The position numbers were made by a program, and so were the translations under genes. From positions 1 to 64,000 of the forward strand of contig JAFRLY010000046.1 in NCBI GenBank assembly GCA_017431005.1: DNA of 64,000 nt, in the 5' to 3' direction. The notes below the pieces were generated by a model. It was not told where the DNA came from and searched no databases. It saw nothing but the letters and a program-made list of their open reading frames with translations. Below are positions 1-64,000 of the stretch, in pieces. The stretch is from Clostridia bacterium. GTDB lineage: Bacteria > Bacillota > Clostridia > Christensenellales > Aristaeellaceae. Positions within the stretch are counted from its first letter, which is position 1; the number at the start of each line of letters is the position of its first letter.

Positions 1-231
1 CGATTGGCGAGCCGAAGGCGAAGACAGAGCTTAGCATCCGTTACGTCCGGAATGGCGAACCTCTGACGACCGCCAGTGGCGGAAATCTTGTCCGAGGTGA
101 GATCAACCGAAAAGGAGCAATCTCTACAGTGTAGATTTGCGACTATTGAGGTTGCGTTTGCTGAGAAGCGTCTCCCGTTTGGAATACCTCTGGAAGCTGA
201 GGATCACGTAAAAAAGCAACTGACAGAATAA
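1..231 (+). pseudogene. 3' end of an unidentified, probably frame-broken gene
   Basis: I do not recognise this gene. A reading frame open from the window edge runs from base 3 to a TAG at 132-134. A second frame, open from base 67, runs on to a TAA at 229-231 and ends in a plausible charged tail (AEDHVKKQLTE). The two frames overlap, so either one gene has suffered a frameshift near 70-130 or only one frame is real. An inverted repeat, TCTAC-AGT-GTAGA (123-135), lies on the first stop codon. The piece is convergent with mntP. It may instead be non-coding. Confidence 0.3.
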
Positions 232-253
232 TATAACTGGATTGCTGTTCCCA

Positions 254-829
254 TTAAAGCCCCAAAATAATCTTTATCCCAATCAGCACCAGAATAACTC
301 CGCCAAAAACTGACGCCTTATCCTCCAGCCGATCCCCGGCCTTCCTCCCAATCCTTACCCCCGCAACACAAATCCCAAAGGTCACAGCACCAATCACTGC
401 CGCCTCAATCACCGCTTCCCCAAACTGACTCTCTGCCATGGTCAGCCCCGCGGACAGCGCGTCAATCGACGTGGCAATCCCCTGAACAATCAATCCCCCG
501 GTGCCGATCTTTTCCGCTTCCTCTTCCTTATCTTTCTTCTTCCTGATCCCTTCCAGAATCATTTTCCCGCCAAGAAAAAGCAGCAGCGCAAATCCGATCC
601 ACGGAATGGCCGGTTCCAGGGCTGTAAAGGCCTTTATCAGCGTCCGGACCATCATGTACCCGATGAGGGGCATGGCTGTCTGAAAGGCCCCAAAAATGCC
701 CGCAATCCGCAGGATTTTCCCCCGGGCCATTTTCGGTTCCCTGAGCCCGTTAACCATGGACACGGAAAACGCGTCCATCGCCAGGCCGACGCCCAGCGCT
801 GCCCCATCTCCGATTGCCTTCCCGATCAT
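254..829 (-). CDS. mntP: MntP-family manganese efflux pump
   Basis: This 191-residue integral membrane protein matches the MntP (formerly YebN) family, which exports Mn(II) from the cytoplasm. Its two repeat halves are visible: the N-terminal half carries GLAMDAFSVS near residues 15-24, and the second half carries TSIDALSAGL near residue 120. Both contain the acidic residue in a hydrophobic segment expected for metal passage. About six membrane segments are separated by a charged cytoplasmic loop rich in Lys and Glu (residues 96-106). Its length is normal for the family. An AGAGG ribosome binding site lies about 9 bases before the ATG. No Mn riboswitch or own promoter is visible in the 79 bases before it, which are mostly taken up by a terminator, so it may depend on read-through from the beta-xylosidase gene. 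Confidence 0.9.
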   Translation of the reverse strand: MIGKAIGDGAALGVGLAMDAFSVSMVNGLREPKMARGKILRIAGIFGAFQTAMPLIGYMMVRTLIKAFTALEPAIPWIGFALLLFLGGKMILEGIRKKKDKEEEAEKIGTGGLIVQGIATSIDALSAGLTMAESQFGEAVIEAAVIGAVTFGICVAGVRIGRKAGDRLEDKASVFGGVILVLIGIKIILGL

Positions 830-849
830 CCCTGCAAAACCTCTTTTTT

Positions 850-879
850 AAAACACCTGCCGGATGCATCCGGCAGGTG
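850..879 (-). terminator. Terminator after the GH120 gene
   Basis: A perfect palindrome (CACCTGCC GGATGCATCC GGCAGGTG, 854-879) is followed on the minus strand by TTTT. It lies between the beta-xylosidase stop and the mntP start. The T-tract is short, so leakage into mntP is plausible. Confidence 0.7.
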
Positions 880-908
880 CGTGTTTTGATTTACCAGACA
901 GGCTTATC

Positions 909-2897
909 TTACCACAGTTCTTTCTCCGTATCAAACCCTTCCGCGAACGGTCCGGGCAGCACGTCAAACCCTCTGTGGCTTCCGAAGTAATCCTGATCGA
1001 ATACGATGTCCGTTCCATCGGGATTCTCGAACCGCTGTTCCGGCTCAAAGGCCTTGCCCAGCATTTCGGTGCAGATGATGCCGTCCCGGAAGTCCTTCAG
1101 GAGATCGTATACATTGGTCTTCAGGAAGACTTTCCCGTCCTTCACGGTCCATGCTACGCAGGCCTTCTCCTCGCTGCACAGCCCGTGATCCTCGTGCTTG
1201 CTGACGGTCGCCCCGTTGAAGTAGGCGTTGCCGCTGACCCACACCGGCAGGTGCCCGAAGTGATAGGTGGCCAGGCCGCCCATATGCGGCTCCCCTTCCT
1301 TGCCGAAAGGCGCGTACCACTCCTCATAGCTCGGGAAAATGTCGAAGGGCGCCGTGCCGACCTTCTCGTGTCCGGAGTCGGTGGGTTCCTTTTCCGGATG
1401 CAGGACCGGGTGCTGCTGGATCATGATGTTGTTGTAGATCCGGTCGTCTCCGTGCAGAATGGTCATGAAGCCTGCGACCTCAGTCCTGTGGCGGATATGA
1501 TAGGGCGTGTACCGGGGCTCCCGCTGCCCGTTGACAACGCTGTCCACGCCGCTGTTGATCAGGGAGAAGCTGCCCAGCATCAGGTTGTGGATGCAGGCGA
1601 TTCCCTCGCTGGGGATCGTCACGTTCACCGGGCTCAGCAGAACGTTGTTGTCAATCATCGTCGGGCCGTGGCCCACCTCGATGAACACGTCTGTGCTGAA
1701 CATGGCGCCCATGGCCTTTTCCGCGCCTTCGGTCGGCCAGTTGTCATGCATAACGTTCTGGGTGATCCGGGCGCCCTGGGCCTCCCAGTCGCACCATACA
1801 CCCATAATGCAGTTGTGGATCCAGTTCCGGCGGATCGTCACGTCGATGGCCGCGTGCAACTTGATGCCCGCTGTCTCCGCGCCGCCCAGCTGCTGGGTAT
1901 TGCAGACGTGATGGATGTGGCAGTCCTCAATCGTGCTGAACACGCCGCCCATCCGGCCGACGATACCGGTCTGCTCGCAATGATGCACATGGCACCGGCG
2001 GATGATGTGGCTGCCGACCTTTTCCTTCAGCCATCCGTGATACTGGCCGCGGCATACCGCGTCACGCTCCATCTGGGTCGGGCTCTTGACGTGCTTCGTA
2101 TAGAAGTACATGTCGTTTTCCGGATCCCGGTATTTGCCCAGACTGATGCCGCAGCAGCGGCTGTTGTGCACTTCGCAGTCCTCGATGATCCAGCCCTTGC
2201 TCCAATGCGGGCCGATCAGGCCGTCCTGGTAGGCGGCGGGCGGCGCCCAGGTGGTGGCGCCGTTCTTGATGTCGAACCCGCTCACCGTGATGTATCCGAT
2301 ACCGTTCTCGTCCGGCATGAAGCAGTTCCGCCGCACGATGATCTCAACCTGTTCCTCATTCGGGTTCTTGCCCTGGAAGTTGGCGTAGATCACGGTCTTT
2401 CCGTCTTCCTGCTCCGTGTACCACTGGTACACGCTCTCCTCCTTCACCCAGCTGCAGGGATCCGGCTCGGCCTTGGCGCAGGCTTCCCGGCTTGTCGTTT
2501 CATACATCATCCGGTCGTTCATCACCACGCAGCCCGTGTGCCGGATGGTCGGCGCGAAATACCAGTCGCCGCATACAAACGTGGTGTAGGGATTGTAATC
2601 CCCGAAAATCCCGTTGCAGATGCTGATCTTCCACAGTCCGTCCTCTGTCTTCTCCCAGCCCTTCGCCTCCTCGCTGCCGGTGATCACGGCGCCAAGCGGC
2701 TTCTCTGACCGATAAACAATCCGGTTCTCCTCGGTTCCGGCGAAAACCGGCGTAACCTTTTCACGGTAGATACCGGGTGCGACGATGACTTTATCCCCGG
2801 GGCGGGCGACCTTTGCCGCGTCGTCGATGTGACGGAATGGGGTTTCCTTGCTGCCGTTGCCTTCCCGGCCGGCCTGAATGTTGACATAATAAATCAT
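909..2897 (-). CDS. GH120 beta-xylosidase (parallel beta-helix)
   Basis: This 662-residue protein closely resembles the GH120 xylosidase XylC of Thermoanaerobacterium as I remember it. It is expected to release xylose from the non-reducing end of xylooligosaccharides by a retaining mechanism. It lacks a signal peptide, so it is probably cytoplasmic. The right-handed beta-helix repeats and the family block WAPPAAYQDGLIGPHWSKGW (around residue 210) are visible. The two catalytic acids of the family correspond to Asp370 in DWEAQG and Glu407 in FIEVGHGP. Between them this protein carries about 14 more residues than XylC. The start ATG has a GAGGAGG site 11 bases upstream and its own promoter at 2976-3003. 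The xylan-related GH67 gene lies some 35 kb away in this window. Confidence 0.9.
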   Translation of the reverse strand: MIYYVNIQAGREGNGSKETPFRHIDDAAKVARPGDKVIVAPGIYREKVTPVFAGTEENRIVYRSEKPLGAVITGSEEAKGWEKTEDGLWKISICNGIFGDYNPYTTFVCGDWYFAPTIRHTGCVVMNDRMMYETTSREACAKAEPDPCSWVKEESVYQWYTEQEDGKTVIYANFQGKNPNEEQVEIIVRRNCFMPDENGIGYITVSGFDIKNGATTWAPPAAYQDGLIGPHWSKGWIIEDCEVHNSRCCGISLGKYRDPENDMYFYTKHVKSPTQMERDAVCRGQYHGWLKEKVGSHIIRRCHVHHCEQTGIVGRMGGVFSTIEDCHIHHVCNTQQLGGAETAGIKLHAAIDVTIRRNWIHNCIMGVWCDWEAQGARITQNVMHDNWPTEGAEKAMGAMFSTDVFIEVGHGPTMIDNNVLLSPVNVTIPSEGIACIHNLMLGSFSLINSGVDSVVNGQREPRYTPYHIRHRTEVAGFMTILHGDDRIYNNIMIQQHPVLHPEKEPTDSGHEKVGTAPFDIFPSYEEWYAPFGKEGEPHMGGLATYHFGHLPVWVSGNAYFNGATVSKHEDHGLCSEEKACVAWTVKDGKVFLKTNVYDLLKDFRDGIICTEMLGKAFEPEQRFENPDGTDIVFDQDYFGSHRGFDVLPGPFAEGFDTEKELW

Positions 2898-2975
2898 GAT
2901 TCCGGGTGCCTCCTCTGCGTTCCACTGTTCTGAATAGTTGTAAAACGGCCTGTAATTTGTACGTACCTGCGTATT

Positions 2976-3003
2976 ATTATATGCTTCCCATTTTAGCTGT
3001 CAA
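2976..3003 (-). promoter_or_regulatory. SigA-type promoter of the GH120 gene
   Basis: On the minus strand TTGACA (2998-3003) is followed after 16 bases by TATAAT (2976-2981). A self-complementary GTACGTAC (2959-2966) lies at the expected transcription start and could be an operator, though it is short. Confidence 0.75.
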
Positions 3004-3037
3004 GGTAAAAAACCAACAAAAAAAGCACAAAAAGCAT

Positions 3038-3062
3038 AAAAAAAGCTGCCTTTGGGCAGCTT
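3038..3062 (-). terminator. Terminator of the infC-rpmI-rplT operon
   Basis: Minus-strand hairpin AAGCTGCC/GGCAGCTT (3043-3062) followed by seven T residues, 20 bases after the rplT stop codon. Confidence 0.85.
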
Positions 3063-3083
3063 AAAAGTGGATTTACGGATCGC

Positions 3084-3431
3084 TCAGCTCTTCGCGATCT
3101 CAACCAGCTTGGCGAAGCCTTCGGCGTCGCTCACAGCCAGATCAGCCAGCATCTTGCGGTTCACGTCGATGTTATGCTTCTTCAGGCCGTTGATGAAGGT
3201 GGAGTAGCTCATGCCGTTCAGACGCGCGGCGGCGTTGATACGGGTGATCCACAGGCGACGGAACTCACGCTTCCGGAGCTTCCGGCCAACATATGCATAA
3301 CGCAGGCTGCGGGCAACCTGTTCCTTTGCGGCGCGGTACTGCTTGGATTTTGCTCCCCAGTAACCCTTCGCCAGTTTCATTACCTTGCGGCGGCTCTTAT
3401 GGGCGTTAACAGCCCTTTTAATGCGTGCCAT
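3084..3431 (-). CDS. rplT: 50S ribosomal protein L20
   Basis: This 115-residue basic protein is full-length L20, with the family N-terminus [20 protein letters not shown] and the core [22 protein letters not shown]20 binds 23S rRNA early in assembly of the large subunit. In Bacillota it is also the usual repressor of its own operon through the infC leader RNA. It is the last gene of infC-rpmI-rplT, 32 bases after rpmI, with an AAGGAGG site before the ATG and a terminator just behind it. Confidence 0.98.
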
Positions 3432-3463
3432 GATTGTTTATCCTCCTTGCAGAATCTTACACC

Positions 3464-3664
3464 TTATTTGTAAGGCAGCAGCTTATGAATTGTGCGTGCT
3501 TCAGCCGCGTTATCCACGATGCCGGGATTCCGCAGGTGACGGGTCCTCTTGGTGGTCTTCAGGCGAACCTGATGGTTGGCGTTCATCTGCTTATGCTTGA
3601 CAATACCGGACTTGGTAAAGGAAAAGCGTTTTGCAGCTCCGCGATGGGATTTCTGTTTGGGCAT
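3464..3664 (-). CDS. rpmI: 50S ribosomal protein L35
   Basis: This 66-residue, very basic protein begins MPKQKSHRGAAKRFSFTKSG and has the length and N-terminal motif of L35. The order infC, rpmI, rplT is the canonical one. It has an AAGGAGG site 9 bases before the ATG and lies 26 bases downstream of infC. Nothing unusual was seen. Confidence 0.98.
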   Translation of the reverse strand: MPKQKSHRGAAKRFSFTKSGIVKHKQMNANHQVRLKTTKRTRHLRNPGIVDNAAEARTIHKLLPYK

Positions 3665-3690
3665 GGGATGTATCCTCCTTCCGATGCGGT

Positions 3691-4287
3691 TTACTCCTGC
3701 GCCTCTTGCGGGGCGGCATTCTCCTTGGCCTGGGCTTCCTTCTTAGCCTTCTTCTCGGCGAAGGAAGCCTTCAGTGCCTTGGGAGCCAGGACCATAATCA
3801 TATTCCGGCCATCTAGCAGCGGGCGGCGTTCCACCATGCTGACTTCCTTGCAGCGATCGGCGAAGTCCTGCATGACCTTCAGTCCGATTTCACTGTGGGT
3901 AATCTGGCGGCCGCGGAAGCGAATGGAGACCTTAACCTTGTCACCGTTCTCCAGGAAGCGGATCGCCATCTTGGCCTTGGTGTTCACATCGTTCTCCTCG
4001 ATGGTGGCTGACAGCTGCACTTCCTTGATATCGACAACGCGCTGATTCTTGCGGTTCTCACGCTCCCGCTTGGACTGCTCATAACGGTATTTGTCGTAGT
4101 CCAGCAGCTTGCATACAGGCGGAACAGCGGACGGCTGGATTTTGGCCAGATCGTATCCTCTTTCTTCCGCAAGGGCCAGTGCCTGCTGCGTGGTCATGAC
4201 GCCAAGCTGTTCGCCGTTTTCATCGATCAGGCGAATCTCTCTGTCGCGGATAGCCTCGTTAATCAACAGTTCGGTTGCGATGTCCAT
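3691..4287 (-). CDS. infC: Translation initiation factor IF-3
   Basis: IF-3 binds the 30S subunit and rejects non-canonical start codons and wrong initiator tRNA. The 198-residue product has both domains: N-terminal LLINEAIRDREIRLIDENGE and C-terminal KVKVSIRFRGRQITHSEIG, joined by a charged helix. It ends in an Ala/Glu/Lys-rich tail longer than the core needs. The annotated ATG (4287) lies only 3 bases from a perfect AGGAGG. The ATC two codons later (4279-4281) is at the ideal distance of 9 bases and aligns with the usual start of family members. infC often uses a rare AUU or AUC start for autocontrol, so the true start may be 4281. Confidence 0.95.
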   Translation of the reverse strand: MDIATELLINEAIRDREIRLIDENGEQLGVMTTQQALALAEERGYDLAKIQPSAVPPVCKLLDYDKYRYEQSKRERENRKNQRVVDIKEVQLSATIEENDVNTKAKMAIRFLENGDKVKVSIRFRGRQITHSEIGLKVMQDFADRCKEVSMVERRPLLDGRNMIMVLAPKALKASFAEKKAKKEAQAKENAAPQEAQE

Positions 4288-4432
4288 GCACCTCCTAAGT
4301 AATGTAAAAGCGGCGGGCAGTCTGCCCGTCGCTCATTCGCTCATCCGATTCCCTTTCGGGAAAAGTCTGCCGATTACCCGGCGGCGCAGGCCGCGCAAGG
4401 TGAGAGACAGGCATGCCTCTGCTTTCAAACAG
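4288..4432 (-). ncRNA. L20-type ribosomal leader of infC-rpmI-rplT
   Basis: The roughly 145-base leader between promoter and infC is rich in secondary structure on the minus strand. It has a TTCCC-GAAA-GGGAA hairpin and, just before the ribosome binding site, a strong stem GCGACGGGCAG/CTGCCCGCCGC followed by TTTT, which is a typical attenuator. In Bacillota, L20 binding to this leader favours the terminator. The assignment rests on position and structure, since I could not run a covariance model. Confidence 0.7.
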
Positions 4433-4437
4433 CGTGT

Positions 4438-4466
4438 ATTATATGCGTTTTCATCTCTCCTGTCAA
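4438..4466 (-). promoter_or_regulatory. Consensus SigA promoter of the infC operon
   Basis: Minus strand: TTGACA (4461-4466), 17 bases, TATAAT (4438-4443), both boxes perfect. It starts the L20-type leader. Confidence 0.9.
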
Positions 4467-4494
4467 GCCTTTTCAGGCAATGGGAGCAGATTTT

Positions 4495-5544
4495 TTACAG
4501 GGAATTCACCAGGTCGTACAGCGTCCGGTTGAAAATGTTCCGGTACTGCAGCGCTTCCATAATAGGCATGTACATAACCCGGCCCATCTGCATGCCGATC
4601 ACTTGGTTGCTGATGCCATCGCGCAGCAGGCGCACGGCCAGGTTGCCGGCCTCAAAGGCGAAGGCACTGTCGCGGGCGGTGGGCTCGGCGCCGCGCTGCG
4701 TGTAGCCGATCACAGTGCTGCGGACCTCGGCGCCGCCGCACATCCGTTTCAGCACGGAGGCCAGGCGGTTTGCGCTCATGGGCTCACCCTCGTAGCACAT
4801 CTTGCCATTGGCTGTCAGGAATCCGTACAGATCGAAGGGAGCCATCTTTTCGTAGGCGCCCTCGGCAATGATGATCGTTGCCCGGGGATTGTCCTTGTCC
4901 AGCTGGCGGTTCAGCTTGACGGCGATGTCCTCGACCTTCCATGGCACCTCGGGAGCGATCACGATCTCGCTGCCGGTGCTGACGGCGGTGGTCAGTGCGA
5001 TGTCGCCGCAGTGGCGGCCCATCACCTCGACAATGTGGGGCCGGTCATGGCTGCGGCTGGTGGCCCGGATGGCGCGCACCGCGTTCACGCATACGTTCAC
5101 GGCGGTGTCGTATCCGAGGGTCATTTCAGTGTATCCCAGGTCGTTGTCGATCGTGCCGGGAATGCCCACGCAGGGAATACCCATTTCACACAGGCAGCGG
5201 GCGCCGTTGAAGCTGCCGTCGCCGCCGATGACGACCAGACCGTCGATCTCCATTTCCTTCAGGGTATTAACGGCGATCGCGCGGTATTTCTCCTCGCGGA
5301 ACTCGTCGCACCGCGCGGTCCGCAGGTACGTGCCGGGGGTATCAGCAATATCCAGCACGGTTTCAAGGTTCAGCTCCTGCAGGTCGTCCTTTATATTCTC
5401 CCGCTTTCTCAGCAGGCCGTTATATCCACGCTTGATGCCGATCAGCGGAATGCCGTACAGCGCCGCGCTGCGGGCAACGGACATCACCGCGGCGTTCATT
5501 CCCGGACTGTCTCCTCCGCTGGTCAATACGCCGATCTTTCTCAT
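4495..5544 (-). CDS. pfkA: 6-phosphofructokinase
   Basis: This is ATP-dependent phosphofructokinase, which converts fructose 6-phosphate to fructose 1,6-bisphosphate in glycolysis. The start at 5544 gives MRKIGVLTSGGDSPGMNAAV, the classical N-terminus with the GGD ATP loop, and an AGGAGC site lies 10 bases upstream. GGDGSFNGA near residue 95 and the catalytic PGTIDND near residue 117 are both present. At 349 residues it is somewhat longer than the usual 320. GGDGS fits ATP rather than pyrophosphate as donor. It sits downstream of a terminated structured RNA and has a weak promoter of its own. Confidence 0.95.
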   Translation of the reverse strand: MRKIGVLTSGGDSPGMNAAVMSVARSAALYGIPLIGIKRGYNGLLRKRENIKDDLQELNLETVLDIADTPGTYLRTARCDEFREEKYRAIAVNTLKEMEIDGLVVIGGDGSFNGARCLCEMGIPCVGIPGTIDNDLGYTEMTLGYDTAVNVCVNAVRAIRATSRSHDRPHIVEVMGRHCGDIALTTAVSTGSEIVIAPEVPWKVEDIAVKLNRQLDKDNPRATIIIAEGAYEKMAPFDLYGFLTANGKMCYEGEPMSANRLASVLKRMCGGAEVRSTVIGYTQRGAEPTARDSAFAFEAGNLAVRLLRDGISNQVIGMQMGRVMYMPIMEALQYRNIFNRTLYDLVNSL

Positions 5545-5594
5545 TTTATGGGCTCCTTTTCTTCCCGCGCACAAGGGAATTCATAATCCTGTTC

Positions 5595-5623
5595 AGTATA
5601 TCATAGAATTTCTTTTCTTGAAA
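5595..5623 (-). promoter_or_regulatory. Candidate pfkA promoter
   Basis: Minus strand TTTCAA (5618-5623), 17 bases, TATACT (5595-5600), about 50 bases before the pfkA start and downstream of the ncRNA terminator. The -35 box is weak. Confidence 0.4.
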
Positions 5624-5683
5624 GGGGGCTTTCCGCCGGTGATGCAAATTATTTTCCGGCCGGAGCGTCCGGCTGCGCATATG

Positions 5684-5714
5684 TAAAAATGTTCTCCGGA
5701 AAACCGGAGAACAT
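5684..5714 (-). terminator. Terminator of the small RNA
   Basis: Perfect minus-strand hairpin ATGTTCTCCGG-TT-CCGGAGAACAT (5689-5714) followed by TTTTT. Confidence 0.9.
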
Positions 5715-5905
5715 GTTGGGTTACCCAGGGAGCCGATGCTCTCGTTTTTTCACCCGCTATGTCTAGCAGGCTGGTGCCCTGCCGAACGTTTCTGCCGTCC
5801 CCTGGCGTTAAAAACGGGGGCATGACATTGCGCTCTGTGGACCCGGGCTCCATTTTTTGAAATGTGGGGAAAACCGAAAAGCTGTCGCGAACCCCAGGTA
5901 ATCTG
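5684..5905 (-). ncRNA. Structured small RNA, possibly 6S RNA
   Basis: A stand-alone transcription unit of about 220 bases lies between icd and pfkA, with a consensus promoter, a strong terminator and no credible ORF. On the minus strand the ends can form a 10-bp closing stem (TTACCTGGGG with CCCTGGGTAA, including two wobble pairs). An inner arm closes with CGC-ATGTC and GACAT-GCG around one A-A mismatch. Inside it are further hairpins, such as CCCC-CGTT-TTT-AACG-CCA-GGGG and GCAGG/CCTGC. A closing stem, large open bubble and terminal arm are the outline of 6S RNA, the inhibitor of SigA RNA polymerase. No T-box, tmRNA or RNase P signature was seen. The existence of an RNA is likely; its class is only inferred. 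Confidence 0.6.
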
Positions 5906-5910
5906 GTATT

Positions 5911-5939
5911 ATTATAGCGTTCCCGGTGCTCCGCGTCAA
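5911..5939 (-). promoter_or_regulatory. Promoter of the small RNA
   Basis: Minus strand TTGACG (5934-5939), 17 bases, TATAAT (5911-5916). The start point is expected near 5905. Confidence 0.85.
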
Positions 5940-5975
5940 GCTGTTCAGTCATGTATAATCCGGTATTGAAGGGAT

Positions 5976-7178
5976 TTACGCGTTTATCAGTTTCTTCTGT
6001 ATTTCCTCCAGGAACACCCGGCTGGTCACGGCCCGGGCTTCCCCTTCATACAGCAGTGCCAGGTCCTTCGTCATGATTCCGTCATTGATGACGTCCAGTG
6101 TGGCCTGCTCCAGCCGGTCCGCGAACTGCTGCAGCTCCGTGATGCCGTCCAGCTCGCCGCGCTTGCGCAGCGCGCCGCTCCAGGCGAAGATCGTCGCCAC
6201 GGGATTTGTGCTTGTCTCCTCGCCCTGCAGGTAGCGGTAATAGTGCCGGGTCACGGTGCCGTGGGCCGCCTCGTACTCGAACTGTCCGTTCGGCGTCACG
6301 AGTACGGATGTCATCATGGCCAGGGAGCCGAAGGCCGTCGCGATCATGTCGCTCATCACGTCTCCGTCGTAGTTCTTGCAGGCCCAGATAAAGCCGCCCT
6401 CGCTGCGGATGACCCGCGCCACCGCGTCGTCGATCAGCGTGTAGAAGTAGGTGATCCCGACTTTCTCAAACGCTTCCTTGTAATCCTTTTCATAGATTTC
6501 CGCGAAGATGTCCTTGAACCGGTGGTCATAGGTCTTGCTGATCGTATCCTTTGTGGAGAACCAGAGATCCTGCTTCACGCTCAGCGCGTACTTGAAGCAG
6601 CTGTGGGCGAAGCTGGTAATGCTCCCATCCAGGTTGTGCATGCCCTGCACGATGCCCGGTCCCTTGAAATTGAACACGGTCTGACGGATCTCCTGCCCGT
6701 CCTCCCCGGTGAACACAAGCTCCGCCTTCCCGGCCCCGGGTACCCGGATTTCGCTGTTCCGGTACACGTCTCCGTAGGCGTGCCTGGCGATGGTGATCGG
6801 CTTCTTCCAGGTCCGCACTGTGGGGTGCACGCCGTTCACGAGGATCGGCGTCCGGAACACGGTGCCATCCATCATGGCTCTGATCGTTCCGTTCGGGCTT
6901 TTCCACATTTCCTTCAGCTTGTATTCCTCAACCCGCTGGGCGTTCGGCGTGATCGTCGCGCATTTGACCGCCACGCCGTATTTCAACGCCGCGTTCGCGC
7001 TGTCGATCGTCACCTGGTCGTTTGTCTCGTCCCGGTGCTTCAGACCCAGGTCGTAGTATTCCGTCTTCAGCTCAACAAAGGGCTCGATCAGCTTTTCCTT
7101 GATTTCCGCCCAGAGCACCCGGGTCATTTCGTCTCCGTCCATCTCCACCAGCGGGGTTTTCATCTGAATTCTGGCCAT
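5976..7178 (-). CDS. icd: NADP-dependent isocitrate dehydrogenase (eukaryote-like type)
   Basis: This 400-residue enzyme oxidises isocitrate to 2-oxoglutarate and supplies precursor for glutamate. It begins [20 protein letters not shown] and carries [17 protein letters not shown], which is typical of the homodimeric eukaryote-like IDH class rather than the E. coli type. Cofactor and metal blocks [17 protein letters not shown] and [10 protein letters not shown] are intact, the latter as in NADP-linked members. The length is normal. An AGGAGC site lies 6 bases before the ATG. The gene stands alone between a terminator and the small RNA; no other citrate-cycle gene is near. Confidence 0.93.
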
Positions 7179-7208
7179 ATACTGCTCCTGCCGTGTTTAT
7201 TCAGGCGC

Positions 7209-7251
7209 AAAAAACAGCGCCGTAAAGCATTGTAAACCTCACGGCGCTGTT
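7209..7251 (-). terminator. Terminator after the 7315-8055 gene
   Basis: Minus-strand stem AACAGCGCCGT/ACGGCGCTGTT (7213-7251) with a 17-base loop, followed by six T residues. It separates the upstream unit from icd. Confidence 0.8.
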
Positions 7252-7314
7252 CTTCAATGTGCTTACCGATAAACAACACAAAAACAACAATTCTCCATAT
7301 CAGAGTCTATCTGC

Positions 7315-8055
7315 TTACTTCCATACGCTGTCGTATTCCTTGGCGGCGCTGTCCGGCTCCGGCGTGGCTGTGCTGAACACTTCGTAATGGCTGTAGTCGT
7401 CGCTGCTGAAGTAGCCTTCATATTCCGGATCTGCGTCTTCCGGCACACTTGGAGACTTCTCCCCGCTGTCCTCGGTTTCCAGCCCGGCGGTCTCCCAGTA
7501 AGCCTTCTGTGGAAAGATAATCGTCATCTGCAGCCAGTTGGCTCCGTCATGATACTCGTCAGGAAAATAGGCATAGTAGACCCGTGTATAGGTACCGTTC
7601 AGATCGTCCACCGGTTCCTCAAAGCTGTTTTCAGGGTGCTGCATCGCCTTGCGTGCCCTGTCCAGGGGATCCCTGATGGCAGCCTCCATGGTCAGAGCGG
7701 AGTCCGTTGCCATCAGGAAGGCCGAGGCAATTCCGGGAAATCTTTCCGCCTGGTTCACCCGCACTTCCAGGCTGTACAGTGTATCCTCACCCATCCGGCA
7801 GGTCAGCTCCACCCCTTCCGGTACCTCTGCGTCCTGCTGATCCGTGATACCGAACACCGCAAAACTGTTGTATTCCTCAAAGAGGCTGTTGACCTCCTGC
7901 TCCCCGAAAGCGAGCAGCGCGTCGTTCGCCCGAATTACGAAGTCCTGCAGCATCCGCTGCCCCTCCGTGTTCTGCTTCCATTGCAGCTCTGCCCCTGCCC
8001 CGGTGCCTTTCAGCAGCAACGCTGCCAGAAGCAGCGCCGTGAAGCGTCTTACCAC
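7315..8055 (-). CDS. Secreted protein of unknown function
   Basis: I do not recognise a family. The GTG at 8055 gives a signal peptide at once (VVRRFTALLLAALLLKGTGAGA), so it is preferred over the ATG at 8100, which would lie deep in the upstream gene. With this start the protein has 246 residues and overlaps the kinase-like gene by 7 bases (GCGTGGTAA), suggesting translational coupling. After the signal peptide come about 190 residues of mixed helix and strand, then an acidic Ser/Pro/Glu-rich tail ending ATPEPDSAAKEYDSVWK. The spacing between the AGG and the GTG is short, so the start is uncertain. Confidence 0.65.
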   Translation of the reverse strand: MVRRFTALLLAALLLKGTGAGAELQWKQNTEGQRMLQDFVIRANDALLAFGEQEVNSLFEEYNSFAVFGITDQQDAEVPEGVELTCRMGEDTLYSLEVRVNQAERFPGIASAFLMATDSALTMEAAIRDPLDRARKAMQHPENSFEEPVDDLNGTYTRVYYAYFPDEYHDGANWLQMTIIFPQKAYWETAGLETEDSGEKSPSVPEDADPEYEGYFSSDDYSHYEVFSTATPEPDSAAKEYDSVWK

Positions 8056-8699
8056 GCTTCCTCGCCGTTTTCCAGCTTCTTTTCCCGGATCCGTACACAT
8101 TTCTTGATCAGCTCCACCGTGCCGGGAATGCCCAGGGTTCCGGTATCAACGCACAGGTCGTAGTTGGATACGTCGCCCCAGGTGCCGGTCGCGTAATAGT
8201 TGTAGTAGGACGCCCGCTGCTTGTCGGCTTTCTTGAGAATTTCCTCAGCCTTGATCGGATCCGCGCCGTAGTAGGTCACAATTCGCTTGATCCTGTCCTC
8301 CTGGGAAGCCTTGATGAAAACGTTCAGTACGTTTTCATGGTCGCGCAGTACATAGTCTGCGCAGCGGCCGACAATGACGCAGGGGCCTTTGTCCGCCAGT
8401 CTGCGGATCGTGTCGAACTGCGCAAGGAAAATCTTGTGGTTCAGTGGCATATCCATATACATGGTGCCTGAATCCCCGTGGGTCTGTACCCCACTGATCA
8501 GGGAAAACAGGAGACCCCTGGTGTTCTTCTCGTCGTAGTTCTCCAGCACCTCCGTGCAGATTCCACTGTCCTTGGACGCTTCAGCCAACAACTCCTTATC
8601 GTAAAAAGGAATATCCAGTTCCTCCGCCAGCAGCTTTGCCACATAGCGTCCGCCGGATCCATACTGCCTTCCGACTGTAATAATTGTCTGAGTCGCCAT
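8049..8699 (-). CDS. Cytidylate kinase-like family protein
   Basis: This 216-residue P-loop protein starts TIITVGRQYGSGGRYVAKLL, with the glycine-rich nucleotide loop GRQYGSGG of the cytidylate-kinase-like family (Pfam Cytidylate_kin2). It also has the CVIVGRCADYVL segment near residue 110. Members of this group are common in Clostridia and are distinct from the housekeeping Cmk; their substrate is not established. A GGAGGAAGAGGAGC tract precedes the ATG. It is the first gene of a two-gene unit with the secreted protein at 7315 and is transcribed divergently from the gene at 8846. Confidence 0.85.
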   Translation of the reverse strand: MATQTIITVGRQYGSGGRYVAKLLAEELDIPFYDKELLAEASKDSGICTEVLENYDEKNTRGLLFSLISGVQTHGDSGTMYMDMPLNHKIFLAQFDTIRRLADKGPCVIVGRCADYVLRDHENVLNVFIKASQEDRIKRIVTYYGADPIKAEEILKKADKQRASYYNYYATGTWGDVSNYDLCVDTGTLGIPGTVELIKKCVRIREKKLENGEEAW

Positions 8700-8770
8700 G
8701 CTCCTCTTCCTCCTTTTTCTGTTTGGCTGTCGCGCACGTCGTCCAGAAATGTACTGTTTTCACTGATCAA

Positions 8771-8799
8771 AGTATATCACAATCTTGTCTTTCCGTCAA
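8771..8799 (-). promoter_or_regulatory. Promoter of the kinase-like gene
   Basis: Minus strand TTGACG (8794-8799), 17 bases, TATACT (8771-8776). It overlaps the divergent promoter of the gene at 8846. Confidence 0.75.
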
Positions 8800-8813
8800 T
8801 TTAGTGGTATGAT
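8785..8813 (+). promoter_or_regulatory. Promoter of the gene at 8846
   Basis: Plus strand TTGTCT (8785-8790), 17 bases, TATGAT (8808-8813). The opposite promoter's -35 box lies inside its spacer, so the two probably exclude each other. Confidence 0.6.
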
Positions 8814-8845
8814 GCCACCATATTCAGACGTCGAAGGAGTTATGC

Positions 8846-9511
8846 ATGAAAACGCCTGTAACAAAGAAGATTTTGCGTACGCATTTTACCTACAGCTGGT
8901 GGAAATACGCCCTTCTGATCATTCTCGCAGTCTTCGGGATTGACCTGCTCTATACCGTCACTGCTTATCGCTCCCCGGAGGAGAAAAAAGTCCAGTTCTA
9001 TATCATGGGCTATTCCAATCAGGAAGCTCTGGATGCCTATATGGCTTCCGTCTGGCAGAAATATCTTCCGGATATGGAAGTCGTCGATTCCCACACCTTC
9101 ACCAATGACGGCGCCTATGCCGCCATGCAGCTTTCCACCTACATGGCTGCCGGTGAGGGTGATATTTATCTCCTGCCCCGTGAGCAGTTCATCGGCTCCG
9201 CTGCCTCAGGCGCATTTGTAGCGCTGGAAAGTGATCCGGAACTCATGGCGATTTTTGACGAAGCAGGCATCTCCCTGCAGAACGGTTGGCGCCGCGATTC
9301 CTCCACCGGGGAAACCCACCTCTTCGGTATCCCCCAGTCAAAGCTTCCCGGTCTTACCGCTCAGTACGCTTACGCTGAGGACGGTTACCTTTCTGTCCTG
9401 GTTACCAACCGCAACGATGAGAATGTCCTGAAATTTCTGCGCATCCTCTGCCGCGACATGCTGACCGATCCAAACGCAGAAGAAAAATCCCCGGCCGATA
9501 CCGGGGAATAA
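8846..9511 (+). CDS. Membrane-anchored extracytoplasmic protein, unknown
   Basis: This 221-residue protein has a short basic N-terminus and a single membrane helix at about residues 18-40 (WWKYALLIILAVFGIDLLYT). The rest is outside the membrane and reads like a small piece of an extracellular solute-binding fold: VQFYIMGYSNQEALDAYMAS, then GEGDIYLLPREQFIG and a proline/glycine-rich C-terminal half. No lipobox cysteine is present. The GAAGGAG site 6 bases before the ATG supports the start. It forms its own unit with promoter and terminator. The function is unknown; a membrane-held ligand sensor is only a guess. Confidence 0.75.
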   Translation: MKTPVTKKILRTHFTYSWWKYALLIILAVFGIDLLYTVTAYRSPEEKKVQFYIMGYSNQEALDAYMASVWQKYLPDMEVVDSHTFTNDGAYAAMQLSTYMAAGEGDIYLLPREQFIGSAASGAFVALESDPELMAIFDEAGISLQNGWRRDSSTGETHLFGIPQSKLPGLTAQYAYAEDGYLSVLVTNRNDENVLKFLRILCRDMLTDPNAEEKSPADTGE

Positions 9512-9530
9512 TCCATCATATTTCCATTTT

Positions 9531-9561
9531 CCACTCCTCTGATGGCGGAGTGGTTTTTTTT
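9531..9561 (+). terminator. Terminator after the gene at 8846
   Basis: Hairpin CCACTCC/GGAGTGG (9531-9553) followed by eight T residues on the plus strand. Confidence 0.9.
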
Positions 9562-9659
9562 AGCCGAAAGGAACTGCTCACTCATATGAAAACAACTGGC
9601 CTGTACAGACTTGTCTCTTGTTTTTCCGTACGTAGACTTCTGCATCAGCGCAGAGGAGT

Positions 9660-10325
9660 TCACTCGCCTCTTAACCCCTTCGCCAGCTTCTCTGCCAGTT
9701 CCTTCTCCTGATCCGCGAATCTCTTTGAGGGATCATACCACACCGGCGTAGCCACCTTGAACAGATGCTTCTTATAATCAAGATGAACCGGATATAGCTT
9801 CATAGCTTTCCCGCTGGCCCTGTACCACAGCTCCCCAAGCCGCAGCCAGCTCGTGTTGATCCACTCATGATGGCTCAGCCATCCGCTGGGCTGTTCCGGA
9901 AATACAAGCAGATACTCATCCTTCTGCAATGTCCTGACGCTCTGCCTCATTGTCAGCATGATCCGCTGATCATGATATACAGGAATATAGTCTACGCTCT
10001 TCAGAATCGGCGGCATAATCCAGCTTGCAATATACGGCACCGTGGCGTTCAGCACGGGCTCGAAAAAGCTCCCGGGTTTCCACCAGTAATCCTGCCGCAC
10101 ATAGGCAGGCACTTCCTTTTTTTCCAGCATCCCGTTGTTGATCCAGGGATGGCACTTGTCCCGCAGCGGAAACTTCGTCATCATATCGAACGGTCCGATG
10201 GCTCCGGCATGATTGACCACAAAAATGCAGGCACCTTCCTCAAAGGGAACCTCCCATTCCGTCTTCATCTTCCGTGAGAACATCCTGGTCAGCCCGCCGA
10301 CCACCTTGTAGAACCGCTTGCCCAT
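9660..10325 (-). CDS. Lysophospholipid acyltransferase (PlsC-like)
   Basis: The 221-residue product has the acyltransferase box in the form VNHAGAIGPFD (an H-x5-D spacing near residue 40) and a second block LLVFPEQPSGW in place of the usual FPEGTR. This fits a 1-acyl-glycerol-3-phosphate acyltransferase-like enzyme of membrane lipid synthesis. Its divergence suggests a specialised acceptor. The ATG at 10325 is chosen because GGGAG lies 9 bases before it; the in-frame ATG at 10331 is too close. It follows guaB by 39 bases on the same strand and may be cotranscribed. No terminator was seen downstream. Confidence 0.75.
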   Translation of the reverse strand: MGKRFYKVVGGLTRMFSRKMKTEWEVPFEEGACIFVVNHAGAIGPFDMMTKFPLRDKCHPWINNGMLEKKEVPAYVRQDYWWKPGSFFEPVLNATVPYIASWIMPPILKSVDYIPVYHDQRIMLTMRQSVRTLQKDEYLLVFPEQPSGWLSHHEWINTSWLRLGELWYRASGKAMKLYPVHLDYKKHLFKVATPVWYDPSKRFADQEKELAEKLAKGLRGE

Positions 10326-10364
10326 GTGCATCCACTCCCTGGAATCAACTCTGTACGGAAATCC

Positions 10365-11883
<1,519 letters not shown>

Positions 11884-11946
11884 TTGGCGATCCGGTCTGT
11901 TTCCCGGCAGATTTCCGGGATTCAGCGCGCCGGTTTCCCCGTTTCG

Positions 11947-14529
11947 TCACTTCCCTATGCCCAGGAAGGTGTAATCCTGATCCTCGACGGCTTTCCGGAT
12001 CGCTTCCTCGTCGGCTTCCCCGCTCAGCGTGACAGTTGCCTTCCCGGCCTCGTGGCTCGCCTGCGCGGAAGCCACAAAGTCAAGCGCTTCCAGCGCCTTT
12101 TTAACGGTCGCCTCGCAGTGTTCGCACATCATGCCCTCAATCAGCACGGTCAGGGTCGCTCCCGATTCTTCCGGATCAGTCGGGCACACGCCGCCTGCGC
12201 AGGCATCCCGCACCTCTTCCGTCAGTCTTTCCGGCAGCGGATGCCGCAGGAAGGCCCGCGGTATTCCGTCCTTTTCCCCGTTCCGGAGATCGCACAGGTT
12301 CAGCCGCAGTGCGTTCATGCATACGGTGAAGCTGGACAGCGACATCGCTGCCGCCCCGATCATCGGGTTCAGCTTCACGGCAAACAGTCCCGCCGCCAGC
12401 GGAATGCAGATCGCGTTGTAGAAGAACGCCCAAAACAGGTTCTCATGGATGTTCTTCAATGTCTGTCGGCTCAGCCGGACGGCTGCCGCAACGTCGGTCA
12501 GCGAACTGTTCATCAGCACGACGTCGGCACTGTCGATGGCCACGTCGGTTCCCGCCCCGATGGCGATACCGAGGTCCGCTCTCATCAGCGCCGGCGCGTC
12601 GTTGATGCCGTCTCCGACCATGGCGGTTTTTCCGTGTTTCTGAAGCATACGGATCGCAGCCTCCTTTCCGGAGGGCAGCACGCCGGCCACGGTCTCGTCC
12701 ACGCCGGCCTGCCGGCCGATCGCCCGGGCGGTTCGTTCGTTATCCCCGGTCAGCATAACGACGCGGAGCCCCAGCTGCTTCAGCTGACGGATGCCTTCCG
12801 CTGAATCCGCCTTCATCGTGTCCGCTACAGCGATGATGCCCAGCAGCCGCTTCTCTTCCGCGAAGAACAGCGGGGTCTTTCCTTCGCCCGCCAGCCGCTC
12901 CGCGGTCTCTTTCATTTTGCTGTCCGGCTCTCCGGCGGCAGAAGCGATGTATCCGCTGTTCCCGCCGTAAAGCGTCCTGCCGGTAAGCACACCCCACAGC
13001 CCCTTGCCGGGAACCACCCGGAAATCCGTTACCTCTTCAGCAGGAATCCCGCGCTTCTCAGCTTCCACTGTGATTGCTCTCGCCAGCGGATGCTCGGACA
13101 GCCGTTCCAGGGTGCAGGCCGCCTGCAGCAGCTGTGTCTCTGTCACGCCGGCCGCGGGCTGAAGTTCCGTCACCTTCGGTTCACCCGTGGTGATGGTGCC
13201 CGTCTTGTCCAGCGCGATGATTCTCGTTTTCCCTGCGCACTCTAGGCTTTCGCTCGTCTTGAACAACACGCCGTTCTTCGCTCCGATGCCGTTTCCGACC
13301 ATGATGGCCACCGGCGTGGCCAGGCCCAGGGCGCAGGGGCAGGAGATCACCAGCACGGAGATCGCCCGTGCCAGCGCGAAGGAGAGGCCTTCCCCGGCGA
13401 CCAGCCAGTATGCCAGTACGATGACCGCGATGGCGATCACCGCCGGCACGAAAATCCCGGACACCTTATCAGCCACCCGGGAGATCGGCGCCTTGGTTGC
13501 GGCTGCATCGGACACCATCCGGATGATCTGACTCAGCGTGGTATCCCGGCCCACCCGGGTCGCCTGGCAGCGCAGGAAGCCGGACGCGTTGATCGTCGCC
13601 GCGGAAACTGGATCTCCCGGCTTCTTGTCCACGGGGATGGATTCCCCGGTCAGCGCAGCTTCGTTTACCGAGCTGTCTCCCTCCAGCACAACCCCGTCCA
13701 CCGGAATCGCTTCTCCCGGCTTCACCAGGAAGACATCACCTGTGCTGACCTGGTCCACGGAAACTTCAGTTTCGGTCCCGTCCCGCACGACCGTCGCAGT
13801 CTGCGGCGCCAGGCGCATCAGATCCTTCAGCGCGGAGGTAGTCCGCCCCTTGGAGAGCGCCTCCAGCATCTTCCCTACGGTAATCAGCGCGGGAATCATC
13901 GCGGCGGACTCGAAGTACAGCTCGCTGTGGTACAGGGTATGCAGTTCTGCCATCTCCGCGCCGCTGACGGCGAGGGCGCTCAGCCGGTAGCAGACCCACG
14001 TGCTCCAGGCAAAGGAGACCGAGGAGCCCAGAGCAACCAGCGTATCCATGTTCGGCGCCCCGTGAAGCAGGGAGGAAAACCCGGACGTAAAAAACTTCTG
14101 GTTGATGATCATCACCACCGCGGCCAGCAGCAGCTGTGTCAGCGCCAGGGCAAGCACGTTCTCCGCCAGCGCCGCCGGCAGCGGCAGTCCCAGCATGTGG
14201 TGTCCCATCGTGATGTACATCAGCAGGATCAGGAAGCCGGCGGAAAGGATCAGCCGGCGCTTCAGCTTCGGTGTTTCCCGGTCCTCGAGAGCCGCTTCCT
14301 CAGCGGCCATGCCGGAGCTTTCCTGTGCCGCTTCCTTCGGACTCGCACCGTACCCGGCGGACTCCACGGCACGGATGATGTCCGCGGCCTTCGCGGTTCC
14401 CTCCACCCCCATGGAATTGGTCAGCAGAGAAACAGATACCGAGGTCACCCCCGGTACCTTTGCCACCGCTTTCTCCACCCGGGCCTGGCATGCGGCGCAG
14501 CTCATCCCGGTCACAATATATTGTTCCAT
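11947..14529 (-). CDS. copA: Copper-transporting P1B-type ATPase with two metal-binding domains
   Basis: This 860-residue ATPase exports Cu(I). In order it has an N-terminal HMA domain with GMSCAAC (residues 8-14), eight membrane helices with the CPC metal site (Cys397 and Cys399), the phosphorylated Asp441 in DKTGT, the SEHPLA nucleotide motif, and GDGIND in the hinge. It then has a second HMA domain at about 785-855 with GMMCEHC, joined by a linker carrying another cysteine pair (CAGGVCP). Metal-binding domains are usually all N-terminal, so the C-terminal one is noteworthy. No copper chaperone or repressor gene adjoins it, and no copper-repressor operator was recognised. Confidence 0.93.
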   Translation of the reverse strand: MEQYIVTGMSCAACQARVEKAVAKVPGVTSVSVSLLTNSMGVEGTAKAADIIRAVESAGYGASPKEAAQESSGMAAEEAALEDRETPKLKRRLILSAGFLILLMYITMGHHMLGLPLPAALAENVLALALTQLLLAAVVMIINQKFFTSGFSSLLHGAPNMDTLVALGSSVSFAWSTWVCYRLSALAVSGAEMAELHTLYHSELYFESAAMIPALITVGKMLEALSKGRTTSALKDLMRLAPQTATVVRDGTETEVSVDQVSTGDVFLVKPGEAIPVDGVVLEGDSSVNEAALTGESIPVDKKPGDPVSAATINASGFLRCQATRVGRDTTLSQIIRMVSDAAATKAPISRVADKVSGIFVPAVIAIAVIVLAYWLVAGEGLSFALARAISVLVISCPCALGLATPVAIMVGNGIGAKNGVLFKTSESLECAGKTRIIALDKTGTITTGEPKVTELQPAAGVTETQLLQAACTLERLSEHPLARAITVEAEKRGIPAEEVTDFRVVPGKGLWGVLTGRTLYGGNSGYIASAAGEPDSKMKETAERLAGEGKTPLFFAEEKRLLGIIAVADTMKADSAEGIRQLKQLGLRVVMLTGDNERTARAIGRQAGVDETVAGVLPSGKEAAIRMLQKHGKTAMVGDGINDAPALMRADLGIAIGAGTDVAIDSADVVLMNSSLTDVAAAVRLSRQTLKNIHENLFWAFFYNAICIPLAAGLFAVKLNPMIGAAAMSLSSFTVCMNALRLNLCDLRNGEKDGIPRAFLRHPLPERLTEEVRDACAGGVCPTDPEESGATLTVLIEGMMCEHCEATVKKALEALDFVASAQASHEAGKATVTLSGEADEEAIRKAVEDQDYTFLGIGK

Positions 14530-14544
14530 AAATTTATTCCCGTA

Positions 14545-15669
14545 TTACTTTTTCCATTCCAGCGGATAATCGCTCACTGCGTATTCCAGTTTTTTTCCGT
14601 TCTCCCGCAGCGTGTTCAGAATGCTGTCAATCGTACTCCCCTTATCAATCACGGTCGGAATGAAGTCATTCCGGTCTGTCCGGGAGCTGATCCTGATCGG
14701 TATAATTCTGAATCCCCTTGGAGCCGCAGTCCCGTCCTTCACTCTGAACCGCATCTGGAACAGATAGCTGTTCATGTCGCTGGGCTTGCTGTTTCCGCTG
14801 AAGCAGAAGTTGCCCAGGCTGTAGCAGATATATACCCCATTGTATTCCTCGATCGGGTTCATCCGGTGGCTGTGGTGCCCCACCACCAGGTCTGCACCGG
14901 CATCAACCGCCAACCGGCCCATCTTAATCTGGTTGTTCGTTGGACTGTAGTCTTTTTCATTGCCCCAGTGGAAGCTGACGATCACCAGCGGGTATTTTTC
15001 CTTTGCTGCCCGGATGTCCTCAGGCACCTTCTCCCACAGGCTTTCGTACCGGTCAATGCACAGGTAACTCAGCATTGCGATCTGGATGCCCTTGACCTCA
15101 TAAACGCCAACTTCCGTGCTGTTGCTGTATACAATACCGGCGTCCCGAAGGACAGCCTTGGTCTCCTCGTACACCTCTTCTCCGTGATCCATTACATGGT
15201 TGTTCTCGAGGCTTACGCATTCCACGCCGTTGTCCGCCAGCATGCTTACGTAGCTTGGCGGCGCGCTGAACAGGAACTGGTTTTCTCTCTTGTTTCCGGG
15301 TACATACGTACTTTCAGTCAGTGTGCCTTCAAAGTTCACCAGCGTCATGTCGTCCGACATCAATAATTCCCGGATACCTTTCCCCTTCATCGTGAAGTTA
15401 ATATCTCCGCCCTGATTCGCCAGTTCATTTTCAAAAATATTGTTCTTTTTCCGACTGTCCCCGCCGATTGTAAAGTCCCCTGTGCAGGTAACAGTCAGCA
15501 GAATACTGCCGTCGCTCTCATAGATCGACGGTGGTTCCGTAGCCAGGGCGTCCTCCATGATCTCCTCAATCAGAAGGTCGTCCTCTTCATAGATTACACT
15601 CTCCGCTGCGACGCTGACTGCTGTCAGGCACAATACCAGTAAAAGAGCCGTTATCCTGATTTTATTCAT
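14545..15669 (-). CDS. CapA-family (PGA_cap) exported protein
   Basis: This 374-residue protein has a signal peptide (MNKIRITALLLVLCLTAVSV) and a CapA/PgsA-type metallophosphatase-like domain. Its diagnostic blocks are VTCTGDFTIGGD near residue 55, LVNFEGTLT, SLENNHVMDHG and ADLVVGHHSHRMNPIEEYNG. In Bacillus, CapA proteins take part in poly-gamma-glutamate export or capsule anchoring, but many single copies have other or unknown roles. The ATG at 15669 overlaps the aminotransferase stop as ATGA, so the two are translationally coupled. An extended acidic stretch follows the signal peptide. No pgsB or pgsC gene is nearby. Confidence 0.85.
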   Translation of the reverse strand: MNKIRITALLLVLCLTAVSVAAESVIYEEDDLLIEEIMEDALATEPPSIYESDGSILLTVTCTGDFTIGGDSRKKNNIFENELANQGGDINFTMKGKGIRELLMSDDMTLVNFEGTLTESTYVPGNKRENQFLFSAPPSYVSMLADNGVECVSLENNHVMDHGEEVYEETKAVLRDAGIVYSNSTEVGVYEVKGIQIAMLSYLCIDRYESLWEKVPEDIRAAKEKYPLVIVSFHWGNEKDYSPTNNQIKMGRLAVDAGADLVVGHHSHRMNPIEEYNGVYICYSLGNFCFSGNSKPSDMNSYLFQMRFRVKDGTAAPRGFRIIPIRISSRTDRNDFIPTVIDKGSTIDSILNTLRENGKKLEYAVSDYPLEWKK

Positions 15670-16859
15670 TTTCCCGTTTCCTTCCTGATAAACGCTCCGA
15701 TACGCTCCAGCGCAGTCATCAGCTTGTCCATGCCCGTCGCATAGCTGCATCGGATATTCCCCTCTCCGCTCGGGCCGAAGGCGGTACCGGGTACGCAGGC
15801 TACCCGCTGCTCCTGCAGCAGTCTGGAGCAGAACACGTCACTGGTCATCCCGGTATTTCTTATTGACGGGAAAACATAAAACGCGCCGTAAGGCTCAAAG
15901 CAGTGCAGACCCATTTCCCGAAATCCGCTGACCATCAGCCGGCGACGCCGGTCGTAGCTGTCCCGCATGTGAAGTACGTCTTCGTATCCGTTTTCCCGTC
16001 CGGTCCGCAGCGCTTCTGCCGCGGCAACCTGAGCCTGCCGCGGCGCACACATGATTGTGTACTGATGAATCTTGTTCATTACGCTGATCAGTTCTTCCGC
16101 ACCGCAGACATAACCTACCCGCCATCCGGTCATGGCAAAAGCCTTGCTGAATCCGTTGATCGTCAGCGTGTATTCCCACATACCCGGCAGGCTGGCAAAT
16201 GCCGTATGCTCCTTTCCGTCGTAAATCAGCTCGCTGTAGATTTCGTCGCTGATTACCAGAATCCGGTGTTTCCGTATAACCTCGGCAATCTTTTCCAGAT
16301 CCGCCTTTTCCATGATTGCACCCGTGGGATTATTGGGATAAGGCAGGATCAGCGCTTTGGTTCTTTTGTTGATCGCAGCCTCCAGGTCAGCTGCCTGCAG
16401 CCGGAAGTCGTCGCTTTCCCGGGTTACGACTGCCTTTGGAGTGCCGCCGGCGAAAACTACACCTGGAGCATAGCTGACGTAACTTGGTTCCGGTACCAGC
16501 ACCTCGTCTCCCGGGGCAACAGTCGCGCGCAGCGCGATATCGATGGCCTCGCTGGCCCCTATAGTCACGATCATCTCGGTCTTCGGGTCATAGCATACTC
16601 CATATCGCTCCTGCATATAGAGGCTGATTTCCTCACGCAGTTCCTGCAGTCCCCGGTTTGCAGTATATTGCGTCTCCCCGTCAATCAGACTATTGATTGC
16701 TTTGTCCCGGATATGATACGGCGTCTTGAAGTCCGGCTCTCCCACACCGAGACTGATTGTGTCCTGCATACTGCTTGCCAGGTCAAAGAACTTCCGGATC
16801 CCGCTGGGCGGCACTGCTGCTATCGCCGGATTCAGATACCGTTCATAATCCATGCTCAC
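15666..16859 (-). CDS. PLP-dependent aminotransferase, class I/II
   Basis: The 397-residue enzyme belongs to the aspartate-aminotransferase fold type I. The PLP lysine is in INGFSKAFAMTGWRVGY near residue 235. Substrate and cofactor residues are visible in YPNNPTGA and SDEIYSELIY, and the terminal carboxylate arginine in IRCSYAT. The exact amino-acid substrate cannot be told; the group includes aspartate and aromatic aminotransferases. It starts at a GTG (16859) overlapping the regulator stop by 4 bases, or at the ATG 6 bases later. Being between an Lrp-type regulator and the CapA-like gene suggests one amino-acid-responsive unit. Confidence 0.9.
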   Translation of the reverse strand: MSMDYERYLNPAIAAVPPSGIRKFFDLASSMQDTISLGVGEPDFKTPYHIRDKAINSLIDGETQYTANRGLQELREEISLYMQERYGVCYDPKTEMIVTIGASEAIDIALRATVAPGDEVLVPEPSYVSYAPGVVFAGGTPKAVVTRESDDFRLQAADLEAAINKRTKALILPYPNNPTGAIMEKADLEKIAEVIRKHRILVISDEIYSELIYDGKEHTAFASLPGMWEYTLTINGFSKAFAMTGWRVGYVCGAEELISVMNKIHQYTIMCAPRQAQVAAAEALRTGRENGYEDVLHMRDSYDRRRRLMVSGFREMGLHCFEPYGAFYVFPSIRNTGMTSDVFCSRLLQEQRVACVPGTAFGPSGEGNIRCSYATGMDKLMTALERIGAFIRKETGK

Positions 16860-17347
16860 GGACTCACCACCAGTCTCTTATCGCTGCCTTCCTTTTCAAA
16901 TACAATACCCTCTTCCTTGTAACGCTTCAGCACGAAACTCGTTGCTGTTCCTGTCACCATCTCAAGAGGGCTCAGCTTGGCACTCACAAACGCTGCCAAT
17001 TCCTTCAGCGTCGGAGCTTCCACAAGTACCAGCAGATCGTAGCTTCCGCTCATCAGGTAAACGCTCTTCACCTCGTCAAATTTATAGATTCTCTTCGCTA
17101 CCGCATCAAATCCCATATCCCGTTGAGGCGTCACCTTGACCTCGATCATGGCCTCCACCCGTTCCCGGTCTGTCAGATCCCAGTTGATCAGCGGCATGTA
17201 CCGCAGAATGATCCGCTTCTCCTCAAGTTCCTGGATTGCAGCCGCAGTTTCCTCAAGACTGGCTCCGGTCATCACAGCCATCTTCTCCATCGGAATTCTG
17301 CAGTCTTCCTTCAATATCTCCAGCAGAGCATTTTCAAGCCTCGTCAT
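16856..17347 (-). CDS. Lrp/AsnC-family transcriptional regulator
   Basis: This 163-residue protein starts with a winged helix (MTRLENALLEILKEDCRIPM) and ends in the RAM ligand-binding domain (VKSVYLMSGSYDLLVLVEAP). Lrp proteins form ring-like oligomers and respond to amino acids. The start at 17347 has GGAGGG 9 bases upstream; earlier in-frame starts would add a tail without family similarity. It probably controls the aminotransferase gene that overlaps its stop codon. I could not pick out an operator in the AT-rich upstream 200 bases. Confidence 0.88.
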   Translation of the reverse strand: MTRLENALLEILKEDCRIPMEKMAVMTGASLEETAAAIQELEEKRIILRYMPLINWDLTDRERVEAMIEVKVTPQRDMGFDAVAKRIYKFDEVKSVYLMSGSYDLLVLVEAPTLKELAAFVSAKLSPLEMVTGTATSFVLKRYKEEGIVFEKEGSDKRLVVSP

Positions 17348-17583
17348 TTTCTCATTCCCTCCGGATGTCATCCATAAGAATGCTCCTATTTTACACATTT
17401 TCTGTCTTTTGTTCAACTGTGCAGAAAACAGCAATTGCTGCGTTTCGTTACATATCATGTTACTGGAAGGAACCAGGAAGGTTGAATGAGTCTGTATCGG
17501 TTTGATTCTTTGTTTTTATTACCGAATACTGCAAATATTACAAAAAATTTACAATTTTGACCACAATATGTAGTGTAAATCAG

Positions 17584-17612
17584 TTGACGATCCCCGTATA
17601 TTTAGTTAATAT
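17584..17612 (+). promoter_or_regulatory. Promoter of the gene at 17648
   Basis: Plus strand TTGACG (17584-17589), 17 bases, TAATAT (17607-17612). Confidence 0.75.
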
Positions 17613-17647
17613 GTTACGAGATTAAAAAGGGAGAGGAGGGGGTACTT

Positions 17648-18175
17648 ATGATTGCCGGATATGGTTCCCGGCCGGTTTTTCAGTACAAGTTTCGTCCCCT
17701 CGCCCATGATGCTCGCGCGTTGGACGGAGGCTTCAGTGTCATCCTTTATGAAAACCGCATTCTGTCCTTCTCGACATATGACGTCTCCGGCGTTTTTCTT
17801 GATGAGCTGTGCTTTGCTCTTCCCGGCCGGGTAACAACCTGCTTCTATGCGCTGCTTCGAGGCGCTGCACCGTGGCTTGGCTCCACCCCATGCGATCTCC
17901 GGGGCGAGGATACGTCACCCTATGCCTCCTCTTTCGCCTTCGACGGTTATGATCCGATCCGCGTGTGGGGCATAAACCGGCTGCTGGTCGAGCCTGCCGG
18001 ATCTGAGGATGGTTTTTTTGCCCGTCATCTGTATGTTCTTTTTGAAGATGTCGCGAATCTCTTTGCCGAAAACGGAATTCGTCTGACCCTTGACGGTTTC
18101 ACCTGGGATTCCTCCCGTATTCGTCCCTTCCGCAAAAATCAGCTGCGCCGAACCGGCAATCAGGGCGTTGTTTGA
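17648..18175 (+). CDS. Conserved-looking protein of unknown function
   Basis: I do not recognise this 175-residue protein. It has no signal peptide or membrane helix and is rich in aromatic residues (FAFDGYDPIRVWGINRLLVE near residue 97), with a basic C-terminal tail (RIRPFRKNQLRRTGNQGVV). It looks like a soluble cytoplasmic protein. Expression is well supported: a good promoter, a very strong GGGAGAGGAGGGGG site 7 bases before the ATG, and an intrinsic terminator directly behind. It stands alone between lrp and the phosphoglucomutase gene. The basic tail could bind nucleic acid, but this is a guess. Confidence 0.75.
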   Translation: MIAGYGSRPVFQYKFRPLAHDARALDGGFSVILYENRILSFSTYDVSGVFLDELCFALPGRVTTCFYALLRGAAPWLGSTPCDLRGEDTSPYASSFAFDGYDPIRVWGINRLLVEPAGSEDGFFARHLYVLFEDVANLFAENGIRLTLDGFTWDSSRIRPFRKNQLRRTGNQGVV

Positions 18176-18186
18176 GATGCTTTTGG

Positions 18187-18212
18187 GGCACACCATCCCT
18201 GTGCCTTTTTTT
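18187..18212 (+). terminator. Terminator after the gene at 17648
   Basis: Hairpin GGCACA/TGTGCC (18187-18205) followed by seven T residues. Confidence 0.85.
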
Positions 18213-18260
18213 GTTTTCTTTTTCAGCACATTCACATTTTTATAAACGGAGGTATTTACC

Positions 18261-19937
18261 ATGTCCCAGTTTCTTTCCAATTCCCGGATGCATCAGGCCT
18301 GGCTTACCTGTCCTGCCATGCCGGAGGAGCTTCTCGCCGACCTGAAAGCAATGGATGAGGCAGCCGTCAGTGATGCCTTCTACCGTGAGCTCGCCTTTGG
18401 TACCGGCGGTCTCCGCGGTGTCCTTGGCGCCGGTACAAACCGGATGAATCTGTTCACAGTGCGCAAAGCCACACGCGGCCTCGGTTCCTATCTTAAGGAG
18501 ACCTTCCCGTCGCCATCCTGTGCCATCTCCTGCGACTCCCGCATTCATTCCCGGGACTTCGCGGAGCTGACTGCCGCAGTCCTGGCAGAGATGGGCATCC
18601 GTGTGTATCTGTATCCGAAGCTTCAGCCTACGCCAATGCTCTCCTACGCGGTTCGCCATCTGCACACTTCAGCCGGTGTTATGGTCACCGCCTCCCATAA
18701 TCCGGCTAAGTTTAACGGATATAAGGTTTATGGCGCGGATGGCTGTCAGATCACGCTGGAAGCAGCAGACCGCATACAGCATTTCATCGATGCTGAACCC
18801 GTCCTTTCGGATGCCTTGCCTGATTTTAACCATTACCTCTCTTCCGGAATAATTTCATACATTACGGAAGAAACGATAGAAGCTTATTATCAGGACATCC
18901 TGAAGCTCCGGGTTCATCCCTGCTCAGAATCGCTCCATCTGGTTTATTCTCCTCTGAACGGCACCGGCAATATCCCGGTTCGGGAGATCATGAAGCGCAT
19001 CGGCAACATTCAGGTGGATATTGTCGCCGAGCAGGAGCTGCCGGACGGACATTTTCCCACCTGTCCCTATCCGAATCCGGAAATCCGGGAGGCTATGTCC
19101 CTGGCAATTCAGAAAACGATTGAAACCCAGGCGGATTTTTGCTTTGCCACTGATCCTGACTGCGACCGCATGGGTGCCGGCGTCCGCGTCGGTAATGATG
19201 TGCAGCTGATTTCCGGCAACGATATGGGTATCCTGATGCTCGATTATCTTTGCCGCTCCGCAAAGCCGAGGGATCCTGCTTTCCCCCTCGTAGCAGTAAA
19301 GACTATTGTCTCCACTGAGATGGCTGCTGCCATATGTAAAAAATACAATGTTGAGCTTCGGAATGTCCTGACCGGCTTTAAGTTCATCGGCGAGCAAATC
19401 GGCCTGCTGGAAAAGGAAGGTCATCCGGATCGTTATCTCTTCGGCTTTGAGGAATCCTACGGCTATCTTTCCGGTACAGACGTCCGGGACAAGGATGCGG
19501 TCAACGCCGCCCTCCTGCTCTGTGAAATGGCTGCCAACCTGAAGGCTGAAGGCAAGACCCTTCTCTCCCGCCTGGAAGAGCTCCGCACTGAATTCGGCTT
19601 CTACGCCCAGCGCCTCCTGACCTTCCAGTACGAGGGCGAGAACGGTGCCAAAACCATGGCCAATATCATGTCCGCTCTTCGCGCACCTCTCAAAGGCTTC
19701 TCAGAATCCGAAATTCAGAACGCTGCCCGCATCGACTACCTGAATGATGAAACCGGACTCCCAAAGTCCGATGTCCTTTCTTTTACGCTTCCTTCCGGTT
19801 TCAAGTTTATCGTCCGTCCTTCCGGAACCGAACCAAAGCTCAAGGCTTACCTATTTGCCCAGGGTGTGGATCAGCAGACAGCGGAAAAAGAACTTGACAT
19901 TCTTGAAAGCATGGTACGCAGCCACTGTAAGGCATAA
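18261..19937 (+). CDS. Alpha-phosphoglucomutase / phosphomannomutase
   Basis: The 558-residue enzyme interconverts hexose 1- and 6-phosphates, most likely glucose, linking glycogen and sugar-nucleotide synthesis with glycolysis. All four active-site loops are clear: phosphoserine loop VTASHNPAKFNGYK near residue 152, metal loop DPDCDR near residue 302, sugar loop GFEESYGY near residue 400, and phosphate loop RPSGTEPK near residue 520. Its length matches the PgcA-type enzyme of Bacillota. The GGAGG site is 8 bases before the ATG. It shares a bidirectional terminator with the convergent zinc-ribbon gene. Confidence 0.94.
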   Translation: MSQFLSNSRMHQAWLTCPAMPEELLADLKAMDEAAVSDAFYRELAFGTGGLRGVLGAGTNRMNLFTVRKATRGLGSYLKETFPSPSCAISCDSRIHSRDFAELTAAVLAEMGIRVYLYPKLQPTPMLSYAVRHLHTSAGVMVTASHNPAKFNGYKVYGADGCQITLEAADRIQHFIDAEPVLSDALPDFNHYLSSGIISYITEETIEAYYQDILKLRVHPCSESLHLVYSPLNGTGNIPVREIMKRIGNIQVDIVAEQELPDGHFPTCPYPNPEIREAMSLAIQKTIETQADFCFATDPDCDRMGAGVRVGNDVQLISGNDMGILMLDYLCRSAKPRDPAFPLVAVKTIVSTEMAAAICKKYNVELRNVLTGFKFIGEQIGLLEKEGHPDRYLFGFEESYGYLSGTDVRDKDAVNAALLLCEMAANLKAEGKTLLSRLEELRTEFGFYAQRLLTFQYEGENGAKTMANIMSALRAPLKGFSESEIQNAARIDYLNDETGLPKSDVLSFTLPSGFKFIVRPSGTEPKLKAYLFAQGVDQQTAEKELDILESMVRSHCKA

Positions 19938-19950
19938 ACCCAAAATAAAA

Positions 19951-19980
19951 AATCAGCAGCCCACTGGCTGCTGATTTTTT
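19951..19980. terminator. Bidirectional terminator
   Basis: Stem AATCAGCAGCC/GGCTGCTGATT (19951-19976) with A-tract before and T-tract after, serving the phosphoglucomutase gene and the convergent zinc-ribbon gene. Confidence 0.93.
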
Positions 19981-19984
19981 CATC

Positions 19985-20278
19985 TTAGAAACGGCTGTTC
20001 TGCCTCTGAGCCTCAAAGCACTCGCGGCAATACACAGGGCGATCTCCACGGGGCTGGAAAGGCACCTGAGTCTCGCATCCGCAGCCATCGCAGATTACTG
20101 TGTACATCTGCCGGGGAGCACCATTGTTGCCATTCTGCGCACGACGTGCAGCGCGGCAGGCAGGGCAGCGGCTGGGCTCATTCTGGAAACCCTTCTGAGC
20201 AAAGAATTCCTGCTCGCTGGCAGAGAATACGAACTCGTTGCCGCAGTCACGGCAGGTCAAAGTCTTGTCTTCATACAT
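19985..20278 (-). CDS. Small zinc-ribbon protein
   Basis: This 97-residue cytoplasmic protein carries two zinc-ribbon units. The first uses CRDCG (Cys9, Cys12) and CPAC (Cys38, Cys41). The second uses CDGCGC (from Cys63) and CREC (Cys84, Cys87). It fits the probable zinc-ribbon domain family that is widespread in Clostridia; its role is unknown. An AAGGAGG site lies upstream of the ATG. A 125-base 5' leader separates it from its promoter, which is long for such a small gene. Confidence 0.88.
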   Translation of the reverse strand: MYEDKTLTCRDCGNEFVFSASEQEFFAQKGFQNEPSRCPACRAARRAQNGNNGAPRQMYTVICDGCGCETQVPFQPRGDRPVYCRECFEAQRQNSRF

Positions 20279-20410
20279 GGTGGTAATCCTCCTTTTTTAT
20301 GTTGTTTACCCGCGCCATTGGTGATGATACGCCCCGTTCCAGACAATGGTCAGTAAACAACCATGGAGGAAATGAACCGAATTAACCGTGGGCCTGGGCT
20401 AACAGACGTT

Positions 20411-20439
20411 ATTATAGCATGCGTTTTTCGGTTTGTACA
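20411..20439 (-). promoter_or_regulatory. Promoter of the zinc-ribbon gene
   Basis: Minus strand TGTACA (20434-20439), 17 bases, TATAAT (20411-20416). Confidence 0.65.
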
Positions 20440-20482
20440 GGGTTTATACGTACATTTTATAATTTTTCGGTGAAAAAGGCAC

Positions 20483-20510
20483 AAAAAAAGGGTAATGATA
20501 AACATTACCC
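20483..20510 (-). terminator. Terminator after the secreted protein gene
   Basis: Minus-strand hairpin GGGTAATG/CATTACCC (20490-20510) followed by seven T residues. Confidence 0.9.
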
Positions 20511-20528
20511 CGAAAATACCAGTTTAGC

Positions 20529-21086
20529 TTACTTATTGAATACCAGAGTAGCAACCAAACCCTTGTTCAGGATTTTCCCCAGCTCTTCAGCATTCAGGGT
20601 GATTGTAACTTTGCCTTCCTTTACGACAGCATCTTTCATCATCCACTCGCCGCTCTCAATAATATTGAACAGAACGCACAATTCCTCACCCTCTTCATAG
20701 GGAGTATCCAGTTCCATACCAAAGGTGAAGGATTCCACACCTTCGCCATCGCCGGTAGCCTTAAGAGCAACCATTTCCTTCAGGTTGTCCGCCAATTTCT
20801 CAGCGCTTAGGAAATCAGCAGGAATTGCAGCCAGAATGTCTGCGGGCAGTACACTGCTCAAATCACCGGCTTCAACTGCAGCGGCAATCGCGGTTTGCAG
20901 AGCGGTAACAGCTTCATCAGGCTCAACGATTTCAATAACAATATTAGCTTCTTTGTTGCCTTTAACATCAATGACATCAGCACCGGAAATATCCCCGGAA
21001 GTCTTTGAACCCACAGCTTCAGCAAACACGGCAGTTGTCATAACCATCATAGCCAGCACCAGCAATACAGCAATCAGTTTCTTCAT
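20529..21086 (-). CDS. Small secreted protein, unknown
   Basis: The 185-residue product begins with a clear signal peptide (MKKLIAVLLVLAMMVMTTAVFA, cleavage after AFA-like residues). The mature part is acidic, with an Ala-rich helical middle (LQTAIAAAVEAGDLSSVLPADI cut here to its theme) and a beta-rich C-terminal half, VTITLNAEELGKILNKGLVA. No lipobox, anchor or known domain is visible. It forms its own transcription unit with promoter and terminator. Codon use looks like that of the neighbouring surface genes. Confidence 0.8.
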   Translation of the reverse strand: MKKLIAVLLVLAMMVMTTAVFAEAVGSKTSGDISGADVIDVKGNKEANIVIEIVEPDEAVTALQTAIAAAVEAGDLSSVLPADILAAIPADFLSAEKLADNLKEMVALKATGDGEGVESFTFGMELDTPYEEGEELCVLFNIIESGEWMMKDAVVKEGKVTITLNAEELGKILNKGLVATLVFNK

Positions 21087-21148
21087 CGTAGTAGTTCCTC
21101 CTTCTGACTATTTTTCACGGCAAAAGCCGTAAAAATCAAATTCGAATT

Positions 21149-21177
21149 ATATTAACATTATATATATATTTCGTCAA
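21149..21177 (-). promoter_or_regulatory. Promoter of the secreted protein gene
   Basis: Minus strand TTGACG (21172-21177), 17 bases, TAATAT (21149-21154), in a very AT-rich stretch. Confidence 0.65.
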
Positions 21178-21229
21178 CTGTTTTTTGTCCTGATTCTGTT
21201 CTTTTTTATGGATTTTCCAGTTCTCTTTT

Positions 21230-21568
21230 TTAAACACTTGCCATCCACAATCCGTGAAGATTGCAGTACTCATATGCCGCTACTATCTTTTCAGTAGTTT
21301 TGAATATGGCTTCAGGTTTCATTCCGGGTTTCAGCCATTTCATCTGCATACCGGTGTCCGTCTGCAGCAGAATCCACTCGATGTAATGCGCTTCGAGGCT
21401 TGGATGCTCTGCCGTTCCGATCTTCACCGTCACTTCTTCCCCATGGACCATAATCACAGGAACATGCTTTTCTCCTGCTGCATCTGTCGTGTTTGGTATC
21501 AGTTCTGTGCCGGCTGTCAGTTCCTTGTCAGAAATAATGACCTGATCTTCAAGCTTATAAAATTTCAT
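21230..21568 (-). CDS. Superoxide reductase (desulfoferrodoxin family, center II only)
   Basis: This 112-residue protein matches the neelaredoxin-type superoxide reductases, which reduce superoxide to hydrogen peroxide without making oxygen and so suit anaerobes. The five iron ligands are at His35 (EKHVP), His55 and His61 (AEHPSLEAHYIEW), and Cys102 and His105 (YCNLHGLW), with family spacing. Glu33 next to Lys34 gives the usual active-site pair. The N-terminal rubredoxin-like center I is absent. The ATG at 21568 follows an AGGGAA site. It lies 63 bases behind the BIG2 gene and could be the end of that transcript, though the functional link is unclear. Confidence 0.92.
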   Translation of the reverse strand: MKFYKLEDQVIISDKELTAGTELIPNTTDAAGEKHVPVIMVHGEEVTVKIGTAEHPSLEAHYIEWILLQTDTGMQMKWLKPGMKPEAIFKTTEKIVAAYEYCNLHGLWMASV

Positions 21569-21631
21569 CAATATTCCCTTCCTTATATCTCAGATTATTG
21601 TACTTTTTATATACTTACCATGAACAACCAT

Positions 21632-23512
21632 TTACGGACTTATTTTCACCTTCTCAGCAACAATCGCTGGAATCAGTGTGTTCGACTGCAGAGATTCGCT
21701 GTAGAGCTGCTCCATCTGAAAGGTTCCGTAAAGGGTGATCTGCTCGCTGTCGTTCAGTTCCTCTTTATGAAGTATGTTTACCGGAACCTTAGCCCAGAGC
21801 ACCTGATCACTGTAATCATTTCCGGCAGTACCGATGGTCAGAGTGAGCACTGATTCATTCGCATCCTGAATTTGCAGGATTTTGCCGGATATGCTCATGG
21901 GTGTATTAATATATGCGAATGGATTCCGGACAATATCAGCATAGACGATCACCGGATATGAAATCTCATTGTAAACCGCTGAATTATCGATCGATACTTT
22001 TATTTCTGTCTGATCTGCAGGAGCAGCGGGATTATTGAGAATAACGGTACCTTCACCGGCGTTTTCAGGATAGATGACAAGATTCTTCGCTTCATCCAGA
22101 GATGCGGTAAAAGCATTGCCGGTGGTCTGAAGCTCAAGCTCATTTATCTCTGAACTGTACATGACCGGAATGGTAATTCCGGCTTTCTCGGTGACTGTGA
22201 AAGCATCTCCATCCACCAAGAATGATGGTACATGCACTTCAAGCTGGGCACTAATACCGCTGCCATCCAAAGCCGCGCAGGTAATAATACAGTCTCCGGC
22301 GCCGACCGCCTCTATACTTCCATCCGCCACCTGAGCAACAAAAACATTGGAGGACGTCCAGACAAGCTCCTGATTGGTAGCATCTTCCGGCAGAACCTGA
22401 ACTGCAATTTTACGAATATTGCCGGTGGACAGTGTCAAAAATCTTTCTTCCGGTTCAGTTATATTAATAACTGCAACTGGCTGTGTCACAACGACATGAC
22501 AAAGGGCGGATAGTTCGCTGCCATCAAGTGTCGTGACAGTGATATCTGCTTCTCCGCCACCTTCAGCAGTCAGTTTTCCGGTATCATCGACCTTTATTAC
22601 TTCATCATTGGAGCTTGTCCAGGATAGCTTTTTATTGCTGGCGGTTTCGGGTAAAACAGCAGCGCTCATAGAATAAGTCTGCCCGACACTCAGCACCAGG
22701 TTCTGTGAATCCAGATTAATACCGGTGGCAGGCTGAATCACATTTATGTCATATGAAACCTGCCTGGATCGGATTCCCAGATCCGGATCCTCTGCCACAG
22801 AAGCAATAATCGTAGTTTTTCCGGCAGAGCAGCCGTATACTTTTCCATCTGTGTCCACAGAAGCTATTTCCGGATTGGAGGAAGACCATACAATCGGAGG
22901 AATATATGCGTCCTCAGGCTCAGCAATTACACTGAGAAACGTTTCTGACAGCGATGAATCAGCATTCAGGAGCAGGGTATCGCTTTCTCCCCAGACAGTA
23001 AGCTTTTCCAGTGGAATCAGCACCTTTACGACAAAGGAACCAGTCAGGTACGTGTTGTCCTTCGCTGCAGCGGTTATAGTTGCCACACCGCGGGATATGC
23101 CTGTCACCCTGCCGTTATCATTGACCTGGGCCACTTCAGTATCAGAAGAGGACCATATAAAAGCTGTACGAGCCGGAGCGGTATCCTTTAAAAATGTTAC
23201 GATAGGATTTTGAAAGATCGTTCTGTGTGTAAAAAAACTGATTTCAGGCAATTCAAAAGTTATCAGGCGGTCCGCATTCTCCAGGGCAATCTGTCTGTCC
23301 AGATCTGCCAGGCGGGACTCTACTGCCTGCTTCAGCAGCAGTAACTGATCATAATCATACTGCGCCAGATCAATCCCTTCATATAAATAAGTATTATCAT
23401 TCTCGGGCATGATAGGCTGGATTGTTGTCTCTTCTTCAGCCCTGCTCACAGAAGCACAGCTAAACATCATTACAGCCGCCAGGAGAAAAAGCAGCACTCT
23501 GGTTTTCGTCAT
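21632..23512 (-). CDS. Secreted protein with repeated BIG2 (Ig-like) domains
   Basis: This 626-residue exported protein has a signal peptide with a lipobox-like LLFLLAAVMMFSCAS, so it may be a lipoprotein. A short helical region (residues 45-80) is followed by four bacterial Ig-like group 2 domains. Each is marked by a WSSS or WTSSN-x-x-v core, as in FIWSSSDTEVAQVNDNGRVT, and similar blocks recur near residues 200, 295 and 385. The last 200 residues form two further beta-rich domains without repeats. Such proteins display adhesive domains at the cell surface. It lies 23 bases behind the Pro-Thr-Glu repeat protein gene in the same direction. Confidence 0.88.
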   Translation of the reverse strand: MTKTRVLLFLLAAVMMFSCASVSRAEEETTIQPIMPENDNTYLYEGIDLAQYDYDQLLLLKQAVESRLADLDRQIALENADRLITFELPEISFFTHRTIFQNPIVTFLKDTAPARTAFIWSSSDTEVAQVNDNGRVTGISRGVATITAAAKDNTYLTGSFVVKVLIPLEKLTVWGESDTLLLNADSSLSETFLSVIAEPEDAYIPPIVWSSSNPEIASVDTDGKVYGCSAGKTTIIASVAEDPDLGIRSRQVSYDINVIQPATGINLDSQNLVLSVGQTYSMSAAVLPETASNKKLSWTSSNDEVIKVDDTGKLTAEGGGEADITVTTLDGSELSALCHVVVTQPVAVINITEPEERFLTLSTGNIRKIAVQVLPEDATNQELVWTSSNVFVAQVADGSIEAVGAGDCIITCAALDGSGISAQLEVHVPSFLVDGDAFTVTEKAGITIPVMYSSEINELELQTTGNAFTASLDEAKNLVIYPENAGEGTVILNNPAAPADQTEIKVSIDNSAVYNEISYPVIVYADIVRNPFAYINTPMSISGKILQIQDANESVLTLTIGTAGNDYSDQVLWAKVPVNILHKEELNDSEQITLYGTFQMEQLYSESLQSNTLIPAIVAEKVKISP

Positions 23513-23535
23513 AATTAATTCTCCCCTATGTATGG

Positions 23536-25413
23536 TTAATCAATCTCATGATCAGCAATGTCATACCTTGTTTTTTTAAGTAACACACCATTATCATCAT
23601 ACTGATAACGATATGCTACGGTCCCGTCAGCCAGTTTGATTGCAAAACCATCGGTTCCGTAAAATTTCTCATAAACCACACGATTATACCCATCAAATTC
23701 CCTATATACAATTGCATAGCCAGCCGAACAGCAGACAGGGAGATTCTCCTTGTCGTAATACTTTTCACGGTTGATATTACCTTTTTGATCATAGGTGTAA
23801 TCCACCCTGCAATAGGTTTCATTACCTATAGTCATTAGCTCGTTATTCTCATCATACCATCGTTCAGATATGATATGATCCTTGCTCATCACTCTCACTC
23901 TGGTAACAAAACCCAATTCCCCCAGAACCGGTTTACCGGAAAAATCATAATATGTCTCAGTGACAGCCTCCGGATCGTCTGTAAAATTGGCAGTCTGAAG
24001 CAGCACCGGAGTCGGCATCGGAGTCTGAGTCGGCACAGGAGTCTGAGTCGGCGCAGGTATGGGGATGGGAGTCTGCGCTTGAACAGGCGAAGGTATGGAC
24101 GTCGGTTCCGAGGTTGCAGTTTCGGATAATTCCGGAGGCTGTTTCTCTGCAGGGGTTTCAGCAGGCTCTGCAGTTGATTCCTCTGCAGGTTCTTCCAGCA
24201 TATCAATGGTAAGCAGGACAGATGGTTGACCTGTAGGTTCAGGTGTCTCTGCAGGAATCTGAGTTGGCTCCGCGGTAGGTTCAGACGTGGGTTCCGGTGT
24301 GGGCTCCGCGGTTGGTTCAGGCGTGGGCTCCGGTGTGGGCTCCGCAGTTGGTTCAGGCGTTGGCTCCGCGGTAGGTTCAGGCGTGGGTTCAGGCGTTGGC
24401 TCCGCGGTAGGTTCAGGCGTGGGCTCCGGTGTGGGCTCCGCGGTTGGTTCAGGCGTGGGCTCCGGTGTGGGCTCCGCGGTTGGTTCAGGCGTGGGCTCCG
24501 GTGTGGGCTCCGCAGTTGGTTCAGGCGTGGGCTCCGCGGTAGGTTCAGGTGTAGGTTCCGGTGTGGGTTCCACGGTAGGTTCAGGCGTAGGTTCTGCGGT
24601 GGGTTCAGGCGTAGGTTCAGGTGTGGGCTCCGCTGTAGGTTCCTGTGTGGGTACAGCCGTAGGCTCCGGAGTAAGCAAAACTGTTCCGGATTCCTGCTGC
24701 TTCCAGCTGATCTTAATGGACCACGGGTCAAAGGAAAGCCTGGGTTTTCCGCTGTCTGTCATAATTTTCAGGACAGATTCAAGCATAGTGCCTTCCGGAT
24801 CCTCCAGTCGTTTTCCTTTCGCATCCATGAAGGTAACACGACTTAATGAGTCAGATTCATATCTCGCATAAACATGCGCATATCCGATAGCTGTATTATG
24901 GATTTTACCATCTGTACCATAAAAGGTAAGTTCGGTTACCCTGCGCCACCCATCATAGTCAAGCTTCAGCACAGAGTAACCATCTGGATTATCAGCACGG
25001 TTCCCTTTTGTATCGAGATAACGTATTTTAAAGGGATATTCCCTGAAATCCTCATACTGGCATTCTACGCTCGCATAACCGTTCGCACCTGTTTCCGGCA
25101 ACTGGTTATCGTCCACAAACGTGTAGGTAACAGTCTTGGTGCGTTTATCCACCGTCATTCTGACATCAGGCTCACGGACAGTTTCATTTTCTTCAGAGAT
25201 GTTATTCTCTGTTATACCGATCTTTTTATCAGGATCCGTGTTATTTTCAGAAAAGATTATTCCATCTTCCGACTCTCCCTGCTTTGAATCAATGCTCATC
25301 ATTTCAGCAATGATCGCATCCACATTAATTGTAGGCAAAGATCGGGATTCCTCTGCAGCAGCTGCAGAGAAAAGCAGAAGGAAAGCGAGCAGGAAGGCCC
25401 GGATCTTTTTCAT
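23536..25413 (-). CDS. Secreted Pro-Thr-Glu repeat protein with flanking YD-like repeats
   Basis: The 625-residue product starts at 25413, the third of three consecutive ATGs, 7 bases after AGGAG. The signal peptide (MKKIRAFLLAFLLLFSAAAA) follows. Residues around 85-205 and the last 150 contain imperfect repeats of about 24 residues of the form GYA-x5-Y-x-GWRRVTELTFYGTDGK or INREKYYDKENLPV, resembling YD or MORN-like wall repeats. Between them lies a stretch of about 140 residues made almost only of TPEP and TAEP units, probably an extended cell-wall-spanning stalk. No LPxTG or membrane anchor is seen. It is cotranscribed with cpsB (22-base gap) and the BIG2 gene. Confidence 0.88.
   Translation of the reverse strand: MKKIRAFLLAFLLLFSAAAAEESRSLPTINVDAIIAEMMSIDSKQGESEDGIIFSENNTDPDKKIGITENNISEENETVREPDVRMTVDKRTKTVTYTFVDDNQLPETGANGYASVECQYEDFREYPFKIRYLDTKGNRADNPDGYSVLKLDYDGWRRVTELTFYGTDGKIHNTAIGYAHVYARYESDSLSRVTFMDAKGKRLEDPEGTMLESVLKIMTDSGKPRLSFDPWSIKISWKQQESGTVLLTPEPTAVPTQEPTAEPTPEPTPEPTAEPTPEPTVEPTPEPTPEPTAEPTPEPTAEPTPEPTPEPTAEPTPEPTPEPTAEPTPEPTPEPTAEPTPEPTPEPTAEPTPEPTAEPTPEPTPEPTAEPTPEPTSEPTAEPTQIPAETPEPTGQPSVLLTIDMLEEPAEESTAEPAETPAEKQPPELSETATSEPTSIPSPVQAQTPIPIPAPTQTPVPTQTPMPTPVLLQTANFTDDPEAVTETYYDFSGKPVLGELGFVTRVRVMSKDHIISERWYDENNELMTIGNETYCRVDYTYDQKGNINREKYYDKENLPVCCSAGYAIVYREFDGYNRVVYEKFYGTDGFAIKLADGTVAYRYQYDDNGVLLKKTRYDIADHEID
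24250..24672 (-). repeat. In-frame tandem repeats encoding TPEP/TAEP
   Basis: Tandem units of 24 and 36 bases encode PTPEPTAE and PTPEPTPEPTAE. The copies are nearly identical at the DNA level (plus strand theme GGTTCAGGCGTGGGCTCC). All units are multiples of three, so copy-number change would alter stalk length without breaking the frame. The same repeats create spurious long ORFs on the plus strand. Confidence 0.93.
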
Positions 25414-25435
25414 CATCATTCTCCTTACCGTAAAT

Positions 25436-26143
25436 TCATTCATCAAAAAGAATATTTACCCGTTGACGAATCGCAGAGGCAGCCACGGTGCCATATTTAT
25501 CTTTGAGCACTTCCATTGCCGGAGTCATACAGGTTTCCCGTCCGGGCAGAGCATGTGTGTCCGTTGCGATAAAGTCCACCAATCCGCGGCGAAACAGCTC
25601 CTCCTGGAACCCGCGTCGCAGGAGAGGTGCCTTACGCAGCAAAGTACGCCCATTGATCTGAATCAGGGCATGATACCGGGTTTTCATTTCCTCTGCCTGT
25701 CTGATTTTCCCGATCGCAGGATAACGCTCCATATGAGCAATGATCGGAACAAATCCTGCCCCCGTCACCTTCTGCAGGGCATCAGTAATATGGTCAGCCT
25801 TATCGGATGGACTGAACTCTATAAGTGCATATCGGCTGCCAGCCAGGGTAGGCACCTTGCCTTCTCTCAGTAAGCGCGGCGTCAGATCCGTATATAACAG
25901 TTCTGCGCCTTTATACAGGGAAAGAGGCAGTTTTTCCTTTCGGATAAAAGCCAGTGCCTGTTCAAAGTGATCGTCAAAAACGTCTTGCGGAAAAGGGTAA
26001 ACTCCCGGAGTAATATGTGGAGTGCAAATGATCCTGGATATTCCATCGTTTACAGCTTCGCGAAGCATGTCCCAGGTTTCTTCCCGGTCTTTTGCACCAT
26101 CATCCACACCCCAGATAACGTGACTGTGCATATCAGTATACAT
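25436..26143 (-). CDS. cpsB: CpsB/CapC-family tyrosine-protein phosphatase (PHP fold)
   Basis: This 235-residue protein has the PHP-type metal motifs of the CpsB/YwqE phosphatases: MYTDMHSHVIWGVDDGAKD at the N-terminus, CTPHITPGVYP near residue 40, IAHMERYPA near residue 135 and FIATDTHALPGR near residue 190. These enzymes dephosphorylate the tyrosine kinases that control capsule and surface polysaccharide synthesis. No matching kinase (Wzd/Wze type) is in the window, which is odd. It starts 3 bases after the LCP gene stop, so the two are one operon. A GGTGGA site lies 7 bases before the ATG. Confidence 0.92.
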   Translation of the reverse strand: MYTDMHSHVIWGVDDGAKDREETWDMLREAVNDGISRIICTPHITPGVYPFPQDVFDDHFEQALAFIRKEKLPLSLYKGAELLYTDLTPRLLREGKVPTLAGSRYALIEFSPSDKADHITDALQKVTGAGFVPIIAHMERYPAIGKIRQAEEMKTRYHALIQINGRTLLRKAPLLRRGFQEELFRRGLVDFIATDTHALPGRETCMTPAMEVLKDKYGTVAASAIRQRVNILFDE

Positions 26144-26146
26144 TGC

Positions 26147-27148
26147 TTATTCCACCCTCGTATAGAGATGGCTCAGAACCCATTCCACTGCAGCGCCTTC
26201 CTCCATGTGAAACTCCATGAAGCCATCCGCTCCAATGCTGTAGTTGCCGGCAGGATGATCTACCGGCAGGACAGTGAAGTTATAAGCGGTATTCATTTCC
26301 TCCAGAAGACGTTTTTGGGAAAGATTCGTAACAGCAATATCGCTTAGAGTATTCAGCATAACTTCACCGAAGCTCAGATCCGCAGAAATCTTTTTGTTCA
26401 TTGTATTGATGGCATTACGCATAAACTCGTTCTGGCGGACCATTCGTTCTTCATTTGTGCCGGCGCCAACAGTCATTCTGGAACGGACAAAGGCTTCCGC
26501 ATCCTTTCCGTGGAGCACAATGTCGGCACCCTTTGTCCAGGCCGGATCCACAGAGGTCATATCATAATCCATGTGCACTTTGACGCCGCCCAGGACATCA
26601 TTCAGAAGAGGAACGGCAGAATAGTCCACAACGTAATATCCATCGATCTCCATGCCGTCAAGGAGGTTCTGAACGGCCTTGACTGTATATTTGGCATTGT
26701 CCTGTTTGGATCCGCCGTAACTGTGAGCAAGACAGATCTGCAATACACGGGTCCCGACCTCATTTCCGAAAACACCGAGAATCTGAACATCCGTCATTGT
26801 ATCACGATCGATCTGAAGCTGATGAATCTGCTTATCTGTCTGATCTATGGCCAGGAGCATCAGAAAGTCCGCCTGACCGCCATTGCGGTAGCGGCCTGTC
26901 TGTTCCCGGGCGTCGGGTTTGTCGATACCAGCGATCAGAATTGTGGTGACCGCTGGTTTTTCCCGCCAGGTCTGACCTTTCCATTCCACAGTTTTCAGTT
27001 GTCCAAAGTGCTCGCTCATGGTGCCGCGCTTTTCTGCATAATGCGCGTCATCCTCTTTCTGCAGCAGAATGAGCGCACCGGCAAGAACCGCCAGTGCCAG
27101 AGCCCCTATCACAATACCGCGAATCCACAGATGCTTTCTGTTATGCAT
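26147..27148 (-). CDS. LytR-CpsA-Psr (LCP) family glycopolymer transferase
   Basis: LCP enzymes attach wall teichoic acids, capsules or other glycopolymers from lipid carriers to peptidoglycan. The 333-residue protein has a short basic N-terminus, one membrane helix (GIVIGALALAVLAGALILLQ) and the extracellular LCP domain. The arginine and aspartate-rich motifs are visible in TILIAGIDK, FLMLLAIDQT, LQIDRDTM and AFVRSRMTVG. An ATG at 27148 is preferred over the TTG at 27154 because GAGAGG lies 9 bases before it. With cpsB next door it points to a surface glycopolymer pathway whose synthesis genes are elsewhere. Confidence 0.9.
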   Translation of the reverse strand: MHNRKHLWIRGIVIGALALAVLAGALILLQKEDDAHYAEKRGTMSEHFGQLKTVEWKGQTWREKPAVTTILIAGIDKPDAREQTGRYRNGGQADFLMLLAIDQTDKQIHQLQIDRDTMTDVQILGVFGNEVGTRVLQICLAHSYGGSKQDNAKYTVKAVQNLLDGMEIDGYYVVDYSAVPLLNDVLGGVKVHMDYDMTSVDPAWTKGADIVLHGKDAEAFVRSRMTVGAGTNEERMVRQNEFMRNAINTMNKKISADLSFGEVMLNTLSDIAVTNLSQKRLLEEMNTAYNFTVLPVDHPAGNYSIGADGFMEFHMEEGAAVEWVLSHLYTRVE

Positions 27149-27182
27149 AACCAAAAGCCTCTCTCACTCTCGGGCTTTGGTT
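27149..27182 (-). promoter_or_regulatory. Hairpin covering the LCP ribosome binding site
   Basis: Minus-strand arms AACCAAAGCC and GGCTTTTGGTT (27173-27182 and 27149-27159) with one bulged base enclose the GAGAGG region and end directly at the ATG. There is no T-tract, so it would act on translation rather than as a terminator. Confidence 0.5.
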
Positions 27183-27278
27183 AAGGTTCACTTATAGCCT
27201 GCCCGATGTTTTACTTGTTTCTGCCGCTCCGGGGATTACTCTTTCTTTCACAGCAGCCAGATTAACTGTCACAGTATA

Positions 27279-27307
27279 ATAATACTTCTTTGTATTCAAC
27301 CTGTCCA
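27279..27307 (-). promoter_or_regulatory. Promoter of the LCP-cpsB operon
   Basis: Minus strand TGGACA (27302-27307), 17 bases, TATTAT (27279-27284). It gives a leader of about 125 bases. Confidence 0.65.
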
Positions 27308-27681
27308 GAACAACTTTATGCATGATTCTTTCCAAACCGGCACGCCTGTAATCGGCATCTGACGATAAGCACGCAGCAGATCACGGCTCCTCGTTTTATT
27401 ATATTCCAGTGCGAGGATGAATCATATGGCAGTAACGGAGCCTGCAATACATGTATTTCCTGCAGCCTGATATATCGTTTTATAAATGCAAAAAATATTC
27501 CGCTGCAGCAGAAAAACAGACTAAAGCGTAAATTTATAATCCGCTGAATTTTCTCTGTAAAACAGTATGTAAATTCTGCCAGGTCTGATACTTTCCCATT
27601 GGATTTTGTTCCGTTCAGAAAACAGTTATCTGATACATATTTATATCCTTGTGGTTTATATCCTTCATATTGTAAATCCAT
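27308..27681. other. Intergenic stretch without a supported gene
   Basis: About 370 AT-rich bases lie between the LoaP-type gene and the LCP promoter. A minus-strand reading frame of 121 codons starts right after the loaP stop codon, but it has no ribosome binding site and no recognisable protein features. The stretch may be a long untranslated region or the remains of a lost gene. Confidence 0.5.
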
Positions 27682-28254
27682 TTATATAACAGTCTTGGTC
27701 TCAAGCATATCAAGTCCCAGCCAGACCCGGTTCAGTGCACCAGCCAGAAGAATTTCAATTTCAGCAATGTGTTTTCTCTTGTCAACCCGCAGCACTCTGC
27801 CGTTCACATTCTGCAGGATTTTATCTGTAACGCGTACAAAATCTCCTTCGCGAACGGCACGAAGTTTCGGGAACATGCCATTAACATTGAAAAGCTCATC
27901 TGCAAAAGCCTGGTCATATCCCCGAAGCCTTGATGTGCCGTCGTCGTAGCGCAGCAGACGAATTGCATGATTGACTTTATGCAGGTACCACGAAGGCACA
28001 GATCCTTCCAGAAAAACATAACCGGGAAGCAATGCCTTCCTCTCATCCTGCCAGATGCCACGGCGGCATACAGGGACGACTCGCTGCGGGAAAAGTGCAC
28101 GGCCAAAACCGCAGTATTCCATCGTCCTTGCAACCAGTGTCTCACTTCCCGATTTGCAGAAGATACAGCAATAGGAGATTTCTGATGAATCAGAAATATG
28201 TTGTTTCCTTTGATTCGGCAGCGCCTGTTCAAGGGTTTTGTCTGAAAAAATCAT
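27682..28254 (-). CDS. loaP: NusG paralogue, LoaP-type antitermination factor
   Basis: The 190-residue protein has the two domains of specialised NusG proteins. The NGN domain includes ALFPQRVVPVCRRGIWQDER and LLPGYVFLEG (about residues 30-90). The C-terminal KOW domain includes VREGDFVRVTD and NGRVLRVDKRKHIAEIEI (about 130-175). LoaP proteins bind RNA polymerase and a leader RNA element to read through terminators in long polysaccharide or metabolite operons next to them. The ATG at 28254 has GGAG 7 bases upstream; the longer reading from 28293 lacks a site. The neighbouring LCP-cpsB-surface-protein operon is the likely target. Its own leader contains an attenuator. Confidence 0.87.
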   Translation of the reverse strand: MIFSDKTLEQALPNQRKQHISDSSEISYCCIFCKSGSETLVARTMEYCGFGRALFPQRVVPVCRRGIWQDERKALLPGYVFLEGSVPSWYLHKVNHAIRLLRYDDGTSRLRGYDQAFADELFNVNGMFPKLRAVREGDFVRVTDKILQNVNGRVLRVDKRKHIAEIEILLAGALNRVWLGLDMLETKTVI

Positions 28255-28389
28255 ATCAACGCTCCGATTATTCACAAATAAACCGTACATCATAAATGCA
28301 ATGGTTCCGGAAAACCAGCGTTCACATTATCAGGAAATCAATTTGTCAGTTTTAATGATAATTGTTTCATAAAAAACCTTTATAAAAGC

Positions 28390-28415
28390 AAAAAACAGAA
28401 AGCAAAACTGCTTTC
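28390..28415 (-). terminator. Attenuator-like terminator in the loaP leader
   Basis: Minus-strand hairpin GAAAGCA/TGCTTTC (28398-28415) followed by six T residues. It lies about 55 bases after the loaP promoter start and 135 bases before the start codon, so transcripts must read through it to reach loaP. Confidence 0.75.
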
Positions 28416-28475
28416 CTTTTTCATTCGCAGGATCCGTAAACGCTTGTTTTTAAACGGTTTTGCGAACTTTAAAAA

Positions 28476-28504
28476 ATTATATGGAAATATAGTATTGTTG
28501 TCAA
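28476..28504 (-). promoter_or_regulatory. Consensus promoter of loaP
   Basis: Minus strand TTGACA (28499-28504), 17 bases, TATAAT (28476-28481), both boxes perfect, just downstream of the tRNA cluster terminator. Confidence 0.88.
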
Positions 28505-28544
28505 TACGCCAATAACATGTAACCGTTATAGTAACCATCGAAGC

Positions 28545-28578
28545 AAAAAAACACCTGTCAGTATTCCCTGACAGGTGT
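28545..28578 (-). terminator. Terminator of the tRNA cluster
   Basis: Minus-strand hairpin ACACCTGTCAG/CTGACAGGTGT (28551-28578) followed by six or more T residues, 6 bases after tRNA-Cys. Confidence 0.93.
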
Positions 28579-28583
28579 CTGAG

Positions 28584-28655
28584 AGGTGCCATCCAGATTC
28601 GAACTGGAGAATAAAGGTTTTGCAGACCTTCGCCTTACCACTTGGCTATGGCACC
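28584..28655 (-). tRNA. tRNA-Cys (GCA)
   Basis: Cloverleaf with acceptor GGTGCCA/TGGCACC, anticodon loop CTGCAAA and T-loop TTCGAAT. The discriminator base is U, as expected for cysteine. CCA is not encoded. It is the last of five tRNAs in one transcript. Confidence 0.95.
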
Positions 28656-28666
28656 ATAAAAAATGG

Positions 28667-28739
28667 AGCGGTAGACGGGACTCGGACCCGCGACATCCAC
28701 CTTGGCAAGGTGGCACTCTACCAACTGAGCTACTACCGC
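28667..28739 (-). tRNA. tRNA-Gly (GCC)
   Basis: Acceptor GCGGTAG/CTACCGC, anticodon loop TTGCCAA and discriminator U. CCA is not encoded. Fourth gene of the cluster. Confidence 0.95.
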
Positions 28740-28749
28740 ATATAAACTG

Positions 28750-28822
28750 TGCCTTGGGGCGGAATCGAACCACCGACACTGTGATTTTCAGTCACATGCT
28801 CTACCGACTGAGCTACCAAGGC
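28750..28822 (-). tRNA. tRNA-Phe (GAA)
   Basis: Acceptor GCCTTGG/CCAAGGC, anticodon loop CTGAAAA and discriminator A. CCA is not clearly encoded. Third gene of the cluster. Confidence 0.95.
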
Positions 28823-28827
28823 ACAAA

Positions 28828-28904
28828 TGGCGACCCGGATGGGGCTCGAACCCACGACCTCCAGCGTGACAGGCTGGCGCTCTAACCAACTGAGCTACCG
28901 GGCC
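28828..28904 (-). tRNA. tRNA-Asp (GTC)
   Basis: Acceptor GGCCCGG/CCGGGTC, anticodon loop CTGTCAC and discriminator G. The 3' CCA is encoded and included. Second gene of the cluster. Confidence 0.95.
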
Positions 28905-28910
28905 AGATAA

Positions 28911-28986
28911 TGGTGGGAACAACAGGGCTCGAACCTGTGACCCTTTGCTTGTAAGGCAAATGCTCTCCCAGCTGAGCTATGCTCCC
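28911..28986 (-). tRNA. tRNA-Val (TAC)
   Basis: Acceptor GGGAGCA/TGTTCCC, anticodon loop CTTACAA and discriminator A. The 3' CCA is encoded. First gene of the cluster, about 40 bases after the promoter. Confidence 0.95.
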
Positions 28987-29028
28987 GAAGCTTACCGAGA
29001 AAGTATCTCCTCCGCAAGCGGCTTGCCT

Positions 29029-29057
29029 ATGATATCTCATTTCATATCCAATGTCAA
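29029..29057 (-). promoter_or_regulatory. Promoter of the tRNA cluster
   Basis: Minus strand TTGACA (29052-29057), 17 bases, TATCAT (29029-29034), between the PG-binding protein stop and tRNA-Val. Confidence 0.85.
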
Positions 29058-29075
29058 GCCCCTTTTTTTTCGTTT

Positions 29076-30065
29076 TTACCAGGAATGTTTCGCAGCTTCC
29101 TTGACCATTTTTTGATGCATATCATCCACTTTCTTAGATCCATGAGTTTTGCTTTTGTAGAAATGAATGCAGAAATGGCCGTCAAAATTATTGTTTGAAA
29201 TTGTGGAAGTGCCATGTGGCATACCGTTCATGGAAGCAGCGTAAACATGTCCGTTATAGCGAACCAGAATTGCCCGGCGTTTCCAGCTCCAGTGACCGTA
29301 AATGCTCTTCATGATTTTTGTATCTGAAGCAGTGAGCGGTTCGCAGTCCATGTGGTTATAGCCCGTCCAGCGCTTTACTTTAAAAGTCTTGCCGGTCCTG
29401 ATATCCTTGACAGTGAAAGTGGTATGATGAGGAATTTTGTCGGATCCGCCTTTGAACCAGTTCGGCATTTCTGTGCCTTTGGCTGTAGATGTGCTCTCTC
29501 CGCCGGATGCATCGGATGCAGACGCTTTTTTTGCGTTGGAGCTGTTCAGCTTCGCAAGCGTTTTAGCGCCAACTTTCCCATCCGCAGAAAGCCCGTTGCG
29601 TTTTTGGAAATTTTTTACTGCTGTTTTTGTTCCGTTGCCATAATCTCCGTCAACCGAACCGGTATAATAACCAAGTTTCTTAAGACGCTGCTGTACCTTC
29701 TTGACAGCACTGCCGGTATCGCCCGGACCGCATGTGCCGTCTGAAGAAGAGGATCTGGAGGAAGAAGATTTGTTTGAATCCGACTTATTATTTGATGAGG
29801 AAGAAGAGCTTCCAACTTTTATATATTTTTTGTAAACGTAGCCGGTCGTTCCTCCGGCAGATACTTTATACCAGCTGCCAGAGGTATCTTTGATCTCAAC
29901 CTTTGCGCCTTCCCTGAGCACCTTAACAACTTTTGCATCCGATGAAGCGGATTTCCGCATATTCAAGCTTGAAGCCGTCACTGTGCCGGTCTTCGCCAGA
30001 GCAAAGACTGGAAACAGAATGAGAAACAGTAGAAGAAGAAGGCAGACGCGTATCTTTTTTGGCAT
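29076..30065 (-). CDS. Secreted SH3 and peptidoglycan-binding protein with CEPLTAxDT domain
   Basis: This 329-residue protein has a signal peptide (MPKKIRVCLLLLLFLILFPV) and a bacterial SH3 domain at about 25-85 (ASSLNMRKSASSDAKVV, TTGYVYKKYIKVG). A Ser/Asn-rich linker leads to a peptidoglycan-binding type 1 domain at about 110-175 (VKKVQQRLKKLGYYTGSVDG). The C-terminal domain of about 110 residues has HMDCEPLTASDTKIM and NNFDGHFCIHF, with conserved His and Cys, and recurs in the protein at 34895. The domain could be an enzyme acting on the wall, but no known family is evident to me. The ATG at 30065 is chosen for GGAGGG 10 bases upstream and the immediate signal peptide. Confidence 0.87.
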   Translation of the reverse strand: MPKKIRVCLLLLLFLILFPVFALAKTGTVTASSLNMRKSASSDAKVVKVLREGAKVEIKDTSGSWYKVSAGGTTGYVYKKYIKVGSSSSSSNNKSDSNKSSSSRSSSSDGTCGPGDTGSAVKKVQQRLKKLGYYTGSVDGDYGNGTKTAVKNFQKRNGLSADGKVGAKTLAKLNSSNAKKASASDASGGESTSTAKGTEMPNWFKGGSDKIPHHTTFTVKDIRTGKTFKVKRWTGYNHMDCEPLTASDTKIMKSIYGHWSWKRRAILVRYNGHVYAASMNGMPHGTSTISNNNFDGHFCIHFYKSKTHGSKKVDDMHQKMVKEAAKHSW

Positions 30066-30099
30066 GTCAGACGTTCCCTCCTTCCCCATAATCAGAGAC

Positions 30100-30128
30100 A
30101 GTTTATTACGATTCTGTTACATTGTCAA
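30100..30128 (-). promoter_or_regulatory. Promoter of the secreted SH3 protein gene
   Basis: Minus strand TTGACA (30123-30128), 17 bases, TAAACT (30100-30105). Confidence 0.7.
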
Positions 30129-30208
30129 TAAAAATTGTTACTTTTCTTTTTCTTTTCATCCGTTTTTTTTTTCTGAATGACAATGCACTGTGAATTTCGT
30201 TTTTTCTC

Positions 30209-30237
30209 TTGACATGAAAGGTTCTGAGTGGTAAAGT
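30209..30237 (+). promoter_or_regulatory. Promoter of rplJ-rplL
   Basis: Plus strand TTGACA (30209-30214), 17 bases, TAAAGT (30232-30237). Confidence 0.8.
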
Positions 30238-30242
30238 TACAA

Positions 30243-30370
30243 AGGTTTGTGAGAAACCAGTGCCGAAGACAGCCGGTATCGAAGGATTTAAAGGGTTTAA
30301 TCCCGCCTGCCGAGGTGTAAAGGATAACTTTGATGTTTTTCCCTTGCGCCTGCACGCAAGGGTTTTTCTA
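30243..30370 (+). ncRNA. L10-type ribosomal leader with attenuator
   Basis: The leader contains the blocks GTGCCGAAGACAGCCGG and CCTGCCGAGGTG that I know from Bacillota L10 leaders. It ends in the terminator hairpin CCCTTGCG/CGCAAGGG (30341-30362) followed by TTTTT. In this class the L10-L12 complex binds the leader and controls its own operon. Confidence 0.85.
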
Positions 30371-30402
30371 TTCTGAACCGGAAACGAGGTGTGATGAGAA
30401 AA

Positions 30403-30903
30403 ATGAGCGCAAATCTTGAACTGAAGAAACAGGTTGTGGCTGACATCATCGAAAAGTTCAAAGGTGCTGAATCCGTTGTTGTCTGCTCTTACAGCGGACT
30501 TACCGTAGAGCAGGTGACCGAACTGCGCAAACAGTGCCGTGAGAACGACGTGCATTACTGCGTGCTGAAGAACCGTCTGGTGGGCCGTGCACTGGCCGAG
30601 TTAAATATCGAAGGACTGAACGATCTTCTGGAAGGTCCCAATGCATTTGTATTTGGCACAAAGGATGTTACCGCCGCCCCGAAGATCATCAACAGCTTTA
30701 TCGAGAAGAATAAGCTGACCTCCCTGGAAATCAAGGGCGGACTGATGGGAACCGAAAAGATGGACGTGGCCGCTGTAAAAGCCCTGGCTGCGACACCCAG
30801 TCGCGAAGAACTGCTTGCTACGCTGGTTGGCTGCCTGCAGTCCCCGATTTCCGGCCTGGTGGCCGTGCTGGATCAGATTGCCGAGAAAAAGGATGCTGCC
30901 TGA
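30403..30903 (+). CDS. rplJ: 50S ribosomal protein L10
   Basis: L10 anchors the L7/L12 dimers to the ribosome and forms the stalk base. The 166-residue reading from 30403 (MSANLELKKQVVADIIEKFK) aligns with the B. subtilis start. Further in, SYSGLTVEQVTELRKQCREN and GPNAFVFGTKDV are typical. In-frame GTG 30391 and ATG 30394 are closer to the GAGGTG site and cannot be excluded. It is followed by rplL after 83 bases. Confidence 0.96.
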   Translation: MSANLELKKQVVADIIEKFKGAESVVVCSYSGLTVEQVTELRKQCRENDVHYCVLKNRLVGRALAELNIEGLNDLLEGPNAFVFGTKDVTAAPKIINSFIEKNKLTSLEIKGGLMGTEKMDVAAVKALAATPSREELLATLVGCLQSPISGLVAVLDQIAEKKDAA

Positions 30904-30986
30904 TCCTTTCCCTGCGCCGCGTAGTTGCGGCTTAATCAGCGGCCATCGTGCCGCATAAAACAAATATTTAATTGGAGGAATTTTCC

Positions 30987-31355
30987 ATGACTAATCAGGA
31001 AATCATTGAAGCCATTGAGTCAATGACTCTGCTTCAGGTTAAAGAACTGGTGGATGAACTGAAAGAGAAGTTCGGTGTGACTGGCGCGATTGCCGTTGCC
31101 GGCGGTGCCGCTCCTGCTGCAGCCGCTCAGGAAGAAGAGAAGACTGAGTTTGACGTCATCCTGAAGGATGCCGGTTCCGAAAAGATCAAGGTTATCAAGG
31201 TTGTGCGCGAAGTCGTGTCCGGCCTGGGACTGAAGGAAGCCAAGGATATCGTCGAATCTGCTCCCAAGACTCTGAAGGAAGCTGTTTCCAAGGAAGAAGC
31301 GGAAAAGATCGCCGAGCAGTTCAAGGCCGTCGGTGCCACCGTCGAAATCAAGTAA
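30987..31355 (+). CDS. rplL: 50S ribosomal protein L7/L12
   Basis: The 122-residue acidic stalk protein recruits translation factors. It has the N-terminal dimerisation helices, the Ala-rich hinge ([13 protein letters not shown]) and the C-terminal globular domain ([20 protein letters not shown]). The ATG at 30987 has GGAGG 8 bases upstream; the longer reading from 30972 would include the site itself. A terminator follows 15 bases after the stop. Confidence 0.98.
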
Positions 31356-31369
31356 TCATCGTTTTTACA

Positions 31370-31395
31370 GCGGATGCCTGCGGGCATCCGCTTTT
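31370..31395 (+). terminator. Terminator of rplJ-rplL
   Basis: Hairpin GCGGATGCC/GGCATCCGC (31370-31391) followed by TTTT. Confidence 0.88.
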
Positions 31396-31397
31396 GT

Positions 31398-31426
31398 TTG
31401 CCAATTCAGAGGGGCTTTGTTATAAT
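31398..31426 (+). promoter_or_regulatory. Promoter of the CHAP-domain gene
   Basis: Plus strand TTGCCA (31398-31403), 17 bases, TATAAT (31421-31426), directly behind the rplL terminator. Confidence 0.75.
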
Positions 31427-31460
31427 AATTTATTAGATTTATACGGGAGGAGGCAGCAGT

Positions 31461-32438
31461 ATGCGTAAACGTTTTGGAAAAATTCTGATTATGCTTGGCC
31501 TTTTTTGCTGCCTTTACGCCCGGAGTGAATCAGTCCTGCAGGCTGATGCACCTGACGATACCTTTTTCTTCGGCGAATCACTTGCAGACAATTTCATGGA
31601 TGAAGAGACCATTCCCCCGGTGCAGCCGGTGCCGGATGCCATACAAAAGCTTCTGAAGGTTGCTTCCGGAGAAGTGGGCTATGCCGAAGGAGAGCACGGG
31701 CGGACAAAATACGGCGAATGGGCGGGTGATCCTTACTGCCAGTGGTGTGCTGAGTTTCTCTGCTGGTGCGTGAACCAGACGGATCAGAGGTATGGCACTT
31801 CGCTCCTGAATAATGTTTATCCCCTATACTCCGGGCAAAATACCGGCCGCACCTGGTTTATCAGAAACGGGCGATATATTATTCGGAAAGGGCCGGTGGA
31901 AGACTGGGGCTATGAATGGCTGAAAGGACACTCCTCCTTTATCCAGAGCGGAGATTATATTCCTCAGCCCGGCGACTGGATATTCTTTACCTGGACCAGT
32001 GACCAGGATACGGACCATGTAGCCATGGTCGAATACTGCACCAGAAGTGCTTCCGGGAATGTGCATGTCCATGTGATTGAAGGAAACAAGCCAAGCAGTG
32101 TGTCCCGGGGCATTTATGATATAAATTACGCAAGGATCCTCGGGTACGGAACGGTGCACGATCTGGCTGATATCACGATGTCATTCGGTAATGAAGGAGA
32201 AAAGGTGCGTCAGCTTCAGAAAAAGCTGATTTACCTTGGCTATCTTGACAGCACATATGAAACAGGTCATTTCGGCAACGCAACCGGGGAAGCCGTAAGA
32301 TCCTTCCAGTTGAACTGCGGCATCCGTCCTTCCGGTATCGCAAATATCACCACCCAGCTGCGGCTGGATGAAGAAGTGGATCTGAAAATCGATCGGGATC
32401 CAGCCACCTGGACAGTTATTGACGAGGAAGATGAATGA
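31461..32438 (+). CDS. Secreted CHAP-type amidase with peptidoglycan-binding domain
   Basis: This 325-residue protein has a short signal peptide (MRKRFGKILIMLGLFCCLYA) and a CHAP/NlpC-like cysteine peptidase domain at about 60-230. The presumed catalytic cysteine is in PYCQWCAEFLCWC and the histidine in TDHVAMVEYC. A peptidoglycan-binding type 1 domain follows at about 240-300 (VRQLQKKLIYLGYLDS). It probably cleaves peptide cross-links or the amide in the cell wall. GGAGGAGG precedes the ATG. The next gene starts 54 bases downstream on the same strand. Confidence 0.87.
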   Translation: MRKRFGKILIMLGLFCCLYARSESVLQADAPDDTFFFGESLADNFMDEETIPPVQPVPDAIQKLLKVASGEVGYAEGEHGRTKYGEWAGDPYCQWCAEFLCWCVNQTDQRYGTSLLNNVYPLYSGQNTGRTWFIRNGRYIIRKGPVEDWGYEWLKGHSSFIQSGDYIPQPGDWIFFTWTSDQDTDHVAMVEYCTRSASGNVHVHVIEGNKPSSVSRGIYDINYARILGYGTVHDLADITMSFGNEGEKVRQLQKKLIYLGYLDSTYETGHFGNATGEAVRSFQLNCGIRPSGIANITTQLRLDEEVDLKIDRDPATWTVIDEEDE

Positions 32439-32492
32439 GTCAATCAGATATATTACTGATTATTTACAAGAAAAAATCTGAGGGATAAGCCA

Positions 32493-33851
32493 ATGAAAAA
32501 AATACTGTCGGTTTTTCTGTGCCTTGCGCTTCTGGCTGTTCTGCCGCCCGAAGCGGCTCTTGGTGAAACTGTACACAGCTATGCTTTTGATTTCCATTTT
32601 CATCTTGATTCCTCCGCATTCACTGAGGATATCCGCCAACGGATTCAGGGATATGCTGACCTGCTCGAGATGCTGGAAGTAAAAGGTTCCTGGACCTATT
32701 GCGATGAAACGCGCAGCGTCGACACTGCCTTTTCTGTTATTCCGGAAACGAATCCGGATGCGGCTCTGTCATTTCATATGTATGGCTATCCTTCCCATAT
32801 TGTACTCTCTTCCCCTCTTTTGGGTGAGCAGACCATTTTTTTCAATAATGATGCATTGCTGGAGTTCTGCCTGAAAACATACGAACATCTGGGCCTTCCG
32901 TTGTACTCCCTTGCGCTCATGTTTCCATACTCCTTTGACCACGCTTTTGCGGGTGCAGCTGAAGCATGGCGTAAAGCTGCAGGATCCTTCGGACAGGATC
33001 GAATAATATCAGAAGATGCCTTGCAGGTTTGTGCTGAAACCTGGTCCGACCTGCTGGAAAATGACGGAGACCTTAACGACTGGATCACTGCCATGTCCAT
33101 GCGGAACGAGGAGCAGGAAGCTTTGCGGGCTGAAATGTATGAAGTGCCTGGATACCTGACAGAGATCCTGTCGGATGGCGGTGATATTCGGATTGTTTCT
33201 GATAACAATGCAGAATTATGGAGTGTGGGTCAGGACATTATCCTGCAGGAAAACAGGCAGGCGGACAGCTACAGCCTGCAGACCAGTTTTCCGCTGACAG
33301 CAGGCGGATATCAGCCTGTTTTCCGGTTTTCCAGGCAGGAAAAGGAAGAGATTACCGAGGCGTCTCTTCTGATATCTTATTCGTCTGAGGAAGAACAGGA
33401 AGAGCATCCGCTGATTAACCTTGCAGCTCATGTTCTTTGGCCATCAGTCTGGCCGGCAGAGTCCGTATATGATTCCCGGATCAACCTGGACAGCAGTCTT
33501 CTGGGTTCCCTGGACCTGGAGCTTTCTCTTACCTGTCAGCCTGACGGGAATTTCAGCCTGTGTTTACGTACCCCTCTGAACGGTAAAATGGCGGAAACGC
33601 TCATTGTAGAAGGCACTCTTACGCCCCAGGACAACATAGATGCGCCAGCTTTCAACATCGGGGAAATTCTCACCTATGTCAATATTTTCTCTGTAAACGA
33701 TGTCACCCTGAATGAATTCGTACACGCGATCGCCCGGCCGGCCGTAACAGGCGCTCTGGCTTTTTTAGTGGAGGTACCCGCCTCTGCCATGCAGAGTGTC
33801 ATGGATGATCTGACAGACTTCGGCGTGCTTGGCGTGGTGCTCGGAGACTGA
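32493..33851 (+). CDS. Secreted protein of unknown function
   Basis: The 452-residue product has a signal peptide (MKKILSVFLCLALLAVLPPE) and no recognised domain. The middle (residues 110-230) is helical, and the second half alternates strand-rich segments such as SLLGSLDLELSLTCQPDGNF. The C-terminus is hydrophobic and helical (PAVTGALAFLVEVPASAMQS). It may be exported and membrane-associated. It follows the CHAP gene, with a GAGGGATAAGCC tract before the ATG. Its stop codon abuts the stop codon of the convergent dapF, with no terminator between them. Confidence 0.78.
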   Translation: MKKILSVFLCLALLAVLPPEAALGETVHSYAFDFHFHLDSSAFTEDIRQRIQGYADLLEMLEVKGSWTYCDETRSVDTAFSVIPETNPDAALSFHMYGYPSHIVLSSPLLGEQTIFFNNDALLEFCLKTYEHLGLPLYSLALMFPYSFDHAFAGAAEAWRKAAGSFGQDRIISEDALQVCAETWSDLLENDGDLNDWITAMSMRNEEQEALRAEMYEVPGYLTEILSDGGDIRIVSDNNAELWSVGQDIILQENRQADSYSLQTSFPLTAGGYQPVFRFSRQEKEEITEASLLISYSSEEEQEEHPLINLAAHVLWPSVWPAESVYDSRINLDSSLLGSLDLELSLTCQPDGNFSLCLRTPLNGKMAETLIVEGTLTPQDNIDAPAFNIGEILTYVNIFSVNDVTLNEFVHAIARPAVTGALAFLVEVPASAMQSVMDDLTDFGVLGVVLGD

Positions 33852-34691
33852 TCAGTCCCCTGCCAGCCATTCTCCGTCATAAACAAACGCCGCGGGCCCG
33901 CTTTGAAAGACATGGCCCGTTTTTTTATCCCACTCCACCATAAGATCTCCCCCGTTCAGGGAAAGAACAGCTTTACGGCCGCAGCGGCCAGTCAATACGC
34001 CTGCAACCAGCGAAGCGCAGGCGCCGGTGCCACAGGCCCAGGTTTCTCCGGAACCCCGCTCCCATACCCGCATCCGCAGATGGTTCGGATTGCGGACTGT
34101 TATAAACTCAATATTGGCCTTTTTAGGGAAAAGCGGATGGTTCTCCAGCAGAGGACCGTAACGAGACACATCAAATGAATCCGCGTCATCCACAAAAATC
34201 GCGGCATGCGGATTACCCATGCTGACACAGGTAATCTCAAAAGTTTGGGATTCTATCTTCACAGGATGGTTTATAACGATGGTTCCGGGCAGATTCACGG
34301 GGATTTCCTCCGGACCAAAGGCAGGCATGCCCATGTCCACCCGGACAGATAATACTCTGTTCCCTTCCGTCTGTAACTGCAGATGCCTGATACCGTTGCC
34401 GGTCATAAGCCGGATTTCTGTTTTGTCCGTCAGTCCCCGCTCAAACACATATTTCCCAATGCAGCGGGCAGCGTTGCCGCACATTTCCGCCTCGCTGCCG
34501 TCAGCATTAAACATGCGCATCCTGAAATCCGCTTCCGGATCCGGAAGAATCAGCACAAGGCCGTCACTTCCGGCACCGAAGTGCACATCACTGACAGCCC
34601 TGGCCAGGGCATCCGGATCCTTTACAGTTTCCCTTGTTCCGTCAATATAGATATAATCATTGCCAAGTCCCTGCATCTTGGTAAAGCGCAT
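33852..34691 (-). CDS. dapF: Diaminopimelate epimerase
   Basis: DapF converts LL- to meso-diaminopimelate for lysine and peptidoglycan synthesis. The 279-residue protein starting MRFTKMQGLGNDYIYID at 34691 has both catalytic cysteines, in SEAEMCGNAARC near residue 75 and ETWACGTGACAS near residue 220. A GGGGTGA site lies before this ATG; the longer reading from 34730 adds residues without similarity. It stands alone; no other dap gene is in the window. Confidence 0.96.
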   Translation of the reverse strand: MRFTKMQGLGNDYIYIDGTRETVKDPDALARAVSDVHFGAGSDGLVLILPDPEADFRMRMFNADGSEAEMCGNAARCIGKYVFERGLTDKTEIRLMTGNGIRHLQLQTEGNRVLSVRVDMGMPAFGPEEIPVNLPGTIVINHPVKIESQTFEITCVSMGNPHAAIFVDDADSFDVSRYGPLLENHPLFPKKANIEFITVRNPNHLRMRVWERGSGETWACGTGACASLVAGVLTGRCGRKAVLSLNGGDLMVEWDKKTGHVFQSGPAAFVYDGEWLAGD

Positions 34692-34852
34692 CTGCTCACC
34701 CCTGTACAAATAATCCCTTTTCTGACACACGTCTTTTTTTGCCGTTCCATCCGGGAAATTTCACTATTATATTATCATAGAAGACAGGTGCGCTTTCGTA
34801 TTTTTTAAGTCTTTTCCGCATCTGTGGAACATTCAGCAGCGGATAGCCTTAT

Positions 34853-34882
34853 AAAAAATGAACGGGAAAAACTCCCGTTCAT
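34853..34882 (-). terminator. Terminator of the gene at 34895
   Basis: Minus-strand hairpin ATGAACGGG/CCCGTTCAT (34858-34882) followed by T residues. Confidence 0.88.
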
Positions 34883-34894
34883 CCGGCCAGCTTC

Positions 34895-35986
34895 TTACCG
34901 AACGTATACACCTGTCAGGGATTTCCACAACTGCCGAATTGTCTGCTGATTGGAAATTCCATACAAAGGATCCTTTTCCGCGCATTCATCCCATTTCCGC
35001 ATAAAATGAAGACCAAGATACCCGTCAAAACTGTTTCCCTGAATCTTGCCGGTTCCCTGCGGCACATCATGGATTGCACCAACCGTCCATCGTCCGTCAG
35101 GCAAAAGGACATAAACTCCCTTCTGGTTCCATGTATACTTTCCTCCGAAAGCCCGCAGCATGATCAGGGTGTCCTCTGCAGTCAGAGGCTCACAGTTGCA
35201 ATGACGTCCCAGTCCGTACACCTGCAGATCCCAGGCAGTTGAGCTTGCAGGGTCGTATACTCGAATGCGGTTTCCGTTTCTCAGCCTGGGCTTGATATCC
35301 TCAAACCAGTATAGCAGCTCAATGGAGGATTTATCCGGGGCATTCATTCTTCCGGTTTCACCCGGAAGTTTTTCCAGGGCTCGCTGTATATCATTTTTCT
35401 TTTCCCCTTTTTGATAAGCCTGTTCCAGTGCCTGCAGCGTCAGCCGGCCTGGAATCCCGTCAGTTTTCAGCTTGACAGCCTTCTGGAAATCTTTGACTGC
35501 TTTCCGGGTAACAGTTCCATATTCTCCGTCAGCTTCTCCCTTCAGGTATTCAAGTTTGATAAGCGCCTGCTGCAGCTTCCTGACGCGGCGTCTGTCTGTT
35601 GTCTCATCTATGACCGAATAATCGCCGCTAAAATAACCGTAATTATTCACCTGCGCATAATCTCTCTTTATCTCTGCAGGCTCCTGTTTCTCCCAGGAAA
35701 TACCGTAAAGCTTGTCCAGTGTTTTGGATCCTGCCAGCCCGTCCACTTTCAAACCGTTTGCCTTCTGAAAAGCCTTAACCGCCTTTTCTGTTTCTTTTCC
35801 GAAGGCGCCGTCTGCTTCACCGGTCAGAAATCCCTTTTCAATAAGAAGTATTTGCATTTCCTGTACGTCAGGCCCATGCATGCCCCTCCTCAGTGTCTGC
35901 CGGGCTGCGACTGCTGAAGCAGCCATGACAATACAGCACAAAAAAAAGAATAGAGTATAAAGCGCACGGTTTTTATGTATGGACAT
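34895..35986 (-). CDS. Secreted protein with two peptidoglycan-binding domains and CEPLTAxDT domain
   Basis: This 363-residue protein has an N-terminal signal or membrane helix (ALYTLFFFLCCIVMAASAVA). Two peptidoglycan-binding type 1 domains lie at about 35-95 (VQEMQILLIEKGFLTGEADG) and 135-190 (LQQALIKLEYLKGEADGEYG). The C-terminal domain of about 120 residues has HCNCEPLTAEDTLIM and GNSFDGYLGLHF, homologous to that of the protein at 29076. In both, Cys-Glu-Pro-Leu-Thr-Ala, a PxGTxxI block and FDG-x4-HF are kept. The ATG at 35986 (GGGGGAT upstream) is preferred over 36004. Its wall location is likely; its activity is unknown. Confidence 0.86.
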   Translation of the reverse strand: MSIHKNRALYTLFFFLCCIVMAASAVAARQTLRRGMHGPDVQEMQILLIEKGFLTGEADGAFGKETEKAVKAFQKANGLKVDGLAGSKTLDKLYGISWEKQEPAEIKRDYAQVNNYGYFSGDYSVIDETTDRRRVRKLQQALIKLEYLKGEADGEYGTVTRKAVKDFQKAVKLKTDGIPGRLTLQALEQAYQKGEKKNDIQRALEKLPGETGRMNAPDKSSIELLYWFEDIKPRLRNGNRIRVYDPASSTAWDLQVYGLGRHCNCEPLTAEDTLIMLRAFGGKYTWNQKGVYVLLPDGRWTVGAIHDVPQGTGKIQGNSFDGYLGLHFMRKWDECAEKDPLYGISNQQTIRQLWKSLTGVYVR

Positions 35987-36066
35987 AAGGATATCATCCC
36001 CCATATACAGATGTCAGCTGCAGGACAGCCGGATTGGCCGGCTGCATCAGATCAGCAATTTTCTTT

Positions 36067-36094
36067 ATTATAAATATCGTATTCCTTTTGTCAA
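36067..36094 (-). promoter_or_regulatory. Promoter of the gene at 34895
   Basis: Minus strand TTGACA (36089-36094), 16 bases, TATAAT (36067-36072). Confidence 0.82.
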
Positions 36095-36148
36095 AAAATT
36101 GTTACTTCTAATTTCATTTTTGTTACATTCAGTGTTAATTGTCCGTGT

Positions 36149-36180
36149 AAAAAAAAGCCAGATGCCCCGCATGCTGGCTT
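36149..36180 (-). terminator. Terminator of the GntR operon
   Basis: Minus-strand stem AAGCCAG/CTGGCTT with an inner ATGC/GCAT (36155-36180), followed by eight T residues. Confidence 0.87.
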
Positions 36181-36197
36181 TGACTTCCTCAGATTTT

Positions 36198-36725
36198 TTA
36201 CTCGACAATGCCAGCGGCTTCAACCGCCGGGCCGGGTGTTTCCGGTAGCATATCAGGTTCCTCCCCGGTTTCCTTTTTACGAATGAACCTGTTCAGTTCC
36301 TTCAGACGATTGATCCGCCCCTGTACCCGCATACCCGTCAGAGTTCTGGAACGGTAACGGTCAAAAAGTGCCCGAACACCCATAGTGACCGGAACTGCAG
36401 CCCAGAAACCGGTGGCGCCTGCCACAGCTGCGCCTACACCCAGGGCTGCGCCTGTCTTCGCCATACGATAGGCTCCGTCCCTGAGTCCTGTCACGCCTGG
36501 CTTCCGGCCCAGCAGCACCTTGCTGCCCTCGCTGAACGAAATAATTACAAAAGGCAGGACACCGGTGACACTCTCTGTCAGCTCCGCCAGGATGCCGGTT
36601 TCTTCCAGGATGCCGGAATCCACCGCTAGTTCATCCATATAGGTCAAACCGGCAGCAAGGGTATCCACCACAGTGTCATGCTGTCGTTTCCGGTATTCAC
36701 GAACCATTTCCTCATAGGTTTTCAT
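36198..36725 (-). CDS. Membrane-associated protein of unknown function
   Basis: The 175-residue product has charged ends and a hydrophobic middle. Residues 50-65 (SVTGVLPFVIISFSEG) and 92-112 (GAALGVGAAVAGATGFWAAV) could be membrane helices, the second rich in glycine zipper motifs. The C-terminal third is basic (YRSRTLTGMRVQGRINRLKE). No family is recognised. It starts 12 bases after the coiled-coil gene and is the last gene of the GntR-led operon. Start and ribosome binding site (GAGGAAGAAACC) are sound. Confidence 0.75.
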   Translation of the reverse strand: MKTYEEMVREYRKRQHDTVVDTLAAGLTYMDELAVDSGILEETGILAELTESVTGVLPFVIISFSEGSKVLLGRKPGVTGLRDGAYRMAKTGAALGVGAAVAGATGFWAAVPVTMGVRALFDRYRSRTLTGMRVQGRINRLKELNRFIRKKETGEEPDMLPETPGPAVEAAGIVE

Positions 36726-36737
36726 GGTTTCTTCCTC

Positions 36738-37238
36738 TCATATCGCTGAACGGATCAGGTTCAGCAGGGTCACGAGCACCCAGGAGCCGCCGGCTATGCC
36801 CACAAGCACCGTAATATCCCGGATGACGTTCCGTTTGACGCTCTGTTTCTTCTCCTTATCCTTTTCCGTCCTGTCCGCCTGTTTTTCCAGGGCGGCAAGA
36901 CGGGTTCGTGATTCTGTCAGGTCCCGGTCGTGGGCAGTACGCTCATCTTCCAGCGTTTTTTCGAGCAGTGAAATCCGGCTCTCCAGTTTCTGGATTCTCC
37001 TGTCTTCGTCGCTCATCATCTTTTCCACGTCCTGGTGCAGGCGGCTCTGGTCCTCGCACAGGCCCTCCGCCACCAGGGTCATTTCTGCGGTAAACTGCTC
37101 CACCAACTGCGCCGTATTTTCCCCTTTGACCATTTTCAACGCGCCGTCGAGCATCTTTTTCGGTTTTTCCAGCAATCCGTTGGACTCAGACACTTTTTCT
37201 ACCCTCCCATGGAAGGCGCTCACGCCTCCTTCTTTCAT
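36738..37238 (-). CDS. Coiled-coil protein with C-terminal membrane anchor, unknown
   Basis: The 166-residue protein starting at 37238 (MKEGGVSAFHGRVEKVSES) is dominated by a coiled coil at about 45-130 with heptads such as IQKLESRISLLEKTLEDERT. It ends in a single membrane helix (ITVLVGIAGGSWVLVTLLNL), so it is tail-anchored with the coil in the cytoplasm. No family is recognised. The GntR gene ends 29 bases upstream. Its pairing with the glycine-zipper membrane protein downstream suggests the two form a complex. Confidence 0.78.
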   Translation of the reverse strand: MKEGGVSAFHGRVEKVSESNGLLEKPKKMLDGALKMVKGENTAQLVEQFTAEMTLVAEGLCEDQSRLHQDVEKMMSDEDRRIQKLESRISLLEKTLEDERTAHDRDLTESRTRLAALEKQADRTEKDKEKKQSVKRNVIRDITVLVGIAGGSWVLVTLLNLIRSAI

Positions 37239-37267
37239 GATACCCCGTCCGTGTGACGGCTGTGTGA

Positions 37268-37978
37268 TCAGATCCGAAATACGAAGCGGTCGCCCCTGAT
37301 CCACTGCTCACTGGTATGCAGTGGCCGGCCCCGCTGGTCATAGATGATCTCCCGCAGGTGCAGCAAGGCCGCGCCGGGTTCGATGTTCAGAGCCTTCGCC
37401 TGCTCCGTAGTTGCGGTGCACAGGGACAGATCATGAACAGCCTGTGCGGGATGCACGCCGTAATCCCCCAGCAGCCCGTACAGACTGCCGTCCAAATCCG
37501 CCTCCTCCAGGTAGGCGTAGGCCATCGAGAAGTGATTCTTTTCCAGCACCACCGGTTCCCCGTCCGCCATACGGACCCGCATGGTTTCGACGACCTTTGC
37601 CTCCGGCGGCAGTTGCAGATCCCGGCAGTCGTCGGCGTCCGCCGCCTGCTCCCGCACCCGGAGCACCCGGGTGCCCGGCGTAATCCCCGCTGCGGCGCAG
37701 GTGTCATGGAAACTGTGAACATTCTTCATCTCCTGGGCGATCCGCGGCGCTGACACAAAAGTACCCTTGCCCTGCTTACGTTCCAGCAGGCCTGCGTTGG
37801 TAAGCTCGGAGAGAGCACGGCGCACGGTTACCCGGCTGACGCCATAGTTTCTTTCCAGCTCATGCTCCGGTGGAATTTTGCTCCCGACCGGATAGATTCC
37901 CCGGTCGATATCGTCTTTAATCCGCTGCATAAGCTGATCATACAGGGGTCTGGAGCTTTCTGTCCTGAGTGTATTCAT
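37268..37978 (-). CDS. GntR-family (HutC/UTRA type) transcriptional regulator
   Basis: The 236-residue regulator has the GntR winged helix at about 8-75 (LYDQLMQRIKDDIDRGIYPV, then VSRVTVRRALSELTNAGLLE) and a UTRA effector domain from about 95 to the end (GEPVVLEKNHFSMAYAYLEE, GRPLHTSEQW). HutC-type members usually sense sugar phosphates or amino-acid derivatives. It leads an operon with two membrane-associated proteins of unknown role. A perfect inverted repeat at 38007-38028, just downstream of its promoter, is the obvious autoregulatory operator. Confidence 0.92.
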   Translation of the reverse strand: MNTLRTESSRPLYDQLMQRIKDDIDRGIYPVGSKIPPEHELERNYGVSRVTVRRALSELTNAGLLERKQGKGTFVSAPRIAQEMKNVHSFHDTCAAAGITPGTRVLRVREQAADADDCRDLQLPPEAKVVETMRVRMADGEPVVLEKNHFSMAYAYLEEADLDGSLYGLLGDYGVHPAQAVHDLSLCTATTEQAKALNIEPGAALLHLREIIYDQRGRPLHTSEQWIRGDRFVFRI

Positions 37979-38006
37979 CGTTGTTTCGCCCGCTTTCTGT
38001 GCATCC

Positions 38007-38028
38007 TGTATTGATACGTTTCAATACA
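38007..38028. promoter_or_regulatory. Likely GntR operator (perfect palindrome)
   Basis: TGTATTGA-N6-TCAATACA, both 8-base arms exact. It covers about +9 to +30 of the GntR transcript, where bound repressor would block elongation or initiation. Confidence 0.75.
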
Positions 38029-38036
38029 ATATAATG

Positions 38037-38065
38037 ATATTACCACAGAAAGGCGGCTTTTTCAA
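38037..38065 (-). promoter_or_regulatory. Promoter of the GntR operon
   Basis: Minus strand TTGAAA (38060-38065), 17 bases, TAATAT (38037-38042). Confidence 0.75.
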
Positions 38066-38086
38066 TTTTTCCATTACAGTACGGCG

Positions 38087-38356
38087 TTACGTTTCCCGCC
38101 TGCTTTCCAGATCCTCGATCTCATCCTCGAGATCCGCCACGCGGAGCTCCCAGTCGTCATGGGCCTCGCCGTAGGGGTTCAGGGGCTCAGCGATCAGCAG
38201 ATCGTCAAGGCGCTCCCTGAGTTCCTCCAGCCGGGCCCGATCGGGGTTTTCCGGCGCCTGAAAATAGTATTTCGCAAAAAGAGGATCCTGCTCATAGCTG
38301 ACGTTGCCGTTCTCATCCACCCGTATGTTCAGATGGTTTTCCGGATACTCGCTCAT
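38087..38356 (-). CDS. Small acidic protein, unknown
   Basis: An 89-residue, strongly acidic soluble protein. After a short polar start (MSEYPENHLNIRVDENGNVS), residues 38-89 are almost all helix with coiled-coil character (RARLEELRERLDDLLIAEPL, then VADLEDEIEDLESRRE). The GAGGAGG site 7 bases before the ATG makes it a real gene. It is transcribed towards the GntR gene and divergently from the GH67 gene. The function is unknown. Confidence 0.78.
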   Translation of the reverse strand: MSEYPENHLNIRVDENGNVSYEQDPLFAKYYFQAPENPDRARLEELRERLDDLLIAEPLNPYGEAHDDWELRVADLEDEIEDLESRRET

Positions 38357-38396
38357 CTGTCCGCCTCCTCGTTGTTTTTCTTGCGTCCGCGTGATA

Positions 38397-38412
38397 ACAT
38401 ATTCCTATATGT
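38397..38412. promoter_or_regulatory. Palindrome upstream of the GH67 gene
   Basis: ACATAT-TCCT-ATATGT lies between the divergent acidic-protein gene and the GH67 gene. It could be an operator. A weak promoter (TTGTTT, 17 bases, TAACAT) overlaps its left end. Confidence 0.35.
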
Positions 38413-38442
38413 GAATAACCCTGAAAGGTTGTGAATTTACGT

Positions 38443-40263
38443 ATGCAAGCCTGGCTGAACAAGCTCTCCTGTCCCCTTCCCGATTCGCTCCGCACGCCTG
38501 TGGAAACTGCCCGCTTCGAGCTTGAGCACGCCCTGCCCGGAATCCCGGTGCAACTGACGGTGGCCCCGGACAGGGGCGATGCCTGGGAGCTGGCGGAAAG
38601 CCCGGACGGCTGGGTGCTCAACGGCGGGGAAACCGGTTTGCTTTACGGCGCGTACCGGATGATTATGGATGTGCTGAGCGGGGAAACGCTCCGCCCCTGC
38701 GCCACCGCCCCGCGGTACGCCCTGCGGATGATCAACTGCTGGGATAACATGGACGGCAGTGTCGAGCGCGGCTACGCCGGCAGAAGCCTGTTTTTCGAGG
38801 GTGGGCGCTTCGCGTACCAGCCGGAGCGGATGCAGGAACTGGGCCGTCTGCTGGCCTCAGCGGGCATCAACGTGCTGTGCATCAACAATGTCAACGTGCA
38901 TGAGCCGGCCCAGCGGCTGACGGAGGATTTTCTGCCGGCGCTGAGCGCACTTGCCTCCCTGTTCCGCGCCTTCGGCGTGCACCTGATGATCTCCGTCGAT
39001 TTTTCCTCGCCCCTGCGGCACGAAGTGTCCACAGCGGATCCCCTGGATCCGGCTGTGCAGCGCTGGTGGACGGAAACCGCAGACCGGGTGTACGCCGAAA
39101 TCCCGGACCTTGCGGGCTTCCTGGTCAAGGCGGACAGCGAGAACCGTCCCGGCCCCTTCACCTACGGTCGGACGCACGCAGAGGGCGCCAACATGCTGGC
39201 TCGGGCGCTGAAGCCTCACGGCGGCGTGCTGGTCTGGCGTGCCTTCGTATACAACTGCCATCAGGACTGGTGGGACGAGAAGACCGACCGTCCGAAGGCC
39301 GCCTATGAGACCTATATGCCGCTGGACGGGCAATTCGAAGAAAATGTCATCCTGCAGGTGAAGCACGGGCCCTTTGATTTCCAGGTACGGGAACCTGTCA
39401 GCCCGCTGCTGCTGGGGCTGCGGAGGACGCGCGTCTCAATGGAGCTGCAGTTGGCGCAGGAATACACCGGGCAGCAGATCGATGTTTACGCGATGCCGCC
39501 CATGTGGCAGGAAATCTTCGACGAGGTGCCGGCGGACCGGCTGGATGCCGTCGCGGCGGTGTCCAACCTCGGACGGGACGCGAACTACACCGGTCATCCC
39601 CTGGCGGCCCTGAACCTGTACGCCTTCGGCCTGCTGGGCTGGGATCCGGAGCAGCAGCCGGAAGCGGTGATCCGCCGGTGGATCCGGCTGACCTACGGCT
39701 TTGCCCCGGCGCAGGAGGACGCGCTCTGCGCGCTGCTGCTGGGTTCCCGCCGGACCTATGAGAAGTATACGGCACCGCTGGGGCTCGGATGGATGATTAC
39801 GCCGCACACTCACTACGGCCCGAACCCCGACGGCTACGAGTACGACGCCTGGGGTACCTATCACCGGGCGAACCGGGACGCGGTGGGCATCGACCGGACA
39901 GAAAGCGGCACCGGATATCTTAGCCAGTATCCCGAAGATTTTCGGGAAAAGTACAAAAACCCGGAAACCTGCCCTGACCTGATGCTGTTATTCTACCATC
40001 GGCTGCCCTATTCCTTCCGGATGCGTGACGGGCGCACGCTGATCCAGCGCATCTACGACGACCACTTCGAGGGCTGCGATGAGGCGGAGAGGATGGCGGA
40101 GACGCTTAAGACCCTGCCCTTTCCGGAGCCGGACCGGCAGGTCATCCTGGATCGGGCGGACAGGCAGGTTCACAACGCCCGGAGCTGGCGGGATGTCATC
40201 AACACGTTTTTCTTCCGGTTTTCCGGGGTTCCGGACGTCCGCGGCCGGATCCTCCGGCCCTGA
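38443..40263 (+). CDS. GH67 alpha-glucuronidase
   Basis: This enzyme removes 4-O-methyl-glucuronic acid from the ends of xylooligosaccharides. The 606-residue protein lacks a signal peptide and so works in the cytoplasm on imported oligomers. Family blocks are clear: NCWDNMDGSVERGYAGRSLF near residue 105, GFLVKADSE and YGRTHAEGANML near residue 235, ILQVKHGPFDFQ near residue 305, and HYGPNPDGYEYDAWGTYHRA near residue 455. The start is uncertain: GTG 38431 is only 2 bases from the AGG, and ATG 38443 is 14 bases from it. With the GH120 xylosidase at 909 it completes glucuronoxylan oligosaccharide breakdown. Confidence 0.94.
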   Translation: MQAWLNKLSCPLPDSLRTPVETARFELEHALPGIPVQLTVAPDRGDAWELAESPDGWVLNGGETGLLYGAYRMIMDVLSGETLRPCATAPRYALRMINCWDNMDGSVERGYAGRSLFFEGGRFAYQPERMQELGRLLASAGINVLCINNVNVHEPAQRLTEDFLPALSALASLFRAFGVHLMISVDFSSPLRHEVSTADPLDPAVQRWWTETADRVYAEIPDLAGFLVKADSENRPGPFTYGRTHAEGANMLARALKPHGGVLVWRAFVYNCHQDWWDEKTDRPKAAYETYMPLDGQFEENVILQVKHGPFDFQVREPVSPLLLGLRRTRVSMELQLAQEYTGQQIDVYAMPPMWQEIFDEVPADRLDAVAAVSNLGRDANYTGHPLAALNLYAFGLLGWDPEQQPEAVIRRWIRLTYGFAPAQEDALCALLLGSRRTYEKYTAPLGLGWMITPHTHYGPNPDGYEYDAWGTYHRANRDAVGIDRTESGTGYLSQYPEDFREKYKNPETCPDLMLLFYHRLPYSFRMRDGRTLIQRIYDDHFEGCDEAERMAETLKTLPFPEPDRQVILDRADRQVHNARSWRDVINTFFFRFSGVPDVRGRILRP

Positions 40264-40284
40264 CCGGGACCTCTCTCTGAATGG

Positions 40285-40319
40285 AAAGCGGTATGCGTTT
40301 TTTTCACGCATACCGCTTT
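40285..40319. terminator. Hairpin between GH67 and M16 genes
   Basis: Perfect 13-bp stem AAAGCGGTATGCG/CGCATACCGCTTT between two convergent genes. The T-tracts are short on both sides, so terminator strength is uncertain. Confidence 0.65.
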
Positions 40320-40326
40320 GCTGTGC

Positions 40327-43206
40327 TTACAGGTCGGAAATCTCCAGGCCGTCGCAGGCTTTCAGGGCGTCCTCATGGGCCACGACGCAGACGGCACCGT
40401 CCTTCGCAAAGGCGTCCAGCCAGCTGCCGCAGGCAGCCAGCTGCTCCGGCGTTGCATGCAGCACCTCCTGGCGGATCCTTTCTGCCTCATTCCGGGTGTA
40501 GCCTGTCAGCGTCCGCATGTCCGCCTGAACGCCCTTTTCCCGGGGACTCAGCAGCGGGTTCAGCTCGTTCAGGGAGGAAATGATGTATTTGTCCAGGTCC
40601 GCCCCGCAGTCCGCCAGATCCCTCAGAAAGGCCGAGATACCGGCATCCATGGTCAGGGTCCGGGCCGGGGTCGGATCCCGGAAGGAATAGGTAAAAACAT
40701 TTCCGGCCCGGTCCAGGGAGATTCCCGCGCCGTACGCACCGCCCTGCACCCGGACCTTATTCCAGAGATAACCGAGGCTGATGATCTGCGTTGCCAGCCA
40801 GGCACTGCCTGTGAAAGACACCCCGTATTCGCTGAGGCGGCTTCCCCGGACCGCGAACCCGATCTGCGCCGGGATCCGGTAACCCGTTCGCATCGGCCCG
40901 TCTGAACAGTAGGCGACGGCCTCAGGCGCGGGCATGCCCTCCGGAATATCCCGGATCAGGGGCATCAGAGAAACCGGTTCGTCCCCGGTGAAGCTGAGGA
41001 TCATCCGCTTCCGGCAGACGGCGTTTTTCAGAATATTCTGCAGCTTTTCCCGGAAGGCGGGCACCGTCTTTTCCGGCTCCTTCGTCAGCTGATGAACCAG
41101 ACGCACCATGCGCCCGCCCTCAAGGGCGTCCCGTGCGGCGTTCTCTGCAGAATAATGGCTAAGCACGTTCCGCACGCCGATCGCGTGCCCCGCGCCGATA
41201 ACCCGCTGCCTGACGCCCATCTCCGTCTGCCGGAGGATTTCGGTGATTTTTCCGTCATCCTCCAGCCGGGTGGTCATCAGAATTTCCGAAAGCAGGGCCT
41301 GCGCCTTGTCTGCATGTTCACACAGTGCGCTGGCATAGGCCGCCAGGTACGGAGTGCAGGTTTCGGCCTGATTCGGCTTCGAACGGGTCAGCACGGAGAA
41401 GCCCAGGCTGCCGGTATACCGCTTGATATCCTGCTGCAGACTCCAGGCGTCATGGTTCGCCGTGGGCATCCGGCCCAGCAGGCCGGACAGCCCGGCCGCC
41501 GTACTCAGATCCTCCAGGCTGCAGTCCGTCAAATTGAAATACGCACGTATATGCACGACGCCGTTGCAGGAAATCCGATGCACCAGGGTCCGGATACCGT
41601 CTGTCAGCGTTTCCTCCGTCTCCGTCCAATCAGGGGCAACGTCCGCGTCTGCCAGGGAGAGCGCGGGCAGGGTTTCCAGGGCTTCGTCGCTGTCCGGCGT
41701 CTGCTGCCAGCTATCAAGCGTTTCCAGCATCCGCCGGTTTTCCTCCCGCTTCTCCGCAGTCCAGGACGCTGTGATCCGGCGCAGGGCGGCGGCTTCCCGC
41801 TCCCGGGCCTCTGCACCGGCGGTCCGGCTTGGGACCGCCCGGACGACGACTGCGCCTTCCCGGTTCAGAAGCATGTCCGCCGCCAGGGCGTTCAGCCGGC
41901 CGTTGGCGAGCATGCCGCGCAGCTCGGCGATCATACCGGCGGACTCCAGGGCCAGCTCCGGTTCCCCGCCGTACAGCCAGGTGCCCATGCAGCGAATGCA
42001 CCGGCCTATGCCCTGGGGCTCTTCCTCCTCCCGTAGATGATAAACCGCCCGGTTCAGGGAGGCTTCCGCAGCGTCCGAATCGATGCCGTCCCGCAGGATC
42101 TTCTCCCCATGCTCCCGGACCAGGGCTTCGATCTCCGCTTCCTTCCCGTCCGTCACCCGCTCCGCATGCAGGGTGACCCAGCTCTGCAGGCCGGTGTCAT
42201 CCACGGTCAATGTCAGGTCCTGGCACAGGCCCTTTTCGAGGGCCGCACGCTTCAGAGGCGCTTCATTGCTGCCGGTCAGCACATCGGCAATGATACCTCT
42301 GGCCATGTTTTCCGCCCGGTCTCTCCATGTGCCAGTCAGCCTGCTGACGGTATAGTGTCCCTTGTTCTCGGCTGTTTCTTCCGCGCCGAGTTCATAACTG
42401 ATGATACTTTCCGAAGCCTTCGGTGTCTGCCATATAAATGCCGGCAGGTTCTCCTGCCGCTTGAATCGGGCCAGGTATCTGCCAATCAGAGAAAGCATTT
42501 CCTCCATGGGAACGTCACCATCCAGATATATTCTGGCATTGGAAGGATGGTAATACCGCTCATAGGTTCGGACAAACTGCTCATACGTCAGTTCCGGTAT
42601 TTTATCCGGATCTCCGCCGGAATTGAAACCATAAGCAGTATCCGGAAACAGCTGACGGGCAATAGCTTCCTCAATCAAGCCGTCCACATCGCTCATGGCA
42701 CCTTTCATCTCATTAAAAACGACGCCCTTATAGACCGGATTCCCGTTTTCGTCCGTCTCGATATGCCAGCCTTCCTGACGGAAGATCTTTTCCTCCCGCC
42801 GGCAGGCCGGATCGAAAACTGCATCCAGATAGACCTCCGTCAGGTTCAGCAGGTCCCGGTTATTACGGCTGCCCACAGGGTAAAGGGTCATATCCGGAAA
42901 AGTCACTGCGTTCAGAAAGGTGCTCATGCTGCTTTTCAGCAACTCCACAAAGGGCTCGCGCACCGGGTATTTCCCGCTGCCGCAGAGCACGCTGTGTTCC
43001 AGAATATGAAAAACACCGGTATCATCCTCCGGCAGTGTCCGAAAGGCAATGCCGAATACCTTGTTTTCAGCTTTATTGTCCAGCCAGAACAGCTTTGCCC
43101 CCGTTCCGATATGTTCCATGGAAACCGCTTTCCCCTTCAGCTCTTCCCGATATTCCGCCCGGGTGACACGGAAGCCCAGGATTTCCTCTCCGGTCCTGAT
43201 CTGCAT
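40327..43206 (-). CDS. M16C (presequence-protease/insulinase-like) metallopeptidase
   Basis: This 959-residue zinc peptidase has the inverted motif HILEH (His67, Glu70, His71) followed by SVLCGSGKYPVREPFVELLK, the M16C signature. The distal metal ligand is probably in the YLDAVFDPACRREEKIFRQE region. Its length matches the PreP/CymI-like group, which degrades peptides inside a closed chamber built from four homologous domains. No signal peptide is present. The start at 43206 has AAAGGGG 8 bases upstream and its own promoter. The open frame reaching 43824 is antisense to the dGTPase gene and not part of the protein. Confidence 0.93.
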   Translation of the reverse strand: MQIRTGEEILGFRVTRAEYREELKGKAVSMEHIGTGAKLFWLDNKAENKVFGIAFRTLPEDDTGVFHILEHSVLCGSGKYPVREPFVELLKSSMSTFLNAVTFPDMTLYPVGSRNNRDLLNLTEVYLDAVFDPACRREEKIFRQEGWHIETDENGNPVYKGVVFNEMKGAMSDVDGLIEEAIARQLFPDTAYGFNSGGDPDKIPELTYEQFVRTYERYYHPSNARIYLDGDVPMEEMLSLIGRYLARFKRQENLPAFIWQTPKASESIISYELGAEETAENKGHYTVSRLTGTWRDRAENMARGIIADVLTGSNEAPLKRAALEKGLCQDLTLTVDDTGLQSWVTLHAERVTDGKEAEIEALVREHGEKILRDGIDSDAAEASLNRAVYHLREEEEPQGIGRCIRCMGTWLYGGEPELALESAGMIAELRGMLANGRLNALAADMLLNREGAVVVRAVPSRTAGAEAREREAAALRRITASWTAEKREENRRMLETLDSWQQTPDSDEALETLPALSLADADVAPDWTETEETLTDGIRTLVHRISCNGVVHIRAYFNLTDCSLEDLSTAAGLSGLLGRMPTANHDAWSLQQDIKRYTGSLGFSVLTRSKPNQAETCTPYLAAYASALCEHADKAQALLSEILMTTRLEDDGKITEILRQTEMGVRQRVIGAGHAIGVRNVLSHYSAENAARDALEGGRMVRLVHQLTKEPEKTVPAFREKLQNILKNAVCRKRMILSFTGDEPVSLMPLIRDIPEGMPAPEAVAYCSDGPMRTGYRIPAQIGFAVRGSRLSEYGVSFTGSAWLATQIISLGYLWNKVRVQGGAYGAGISLDRAGNVFTYSFRDPTPARTLTMDAGISAFLRDLADCGADLDKYIISSLNELNPLLSPREKGVQADMRTLTGYTRNEAERIRQEVLHATPEQLAACGSWLDAFAKDGAVCVVAHEDALKACDGLEISDL

Positions 43207-43252
43207 GCAAAAGCCCCTTTCACAGGCACTGATTTTGATTTTGAACCTAATT

Positions 43253-43280
43253 ATTCTACCGGATTCCCGCCGGATGTCAA
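43253..43280 (-). promoter_or_regulatory. Promoter of the M16C gene
   Basis: Minus strand TTGACA (43275-43280), 16 bases, TAGAAT (43253-43258). Confidence 0.7.
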
Positions 43281-43380
43281 GGCGGAGTCCGGCAGGATTT
43301 TTCCGGTTTGTGGAGTATATAGTAAATACTGTCCGAATCACGGGGAGACAAATGACAGCAAAGTTCGGGAGGGATGGGGT

Positions 43381-44385
43381 ATGACGATCCGGGAAAGGCT
43401 GGAGCAGCAGGAATACCTGCTGCTGGCGCCCTGGGCCACGCACACGGCCGAAACCAGAGGCCGTACCGTATCCCTGGCTCCCGACGACATCCGCACGGAT
43501 TTCCAGCGGGACCGGGACCGGATTATTCACTGTAAATCCTTCCGCAGGCTGAAGTTCAAAACCCAGGTTTTTCTCGCCCCTGAAGGAGACCATTATCGTA
43601 CGCGGCTGACCCATACCCTGGAGGTGGCCCAGGTAGCCCGGACGCTCGCCCGGGCCCTGCGGCTGAACGAGGATCTGGCAGAGGCCATTGCCCTGGGGCA
43701 TGACCTGGGGCACACGCCCTACGGACATATCGGGGAGCGGACGCTGAACAGCCTGCTGCCTGAGGGCTTCCGGCACAACGAGCAGAGTCTCCGTGTCGTG
43801 GACCTGCTGGAGCGGGACGGGCACGGGCTCAACCTGACCTGGGAGGTCCGGGACGGCATTCTATGTCACTCCGGGCCGCAGCAGCCCGCCACTCCTGAGG
43901 GGGAATGCGTCCGCCGGGCAGACCGCATTGCCTACCTGAACCACGACCTGGATGACGCACTGCGCGCCGGCATCCTGAAGCCCTTCGAACTGCCGGAGGA
44001 CTGCCTGAAGGTGTTGGGGCGCACGCACGGGCAGCGCATCGACACCATGATCACCGACATCATCCGCTCCAGTGAAGGCAAAGAGCATCTTTCCATGAGT
44101 GAACCCGTGCAGGCCGCAATGGACGGGCTGCGGGAATTCATGTTTGCCAAGGTGTACCGGGACGGCTGGCGGGATCCCGAGGAAGCCCGCTGTGACACGG
44201 TGCTCCGTCATCTTTACGACTACTACTGTGCACATCCCGGGCAGATGCCCGAGGAGTTCGTGCTGATCGGTTACCGGGACGGAACAAACCGGGGCGTCGC
44301 CGATTTCCTGTCCTGCATGACAGACCGGTATGCCACCCGTAAATTCCAGGAGCTTTTTGTGCCCTCAGCCTTCCCGGCTTTCTGA
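43381..44385 (+). CDS. Deoxyguanosinetriphosphate triphosphohydrolase-like HD protein
   Basis: This 334-residue HD-domain protein belongs to the dGTPase family, which hydrolyses dGTP or other dNTPs to nucleosides and triphosphate. HD residues are in YRTRLTHTLEVAQVAR and AIALGHDLGHTPYGHIGE (about residues 60-120), and later metal or substrate residues in CVRRADRIAYLNHDLDD. GGGAGGG precedes the ATG at 43381; the much longer open frame upstream is antisense to the M16C gene. Its position directly before dnaG and rpoD is common in Clostridia. Confidence 0.92.
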   Translation: MTIRERLEQQEYLLLAPWATHTAETRGRTVSLAPDDIRTDFQRDRDRIIHCKSFRRLKFKTQVFLAPEGDHYRTRLTHTLEVAQVARTLARALRLNEDLAEAIALGHDLGHTPYGHIGERTLNSLLPEGFRHNEQSLRVVDLLERDGHGLNLTWEVRDGILCHSGPQQPATPEGECVRRADRIAYLNHDLDDALRAGILKPFELPEDCLKVLGRTHGQRIDTMITDIIRSSEGKEHLSMSEPVQAAMDGLREFMFAKVYRDGWRDPEEARCDTVLRHLYDYYCAHPGQMPEEFVLIGYRDGTNRGVADFLSCMTDRYATRKFQELFVPSAFPAF

Positions 44386-44416
44386 TCTGTTGCATATATA
44401 GAGGAGAATCAGTATT

Positions 44417-46216
44417 ATGCCGCGTTACCCTTCCGCCTGGCTCGAAGAGCTGCGCGCCCGGTCGGATATTGTTCAGGTGGTCTCGGCCTATGTGCCCCTG
44501 AAGAAATCCGGGCGCCATCACTGGGGCCTCTGTCCCTTCCACGGAGAAAAGACTGCCTCCTTCTCCGTGGACGGGGAAAGGCAGCTGTTCTACTGCTTCG
44601 GCTGTAAGGCCGGGGGCGACGTGTTTCACTTTGTTTCCGAGATCGAGCGCTGCAGCTTTTCCGAGGCGGTTCAGCTGCTGGCGGACCGGGCGCACATGGA
44701 TGTGCCGGAGATGGAGGAGAGCGAGGAATACAGGCGGCAAAAATCCCAACGGGAAAGGCTTATGCTGGCCAACAAAACCGCCGCGCGGTTCTACCATGAG
44801 ACACTGTTTAAACCCGCAGGAGCCGCTTCCCTCGCCTACCTGCGGAAGCGCGGGCTGACGGATCAGGTGATCCGCCGTTTCGGTCTCGGCGCAGCGCCGG
44901 ATGCATGGTCCGCGCTGACGGATCATTTGCTGCAGGAAGGCTTTACTCTGGAGGAACTGCGGCTTGCCGGGCTGACCGTCATCAAAGAGCCGGAAAAGGG
45001 TTCCGATGGGAAGTCCGGAAAGCGCCGTGCCTTTGATATGTTCCGGAACCGGGCAATCTTCCCAATCATCGACATGTACGGCAACGTGCTTGCCTTTGGC
45101 GGCCGCGCTCTGGGAAACCAGCAGCCGAAATACCTGAACACCTCCGACACACCGGTGTTCAACAAGCGCAAGGGTGTTTATGCCGCGAACCTGCTGCGTA
45201 AGCAGCGCCATCTGGATCGGGTCATCCTGGTTGAGGGATATATGGATGTGGTCAGTCTCTCCCAGTTCGGGGTTGAGGGCGTATGCGCCACTCTGGGCAC
45301 CGCGCTGACGAATGAGCAGGCGCAGCTGATGCGTCGCTTCGCGCCGCAGGTCTATCTGGGATATGACGGAGATTCTGCCGGGCAGCATGCAATTCTGCGC
45401 GGCCTTGGCATTCTTGAAGAAGAGGGTATTCCGGCCCGTGTTCTCGACTTTCCGGACGGCCTGGATCCGGATGAGTATATCCGGCGGGACGGTTTAGCGG
45501 GCTTCCAGAAGCTCCCCGCAATCTCCCCAGCCGCCTACCGGCTGCGCCGTCTTCGGGCTGATCTGGATCTGAGTACAGCAGAAGGGCGTATCACCTATGC
45601 CCGGGAAGCTGCAAAGGTGCTGCGGTCCCTGGATCCTGTTGAGCGGGATAGCTTTCTGAAGGAGCTGATGGTACAAACCGGGTTCTCGAGGGAAACACTG
45701 CTGGAGCAGATGAACCTTCCGGGCATCACGCCTGCCACCGTGCAGGAAAGACCTCGGCCGGCCCGTCTGAACAGCGGCAGGGAGGCACCGGCATCAGAGG
45801 ATGTCACAGCCCAGGAGCTGCTGCTGAGCCTGATCGCCGGTGGCCAGATTCCTCGTGGCATGGCGGAGGAGGAGGATTTCACGGATGAGGAGCTGCTGGG
45901 CCTGTATCGTGACCTGATGGCCGGAGCCTCCGTTCCCTCGCTGATTGACCGGGCAGCGGACGATGAAGCCCGTGCCCGCTATACCCGGGTGCTGATGACC
46001 CCGGAGGCAGAGGATAAGGACCAGATGATCGCCATGGCAAATGACTGCGTCCTCCGGATCCGAAAAAACCATTATAACCGCCGTTTGAAGGAATTGGAGA
46101 CTCTTTTGACGAATACTTCCCCTGAGGAACAGGGTCAGCTGCTGCAGGAGGCCATGGAGCTGAACACGAAGATTAAAAAGCTCTCCGCCCTTGCTCCCGC
46201 TTCCAAACACGATTGA
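44417..46216 (+). CDS. dnaG: DNA primase
   Basis: DnaG makes RNA primers at the fork. In the 599-residue protein the CHC2 zinc finger uses Cys39, His42, Cys60 and Cys63 (CPFHGEKTASFS, FYCFGCKAGGD). The catalytic core and Toprim domain follow, with VILVEGYMDVVSL near residue 272 and GYDGDSAG near residue 315. The C-terminal 150 residues would bind the DnaB helicase and are poorly conserved, as usual. It lies 31 bases after the dGTPase gene and 39 bases before rpoD. Confidence 0.97.
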   Translation: MPRYPSAWLEELRARSDIVQVVSAYVPLKKSGRHHWGLCPFHGEKTASFSVDGERQLFYCFGCKAGGDVFHFVSEIERCSFSEAVQLLADRAHMDVPEMEESEEYRRQKSQRERLMLANKTAARFYHETLFKPAGAASLAYLRKRGLTDQVIRRFGLGAAPDAWSALTDHLLQEGFTLEELRLAGLTVIKEPEKGSDGKSGKRRAFDMFRNRAIFPIIDMYGNVLAFGGRALGNQQPKYLNTSDTPVFNKRKGVYAANLLRKQRHLDRVILVEGYMDVVSLSQFGVEGVCATLGTALTNEQAQLMRRFAPQVYLGYDGDSAGQHAILRGLGILEEEGIPARVLDFPDGLDPDEYIRRDGLAGFQKLPAISPAAYRLRRLRADLDLSTAEGRITYAREAAKVLRSLDPVERDSFLKELMVQTGFSRETLLEQMNLPGITPATVQERPRPARLNSGREAPASEDVTAQELLLSLIAGGQIPRGMAEEEDFTDEELLGLYRDLMAGASVPSLIDRAADDEARARYTRVLMTPEAEDKDQMIAMANDCVLRIRKNHYNRRLKELETLLTNTSPEEQGQLLQEAMELNTKIKKLSALAPASKHD

Positions 46217-46255
46217 CCGCGCGGCATGCGCCGCGGTATAAGGAGTGAATTCAAT

Positions 46256-47374
46256 TTGGCTACGATTTCCGCCGAAGTCCGGCAGAACAAGCTGGATGAA
46301 CTGTACGAGTACGGGAAATCCAAGGGCTCGCTGACCTACAAGGAAATCATGGATCGGCTGATGGAGATGGAAATGGATCCCGATCAGCTGGATAAGGTGC
46401 TGGAAACGCTGGATGCCTACGGCGTTACCGTGACCAACGACATTGAGGACGCGACGGAGATCTCCGATCCGGATCTCATGCCTCTTGAGCCTTCCAAGGA
46501 GGAGCTGTCGGACGAGGCGCTGGATCTGAGTGTGCCCGAGGGTGTCAGTATTGACGATCCTGTACGTATGTACCTGAAGGAAATCGGCAAGGTTCCGCTG
46601 CTGACAGCGGAGGAAGAGATCGAAATTGCCAAGCGCCTGGAAGAGGGTGATGAAAGTGCAAAGCAGAAGCTCGCGGAAGCCAACCTGCGCCTTGTTGTTT
46701 CTATCGCCAAACGGTATGTAGGGCGCGGTATGCTTTTCCTGGATCTGATTCAGGAGGGCAATCTGGGTCTGATCAAGGCCGTGGAGAAGTTTGATTACCG
46801 CAAAGGTTTTAAGTTTTCCACTTACGCCACCTGGTGGATCCGTCAGGCTATCACACGCGCCATCGCAGATCAGGCGCGTACTATCCGGATTCCGGTGCAC
46901 ATGGTGGAAACAATCAATAAGCTGATCCGGGTCTCCCGGCAGCTGCTGCAGGAATACGGCCGGGAACCCACGCCGGAGGAAATTGCAAAGGAAATGGGTA
47001 TTTCCGAGGCCAAGGTCCGGGAAATCATCAAAATCGCCCAGGAACCCGTATCCCTTGAGACGCCGATCGGCGAGGAGGAAGACAGCCATCTTGGCGATTT
47101 CATCCCCGATGAGGACGCACCGGCCCCGGCGGAAGCTGCTTCCTTTGCCCTGATGAAGGAGCAGCTGACTGAGGTTCTGGATACCCTGACACCCCGGGAG
47201 GAAAAGGTGCTACGTCTCCGCTTCGGCCTTGATGATGGGCACCAGCGTACGCTGGAGGAGGTTGGCAAGGAATTCAACGTAACCCGGGAGCGAATTCGCC
47301 AGATCGAAGCCAAGGCTCTTAGGAAGCTCCGCCACCCCTCACGCAGCAAGAAGCTCCGGGATTATCTGGACTGA
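46256..47374 (+). CDS. rpoD: RNA polymerase primary sigma factor SigA
   Basis: The 372-residue vegetative sigma factor has region 1.1 ([20 protein letters not shown]), regions 1.2-2.4 ([40 protein letters not shown]), region 3 and region 4.2 ([20 protein letters not shown]). The start is a TTG at 46256, 10 bases after AGGAG. The in-frame ATG at 46226 has no site. A rare start codon may limit its synthesis. dnaG-rpoD is the classical macromolecular synthesis order. Confidence 0.97.
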
Positions 47375-47444
47375 TCTTTTCAACCGAATTATATGTCCTG
47401 CCGTCCCTCCCGGTCGGCAGGTCTTCTTGTTAAAGGAAAAAGCC

Positions 47445-48116
47445 ATGCTTGATGAAAGACTCTCCCTGGTCTATGACATGTACGACCCCTGCGTGCTGGC
47501 CGCTGATATCGGAACTGATCATGGACAGCTTGCCTCCGCCCTGCTGCGAAGCGGACGATGCGAGCGCATGATCCTGACGGATATCAGCGCCAGTGCCCTG
47601 TCCCATGCCCGTGCAGAAATGATCCGCTGCCGGCTGATGCCCCGTGTCAGCCTGCGCCTCGGGGACGGATTCGCTCCATTGGAGGAAGCCTGTCAGATGA
47701 TATCGGTCACAGGTATGGGCGGACGGACGATCCGGGACATCCTGATGCAGGGCGCCGGTAAGCTCCGTGGCGCATCCCTGGTGCTTTCCGCGCATACTGA
47801 TCTTCCACTTGTCCGCAGGGCTGTAATGGATATCGGCTACCATCTGGACCGCGAAGAGCCCTGCTTTGCCGCCGGCAGGTTCTACCTGGTGCTGCGGGCC
47901 CGGCCGGGGCAGGAGCTGCTGACGAACAGCCAGCTGCGCCTGGGGGTCCGGCTTCAGGAATCCGGCTCCCCGCTGCTGATGGCTTGGTATGCCCGCCGGA
48001 TAGCTGTGCTGGAAGCCCGCATGGCTGGACTTGTAACCGCTTCCGTGCCGGATAAAATTCTGATGGCAGAAACCAGGAAGGATATTGAAGTTTATCGGAA
48101 ATGGATGGAGGAATAA
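47445..48116 (+). CDS. trmK: tRNA (adenine22-N1)-methyltransferase
   Basis: TrmK methylates A22 in the D-arm of tRNAs. The 223-residue protein has the Rossmann SAM site VLAADIGTDHGQLASALL near residue 16 and the family motif SVTGMGGRTIRDIL near residue 90. AAAGGA lies 7 bases before the ATG at 47445. The order rpoD-trmK-nif3 is widespread in Bacillota. A weak hairpin (CCTGCCG/CGGCAGG) sits in the 70 bases after rpoD, but the genes are probably read together. Confidence 0.93.
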   Translation: MLDERLSLVYDMYDPCVLAADIGTDHGQLASALLRSGRCERMILTDISASALSHARAEMIRCRLMPRVSLRLGDGFAPLEEACQMISVTGMGGRTIRDILMQGAGKLRGASLVLSAHTDLPLVRRAVMDIGYHLDREEPCFAAGRFYLVLRARPGQELLTNSQLRLGVRLQESGSPLLMAWYARRIAVLEARMAGLVTASVPDKILMAETRKDIEVYRKWMEE

Positions 48117-48119
48117 ACC

Positions 48120-48923
48120 ATGACAGTCAGCCAGATTCTGCACCTGATTGATGAAATCGCGCCTTTTGACTCCCAGGAGGAGTGGGACAACTCCGGCCTG
48201 CTGGTGGGATCCCCGGAGCAGGAGGTGCACGGAATACTCTTCGCTCTGGATATAACAGAGGCCGTGCTGGACGAAGCCATGGAGACAGGTACTGACCTGA
48301 TCATCACCCATCACCCGCTGATGTTTTCTGCCCGCAAACGCCTGACGGACGAGGATTACGAAGGCCGGCTGCTGCAGCGGATGATCCGGAACCAGATCTC
48401 ACATATTGCCGCACATACGAATCTTGACAAAGCGCCGGACGGCATGAATGACACTCTTGCCGCATGCTGCGGCCTGAAGAACGTCACCGGGGAGGGCTGC
48501 TTCCGCGCCGGAGACCTGGAAGAGCCCATGCCGGCAAGTGAGTACGCAGACCGCCTCCGGAGCGTACTGGGGGATACCGTACGCCGCATGGGTCCTGAAA
48601 GCGCGATGATTCACCGTGTAGGACTCTGTTCCGGCGGTGGCAGCGAGTTCTGGGAATATGCTGCTGCAGAGGGCTGCGACGCCTTCCTGTCCGGAGAAAT
48701 CAGGCACCACCACGCCCTGGCCATGGCGGACGCCGGGATGATCGGCTTCGAGTGCGGGCACGCCGCCACGGAGGTGCCTGGGCTCATGGTCCTGGCCGAT
48801 GCTTTACAAACAGCGATGGATACGGTACAATGTAATTTGCGGATTTTTATGTCTGCACGGGAAATGTACAGTATGCCGTGCAGCCCGGGACAGGCGGATT
48901 TCCTGTCAGAAGGAGGTTCCTGA
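48120..48923 (+). CDS. Nif3-like dinuclear metal-centre protein
   Basis: The 267-residue protein belongs to the NIF3/YqfO family, toroidal hexamers with a dinuclear metal site; some have GTP cyclohydrolase I type 2 activity. Metal ligands are visible in LIITHHPLMFS near residue 62, AHTNLDKAPDG near residue 98 and FECGHAATEVPG near residue 215. The PII-like insert found in some homologues is missing, so this is the short form. It starts 3 bases after trmK, and its stop overlaps the next start (TGATG). Confidence 0.94.
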   Translation: MTVSQILHLIDEIAPFDSQEEWDNSGLLVGSPEQEVHGILFALDITEAVLDEAMETGTDLIITHHPLMFSARKRLTDEDYEGRLLQRMIRNQISHIAAHTNLDKAPDGMNDTLAACCGLKNVTGEGCFRAGDLEEPMPASEYADRLRSVLGDTVRRMGPESAMIHRVGLCSGGGSEFWEYAAAEGCDAFLSGEIRHHHALAMADAGMIGFECGHAATEVPGLMVLADALQTAMDTVQCNLRIFMSAREMYSMPCSPGQADFLSEGGS

Positions 48924-49624
48924 TGGATAAGTTTGAAGCGCTTTGGGCCTATCAGGCCGAAGATATGAAGGCGGAGGCCATCGCTAACGCGATCAAGGGC
49001 TCCCCCACCCGTCAGAAGCTGGAAAAAGCCAGGGATTTCATTCTGGATCGCCAGAAGATGTATAAACAGATCGAGGATGAAGTGGTTTCCATGGCGGACC
49101 GGAAGGATATCATTTCCCAGGCCGTGGAACACTCTCAGGCACAGCTGGCTGCCCTGAAGCAGCAGTTTGAGCTCAACCCGCCTCAGTCATCTGAAGCAAT
49201 CAAGGCCATGCTGACTGAGGTCGGCAGATGCCGGGACACCATCCGTCAGTATGAAGTGGAGCTGAATCGCATTGTTAAAGAGTCCGCGAACCAGGAGAAG
49301 CTGCAGCGCTCCGTCCGGATGGAGGCAGCTAAAGCGAAGCAGAGCTTCGACGCCCTGAAAGCGGAATACGACGAGGAGTCCAAAAGCCGCAAAGCTGAGC
49401 TGGACGAGCAGCGGGCCAGAGCGAAGGAACTGGAGGGGAGCGTCGATCCGGGCCTTCTGTCCGAATACCTCGCAATCCGGAAGCACGTGACGCCCCCGGT
49501 TTCCCGGCTCACCCACAACCAGTGTTCCGGCTGCAACACTGGCCTTCCTTCCGCTGTTGCCAGCCGGATCAAAGCTGGTGCCTACGTGGAATGCGAAACA
49601 TGCGGCCGCATGATCATTCCGTAA
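48923..49624 (+). CDS. Coiled-coil protein with C4 zinc ribbon
   Basis: This 233-residue protein has long coiled coils at about 30-190 and a C-terminal zinc ribbon with NQCSGCNTGLP and ECETCGRMI, matching the CT398-like/zf-RING_7 family. These proteins usually follow nif3 and may bind nucleic acids or act in secretion or cell division; no activity is established. The ATG overlaps the nif3 stop by one base and has AAGGAGG upstream. The readings from 48878 add residues in the nif3 gene and are rejected. Confidence 0.9.
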   Translation: MDKFEALWAYQAEDMKAEAIANAIKGSPTRQKLEKARDFILDRQKMYKQIEDEVVSMADRKDIISQAVEHSQAQLAALKQQFELNPPQSSEAIKAMLTEVGRCRDTIRQYEVELNRIVKESANQEKLQRSVRMEAAKAKQSFDALKAEYDEESKSRKAELDEQRARAKELEGSVDPGLLSEYLAIRKHVTPPVSRLTHNQCSGCNTGLPSAVASRIKAGAYVECETCGRMIIP

Positions 49625-49692
49625 AACTTTTCTCAGCGGATGTTCTCCGCTGGGATTTTTCAAACCTGATTTCGGAAAGGAAGTGCTGTTCC

Positions 49693-51168
49693 ATGAAAAA
49701 ATCCAGCGGCATTCTGATGCACATATCCTCGCTTTCCTCCCCTGGCGGCATTGGCACGCTCGGGCAGGAGGCCTATGATTTCGCTGATTTCCTGCAGGCT
49801 TCAGGCATGCAGATCTGGCAGGTGCTGCCCATCGGTCCCACAGGCTACGGGGAAAGCCCCTATCAGTCCTCTTCCGTATTTGCCGGCAACCCCCTGTTGA
49901 TCTCCTGCGAGCGTCTGCGGGAAGAAGGGTTGCTGAACTTTGAAGACAACGAGGCCTGTCGGCCGGATAATCCCGAAACAGTGCCTTTCGACGCGGTACG
50001 CGAAAGCAAGACCCGTCTGCTGCGCAAATGCTTTGCACAGTCCCGTGAAAGCCTGCAGTCCCAGGTGGACCTCTTCGTGAAGGAGAACGACTGGGTATGG
50101 GATTTCGCTCTGTTCACCGCAGTGAAAGCACACTTCGGTGGCACTATGTGGAGTCAGTGGCCGGATGCCGATATCCGCCTGAGGAAGGCAGCTGCAGTCA
50201 GAGCATATGCGGAGAAGCTGAAGGAGGAGATCGCTTATCACATCTTCTGTCAGTTCCTGTTCCGCCGTCAGTGGTTCGCACTGAAAAAGTACTGCAACGA
50301 GAAAGGGATCAGACTTTTCGGAGATATGCCCATCTATGTGGCAGAGGATTCTGCCGACACGTGGACGCATCCCGAAATCTTCCAGCTGGATAAGAACCGG
50401 ATTCCGAAGCGGGTTGCAGGCGTGCCGCCTGACTATTTTTCTGAGGACGGCCAGCTCTGGGGCAATCCTCTGTACCGATGGACCTATCTGCGTTTCCGGA
50501 AATACGACTGGTGGGTGGCCCGGATGAAGGGTATGGCTGCCCTGTATGATATGATCCGGATCGACCATTTCATTGGCTTCGCCAACTACTACTCCGTTGC
50601 TCACGGCGCGACGAACGCCAGGAACGGCAGATGGATCATCGGCCCCGGAAAGGCACTGTTCAGGCGGCTGCGGAAAGAGGTGCCGGAGATTCAGATCATC
50701 GCTGAGGATCTGGGCATGGCAAATGATCGGGTGCACCGGCTGCTGGACTGGTGCGGCTATCCCGGTATGAAAGTTCTGACCTTCGGATTTGACTCAGATG
50801 AGAAGAACATTCATTACATCGGAAACTACACCGCCAACTGCGTAGCCTACACCGGTACCCATGACAACGATACCACACTTGGCTGGGCAGAGAAAGCCGA
50901 TCCCAAAGCGCTGAAATTTGCCATGGATACCCTGCACTTCAGCACAGTTTCAGAGGCGCCGGAAGCCTTTATCCAGGCTCTGTTTTCCTGCCCATGCGAC
51001 ACGGTGATTGTGCCGATGCAGGACGTGCTGGGGCTCGGCGGATACGCCCGGATGAACTTCCCGGGAACGACCGGAAACAACTGGGGATGGCGTATGAAGG
51101 ATGGCGCACTGACGCAGGAGCTTTCCATGAAACTGTATCTGCTTAACAGAAAAAGTGGCAGGCTGTAA
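49693..51168 (+). CDS. malQ: 4-alpha-glucanotransferase (GH77)
   Basis: MalQ moves alpha-1,4-glucan segments between maltodextrins and releases glucose. The 491-residue protein starting MKKSSGILMHISSLSSPGGI has the substrate block GPTGYGESPYQSSSVFAGNP, the nucleophile region MIRIDHFIGFANYY near residue 290, the acid/base region IIAEDLGMANDRV near residue 335 and AYTGTHDNDTTLGW near residue 390. Length and layout are those of the bacterial single-domain type. It follows the zinc-ribbon gene by 68 bases and precedes glgP by 44, so glycogen genes join the housekeeping run. Confidence 0.95.
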   Translation: MKKSSGILMHISSLSSPGGIGTLGQEAYDFADFLQASGMQIWQVLPIGPTGYGESPYQSSSVFAGNPLLISCERLREEGLLNFEDNEACRPDNPETVPFDAVRESKTRLLRKCFAQSRESLQSQVDLFVKENDWVWDFALFTAVKAHFGGTMWSQWPDADIRLRKAAAVRAYAEKLKEEIAYHIFCQFLFRRQWFALKKYCNEKGIRLFGDMPIYVAEDSADTWTHPEIFQLDKNRIPKRVAGVPPDYFSEDGQLWGNPLYRWTYLRFRKYDWWVARMKGMAALYDMIRIDHFIGFANYYSVAHGATNARNGRWIIGPGKALFRRLRKEVPEIQIIAEDLGMANDRVHRLLDWCGYPGMKVLTFGFDSDEKNIHYIGNYTANCVAYTGTHDNDTTLGWAEKADPKALKFAMDTLHFSTVSEAPEAFIQALFSCPCDTVIVPMQDVLGLGGYARMNFPGTTGNNWGWRMKDGALTQELSMKLYLLNRKSGRL

Positions 51169-51212
51169 TGCCCAAAACTGTTAAAGTCTAAACGGACAGG
51201 AGCAATAGCTGA

Positions 51213-53555
51213 ATGATGAATGCTGAAGAACTGCTGTTGCGGGCGGAGGAACGCCTGCTGGCAGAAAGCCATAAAACTTTGCGGGAAGCAGACGCGAATG
51301 AGCTGCACAGCGCTGTTTCCGGCGCGGCCATGGAAGCCCTGGCGCCGGTCTGGGCGAAAAAAGAGAAAGAACGCTTTACATGCCGCCAGGCCTATTATCT
51401 TTCCATGGAATATCTGATGGGACGCATGGTGTACAACAACCTGTACTGCATGGGCCTGCTTCAGAACGTGCAGCGTCTGATGAAAGAGCGCGGCGCGGAC
51501 CTTGCCCTGCTCGAGGATATTGAGGACGACGCCTTCGGTAACGGCGGTCTCGGCCGTCTGGCTGCCTGCTTCCTGGACAGCGCCGCCGCCTGTGGAGTAC
51601 CGCTGACCGGCTACGGCCTACGCTTCAGGTTCGGCCTGTTCAAACAAAGCTTTGTGGACGGTCGGCAGCATGAGGAGCCGGACAACTGGGCAAAATACGG
51701 TGATCCCTGGTCCATCCGCCGGGCAGATCAGGCTGTTGTCGTGCACATGAAAACCGGGGACGTGCTGGCCGTACCCTATGACATGCCCGTGGTCGGTTTT
51801 GGGGCGGAGAACGTTGGTACCCTGCGGCTGTGGCAGACCGAAAGCCTGCATGAGGTAGACTTCCCGCTGTTCAACAGACAGGAATATACCCGGGCCGCGG
51901 CCGACAAAAACAGGGCTGAGGATATCACGAAATTCCTCTATCCGAACGACACGAAGCGCGCCGGCCGGCAGCTGCGGGTCCGGCAGCAGTATGTGCTGGT
52001 TTCCGCCTCCATGCAGGACATCCTGCGTGGCTACCGGCTTCGTCACGGCAGCGATTACAGCTTCTTCTCCGCGGAGGTGGCCGCCCAGCTGAATGACACA
52101 CATCCCACCATGGCGATTCCGGAGCTGATCCGTCTGCTGGGAACGGACGGTGTTCCCTTTGAGGAAGCCTTCCGGATCGCCCGGGATACCTTTTCTTACA
52201 CGAACCACACCGTGATGCAGGAAGCCCTGGAAACCTGGGACCTCAGCCTGCTGAGCTCCGTATGCCCGGAGATCGTGAACATCATGAAGCGCATCGATGC
52301 CCGGTTCCGCTCAGAGATGGCAGAGCGCGGGGAAGAAATCACCGACAGCTTCTGCATAATCAAGGACAAGCGAGTGCACATGGCCGGACTGGCGGTCTAC
52401 GCCACCCACGCCACCAACGGTGTCGCCGCACTGCATTCCGAGCTGCTGAAGCGGGATCTGTTCTCCCGATGGTATGCGATCTGGCCGGAGCGCTTCCAGA
52501 ATAAGACCAACGGTATCACCCAGCGCCGCTGGCTTGGGCTGTGCAATCCCGAGCTGACAGAGCTGATCGCCGGAAAGATCGGCTATGGCTTTGAGACGGA
52601 CCTCGATCAGCTGAAGCGGCTGCTCCCGATAATTGACGACAGTCTCTGCCGTGATTTCCTGCGCGTTAAGCAGACAAAGAAGGAACAGCTTTGTACGGAA
52701 ATTCTCAAGCGGGAGGACGTCGTGCTGGATTCCGGCACCGTGTTCGACGTGCAGATCAAGCGCCTGCACGAGTACAAGCGCCAGTTCATGAACGCCCTGA
52801 GCATCCTCGCGATCTATGACCTTATGAAGCAGGGAAAGCTGAAGGATCTGCCTCCGGTGACCTTCCTCTTCGGTGCCAAGGCCGCCCCGGGCTACGACCG
52901 GGCCAAGGCCGTCATCCACTGGATCAACATGATCGCGGATAAGGTCAACACCGATCCGGAGACCCGGGACCGGCTGAAGGTACACTTCGTTTCGAACTAC
53001 AACTGCTCCTGGGCGGAAAAGATCATTCCCGCCGCGGACATCTCCGAGCAGATTTCCCCCGCCGGCACAGAGGCCTCCGGCACAGGCAACATGAAGCTGA
53101 TGCTCAACGGCGCTGTAACCCTTGGGACCTTTGACGGGGCCAACGTGGAAATAGTCGAGGAGGCCGGGAGAGAAAACAACTACATTTTCGGCGCCACCGT
53201 GGAGGAGCTGGATGCCCTGAAGCCGAAATACAATCCTAAGGCGATTTACAAAAAAAATAAGGTGCTGCGCAAAGCGCTGGACACGCTGACTGACGGCACC
53301 TTCCCGGACGGGGACGGTGCGCTGAAAGAGCTGCATACCGCGATACTTGAAGGCGCGAGCTGGCATCAGCCGGACCACTACTTCGTCTGCCAGGATTTCG
53401 ACAGCTATCTGGAAACCAAGCTGCAAGCCATCCGGGATGCCGGAACCGACCGAATGGCCTTCGCCCGCAAGTGTCTGGTGAACATCGCCTGCGCCGGCAA
53501 GTTCTCCTCCGACCGCACCATCCGGCAATACGCTGCAGAAATCTGGCGTGTGTGA
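51213..53555 (+). CDS. glgP: Glycogen/maltodextrin phosphorylase (GT35)
   Basis: The enzyme releases glucose 1-phosphate from alpha-1,4-glucans. The 780-residue protein carries the PLP lysine Lys628 in GTGNMKLMLNGAVTLGTFDG and the N-terminal AYYLSMEYLMGRM region. The nucleotide and glucose site blocks NGGLGRLAACFLDS and LNDTHPTMAIPEL are intact. CAGGAG lies 10 bases before the ATG. With malQ it forms a maltodextrin and glycogen use pair feeding the phosphoglucomutase at 18261. A terminator follows 20 bases after the stop. Confidence 0.96.
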   Translation: MMNAEELLLRAEERLLAESHKTLREADANELHSAVSGAAMEALAPVWAKKEKERFTCRQAYYLSMEYLMGRMVYNNLYCMGLLQNVQRLMKERGADLALLEDIEDDAFGNGGLGRLAACFLDSAAACGVPLTGYGLRFRFGLFKQSFVDGRQHEEPDNWAKYGDPWSIRRADQAVVVHMKTGDVLAVPYDMPVVGFGAENVGTLRLWQTESLHEVDFPLFNRQEYTRAAADKNRAEDITKFLYPNDTKRAGRQLRVRQQYVLVSASMQDILRGYRLRHGSDYSFFSAEVAAQLNDTHPTMAIPELIRLLGTDGVPFEEAFRIARDTFSYTNHTVMQEALETWDLSLLSSVCPEIVNIMKRIDARFRSEMAERGEEITDSFCIIKDKRVHMAGLAVYATHATNGVAALHSELLKRDLFSRWYAIWPERFQNKTNGITQRRWLGLCNPELTELIAGKIGYGFETDLDQLKRLLPIIDDSLCRDFLRVKQTKKEQLCTEILKREDVVLDSGTVFDVQIKRLHEYKRQFMNALSILAIYDLMKQGKLKDLPPVTFLFGAKAAPGYDRAKAVIHWINMIADKVNTDPETRDRLKVHFVSNYNCSWAEKIIPAADISEQISPAGTEASGTGNMKLMLNGAVTLGTFDGANVEIVEEAGRENNYIFGATVEELDALKPKYNPKAIYKKNKVLRKALDTLTDGTFPDGDGALKELHTAILEGASWHQPDHYFVCQDFDSYLETKLQAIRDAGTDRMAFARKCLVNIACAGKFSSDRTIRQYAAEIWRV

Positions 53556-53574
53556 TTTCTCCCGGGACGCGAAA

Positions 53575-53601
53575 ACAGAGGGATTTCTCCCTCTGTTTTT
53601 T
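53575..53601. terminator. Bidirectional terminator between glgP and the GH31 gene
   Basis: Stem ACAGAGGGA/TCCCTCTGT (53575-53595) with AAAA before and TTTTTT after, serving two convergent genes. Confidence 0.92.
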
Positions 53602-53619
53602 CGTTATGGAAACGACCGA

Positions 53620-55170
53620 TCACGCCTCTTCCCGGATCAAATAAGGAATGTCCGAAAGCGTCGTATTCACCGTGATAGTCCGCCCACCTTCATAAGCCGT
53701 TCCGTTCCAGGCTTTCCAGCGTCCCTTCGGCAACTGTACAGTTTTGGTGACAGCTCCTTTCTCTGTGACCGGCGCCGCCAGTAACCCACTGCCCAGCATA
53801 AACTGTCCTGCAGCCTGCTCCATCCCCTCCTCCGGGAACTCGTAGGCCATGGGGCGTACGATGGGCTCACCGGTTTCCATGGCATGCTTCGCCAGGCGGA
53901 AGATCAGATCACCCAGCCGCGTATGCAGCCGCATGGCTTTCCGGACCAGCGCTGCGTTCTTCGGGCTCAGTACCCGCCAGGGCGCAGCCGACACCTGCAT
54001 CATCCCCATCAGCGCACTGGCCTGGGCCCAACGGACAAACAGCTCCTCATCCAGTTCCTTCCGGCCGGCAAAGCTGCCGATTTCTCCCCCGCCGACCATG
54101 TCCGGGCATCCGTAGGCATAGCCCAGCAGCCCCTGCAGAACCGTGTTGGGAATCAGCGTATTGATGCCAAAGGTATCCCAGCTGTGTTTCTTATCCTGCA
54201 GGCGCGTTACTACAGGCCGCCCTCCGTATTTCCAGGCTGCCCGGAATTCATTCAGCGGATAGCTTTCCCCAATCCGGTTGTACAGGCTCGTCTGCTCCCT
54301 GGCTGCGACCCGCCGGAAGGTCAGATCGTCATCCCGGTAGAAATAGCAGTCCCCGGCGTCAAACTTGAAGCCGTCGATCCCGTAATCCCGCATCAGACCG
54401 TCCAGCTGCTCATGGTACCAGGCGGCAGCCTCCGGATTGGTCAGGTCCAGCACAGCGCTGAACCCGTTCCACCATTCCCGGCAGGCCGGAACGCCTGAGG
54501 CATCCCGGATCAGCCACCCGCTGCGTTTCAGCTGCAGGAATCGGTCTCCGGCGCAGGAAACCACAGGGGTCACCCACAGCATGACCAGGAAGCCCATTTC
54601 ATGCAGCCGGGAGATCAGTGCCGCCGGGTCCGGAATCCTGCGGGTGTTGAAAGTGAAGCTTCCGTAATCCTCCGCCCAGCCCTCGTCAATCATCAGGATT
54701 CCGGGCTGCAGCCTGTTTTCCAGCACATCCCGGGCATAGCGCAGAATGTTTTCAGTCGTCTGCTCTTTTCCCAGCTCAATCCATGTATTGTACTGCGGTC
54801 GGTCAAAAAAGCGGCGGTCCGGAACCTGCTTTACGAATGGAAAATGCGTACGCATCGCGGCCAGATAGGCTCCCTTCAGGCTGCTGAAGCCTTTCTCCGG
54901 CAGGATGGCTGCTTCCCCCTCGCACCGGATGCTCCCGTTCTCCATCCTGAGCGTAAAGGCCTTCTCACTCCAGATATACCGCCCGCAGGAGGAAAGGAAA
55001 AGCGGCGCGTACTGATCCCCTTCCCGTTCTCCCCGCAGATCCAGAAAAATACAGCTGTCCCGGTGAAAAGGCATTTCATACCCGTGATTCACGGCCCCGC
55101 CCCACCAGAATTCATTCTCCAGTATGCCCAGCGTCAGATTACACATATTCCCACATCTGGTCCTCTTCAT
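53620..55170 (-). CDS. GH31 family glycosidase, short form
   Basis: The 516-residue protein has the GH31 barrel with nucleophile Asp271 in IDGFKFDAGDCYFY. Other barrel blocks are LQPGILMIDEGWAEDYG, VMLWVTPVVSCAGDRFL and a probable acid/base region around PVVTRLQDKKHSWDTFG. GH31 enzymes act mainly on alpha-glucosides, alpha-xylosides or alpha-galactosides; which one cannot be told here. It is about 150-250 residues shorter than typical members because the N-terminal beta-sandwich is reduced. No signal peptide is seen. It has its own promoter and lies behind the esterase operon terminator. Confidence 0.83.
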   Translation of the reverse strand: MKRTRCGNMCNLTLGILENEFWWGGAVNHGYEMPFHRDSCIFLDLRGEREGDQYAPLFLSSCGRYIWSEKAFTLRMENGSIRCEGEAAILPEKGFSSLKGAYLAAMRTHFPFVKQVPDRRFFDRPQYNTWIELGKEQTTENILRYARDVLENRLQPGILMIDEGWAEDYGSFTFNTRRIPDPAALISRLHEMGFLVMLWVTPVVSCAGDRFLQLKRSGWLIRDASGVPACREWWNGFSAVLDLTNPEAAAWYHEQLDGLMRDYGIDGFKFDAGDCYFYRDDDLTFRRVAAREQTSLYNRIGESYPLNEFRAAWKYGGRPVVTRLQDKKHSWDTFGINTLIPNTVLQGLLGYAYGCPDMVGGGEIGSFAGRKELDEELFVRWAQASALMGMMQVSAAPWRVLSPKNAALVRKAMRLHTRLGDLIFRLAKHAMETGEPIVRPMAYEFPEEGMEQAAGQFMLGSGLLAAPVTEKGAVTKTVQLPKGRWKAWNGTAYEGGRTITVNTTLSDIPYLIREEA

Positions 55171-55226
55171 TTCTTCAGAGCCATATTCCTCTGTAAAACA
55201 AGATATCCATGCGCAGAATTTCTAAA

Positions 55227-55256
55227 ATTATGTCATTTTTTGATGTCTTTTGTCAA
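55227..55256 (-). promoter_or_regulatory. Promoter of the GH31 gene
   Basis: Minus strand TTGACA (55251-55256), 18 bases, CATAAT (55227-55232). Confidence 0.6.
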
Positions 55257-55303
55257 GTTTAATATGTGTTGGTTCATATATACTCACTGACTTTTTCCAA
55301 AAG

Positions 55304-55331
55304 AAAAAAAGAGGAGTCCGTAGACTCCCCC
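55304..55331 (-). terminator. Terminator of the glycosidase operon
   Basis: Minus-strand hairpin with core GGAGTC/GACTCC extended by GAG/CTC (55311-55331), followed by seven T residues, 16 bases after the esterase stop. Confidence 0.88.
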
Positions 55332-55346
55332 TCATTATGAAGCCTG

Positions 55347-56357
55347 TCAGCCTGACGGTGTATTCGCAATCGTCTGCAGGCGTTTTTCTATTTCCTTCAT
55401 GGTTTCCTCGTCCGTTCCCCGGAACCGCAGACCCGTGCGCAGTGTGATGACTTCCATGGCGGCAGCCGGCATGCCGGGTCTGTTGGGATCTGCAGGCAGG
55501 ATTTCAGCCAACAGTTTCTTCCCTTCCGGGTGCTCCATCAGATATTTGAACGTGCAGTCAAGGTTCAGCGTCTTTTCTTTGTTGCCGTTGATCCTCGGAC
55601 CGAAACGCGGCGGGGTCAGTCCGTCCGCGTCGATACCGCCCAGCACATCGCCCAGCCAGGCCAGGCTGTCCTCCACCCAGTTCGCGTAGCGGCTGCTGAA
55701 ATCCGGCCGGTTGACGCTGAGATCCCCGGTGGTCAGGCCGTGGGCGCCGTTGCTGTAGATATGGCTTTCAAAGGCGATGCCCTTCGCGCAAAGGGCGTCG
55801 ATCATATGCACAGCGTTCTTCACCGGCACCAGGTTGTCGGTCCGCGTGGCGAAAACAAAGCATGGGCAGGTATCCGCGTCCACGGCGGAAGGCACATCCG
55901 GCGCGGAAGGCAGATAATCGTTCACGCACTCCTTATCGATGACCGGGTAACCCAGAATCGCAGCATTGGGGCGATTCTTCGACATCGTCGCAGCGCAGGC
56001 CGCCAGATGGCCGCCGGCGGAGAAGCCGATGACCGCAATCCGGTCGGGCACAACGTGCCAGGCCTCCGCGTTCTGCCGGATCAGCGCCATGGCCTGCTCA
56101 TAGTCCTCCAGGGGCCGGGGCCATTCCGCCAGTTCCCCGAGGGAATAACGCAGAATGAATGCATGGTAGCCCGCCTTCAGATAAGGCATGGCTACAGGAT
56201 CCGCCTCCCGGTCGGAGCAGAAATGATAGCCGCCGCCGGGAATGACGATCACGGCGGGCCGGGCGGCGATGCCGCCGAACTCCCCGCCCGTCTGCAGCAG
56301 GTACGATGTCAGGGTAACGTTTCTTTCCTCATTGAGCACCATGAATTCCGCTTTCAT
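55347..56357 (-). CDS. Alpha/beta-hydrolase, acetyl-xylan-esterase-like, with C-terminal module
   Basis: This 336-residue esterase has the oxyanion block PAVIVIPGGGYHFCSDREAD near residue 35, the nucleophile elbow AVIGFSAGGHLAA near residue 110 and the catalytic histidine in YSNGAHGLTTGD near residue 205. It resembles BD-FAE and acetyl esterases that deacetylate plant polysaccharide fragments. The hydrolase fold ends near residue 245. The last 75 residues (DCTFKYLMEHPEGKKLLAEI onward) form a separate helical module that also ends the GH78 protein. It is the last gene of the operon, 15 bases after the GH3 gene. Confidence 0.86.
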   Translation of the reverse strand: MKAEFMVLNEERNVTLTSYLLQTGGEFGGIAARPAVIVIPGGGYHFCSDREADPVAMPYLKAGYHAFILRYSLGELAEWPRPLEDYEQAMALIRQNAEAWHVVPDRIAVIGFSAGGHLAACAATMSKNRPNAAILGYPVIDKECVNDYLPSAPDVPSAVDADTCPCFVFATRTDNLVPVKNAVHMIDALCAKGIAFESHIYSNGAHGLTTGDLSVNRPDFSSRYANWVEDSLAWLGDVLGGIDADGLTPPRFGPRINGNKEKTLNLDCTFKYLMEHPEGKKLLAEILPADPNRPGMPAAAMEVITLRTGLRFRGTDEETMKEIEKRLQTIANTPSG

Positions 56358-56372
56358 AGCATCGCTCCTTCC

Positions 56373-58121
56373 TTACAGCCGGGTATCCCAGCGGCCGCAG
56401 AACACCGTGTCGTCCGCCTTGCCCCGGAAGCCGCTCTTTCCGGTAATCTTCTCCACCGCCGCCCGCACGTTTTCCCGGTTGGGGCCGTAGGCGTTGATGA
56501 AGGTATGGATGTTGGCACAGTCCACCAGATGATTTGTATAATTCAGGCTGACGCCCACCGTGGGCACCTCCTCCGTATACCAGGGCATCTCCATGCTGTG
56601 GCCGCTGCTCCAGGCCATACGCTCCACGTTGCGCTGGGCATAGCCCTTGACATAGATAAACACGAACACCACGTCGTATTTCTTTTTGAAATCCTCCCGG
56701 CGGCCCATCTGCATCATCTTGACGAAGTTCATCGGATGGGGGCCGTTCTCCACCTCCAGATCGTAAAAGCTGGGACACTGGGTCACCGTGAAGCCAGCCC
56801 GCTCCAGCTCCTCCGTGATCAGGGCGCGCATGCCGTCGCCCTGATACGCCTTGCTGTTCGGCGTGCTCTGCACGTAGATGAGCAGGGCGTTTTTCCGTTG
56901 AGCCGGATCGATCGGCAGCAGCTGCCTCGGATCCTTCACCAGGGTGACGCCGGCATCCGCGGCCTGCGCGGTGAAAGCCCGGTGCTCCGGGCAGCCGATC
57001 ACGTCCAGGCCGGCTTTGTCCGGATACCGCACCGCGTCGTCGTACAGCTTCAGTTTTGCCTTCAGCCCGAGAATCCGCAGCAGTGCGTCCCGCAGCCGTT
57101 CCTCCGTCACGATGCCGCGCTCATAACCGGCCTTCAGGTAGCTCAGATCCTCTTCAAAATCATTGGCAAACAGGAACATGTCACAGCCGGCGGCAATACA
57201 CCGGGGTACAGCTTCGCTGCGCGCCATCACACCGGACATGCCGATCATGTGGGAGGCGTCGGATATGATCAGACCGTTGAAGCCCATCTGTCCCCGCAGC
57301 AGATCCTGCAGCAGTTCCGGTGCCAGGGACGCGGGCATAATTTCGGTATCCTTCAGGCCGGGCCGCAGCTTCCGGCTCATCTTCGGCAGGGAGATCTGGC
57401 CGGTCATGACTGCCTCCAGCCCCTCTTCAATCATGGTCCGGTAAACCCTGCCGTAGCTTGCCAGCCACTCCTCAGGCTCTGCCTCGTTGTGGGCCGGGGA
57501 AATATGCGGGTCCAGCTCGTCCCAGCCGTCTCCGGGAAAATGCTTGCAGGTGCATGCCATATGCGGCGCCGCGTCATGAATGCCCCGGATGTAGGCACGC
57601 ACGCATTCGGCAACCCGATCAGGGTCGCTGCCGAAGGAACGGGTATTCACAATCGTGTTGCGCCAGTTTTTATACACATCCGCCACCGGATTGAACATCC
57701 AGTTGACGCCGATGGCCGCCGCTTCCCTGCCGGCGGCATAACCGATATGATAGGCGGTCTCCGTTCCCTTCGCTGCGCCGGCCTCCGCGGCTGTGGCCAC
57801 AAAGGTACCCTCCTTCGGCAGCACGCCGTTTCCGCCGTCGTCGCAATTGCCGGCGATAAATACCGGCACGCGGCTGTACTGCTGGAACAGCCGGTTCTGC
57901 AGCCAGACAGTGTCCTTGTCTCCGCCCTGCCAGCGCATGCCGCCGGGGCGGGCGGTTTCCATCAGGGACTGAATCTGCTGCTCATCCGCGCCCGGCACTG
58001 CCTTGAGCAGCACGAACAGCTGGCTCAGCTTCTCCTCGAGGGTCATGGACGCCAGAATCTCCTCCACCCAGCAGATTTCCCTGTCCGTCAGTTCAAACGG
58101 TTTGGCTTTCAGATCCACCAT
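56373..58121 (-). CDS. GH3 family enzyme with Asp-His dyad (first copy)
   Basis: The 582-residue cytoplasmic protein has the GH3 barrel with nucleophile Asp288 in LIISDASHM. The NagZ-type dyad is present in CKHFPGDGWDELDPH (Asp204 and His206). A C-terminal alpha/beta domain follows from about residue 370. The dyad type includes beta-N-acetylglucosaminidases and some enzymes that use phosphate instead of water. The normal KHFPGHGDT motif is altered to KHFPGDGWDE. A beta-phosphoglucomutase-like gene lies 13 bases upstream and a second GH3 beyond it. GAGGAG precedes the ATG. The substrate is unknown. Confidence 0.88.
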   Translation of the reverse strand: MVDLKAKPFELTDREICWVEEILASMTLEEKLSQLFVLLKAVPGADEQQIQSLMETARPGGMRWQGGDKDTVWLQNRLFQQYSRVPVFIAGNCDDGGNGVLPKEGTFVATAAEAGAAKGTETAYHIGYAAGREAAAIGVNWMFNPVADVYKNWRNTIVNTRSFGSDPDRVAECVRAYIRGIHDAAPHMACTCKHFPGDGWDELDPHISPAHNEAEPEEWLASYGRVYRTMIEEGLEAVMTGQISLPKMSRKLRPGLKDTEIMPASLAPELLQDLLRGQMGFNGLIISDASHMIGMSGVMARSEAVPRCIAAGCDMFLFANDFEEDLSYLKAGYERGIVTEERLRDALLRILGLKAKLKLYDDAVRYPDKAGLDVIGCPEHRAFTAQAADAGVTLVKDPRQLLPIDPAQRKNALLIYVQSTPNSKAYQGDGMRALITEELERAGFTVTQCPSFYDLEVENGPHPMNFVKMMQMGRREDFKKKYDVVFVFIYVKGYAQRNVERMAWSSGHSMEMPWYTEEVPTVGVSLNYTNHLVDCANIHTFINAYGPNRENVRAAVEKITGKSGFRGKADDTVFCGRWDTRL

Positions 58122-58134
58122 GACGGTTCACTCC

Positions 58135-58776
58135 TCAACTGACAATTTCCGTAAGTTCCCGGATGCTCTTCATGTTCCAGTCTCCCGCACCGTTCTCCGC
58201 AGCGTCGCCCAGGCAGGCGACCTTCATGCCGCCGGCATGGCCGGCCTCCGCGCCGGACACTGCGTCCTCCACCACCAGGCAGCGCTCCGGCGCAATGCCA
58301 AGCATGTCGGCCGCCTTGACGAACACTTCCGGATCCGGCTTGGAATGCGTGATATTGTTGCCGTCGCTGACGGCATCGAAGTAATCCTTCAGGCCGATCT
58401 GGCCCAGGATGAACGGAGTGTTCTTGGAGGAGGAGCCGATCGCGAGCTTCAGTCCCATGGCCCTCAGGGCGTCCAGGGTCTCCTTCACCTCGTCAGACAG
58501 ATCGGCGGTGCTCATCTCCTTCAGCGATTCCCGGTAGATGTCGTTCTTCTGCTGAGCCAGCCGTTCCTTGTCGGCGGGGCTCAGGGCCGGACCGGTATAT
58601 TTCTCCAGCACAATTTCCAGGCTGGCCATGCGGCTGACGCCGCGCAGCCGGTTATTGATGGTGCGGTCAAACGGGATACCCATGCCGTCCGCCATAGCCT
58701 TCCAGGCCCGATAATGATATTCGTCGGTAAAGCAGATGACCCCGTCCAGATCGAAAATGACTGCCTGAAATTTCAT
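58135..58776 (-). CDS. pgmB: Beta-phosphoglucomutase-like HAD phosphatase/mutase
   Basis: This 213-residue HAD protein has the motif I signature FDLDGVICFTDEYHYRAWKA with both aspartates, and NNRLRGVSRMASLEIVL, which is characteristic of beta-phosphoglucomutase. Motif II (IGSSSKN), the lysine in SKPDPEVF and motif III (VVEDAVSGAEAG) follow. It converts beta-glucose 1-phosphate, the product of inverting or other beta-yielding phosphorylases, to glucose 6-phosphate. Lying between two GH3 genes with 12-13 base gaps, it suggests that the pathway produces a beta-sugar 1-phosphate. Confidence 0.9.
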   Translation of the reverse strand: MKFQAVIFDLDGVICFTDEYHYRAWKAMADGMGIPFDRTINNRLRGVSRMASLEIVLEKYTGPALSPADKERLAQQKNDIYRESLKEMSTADLSDEVKETLDALRAMGLKLAIGSSSKNTPFILGQIGLKDYFDAVSDGNNITHSKPDPEVFVKAADMLGIAPERCLVVEDAVSGAEAGHAGGMKVACLGDAAENGAGDWNMKSIRELTEIVS

Positions 58777-58788
58777 GTTTCCGCCTCC

Positions 58789-60489
58789 TCAGTAACGCAG
58801 GTATTCCTTGCCGCAGAAGGAATCCACCGGGCTGACGCCCGTAAAGGGACTCCGGCCCAGCAGCTTCTCCACAACGGTGTCGATCATCAGATCATGGTTC
58901 GAATAGGCGTTGATATAGGTCTTCACCATCGGCACATCCAGCAGGTGATAGGGATTCTGCAGGGAGATAAACAGCGTGGGAACGACCTCCACAAACCATG
59001 GAATATTGTTGCCTGCGCCGAAGGGTGCGTGCCAGTTCAGACGGGCCGTGGTCTTGTTGGACGCGTTCTCCACGTTACCGATATAGATTACCAGATCATA
59101 CTTGCTGCGGAATTGCTCCACCGTCTCGAAATTGATCGGCTTGGAGAAGTCAAAGACCTCCTCCTGATACGGGATCATCTCGAAGCCTTCCTTTTCCATA
59201 TCGGCGATAAACCGGGCCGCCACCCGCTGCTCAGATGGGCACTTGCCCAGAATCTCGAACAAAACCCGGTGATGCTTCTTCGGGTCGATGGGCAGCAGTC
59301 CCTGAGTATCCTTTACGAGGGTCACGGCTCTGTCGGCGCATTCCTTCGCCCAGGCCTGATGCTGCGCGCAGCCGATAACGCTCAGGCCTGCCTCTGCGGG
59401 CGCCAGCGTGCCGTTCTTCTGCTTCTCGTGCAGCTTCAGGGCTGCCTTGGCAGCGAGAATCCTGGTCACGGCCTCCTCCAGGCGCTGTTCAGACAGGATA
59501 CCGGTCTCGTATCCCTTCCGCATGTATTCCAGGTCTTCCGCGTAATCCTTGTTGAACAGGAGCATGTCACAGCCTGCCTCAATGCAGTAAGGTACGGACT
59601 TCGAGCGATCCATGGCGCACAGGAAGCCGACCATGGGGCTGGCGTCCGTAATGATCATGCCGTTGAAGCCCAACTGTTCACGCAGCAGGTTTTTCAGCAG
59701 TTCCGGAGAAAGCGTGGCCGGCATCAGTTTGTCCGGATGGTCCGGATTGAACCGCTTCTGGTAGGCTGGCATCGCGATATGGCCCACCATCACCGTCAGC
59801 GCACCGTTATCGATCAGCGTCTTGTAAATATCACCGTAGGTTTTGTCCCACTCCTCGCAGGACAGGGCGTTGACGCTGGTCAGGATGTGCTGGTCGCACT
59901 CGTCCACGCCGTCGCCCGGGAAATGCTTGACTGATACTGCGCTACCGCATTCCTTTGCGCCGCGCATATAAGCGAGGCCGCACTGTTTCACCATTTCCGG
60001 ATCGCTGCCGTAGGTGCGGACATTGGTGATCGGATTATGGTAATTGAGATCGATGTCGACCACCGGGGCGAAGGCATAATTGCAGCCCACAGCCTGACCC
60101 TCAGCGCAGGCGATCTTCCCAAGCCGGTATGCCTGCTCCGGATCGCCGGTCGCAGCGACCTGCATCTGCTTGCCGAAGGCCGTGCCCTCCGCCACGATGC
60201 CGTCGCCGCCCGACTCCAGGTTGGCTGCCAGAAGCATCGGGATCTTCGAATGATTCTGCAGATAGGAATAGGCGCTGAACAGTTCCTCCGTACTGCCGGC
60301 ACGGAACATGACGCCGCCCGGCCCGCGGTTCAGCAGCTCATACTGCAGATAGCTTTCGTTCGGGGAATAGCCGATCGGGAAAAACAGCTGCTGCAGCTTC
60401 TCCTCCGTGGTCATGGAAGCCTTCGTTTCCTCCACCCACGCAATGTCGCTGTCGCTCAGGAAAAAGGGATTGCCTTTCAGATCGATCAT
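58789..60489 (-). CDS. GH3 family enzyme with Asp-His dyad (second copy)
   Basis: This 566-residue paralogue of the GH3 at 56373 has the same two-domain layout: nucleophile Asp282 in MIITDASPMVG and dyad Asp199/His201 in VKHFPGDGVDECDQH. The two proteins share the altered KHFPGDG motif and most C-terminal blocks, so they arose by duplication, probably with different substrates. No signal peptide is present. The GAGGAGG site is 7 bases before the ATG. It follows the GH78 gene by 16 bases. Confidence 0.88.
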   Translation of the reverse strand: MIDLKGNPFFLSDSDIAWVEETKASMTTEEKLQQLFFPIGYSPNESYLQYELLNRGPGGVMFRAGSTEELFSAYSYLQNHSKIPMLLAANLESGGDGIVAEGTAFGKQMQVAATGDPEQAYRLGKIACAEGQAVGCNYAFAPVVDIDLNYHNPITNVRTYGSDPEMVKQCGLAYMRGAKECGSAVSVKHFPGDGVDECDQHILTSVNALSCEEWDKTYGDIYKTLIDNGALTVMVGHIAMPAYQKRFNPDHPDKLMPATLSPELLKNLLREQLGFNGMIITDASPMVGFLCAMDRSKSVPYCIEAGCDMLLFNKDYAEDLEYMRKGYETGILSEQRLEEAVTRILAAKAALKLHEKQKNGTLAPAEAGLSVIGCAQHQAWAKECADRAVTLVKDTQGLLPIDPKKHHRVLFEILGKCPSEQRVAARFIADMEKEGFEMIPYQEEVFDFSKPINFETVEQFRSKYDLVIYIGNVENASNKTTARLNWHAPFGAGNNIPWFVEVVPTLFISLQNPYHLLDVPMVKTYINAYSNHDLMIDTVVEKLLGRSPFTGVSPVDSFCGKEYLRY

Positions 60490-60505
60490 GGTGTTGCCTC
60501 CTCGT

Positions 60506-63250
60506 TTATGCTTTCAGGGTGAACAGACGCCGGACGCCCTCCCGCACCATCTGCGGATTAAAGCCCCGGAAGAAAAGGAACTGCAGGTCGTTCAGGCTCA
60601 TGGCCAGGAATTCCGGATCCGCGGTCCGGATCATGTCAGCCGCTCCCGGCAGATCCTCCTGCAGGATTCCGAGCGCTTCCGGATCGTCCTTCAGCTCGTC
60701 CAGCCGGGTATCCATTGTATATTTCAGCCGGAAATCGCGGTCCGGCTGATACGTCTTTTCCCAAACGCCTGCAGTCAGCTCAGCCGTTTCCCCGCTGCCG
60801 GGCAGCACAGCCTCCGCCGTACACCCGAAGGGGACCCCGAAGCGGACAGTCAGCGTACCGTCTTCATTGATTTTCCAGAAGGCGGAATACTCGCCACGTA
60901 CGGAATCATAGCTGCAGGATACCTCCCCTGCCTGCCAGGCGGGCTGCGGTGCGAAGCGGACCCGGGCAAACCCGGGCTCCAGGGGCTGAATGCCCGCCAG
61001 ATCCCGGAATACGTATTCCATGACGGAGCCGTAGGAATAATGATTCAGGGAATTCATGCCGGTACCGGAGACTGAGCCGTCATCCAGCACGCTGTTCCAG
61101 CGTTCCCAGATTGTTGTCGCACCGAGGTTCACGCAGTGCAGCCAGCCCGGGAAGCCTTCCTGGAAGAGGAAATACGCCGCAAGCTCCGGCAGGCCGTTCT
61201 CCGCCAGCACCCGGCACATCATCGTCGCACCGACAAAGCCGCCCTTAATCCGGAAGCAGTCCTTTTTAAAGCGGGTTTTCAGGCCTTCGGTCAGGCGGTC
61301 CCTGTTTACAAACACCCCGAAGTTCAGGCACAGCAGGTATGCCGTCTGGGTGTCGACGCACAGGCGCCCGTTGGGGCTGAAGTATTCACGCAGGATCGCG
61401 GCACGGATCTCCTCCGCCAGCGATCCGTAACGGGCCGAGTCCTCCTTGAGCCCCAGGATTTCCGCTGTCTGCGACGTCTTCATCGCCGATGCGTAATAAT
61501 ACATGCTGGCTACGAAGAAATCCTCCGTACCACCCTTCATGCTCTGGGGAGTCACGCCGTCCTGTGCCAGCCAGTCGCCGAAATGGAAGCCGAAGTTCCA
61601 CAGCCGGGGTCTGCCGTGCTCCTCATCCTGTCGGAAAACCCACTCCACCCAGTCCCGCATCATCGGGTACTGCGCGGCCAGCTCCCCTCTGTCGCCGTAG
61701 TATGTATACAGGGTCATGGGCAGGAATGTCGCGATATCCCCCCATACGCTGGACCCGCCCGGAGTGCCGCCGAGGTTGGGCAGGAAGTTCGCAACGGCAC
61801 CGCCGTGCTTCTTCTGGTCCAGGTGCAGGTCATACAGAAACTTGCGGTAGAAGGCCCGGGTATCCATCTGGAAGCATGCCGTGGGCGAGAAAACCTGGGC
61901 GTCCCCGGTCCAGCCCAGGCGCTCATCCCGCTGCGGACAGTCTGTCGGCATATCCAGGAAATTGCTCCGCTGTCCCCAGAAGGCGTTGGCCGCCAGGCGG
62001 TTCAGCTTCGCGTTTCCGCTTTCAAAGCGCATGGTCGTATCCAGGTCGGAATACACCACCCGGCCGGTAAAGTTCTCCTTCCTGATCTCCCCCGGCCAAC
62101 CGGTCACGCGCACGTAGCGGAAGCCGAAATAGGTGAAATGCGCCCGCACCGTTTCCTGCCGTCCGTCCGAAACATAGATCATCCGCGCCTTCGCGGTCCG
62201 GTAATTGTCGTTGTAGAAATTCCCGTTCTGCAGGATCTCCCCGTGATCCAGCGTGACACGGGTGCCGGCCGGAAAATCCGCCGTATATTCGAGATATCCG
62301 GTAAAATTCTGCCCCATGTCCAGCACCGTCTCGCCGGCGGGAGTATGAATGATCTCCGCAACAGGCAGACTGTCCTTCACGATGACGGGCAGGCTGTATC
62401 GGTCCGTCAGCCGGCGGTCCGGCATCGGCACAGCAGGCCGGGCAGGGTTCTCCTTCCCCTGCCGGAGCATCCGGTTCAGGCATTCCCCGTCATAAATATC
62501 GGTATACTCAAAATCGCTGCCCCGGTACTGCCAGCCATCCCCGGTGCAGAGAACCAGCGCAGCGCCGTTCTTCCGGATCATCCACAGCTCCGCCAGAGCC
62601 CCGAAGCGGTCACCGTAAACCGCCTGCGCGCCCTCGTAACCCAGGCGGCCCTTGTACCAGCCGTTCCCGGTCAGGATTTCCAGCCGGTTCTCCCCTTTCC
62701 GGAGCAAAGCCGTCACATCATAGGTCTGCGCCTGCACCTGCTCGCTGTAATCGTTGCAGAAGGGTGCCAGCAGATCGCTGCCAGCCTTTTTCCCGTTCAG
62801 ATAAGCCTCATACAGGCCCAGGCCGGTCACATACAGCCGGGCGGAAACGATCTCCGCGTCCGCGGAAAAATCCCGAAAAAACACGGGATGAAAAGTATCC
62901 TCCGGCGCCGTGCCGATCCACTGCGCTTTCCAGGGCTCCTCCATTTTTCCGGTTTCAAACCACGTCGTCCCTTCAGCTGTGTCGCCGCCGTCGCCCGTCA
63001 CCTCAATGCGCACGAAATAACGGGTGCGCGGCTGCAGGGAAACCGGAACGGGCTCTCCGGCGGAGCAGAGACACTCCGCCTCCTTTTCATACATCACATT
63101 TGTAAACTCCGGATCAGCAGCCGCGGTCAGCTTTCCCCGTACCGGCCGCTTCGAGGCCGTATCCGTAACCTTCCAGGAAACAGTGATCCGCGGCAGAGAG
63201 AAGCCCATGGGTTCCCGGATACCGTTAACGCGAAGATCCGTAATTTTCAT
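60506..63250 (-). CDS. GH78 alpha-L-rhamnosidase with C-terminal module
   Basis: The 914-residue enzyme should cleave terminal rhamnose from pectin fragments or plant glycosides. N-terminal beta-sandwich domains (LYVTGLGLYEAYLNGKKAGS) lead to the (alpha/alpha)6 barrel with DMPTDCPQRDERLGWTGDAQ near residue 440 and the acidic GATTIWERWNS near residue 715. A C-terminal sandwich follows. The last 70 residues (TRLDELKDDPEALGILQEDL onward) are an extra helical module similar to the tail of the esterase at 55347. No signal peptide is seen, so it acts on imported glycosides. It lies just behind the ABC permease gene. Confidence 0.93.
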   Translation of the reverse strand: MKITDLRVNGIREPMGFSLPRITVSWKVTDTASKRPVRGKLTAAADPEFTNVMYEKEAECLCSAGEPVPVSLQPRTRYFVRIEVTGDGGDTAEGTTWFETGKMEEPWKAQWIGTAPEDTFHPVFFRDFSADAEIVSARLYVTGLGLYEAYLNGKKAGSDLLAPFCNDYSEQVQAQTYDVTALLRKGENRLEILTGNGWYKGRLGYEGAQAVYGDRFGALAELWMIRKNGAALVLCTGDGWQYRGSDFEYTDIYDGECLNRMLRQGKENPARPAVPMPDRRLTDRYSLPVIVKDSLPVAEIIHTPAGETVLDMGQNFTGYLEYTADFPAGTRVTLDHGEILQNGNFYNDNYRTAKARMIYVSDGRQETVRAHFTYFGFRYVRVTGWPGEIRKENFTGRVVYSDLDTTMRFESGNAKLNRLAANAFWGQRSNFLDMPTDCPQRDERLGWTGDAQVFSPTACFQMDTRAFYRKFLYDLHLDQKKHGGAVANFLPNLGGTPGGSSVWGDIATFLPMTLYTYYGDRGELAAQYPMMRDWVEWVFRQDEEHGRPRLWNFGFHFGDWLAQDGVTPQSMKGGTEDFFVASMYYYASAMKTSQTAEILGLKEDSARYGSLAEEIRAAILREYFSPNGRLCVDTQTAYLLCLNFGVFVNRDRLTEGLKTRFKKDCFRIKGGFVGATMMCRVLAENGLPELAAYFLFQEGFPGWLHCVNLGATTIWERWNSVLDDGSVSGTGMNSLNHYSYGSVMEYVFRDLAGIQPLEPGFARVRFAPQPAWQAGEVSCSYDSVRGEYSAFWKINEDGTLTVRFGVPFGCTAEAVLPGSGETAELTAGVWEKTYQPDRDFRLKYTMDTRLDELKDDPEALGILQEDLPGAADMIRTADPEFLAMSLNDLQFLFFRGFNPQMVREGVRRLFTLKA

Positions 63251-63265
63251 CTTTTTTCCTTTCAG

Positions 63266-63301
63266 AAAAGGCGGGCGCGGCGTTCACGCCCTTCGCCCGC
63301 C
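63266..63301 (-). terminator. Hairpin after the ABC permease gene
   Basis: Minus-strand stem GGCGGGCG/CGCCCGCC (63270-63301) with an inner GGCGT/ACGCC, followed by TTTT. The T-tract is short, so partial read-through into the GH78 gene is likely. Confidence 0.65.
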
Positions 63302-63331
63302 TTCTGGTGGTGATCTGATTTGTTTGTTTCT

Positions 63332-64000
63332 TTATGCTTTGACCGGCTGTTCGTGCGTCACGAACAGCTTGCTGAACAGCTTTTTGATGTTTTTGCTCTG
63401 TCCGGCGACCAGGTTGACCAGGAAGACGAACAGACCCATCATAGCCGTGGAAATCGCGCCGCCCAGCTCCGCCTTGAAGACGGTGGTCAGGCCGGTCTTC
63501 ATCATCACGATGGCCAGGGAGCCCATGATGATGCCGATCGTATCGCCGCAAAACGCGCCGATATAAAGGCCCACGAAGACGGGCAGGATGTTCGAAAACA
63601 GCTCGCCCACCGTGCTAAGGGAGGAGAAGCTGGCGTCCCGCTTGCCCAGGGAAGCCCAGATGATTGTGGCGAAGCCGAAAATCAGACCGCTGTATACATA
63701 GCTGAGAATGACGTTTTTATTCTCATTGATGCCGATGTTCACGGAAGCCTGCTGATTCTTCGCCAGCAGCAGGCTCTGCTTGCCGGTGGCCGCGAGGTAG
63801 TTGTACACCGCGTAGACCGCCACCGCGCAGGCAAAGGGAATCAGCACCAGGGGGAACGTGCTCAGCTGCTTTACAAAGGATACGGAGATCAGATTGACAC
63901 CGCCGCCGCCGAACACAAGGGGCGTGATCGATTCATAGACCAGCGCCATGCCGATGGTAGCGATCATGATCGGCAGCCGTCCGTAAACGTACACCAGAGA
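63332..64000 (-). CDS. Sugar ABC transporter permease, RbsC type (5' end outside window)
   Basis: The visible 223 codons are the C-terminal part of a branched-chain/ribose-type permease (BPD_transp_2 family). The reading frame continues past base 64000, so the true start is not in the window. About seven hydrophobic segments are present, including PIMIATIGMALVYESITPLV and GELFSNILPVFVGLYIGAFC. The end is a short charged tail (KKLFSKLFVTHEQPVKA). Such permeases work with a sugar-binding protein and a double ATPase, presumably encoded beyond the window. It likely imports the rhamnosides or other glycosides cut by the downstream enzymes. Confidence 0.87.
   Translation of the reverse strand, partial: SLVYVYGRLPIMIATIGMALVYESITPLVFGGGGVNLISVSFVKQLSTFPLVLIPFACAVAVYAVYNYLAATGKQSLLLAKNQQASVNIGINENKNVILSYVYSGLIFGFATIIWASLGKRDASFSSLSTVGELFSNILPVFVGLYIGAFCGDTIGIIMGSLAIVMMKTGLTTVFKAELGGAISTAMMGLFVFLVNLVAGQSKNIKKLFSKLFVTHEQPVKA

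Follow-up and report, generated by a model that had tools for sequence, protein, structure and literature searches.

Described LoaP-type systems and the window locus

LoaP binds an RNA hairpin and antagonises NusA. Its gene is often found next to secondary-metabolite or polysaccharide operons, and the LoaP of Bacillus velezensis has the dfn and mln polyketide operons as targets, whose leaders carry hairpins with a UNCG loop; the RNA-contact residues of LoaP are given as E40, R41 and I143 (PMC12691694). UpxY of Bacteroides is associated with a premature-termination leader, capsule operons and several paralogs per genome (PMC7819879). In the literature covered, which was largely open-access, the dfn/mln hairpin is the only LoaP hairpin studied, and neither a split LoaP-capsule system nor a LoaP with ABC-transporter or pilin targets was found.

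The window, i.e. the whole stretch of 64,000 nt that was analysed (contig JAFRLY010000046.1, positions 1 to 64,000), belongs to a MAG that is 85% complete and consists of 63 contigs. It carries a locus led by a loaP-like gene. As in the dfn/mln system, a NusG paralog is combined with a leader hairpin and a following intrinsic (here terminator-like) terminator (PMC12691694); unlike in that system, the end loop of the hairpin is AAGC, the protein falls short of the cut-off for the LoaP family and its function is putative. The resemblance to UpxY lies in the position of the NusG paralog gene after a leader with putative premature termination, in capsule operons and in several paralogs per genome (PMC7819879), but the window protein is not matched by the UpxY model at E 0.01. 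LoaP-associated polysaccharide operons (PMC12691694) share with the locus a loaP accompanied by an LCP ligase and a CpsB phosphatase, the usual head genes in the genus. In contrast to these operons, the locus lacks cpsC, an intact cpsD and sugar genes; this synthesis half is found, led by a sister loaP, on a different contig (C33) of the same genome. We propose, with a probability of about 0.7, that the window locus represents one half, LoaP-led and concerned with attachment, of a duplicated and reciprocally eroded capsule/exopolysaccharide operon, whose other half would be the one on C33.

The LoaP-like protein and its leader

All features described below lie on the minus strand unless stated otherwise. 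The first gene (27682..28293) encodes a NusG paralog of 203 aa that matches the LoaP model NF033641 with 69.9 bits (E 2.7e-19). It is named LoaP-like because this score is below the curated cut-off of 125 bits, which is exceeded in none of the 45 genus genomes. The core nusG model TIGR00922 reaches 24 bits (E 2.6e-5) and at E 0.01 only LoaP and NusG models match the protein. Its PDB match 8f5g is named NusG in the entry and is presumably a LoaP. The tree sets the protein apart from core NusG (support 100/100). The nearest LoaP is encoded in the same genome, on C33: the two are sisters (97/86 support) with 57-59% identity, a pair not concerned by the long-branch warning that the tree program issued. 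The C33 protein is matched by the UpxY model with 34.2 bits (cut-off 100), less than its own LoaP score of 99.8. The genome also has an orphan loaP on contig C51. A scan of named organisms with both sister LoaPs returned four distant loci, one in Clostridiaceae and three in Spirochaetes.

The first-pass annotation had described a perfect promoter and a leader terminator for loaP. The sigma-70 promoter TTGACA-17-TATAAT (28476..28504, read from 28504 to 28476) is indeed exact at 12 of 12 positions. Exact promoters with a 17-base spacer were found eight times in about 1.5 Mb of compared, partly overlapping sequence, three of them at loaP leaders. A 5′-terminal hairpin of 45 nt (28423..28467), a candidate LoaP-binding RNA, is followed by a terminator-like hairpin with a U run (28390..28416; terminator scan, 28416-28397), a candidate attenuator. 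The leader terminator has a matching site, from a class that is not clearly enriched (11 found versus 6.9 +/- 2.8 expected), and two hairpins, candidates for the dual-hairpin element sought at 28390-28470, are present. Folding of the leader gave z values of -2.39 for +1..+50 (31 of 1000 shuffles as good), -2.52 for +1..+110 (18/1000) and only -1.39 for a 109-nt cut (22/200); the terminator folded alone has z -1.42 (86/1000). At the second place suggested for a dual hairpin, 27150-27300, none was seen: the segment 27140-27310 folds at chance level (z -0.31; 69/200 shuffles) and has no noteworthy match to the leader RNA model R1 (see last section). In terms of anatomy, the data support the pairing of a LoaP-like protein and an attenuator-like leader. 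A nucleotide search of the genome for a second copy of the leader found nothing beyond chance, so that no distant target appears to share it at the nucleotide level. The Rfam scan of the window yielded five tRNAs and the L10 leader, with three sub-threshold hits around loaP.

Gene content, cpsD remnant and insertion site

The loaP-like gene is separated by a gap of 527 nt (39.7% GC) from the gene of an LCP-family glycopolymer ligase (26147..27154; PF03816), followed by genes for a CpsB/CapC-type phosphatase (25436..26143; PF19567, 3.8e-56), a secreted Pro-Thr-Glu-repeat (PT) protein (23536..25446), a secreted protein with four Big_2 domains (21632..23512), a desulfoferrodoxin-like protein recognised by a profile match to its iron-binding domain (21230..21571) and a small secreted protein (20529..21086). 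The locus therefore extends to 20529, beyond the segment 21230..28504 delimited earlier, and a terminator-like hairpin (20489..20511, read from 20511; terminator scan) follows. The earlier gene list, with an LCP ligase, a CpsB phosphatase, two large surface proteins and no glycosyltransferase, was borne out; among the locus genes scanned by profile there was no match to a glycosyltransferase, polymerase or flippase. The association of LCP ligase and CpsB phosphatase, one of the marks of LoaP-led capsule/exopolysaccharide operons, is present, and profile search found neither cpsC nor an intact cpsD.

A frame-broken cpsD (tyrosine autokinase) was detected by profile search within the gap, in two collinear pieces in different frames. 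The first (27335..27418; profile positions 174-201 of 263) scores 21.8 bits and the second (27273..27329; positions 204-222) 8.7 bits. The pieces are short, 28 and 19 residues, but 0 of 1000 dinucleotide shuffles reached 21.8 bits, the best shuffle giving 7.3. The first piece is nearest to the C33 CpsD, with 16 of 24 residues versus 6 to 14 of 24 in 18 other CpsD. Nucleotide and tblastn searches with the gap recovered only the gap itself, and a cpsC remnant was not detectable in it (3.5 bits, reached by 21/1000 shuffles). The gap as folded (532 nt) has z -1.42 (5/100 shuffles as good). A frame of 121 aa after loaP (27316-27681) was rejected as a gene: it is taken as spurious because part of it coincides with the cpsD remnant, which is read in a different frame, and because it matches no Pfam family above cut-off.

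The gap contains a terminator-like site (27513-27498) and a promoter-like site (27307-27279) agreeing at 10 of 12 positions; given its length and this promoter-like site, expression from the LCP gene onward may not depend on the loaP promoter. It is conceivable, if unlikely, that the loaP product acts on its own gene alone or on a distant target and that the genes from LCP onward form an independent operon with its own promoter, an arrangement also compatible with a split-operon history. The orphan loaP on C51 would fit such autonomy. It is countered by promoter-like sites of lower quality being about as frequent in the region as chance predicts (15 versus 13.7 expected), by the leader sequence occurring just once in this genome and by the other, capsule-type clade of LoaP-like proteins, where loaP mostly has capsule genes directly after it.

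LCP and CpsB are usual components of polysaccharide clusters in the genus, several of them LoaP-led. Outside the window there are 20 places with an LCP of this kind; in 19 of them cpsD is found on the same strand at a distance of no more than 8 kb, and the remaining one is truncated by a contig end. Polysaccharide clusters of relatives also encode homologs of both surface proteins and of the small secreted one: partial ones for the PT protein, a 45% homolog at the end of the cluster of genome G020 for the Big_2 protein and weak relatives (31-34%) for the small protein. The G020 cluster runs on one strand over 28 kb in the order loaP-cpsC-cpsD-LCP-cpsB-small protein-PT protein, sugar genes, Big_2 protein. 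According to the earlier proposal, the locus is a dedicated wall-ligation and adhesion locus under LoaP control, a new class of target. The missing synthesis genes agree with it, as do the retention of loaP, promoter and attenuator-like leader and the organisation of the locus as a roughly 8-kb unit. Moreover, genome G043 has an RNA element resembling the one in loaP leaders at 0.84 kb upstream of an LPXTG pilin gene, so LoaP-type signals may have surface-protein genes among their targets. We nevertheless consider this reading very improbable, as it is contradicted by the cpsD remnant inside the locus, by the relatives' clusters, by the lack of any complete LCP place without cpsD and by the sister LoaP that leads cpsC-cpsD.

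The block sits beside tRNA-Cys. Its right border is the terminator-like hairpin of the upstream tRNA operon (28549..28580; terminator scan and flank comparison), next to a tRNA Val-Asp-Phe-Gly-Cys cluster (28583..28986); a zinc-ribbon protein gene (19985..20278) lies on the left, and both flanks are conserved in relatives. Both flanks were recovered in 8 of 19 flank regions compared and only about 250 nt separate them in 6 of these 8. None of the 19 regions has a loaP match above 50 bits, and no integrase was matched among the genes scanned. Insertion of the locus beside tRNA-Cys is the most likely explanation of this near-empty site. The GC content is 46.6% in the locus versus 56.2% (10000-20278) and 59.1% (38000-64000), although low GC extends beyond it (49.4% in 29000-37000). 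The low GC, also of the gap, and the cpsD fragment in two frames would suit a decaying relic without current function, losing loaP and surface genes after capsule synthesis went. This is improbable: all seven reading frames are uninterrupted, LCP and CpsB retain 58-69% identity to their counterparts in seven relatives and the promoter is exact.

On C33, loaP is immediately followed by cpsC, cpsD and sugar genes, and a search of this contig at E 1e-8 found neither LCP nor CpsB. CpsB has a single match in the genome at E 1e-10, and no further match to the window LCP was obtained at E 1e-25. Two further LCP-family proteins are encoded on contigs C42 and C24, and the C33 system may therefore be independent of the window LCP; further cpsB or LCP genes could be missing from a MAG of this completeness and fragmentation. 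Under the split-operon reading, an operon head (loaP-cpsC-cpsD-LCP-cpsB and secreted proteins) would once have been present in two copies of common ancestry. The window copy would have lost cpsD, and presumably cpsC and the sugar genes, keeping loaP, LCP ligase, CpsB phosphatase and secreted proteins; the C33 copy would have kept loaP, cpsC, cpsD and the sugar genes, with no LCP of the window's kind and no cpsB. The two would supply each other as one system, the polymer made from C33 being attached to the wall by the window locus, which would also reset the CpsD kinase. Transcription would begin at the exact promoter, the 5′ hairpin would recruit LoaP, and LoaP would enable RNA polymerase to read through the leader terminator, and perhaps through weaker terminators further on; loaP would therefore promote its own expression as well as expression of the following genes. 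Base composition differs between the halves (GC3 of loaP 0.47 in the window versus 0.71 on C33), so the duplication would not be recent, or one copy would have been imported.

Leader elements of the other LoaP clade

In the capsule-type clade, 9 of 10 loaP leaders carry a covarying RNA hairpin (model R1) and, 37-61 nt downstream of it, the RfaH-ops-like motif GCGRAGCYWTG. The R1 structure combines the RNAalifold register with two hand-added pairs and was thus chosen on the same alignment as tested; a first hand-drawn structure was discarded as out of register (59.5% of cells paired). The motif is similar in sequence to ops12 (GGCGGTAGCGTG) and may likewise allow a small non-template hairpin (PMC5995543). 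The window leader differs from RfaH/ops in that it lacks the motif; it has no R1 hairpin either. A role of the motif in pausing and recruitment in the other clade is putative. The best R1 match in 20000-29000 has 10 bits (E 0.43) and lies on the plus strand inside loaP; on C33 the best is 9.4 bits in L038 (C33b), with none at E 5 in L035 (C33a).

We tentatively suggest that LoaP-like factors of the genus could be recruited by a two-part signal joining two known modes, the covarying RNA hairpin and GCGRAGCYWTG with a very stable non-template GC-GNA-GC DNA mini-hairpin. Capsule and LPXTG-pilin loci might also be preceded by this signal, in trans. In the species of the window it would be left only at the orphan loaP, and both halves of the split operon would perhaps have come under a second LoaP lineage, whose leader has a hairpin and terminator of its own.

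If the main reading is correct, the two parts of a LoaP-led capsule operon can come to lie at separate loci, with one of two sister LoaPs retained at each, and the presence of a LoaP next to surface genes does not necessarily indicate a new class of target. The covarying hairpin and ops-like motif in loaP leaders may be more useful, as they provide a concrete and cheap test of how LoaP-type factors find their operons outside Bacillus.

The loaP locus, its leader and its insertion site

The LoaP-like gene of the window (27682-28293, minus strand) scores 69.9 bits with the NF033641 model, below its curated cut-off of 125, and 24 bits with the core NusG model. The promoter and leader terminator of the first-pass annotation were both recovered: the former is an exact TTGACA-17-TATAAT (28504-28476 (-)) and the latter a terminator-like hairpin (28416-28397 (-)) found by a terminator-site search. 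Three more exact TTGACA..TATAAT promoters, with spacers of 16-17, are found at 36094(-), 4466(-) and 3003(-). Family searches also bore out its gene content, an LCP protein, CpsB and two large surface proteins downstream of loaP with no match to a glycosyltransferase among the downstream genes. The surface proteins are a secreted Pro-Thr-Glu-repeat (PT) protein and a four-domain Big_2 protein; a small secreted protein and a desulfoferrodoxin-like protein, mainly its iron-binding domain (21230-21571 (-)), are encoded in the same cell-wall gene cluster. Intergenic gaps are at most 60 nt from the LCP gene through the desulfoferrodoxin-like gene, and the loaP-LCP gap measures 527 nt. A terminator-like hairpin (20511-20489 (-)) closes the locus.

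A hairpin in the first 50 nt of the loaP leader has a folding z of -2.39 (31/1000 shuffles fold as well). The leader terminator taken alone is less clear than this 5′ hairpin (z -1.42; 86/1000 shuffles as good), and a 109-nt cut of the leader gives z -1.39 (22/200). B. velezensis LoaP binds a leader hairpin and so prevents NusA-stimulated termination at the terminator behind it (PMC12691694); the window leader has matching parts in the same order, namely promoter, hairpin, terminator-like hairpin and gene. Autogenous antitermination would thus operate at the window leader and also raise expression of the genes behind loaP. No second copy of this leader exists at the nucleotide level in the genome, which counts against a wide regulon.

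The host genome is a 3.0-Mb MAG of 63 contigs, 85% complete. The locus has a GC content of 46.6%; the value is 56.2% for 10000-20278, 49.4% for 29000-37000 and 59.1% for 38000-64000. Among 19 flank regions retrieved from relatives (a twentieth region is not a flank), 8 contain both flanks, a zinc-ribbon gene and a tRNA Cys-Gly-Phe-Asp-Val cluster, and none of the 19 has a loaP match above 50 bits. The two flanks are separated by ~250 nt in six genomes (G001, G002, G003, G007, G027, G031), by ~1.4 kb in G029 (L237) and by ~7.2 kb in G030 (L249), the last two with other genes inside; the zinc-ribbon/tRNA-Cys interval is possibly an insertion hot spot. One gene of the G030 interval, judged by eye, is heavy-metal-ATPase-like. 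Sequence adjoining both flank genes can still be recognised in the window, which places the insertion at ~20450-28540.

Capsule genes in relatives and a cpsD remnant

The genus was represented by 45 genomes, the window's own among them. CpsB was matched in 24 of these (E 1e-10) and LCP in 19 (E 1e-25). All 20 LCP places outside the window were inspected: in 19 of them cpsD is found in the same orientation and no more than 8 kb from LCP, mostly adjoining it (in G009 the distance is 7.6 kb, and loaP and one other gene intervene), and the contig of the remaining one, G034, stops 43 nt past LCP. A loaP gene occurs in the same stretch as LCP at 8 of the 18 places inspected for it. The fullest cluster, in G020 (~546.9 to 518.3 kb), reads on one strand loaP, cpsC, cpsD, LCP, cpsB, a small secreted protein, a PT-type protein, sugar/glycosyltransferase-like genes and a Big_2 homolog 45% identical to that of the window; the desulfoferrodoxin-like gene was not among the genes recognised there. 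By this gene order, most of the window “surface” genes are normal members of polysaccharide clusters. The Big_2 homologs of G043 and G011 lie away from capsule genes; the former, a lone 38% homolog (L150:8988(-)), has its own exact TTGACA-17-TATAAT promoter.

The loaP-LCP gap was cut in stop-to-stop pieces and scored against profiles of genus proteins (CpsC 14, CpsD 19, LCP 19, CpsB 14 and LoaP 23 sequences). One piece (27335-27418 (-)) matches CpsD positions 174-201 of 263 with 21.8 bits, the best of 1000 dinucleotide shuffles reaching 7.3, and another in a different frame (27273-27329 (-)) matches positions 204-222 with 8.7 bits. In the same gap the other profiles gave scores that shuffles attained: CpsC 3.5 bits (21/1000), CpsB 2.0 (42/1000), LCP -1.6 (634/1000) and LoaP -1.0 (487/1000). 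The gap therefore most likely held cpsD at one time, in the position it has in relatives, and the gene was later lost. The first piece shares 16/24 residues with the CpsD encoded on contig C33 of this genome; the other 18 CpsD proteins share 6-14/24 with it.

LoaP paralogs and a probable split operon

The genome has five NF033641 matches, one of which (contig C10) is core NusG by tree. The sister of the window LoaP is C33:6604 (support 97/86; 57-59% identity), which has its own exact promoter and is followed by cpsC, cpsD and two sugar genes, one dehydratase-like and one aminotransferase-like; at E 1e-8, C33 gave no match to LCP or CpsB. C33:64903 heads a second polysaccharide cluster, and two more LCP proteins are encoded on C42 and C24. 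The nearest LoaP outside the genome, among 396 genomes of the order, is 40% identical (G146) and also heads sugar genes. Most likely, the window locus represents one half, that for attachment, of a LoaP-led capsule operon that has been split. The first-pass annotation correctly observed a real locus, but its proposal of a new type of LoaP target does not stand in view of the cpsD remnant, the polysaccharide clusters of relatives and the sister LoaP leading cpsC-cpsD. The simplest history is duplication of the operon head followed by reciprocal loss. The two loaP genes differ in GC3 (0.47 in the window versus 0.71 on C33), which speaks against a recent duplication unless one copy was acquired from another source.

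In the tree of 63 sequences the window/C33 pair stands beside eight LoaP-like proteins preceding an ABC-transporter ATPase (98/99), and the tree program gave a warning of long branches meeting between these eight and the remaining sequences. In those loci (L039-L046; G016, G028, G034, G033, G013, G005, G041, G044) the LoaP-like gene overlaps or abuts the ATPase start, with permease-like genes next where checked, which is not a polysaccharide operon; the one ATPase scanned (L041) is UgpC/MalK-like by NCBIfam. A large LoaP-like group has the same next gene in 6/7 loci inspected (L207, L198, L203, L205, L193, L196); the single copy of it that was scanned is, by Pfam, a SpoU-type RNA methyltransferase.

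A candidate two-part signal in loaP leaders of relatives

A hairpin common to the leaders of the capsule-type LoaP clade is described by model R1. Its 12-copy alignment has both-side changes in 6/8 pairs and 88.5% of cells paired, and 0/500 shuffles reach the covariation score, for a structure selected on that same alignment; slid versions all score far lower. With strict filters R1 yields 12 hits at E ≤1.4e-6, spread over 9/45 genomes; these are the 12 sequences from which it was built, and the one further match is weak (G017, E 0.037). No Rfam family matches the five R1 loci tested, at E 1. Nine sites end 75-94 nt before the start of the NusG-domain match of loaP, at 9/10 loaP genes of the clade (minus strand: L037:2871-2905, L050:10822-10857, L053:9749-9784, L135:12880-12915, L139:10047-10082, L211:1615-1649; plus strand: L047:510-545, L054:8688-8723, L201:4211-4246). 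The L037 site belongs to C51:2312 (L037:2309-2878(-)), an orphan LoaP-like gene of the window's own genome and of this clade, with no capsule genes downstream; its leader combines R1 and a variant of the motif described next with a perfect hairpin of 13 bp at the 5′ end.

The motif GCGRAGCYWTG lies 37-61 nt downstream of R1 at 12/12 sites. It was read off nine of them, so only the other three, all in G043 and without loaP, test it; there it is expected ~0.002 times each, and the three may be copies of one another. These sites (L139:12811-12846, L266:1556-1591, L267:10515-10550, all (-)) precede cpsC, adenosylhomocysteinase and an LPXTG pilin locus, whose SpaH/EbpB-type pilin gene is 0.84 kb downstream, and are possible targets in trans. 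The stricter GCGRAGCYATG occurs 19 times, 15 at loaP genes or R1 sites, in ~1.5 Mb gathered around loaP and capsule genes, where six control patterns occur 2-5 times each; it precedes loaP at the R1 leaders (a CTTG variant in L037) and in L048, L214, L221 and L222. GCGRAGCYWTG is similar to the RfaH ops12 element GGCGGTAGCGTG (PMC5995543), and CGCGAAGCG is described as an extraordinarily stable DNA hairpin (PMC10527192). The loose GCGNAGC (background 6.8% per 150 nt) occurs ≤150 nt before the domain in 9/10, 5/11, 7/27 and 0/8 genes of the four other groups, before the G146 loaP, in 0/5 core nusG genes and before neither the window nor the C33a (L035) loaP; by these counts the motif is at best partial outside the capsule-type clade. 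The shorter GCGAAGC is presumably the 2-bp case of that stable DNA hairpin. Neither R1 nor GCGRAGCYWTG was found at the window loaP. The two-part leader signal of the relatives is a more surprising result than the probable split operon, and it is directly testable.
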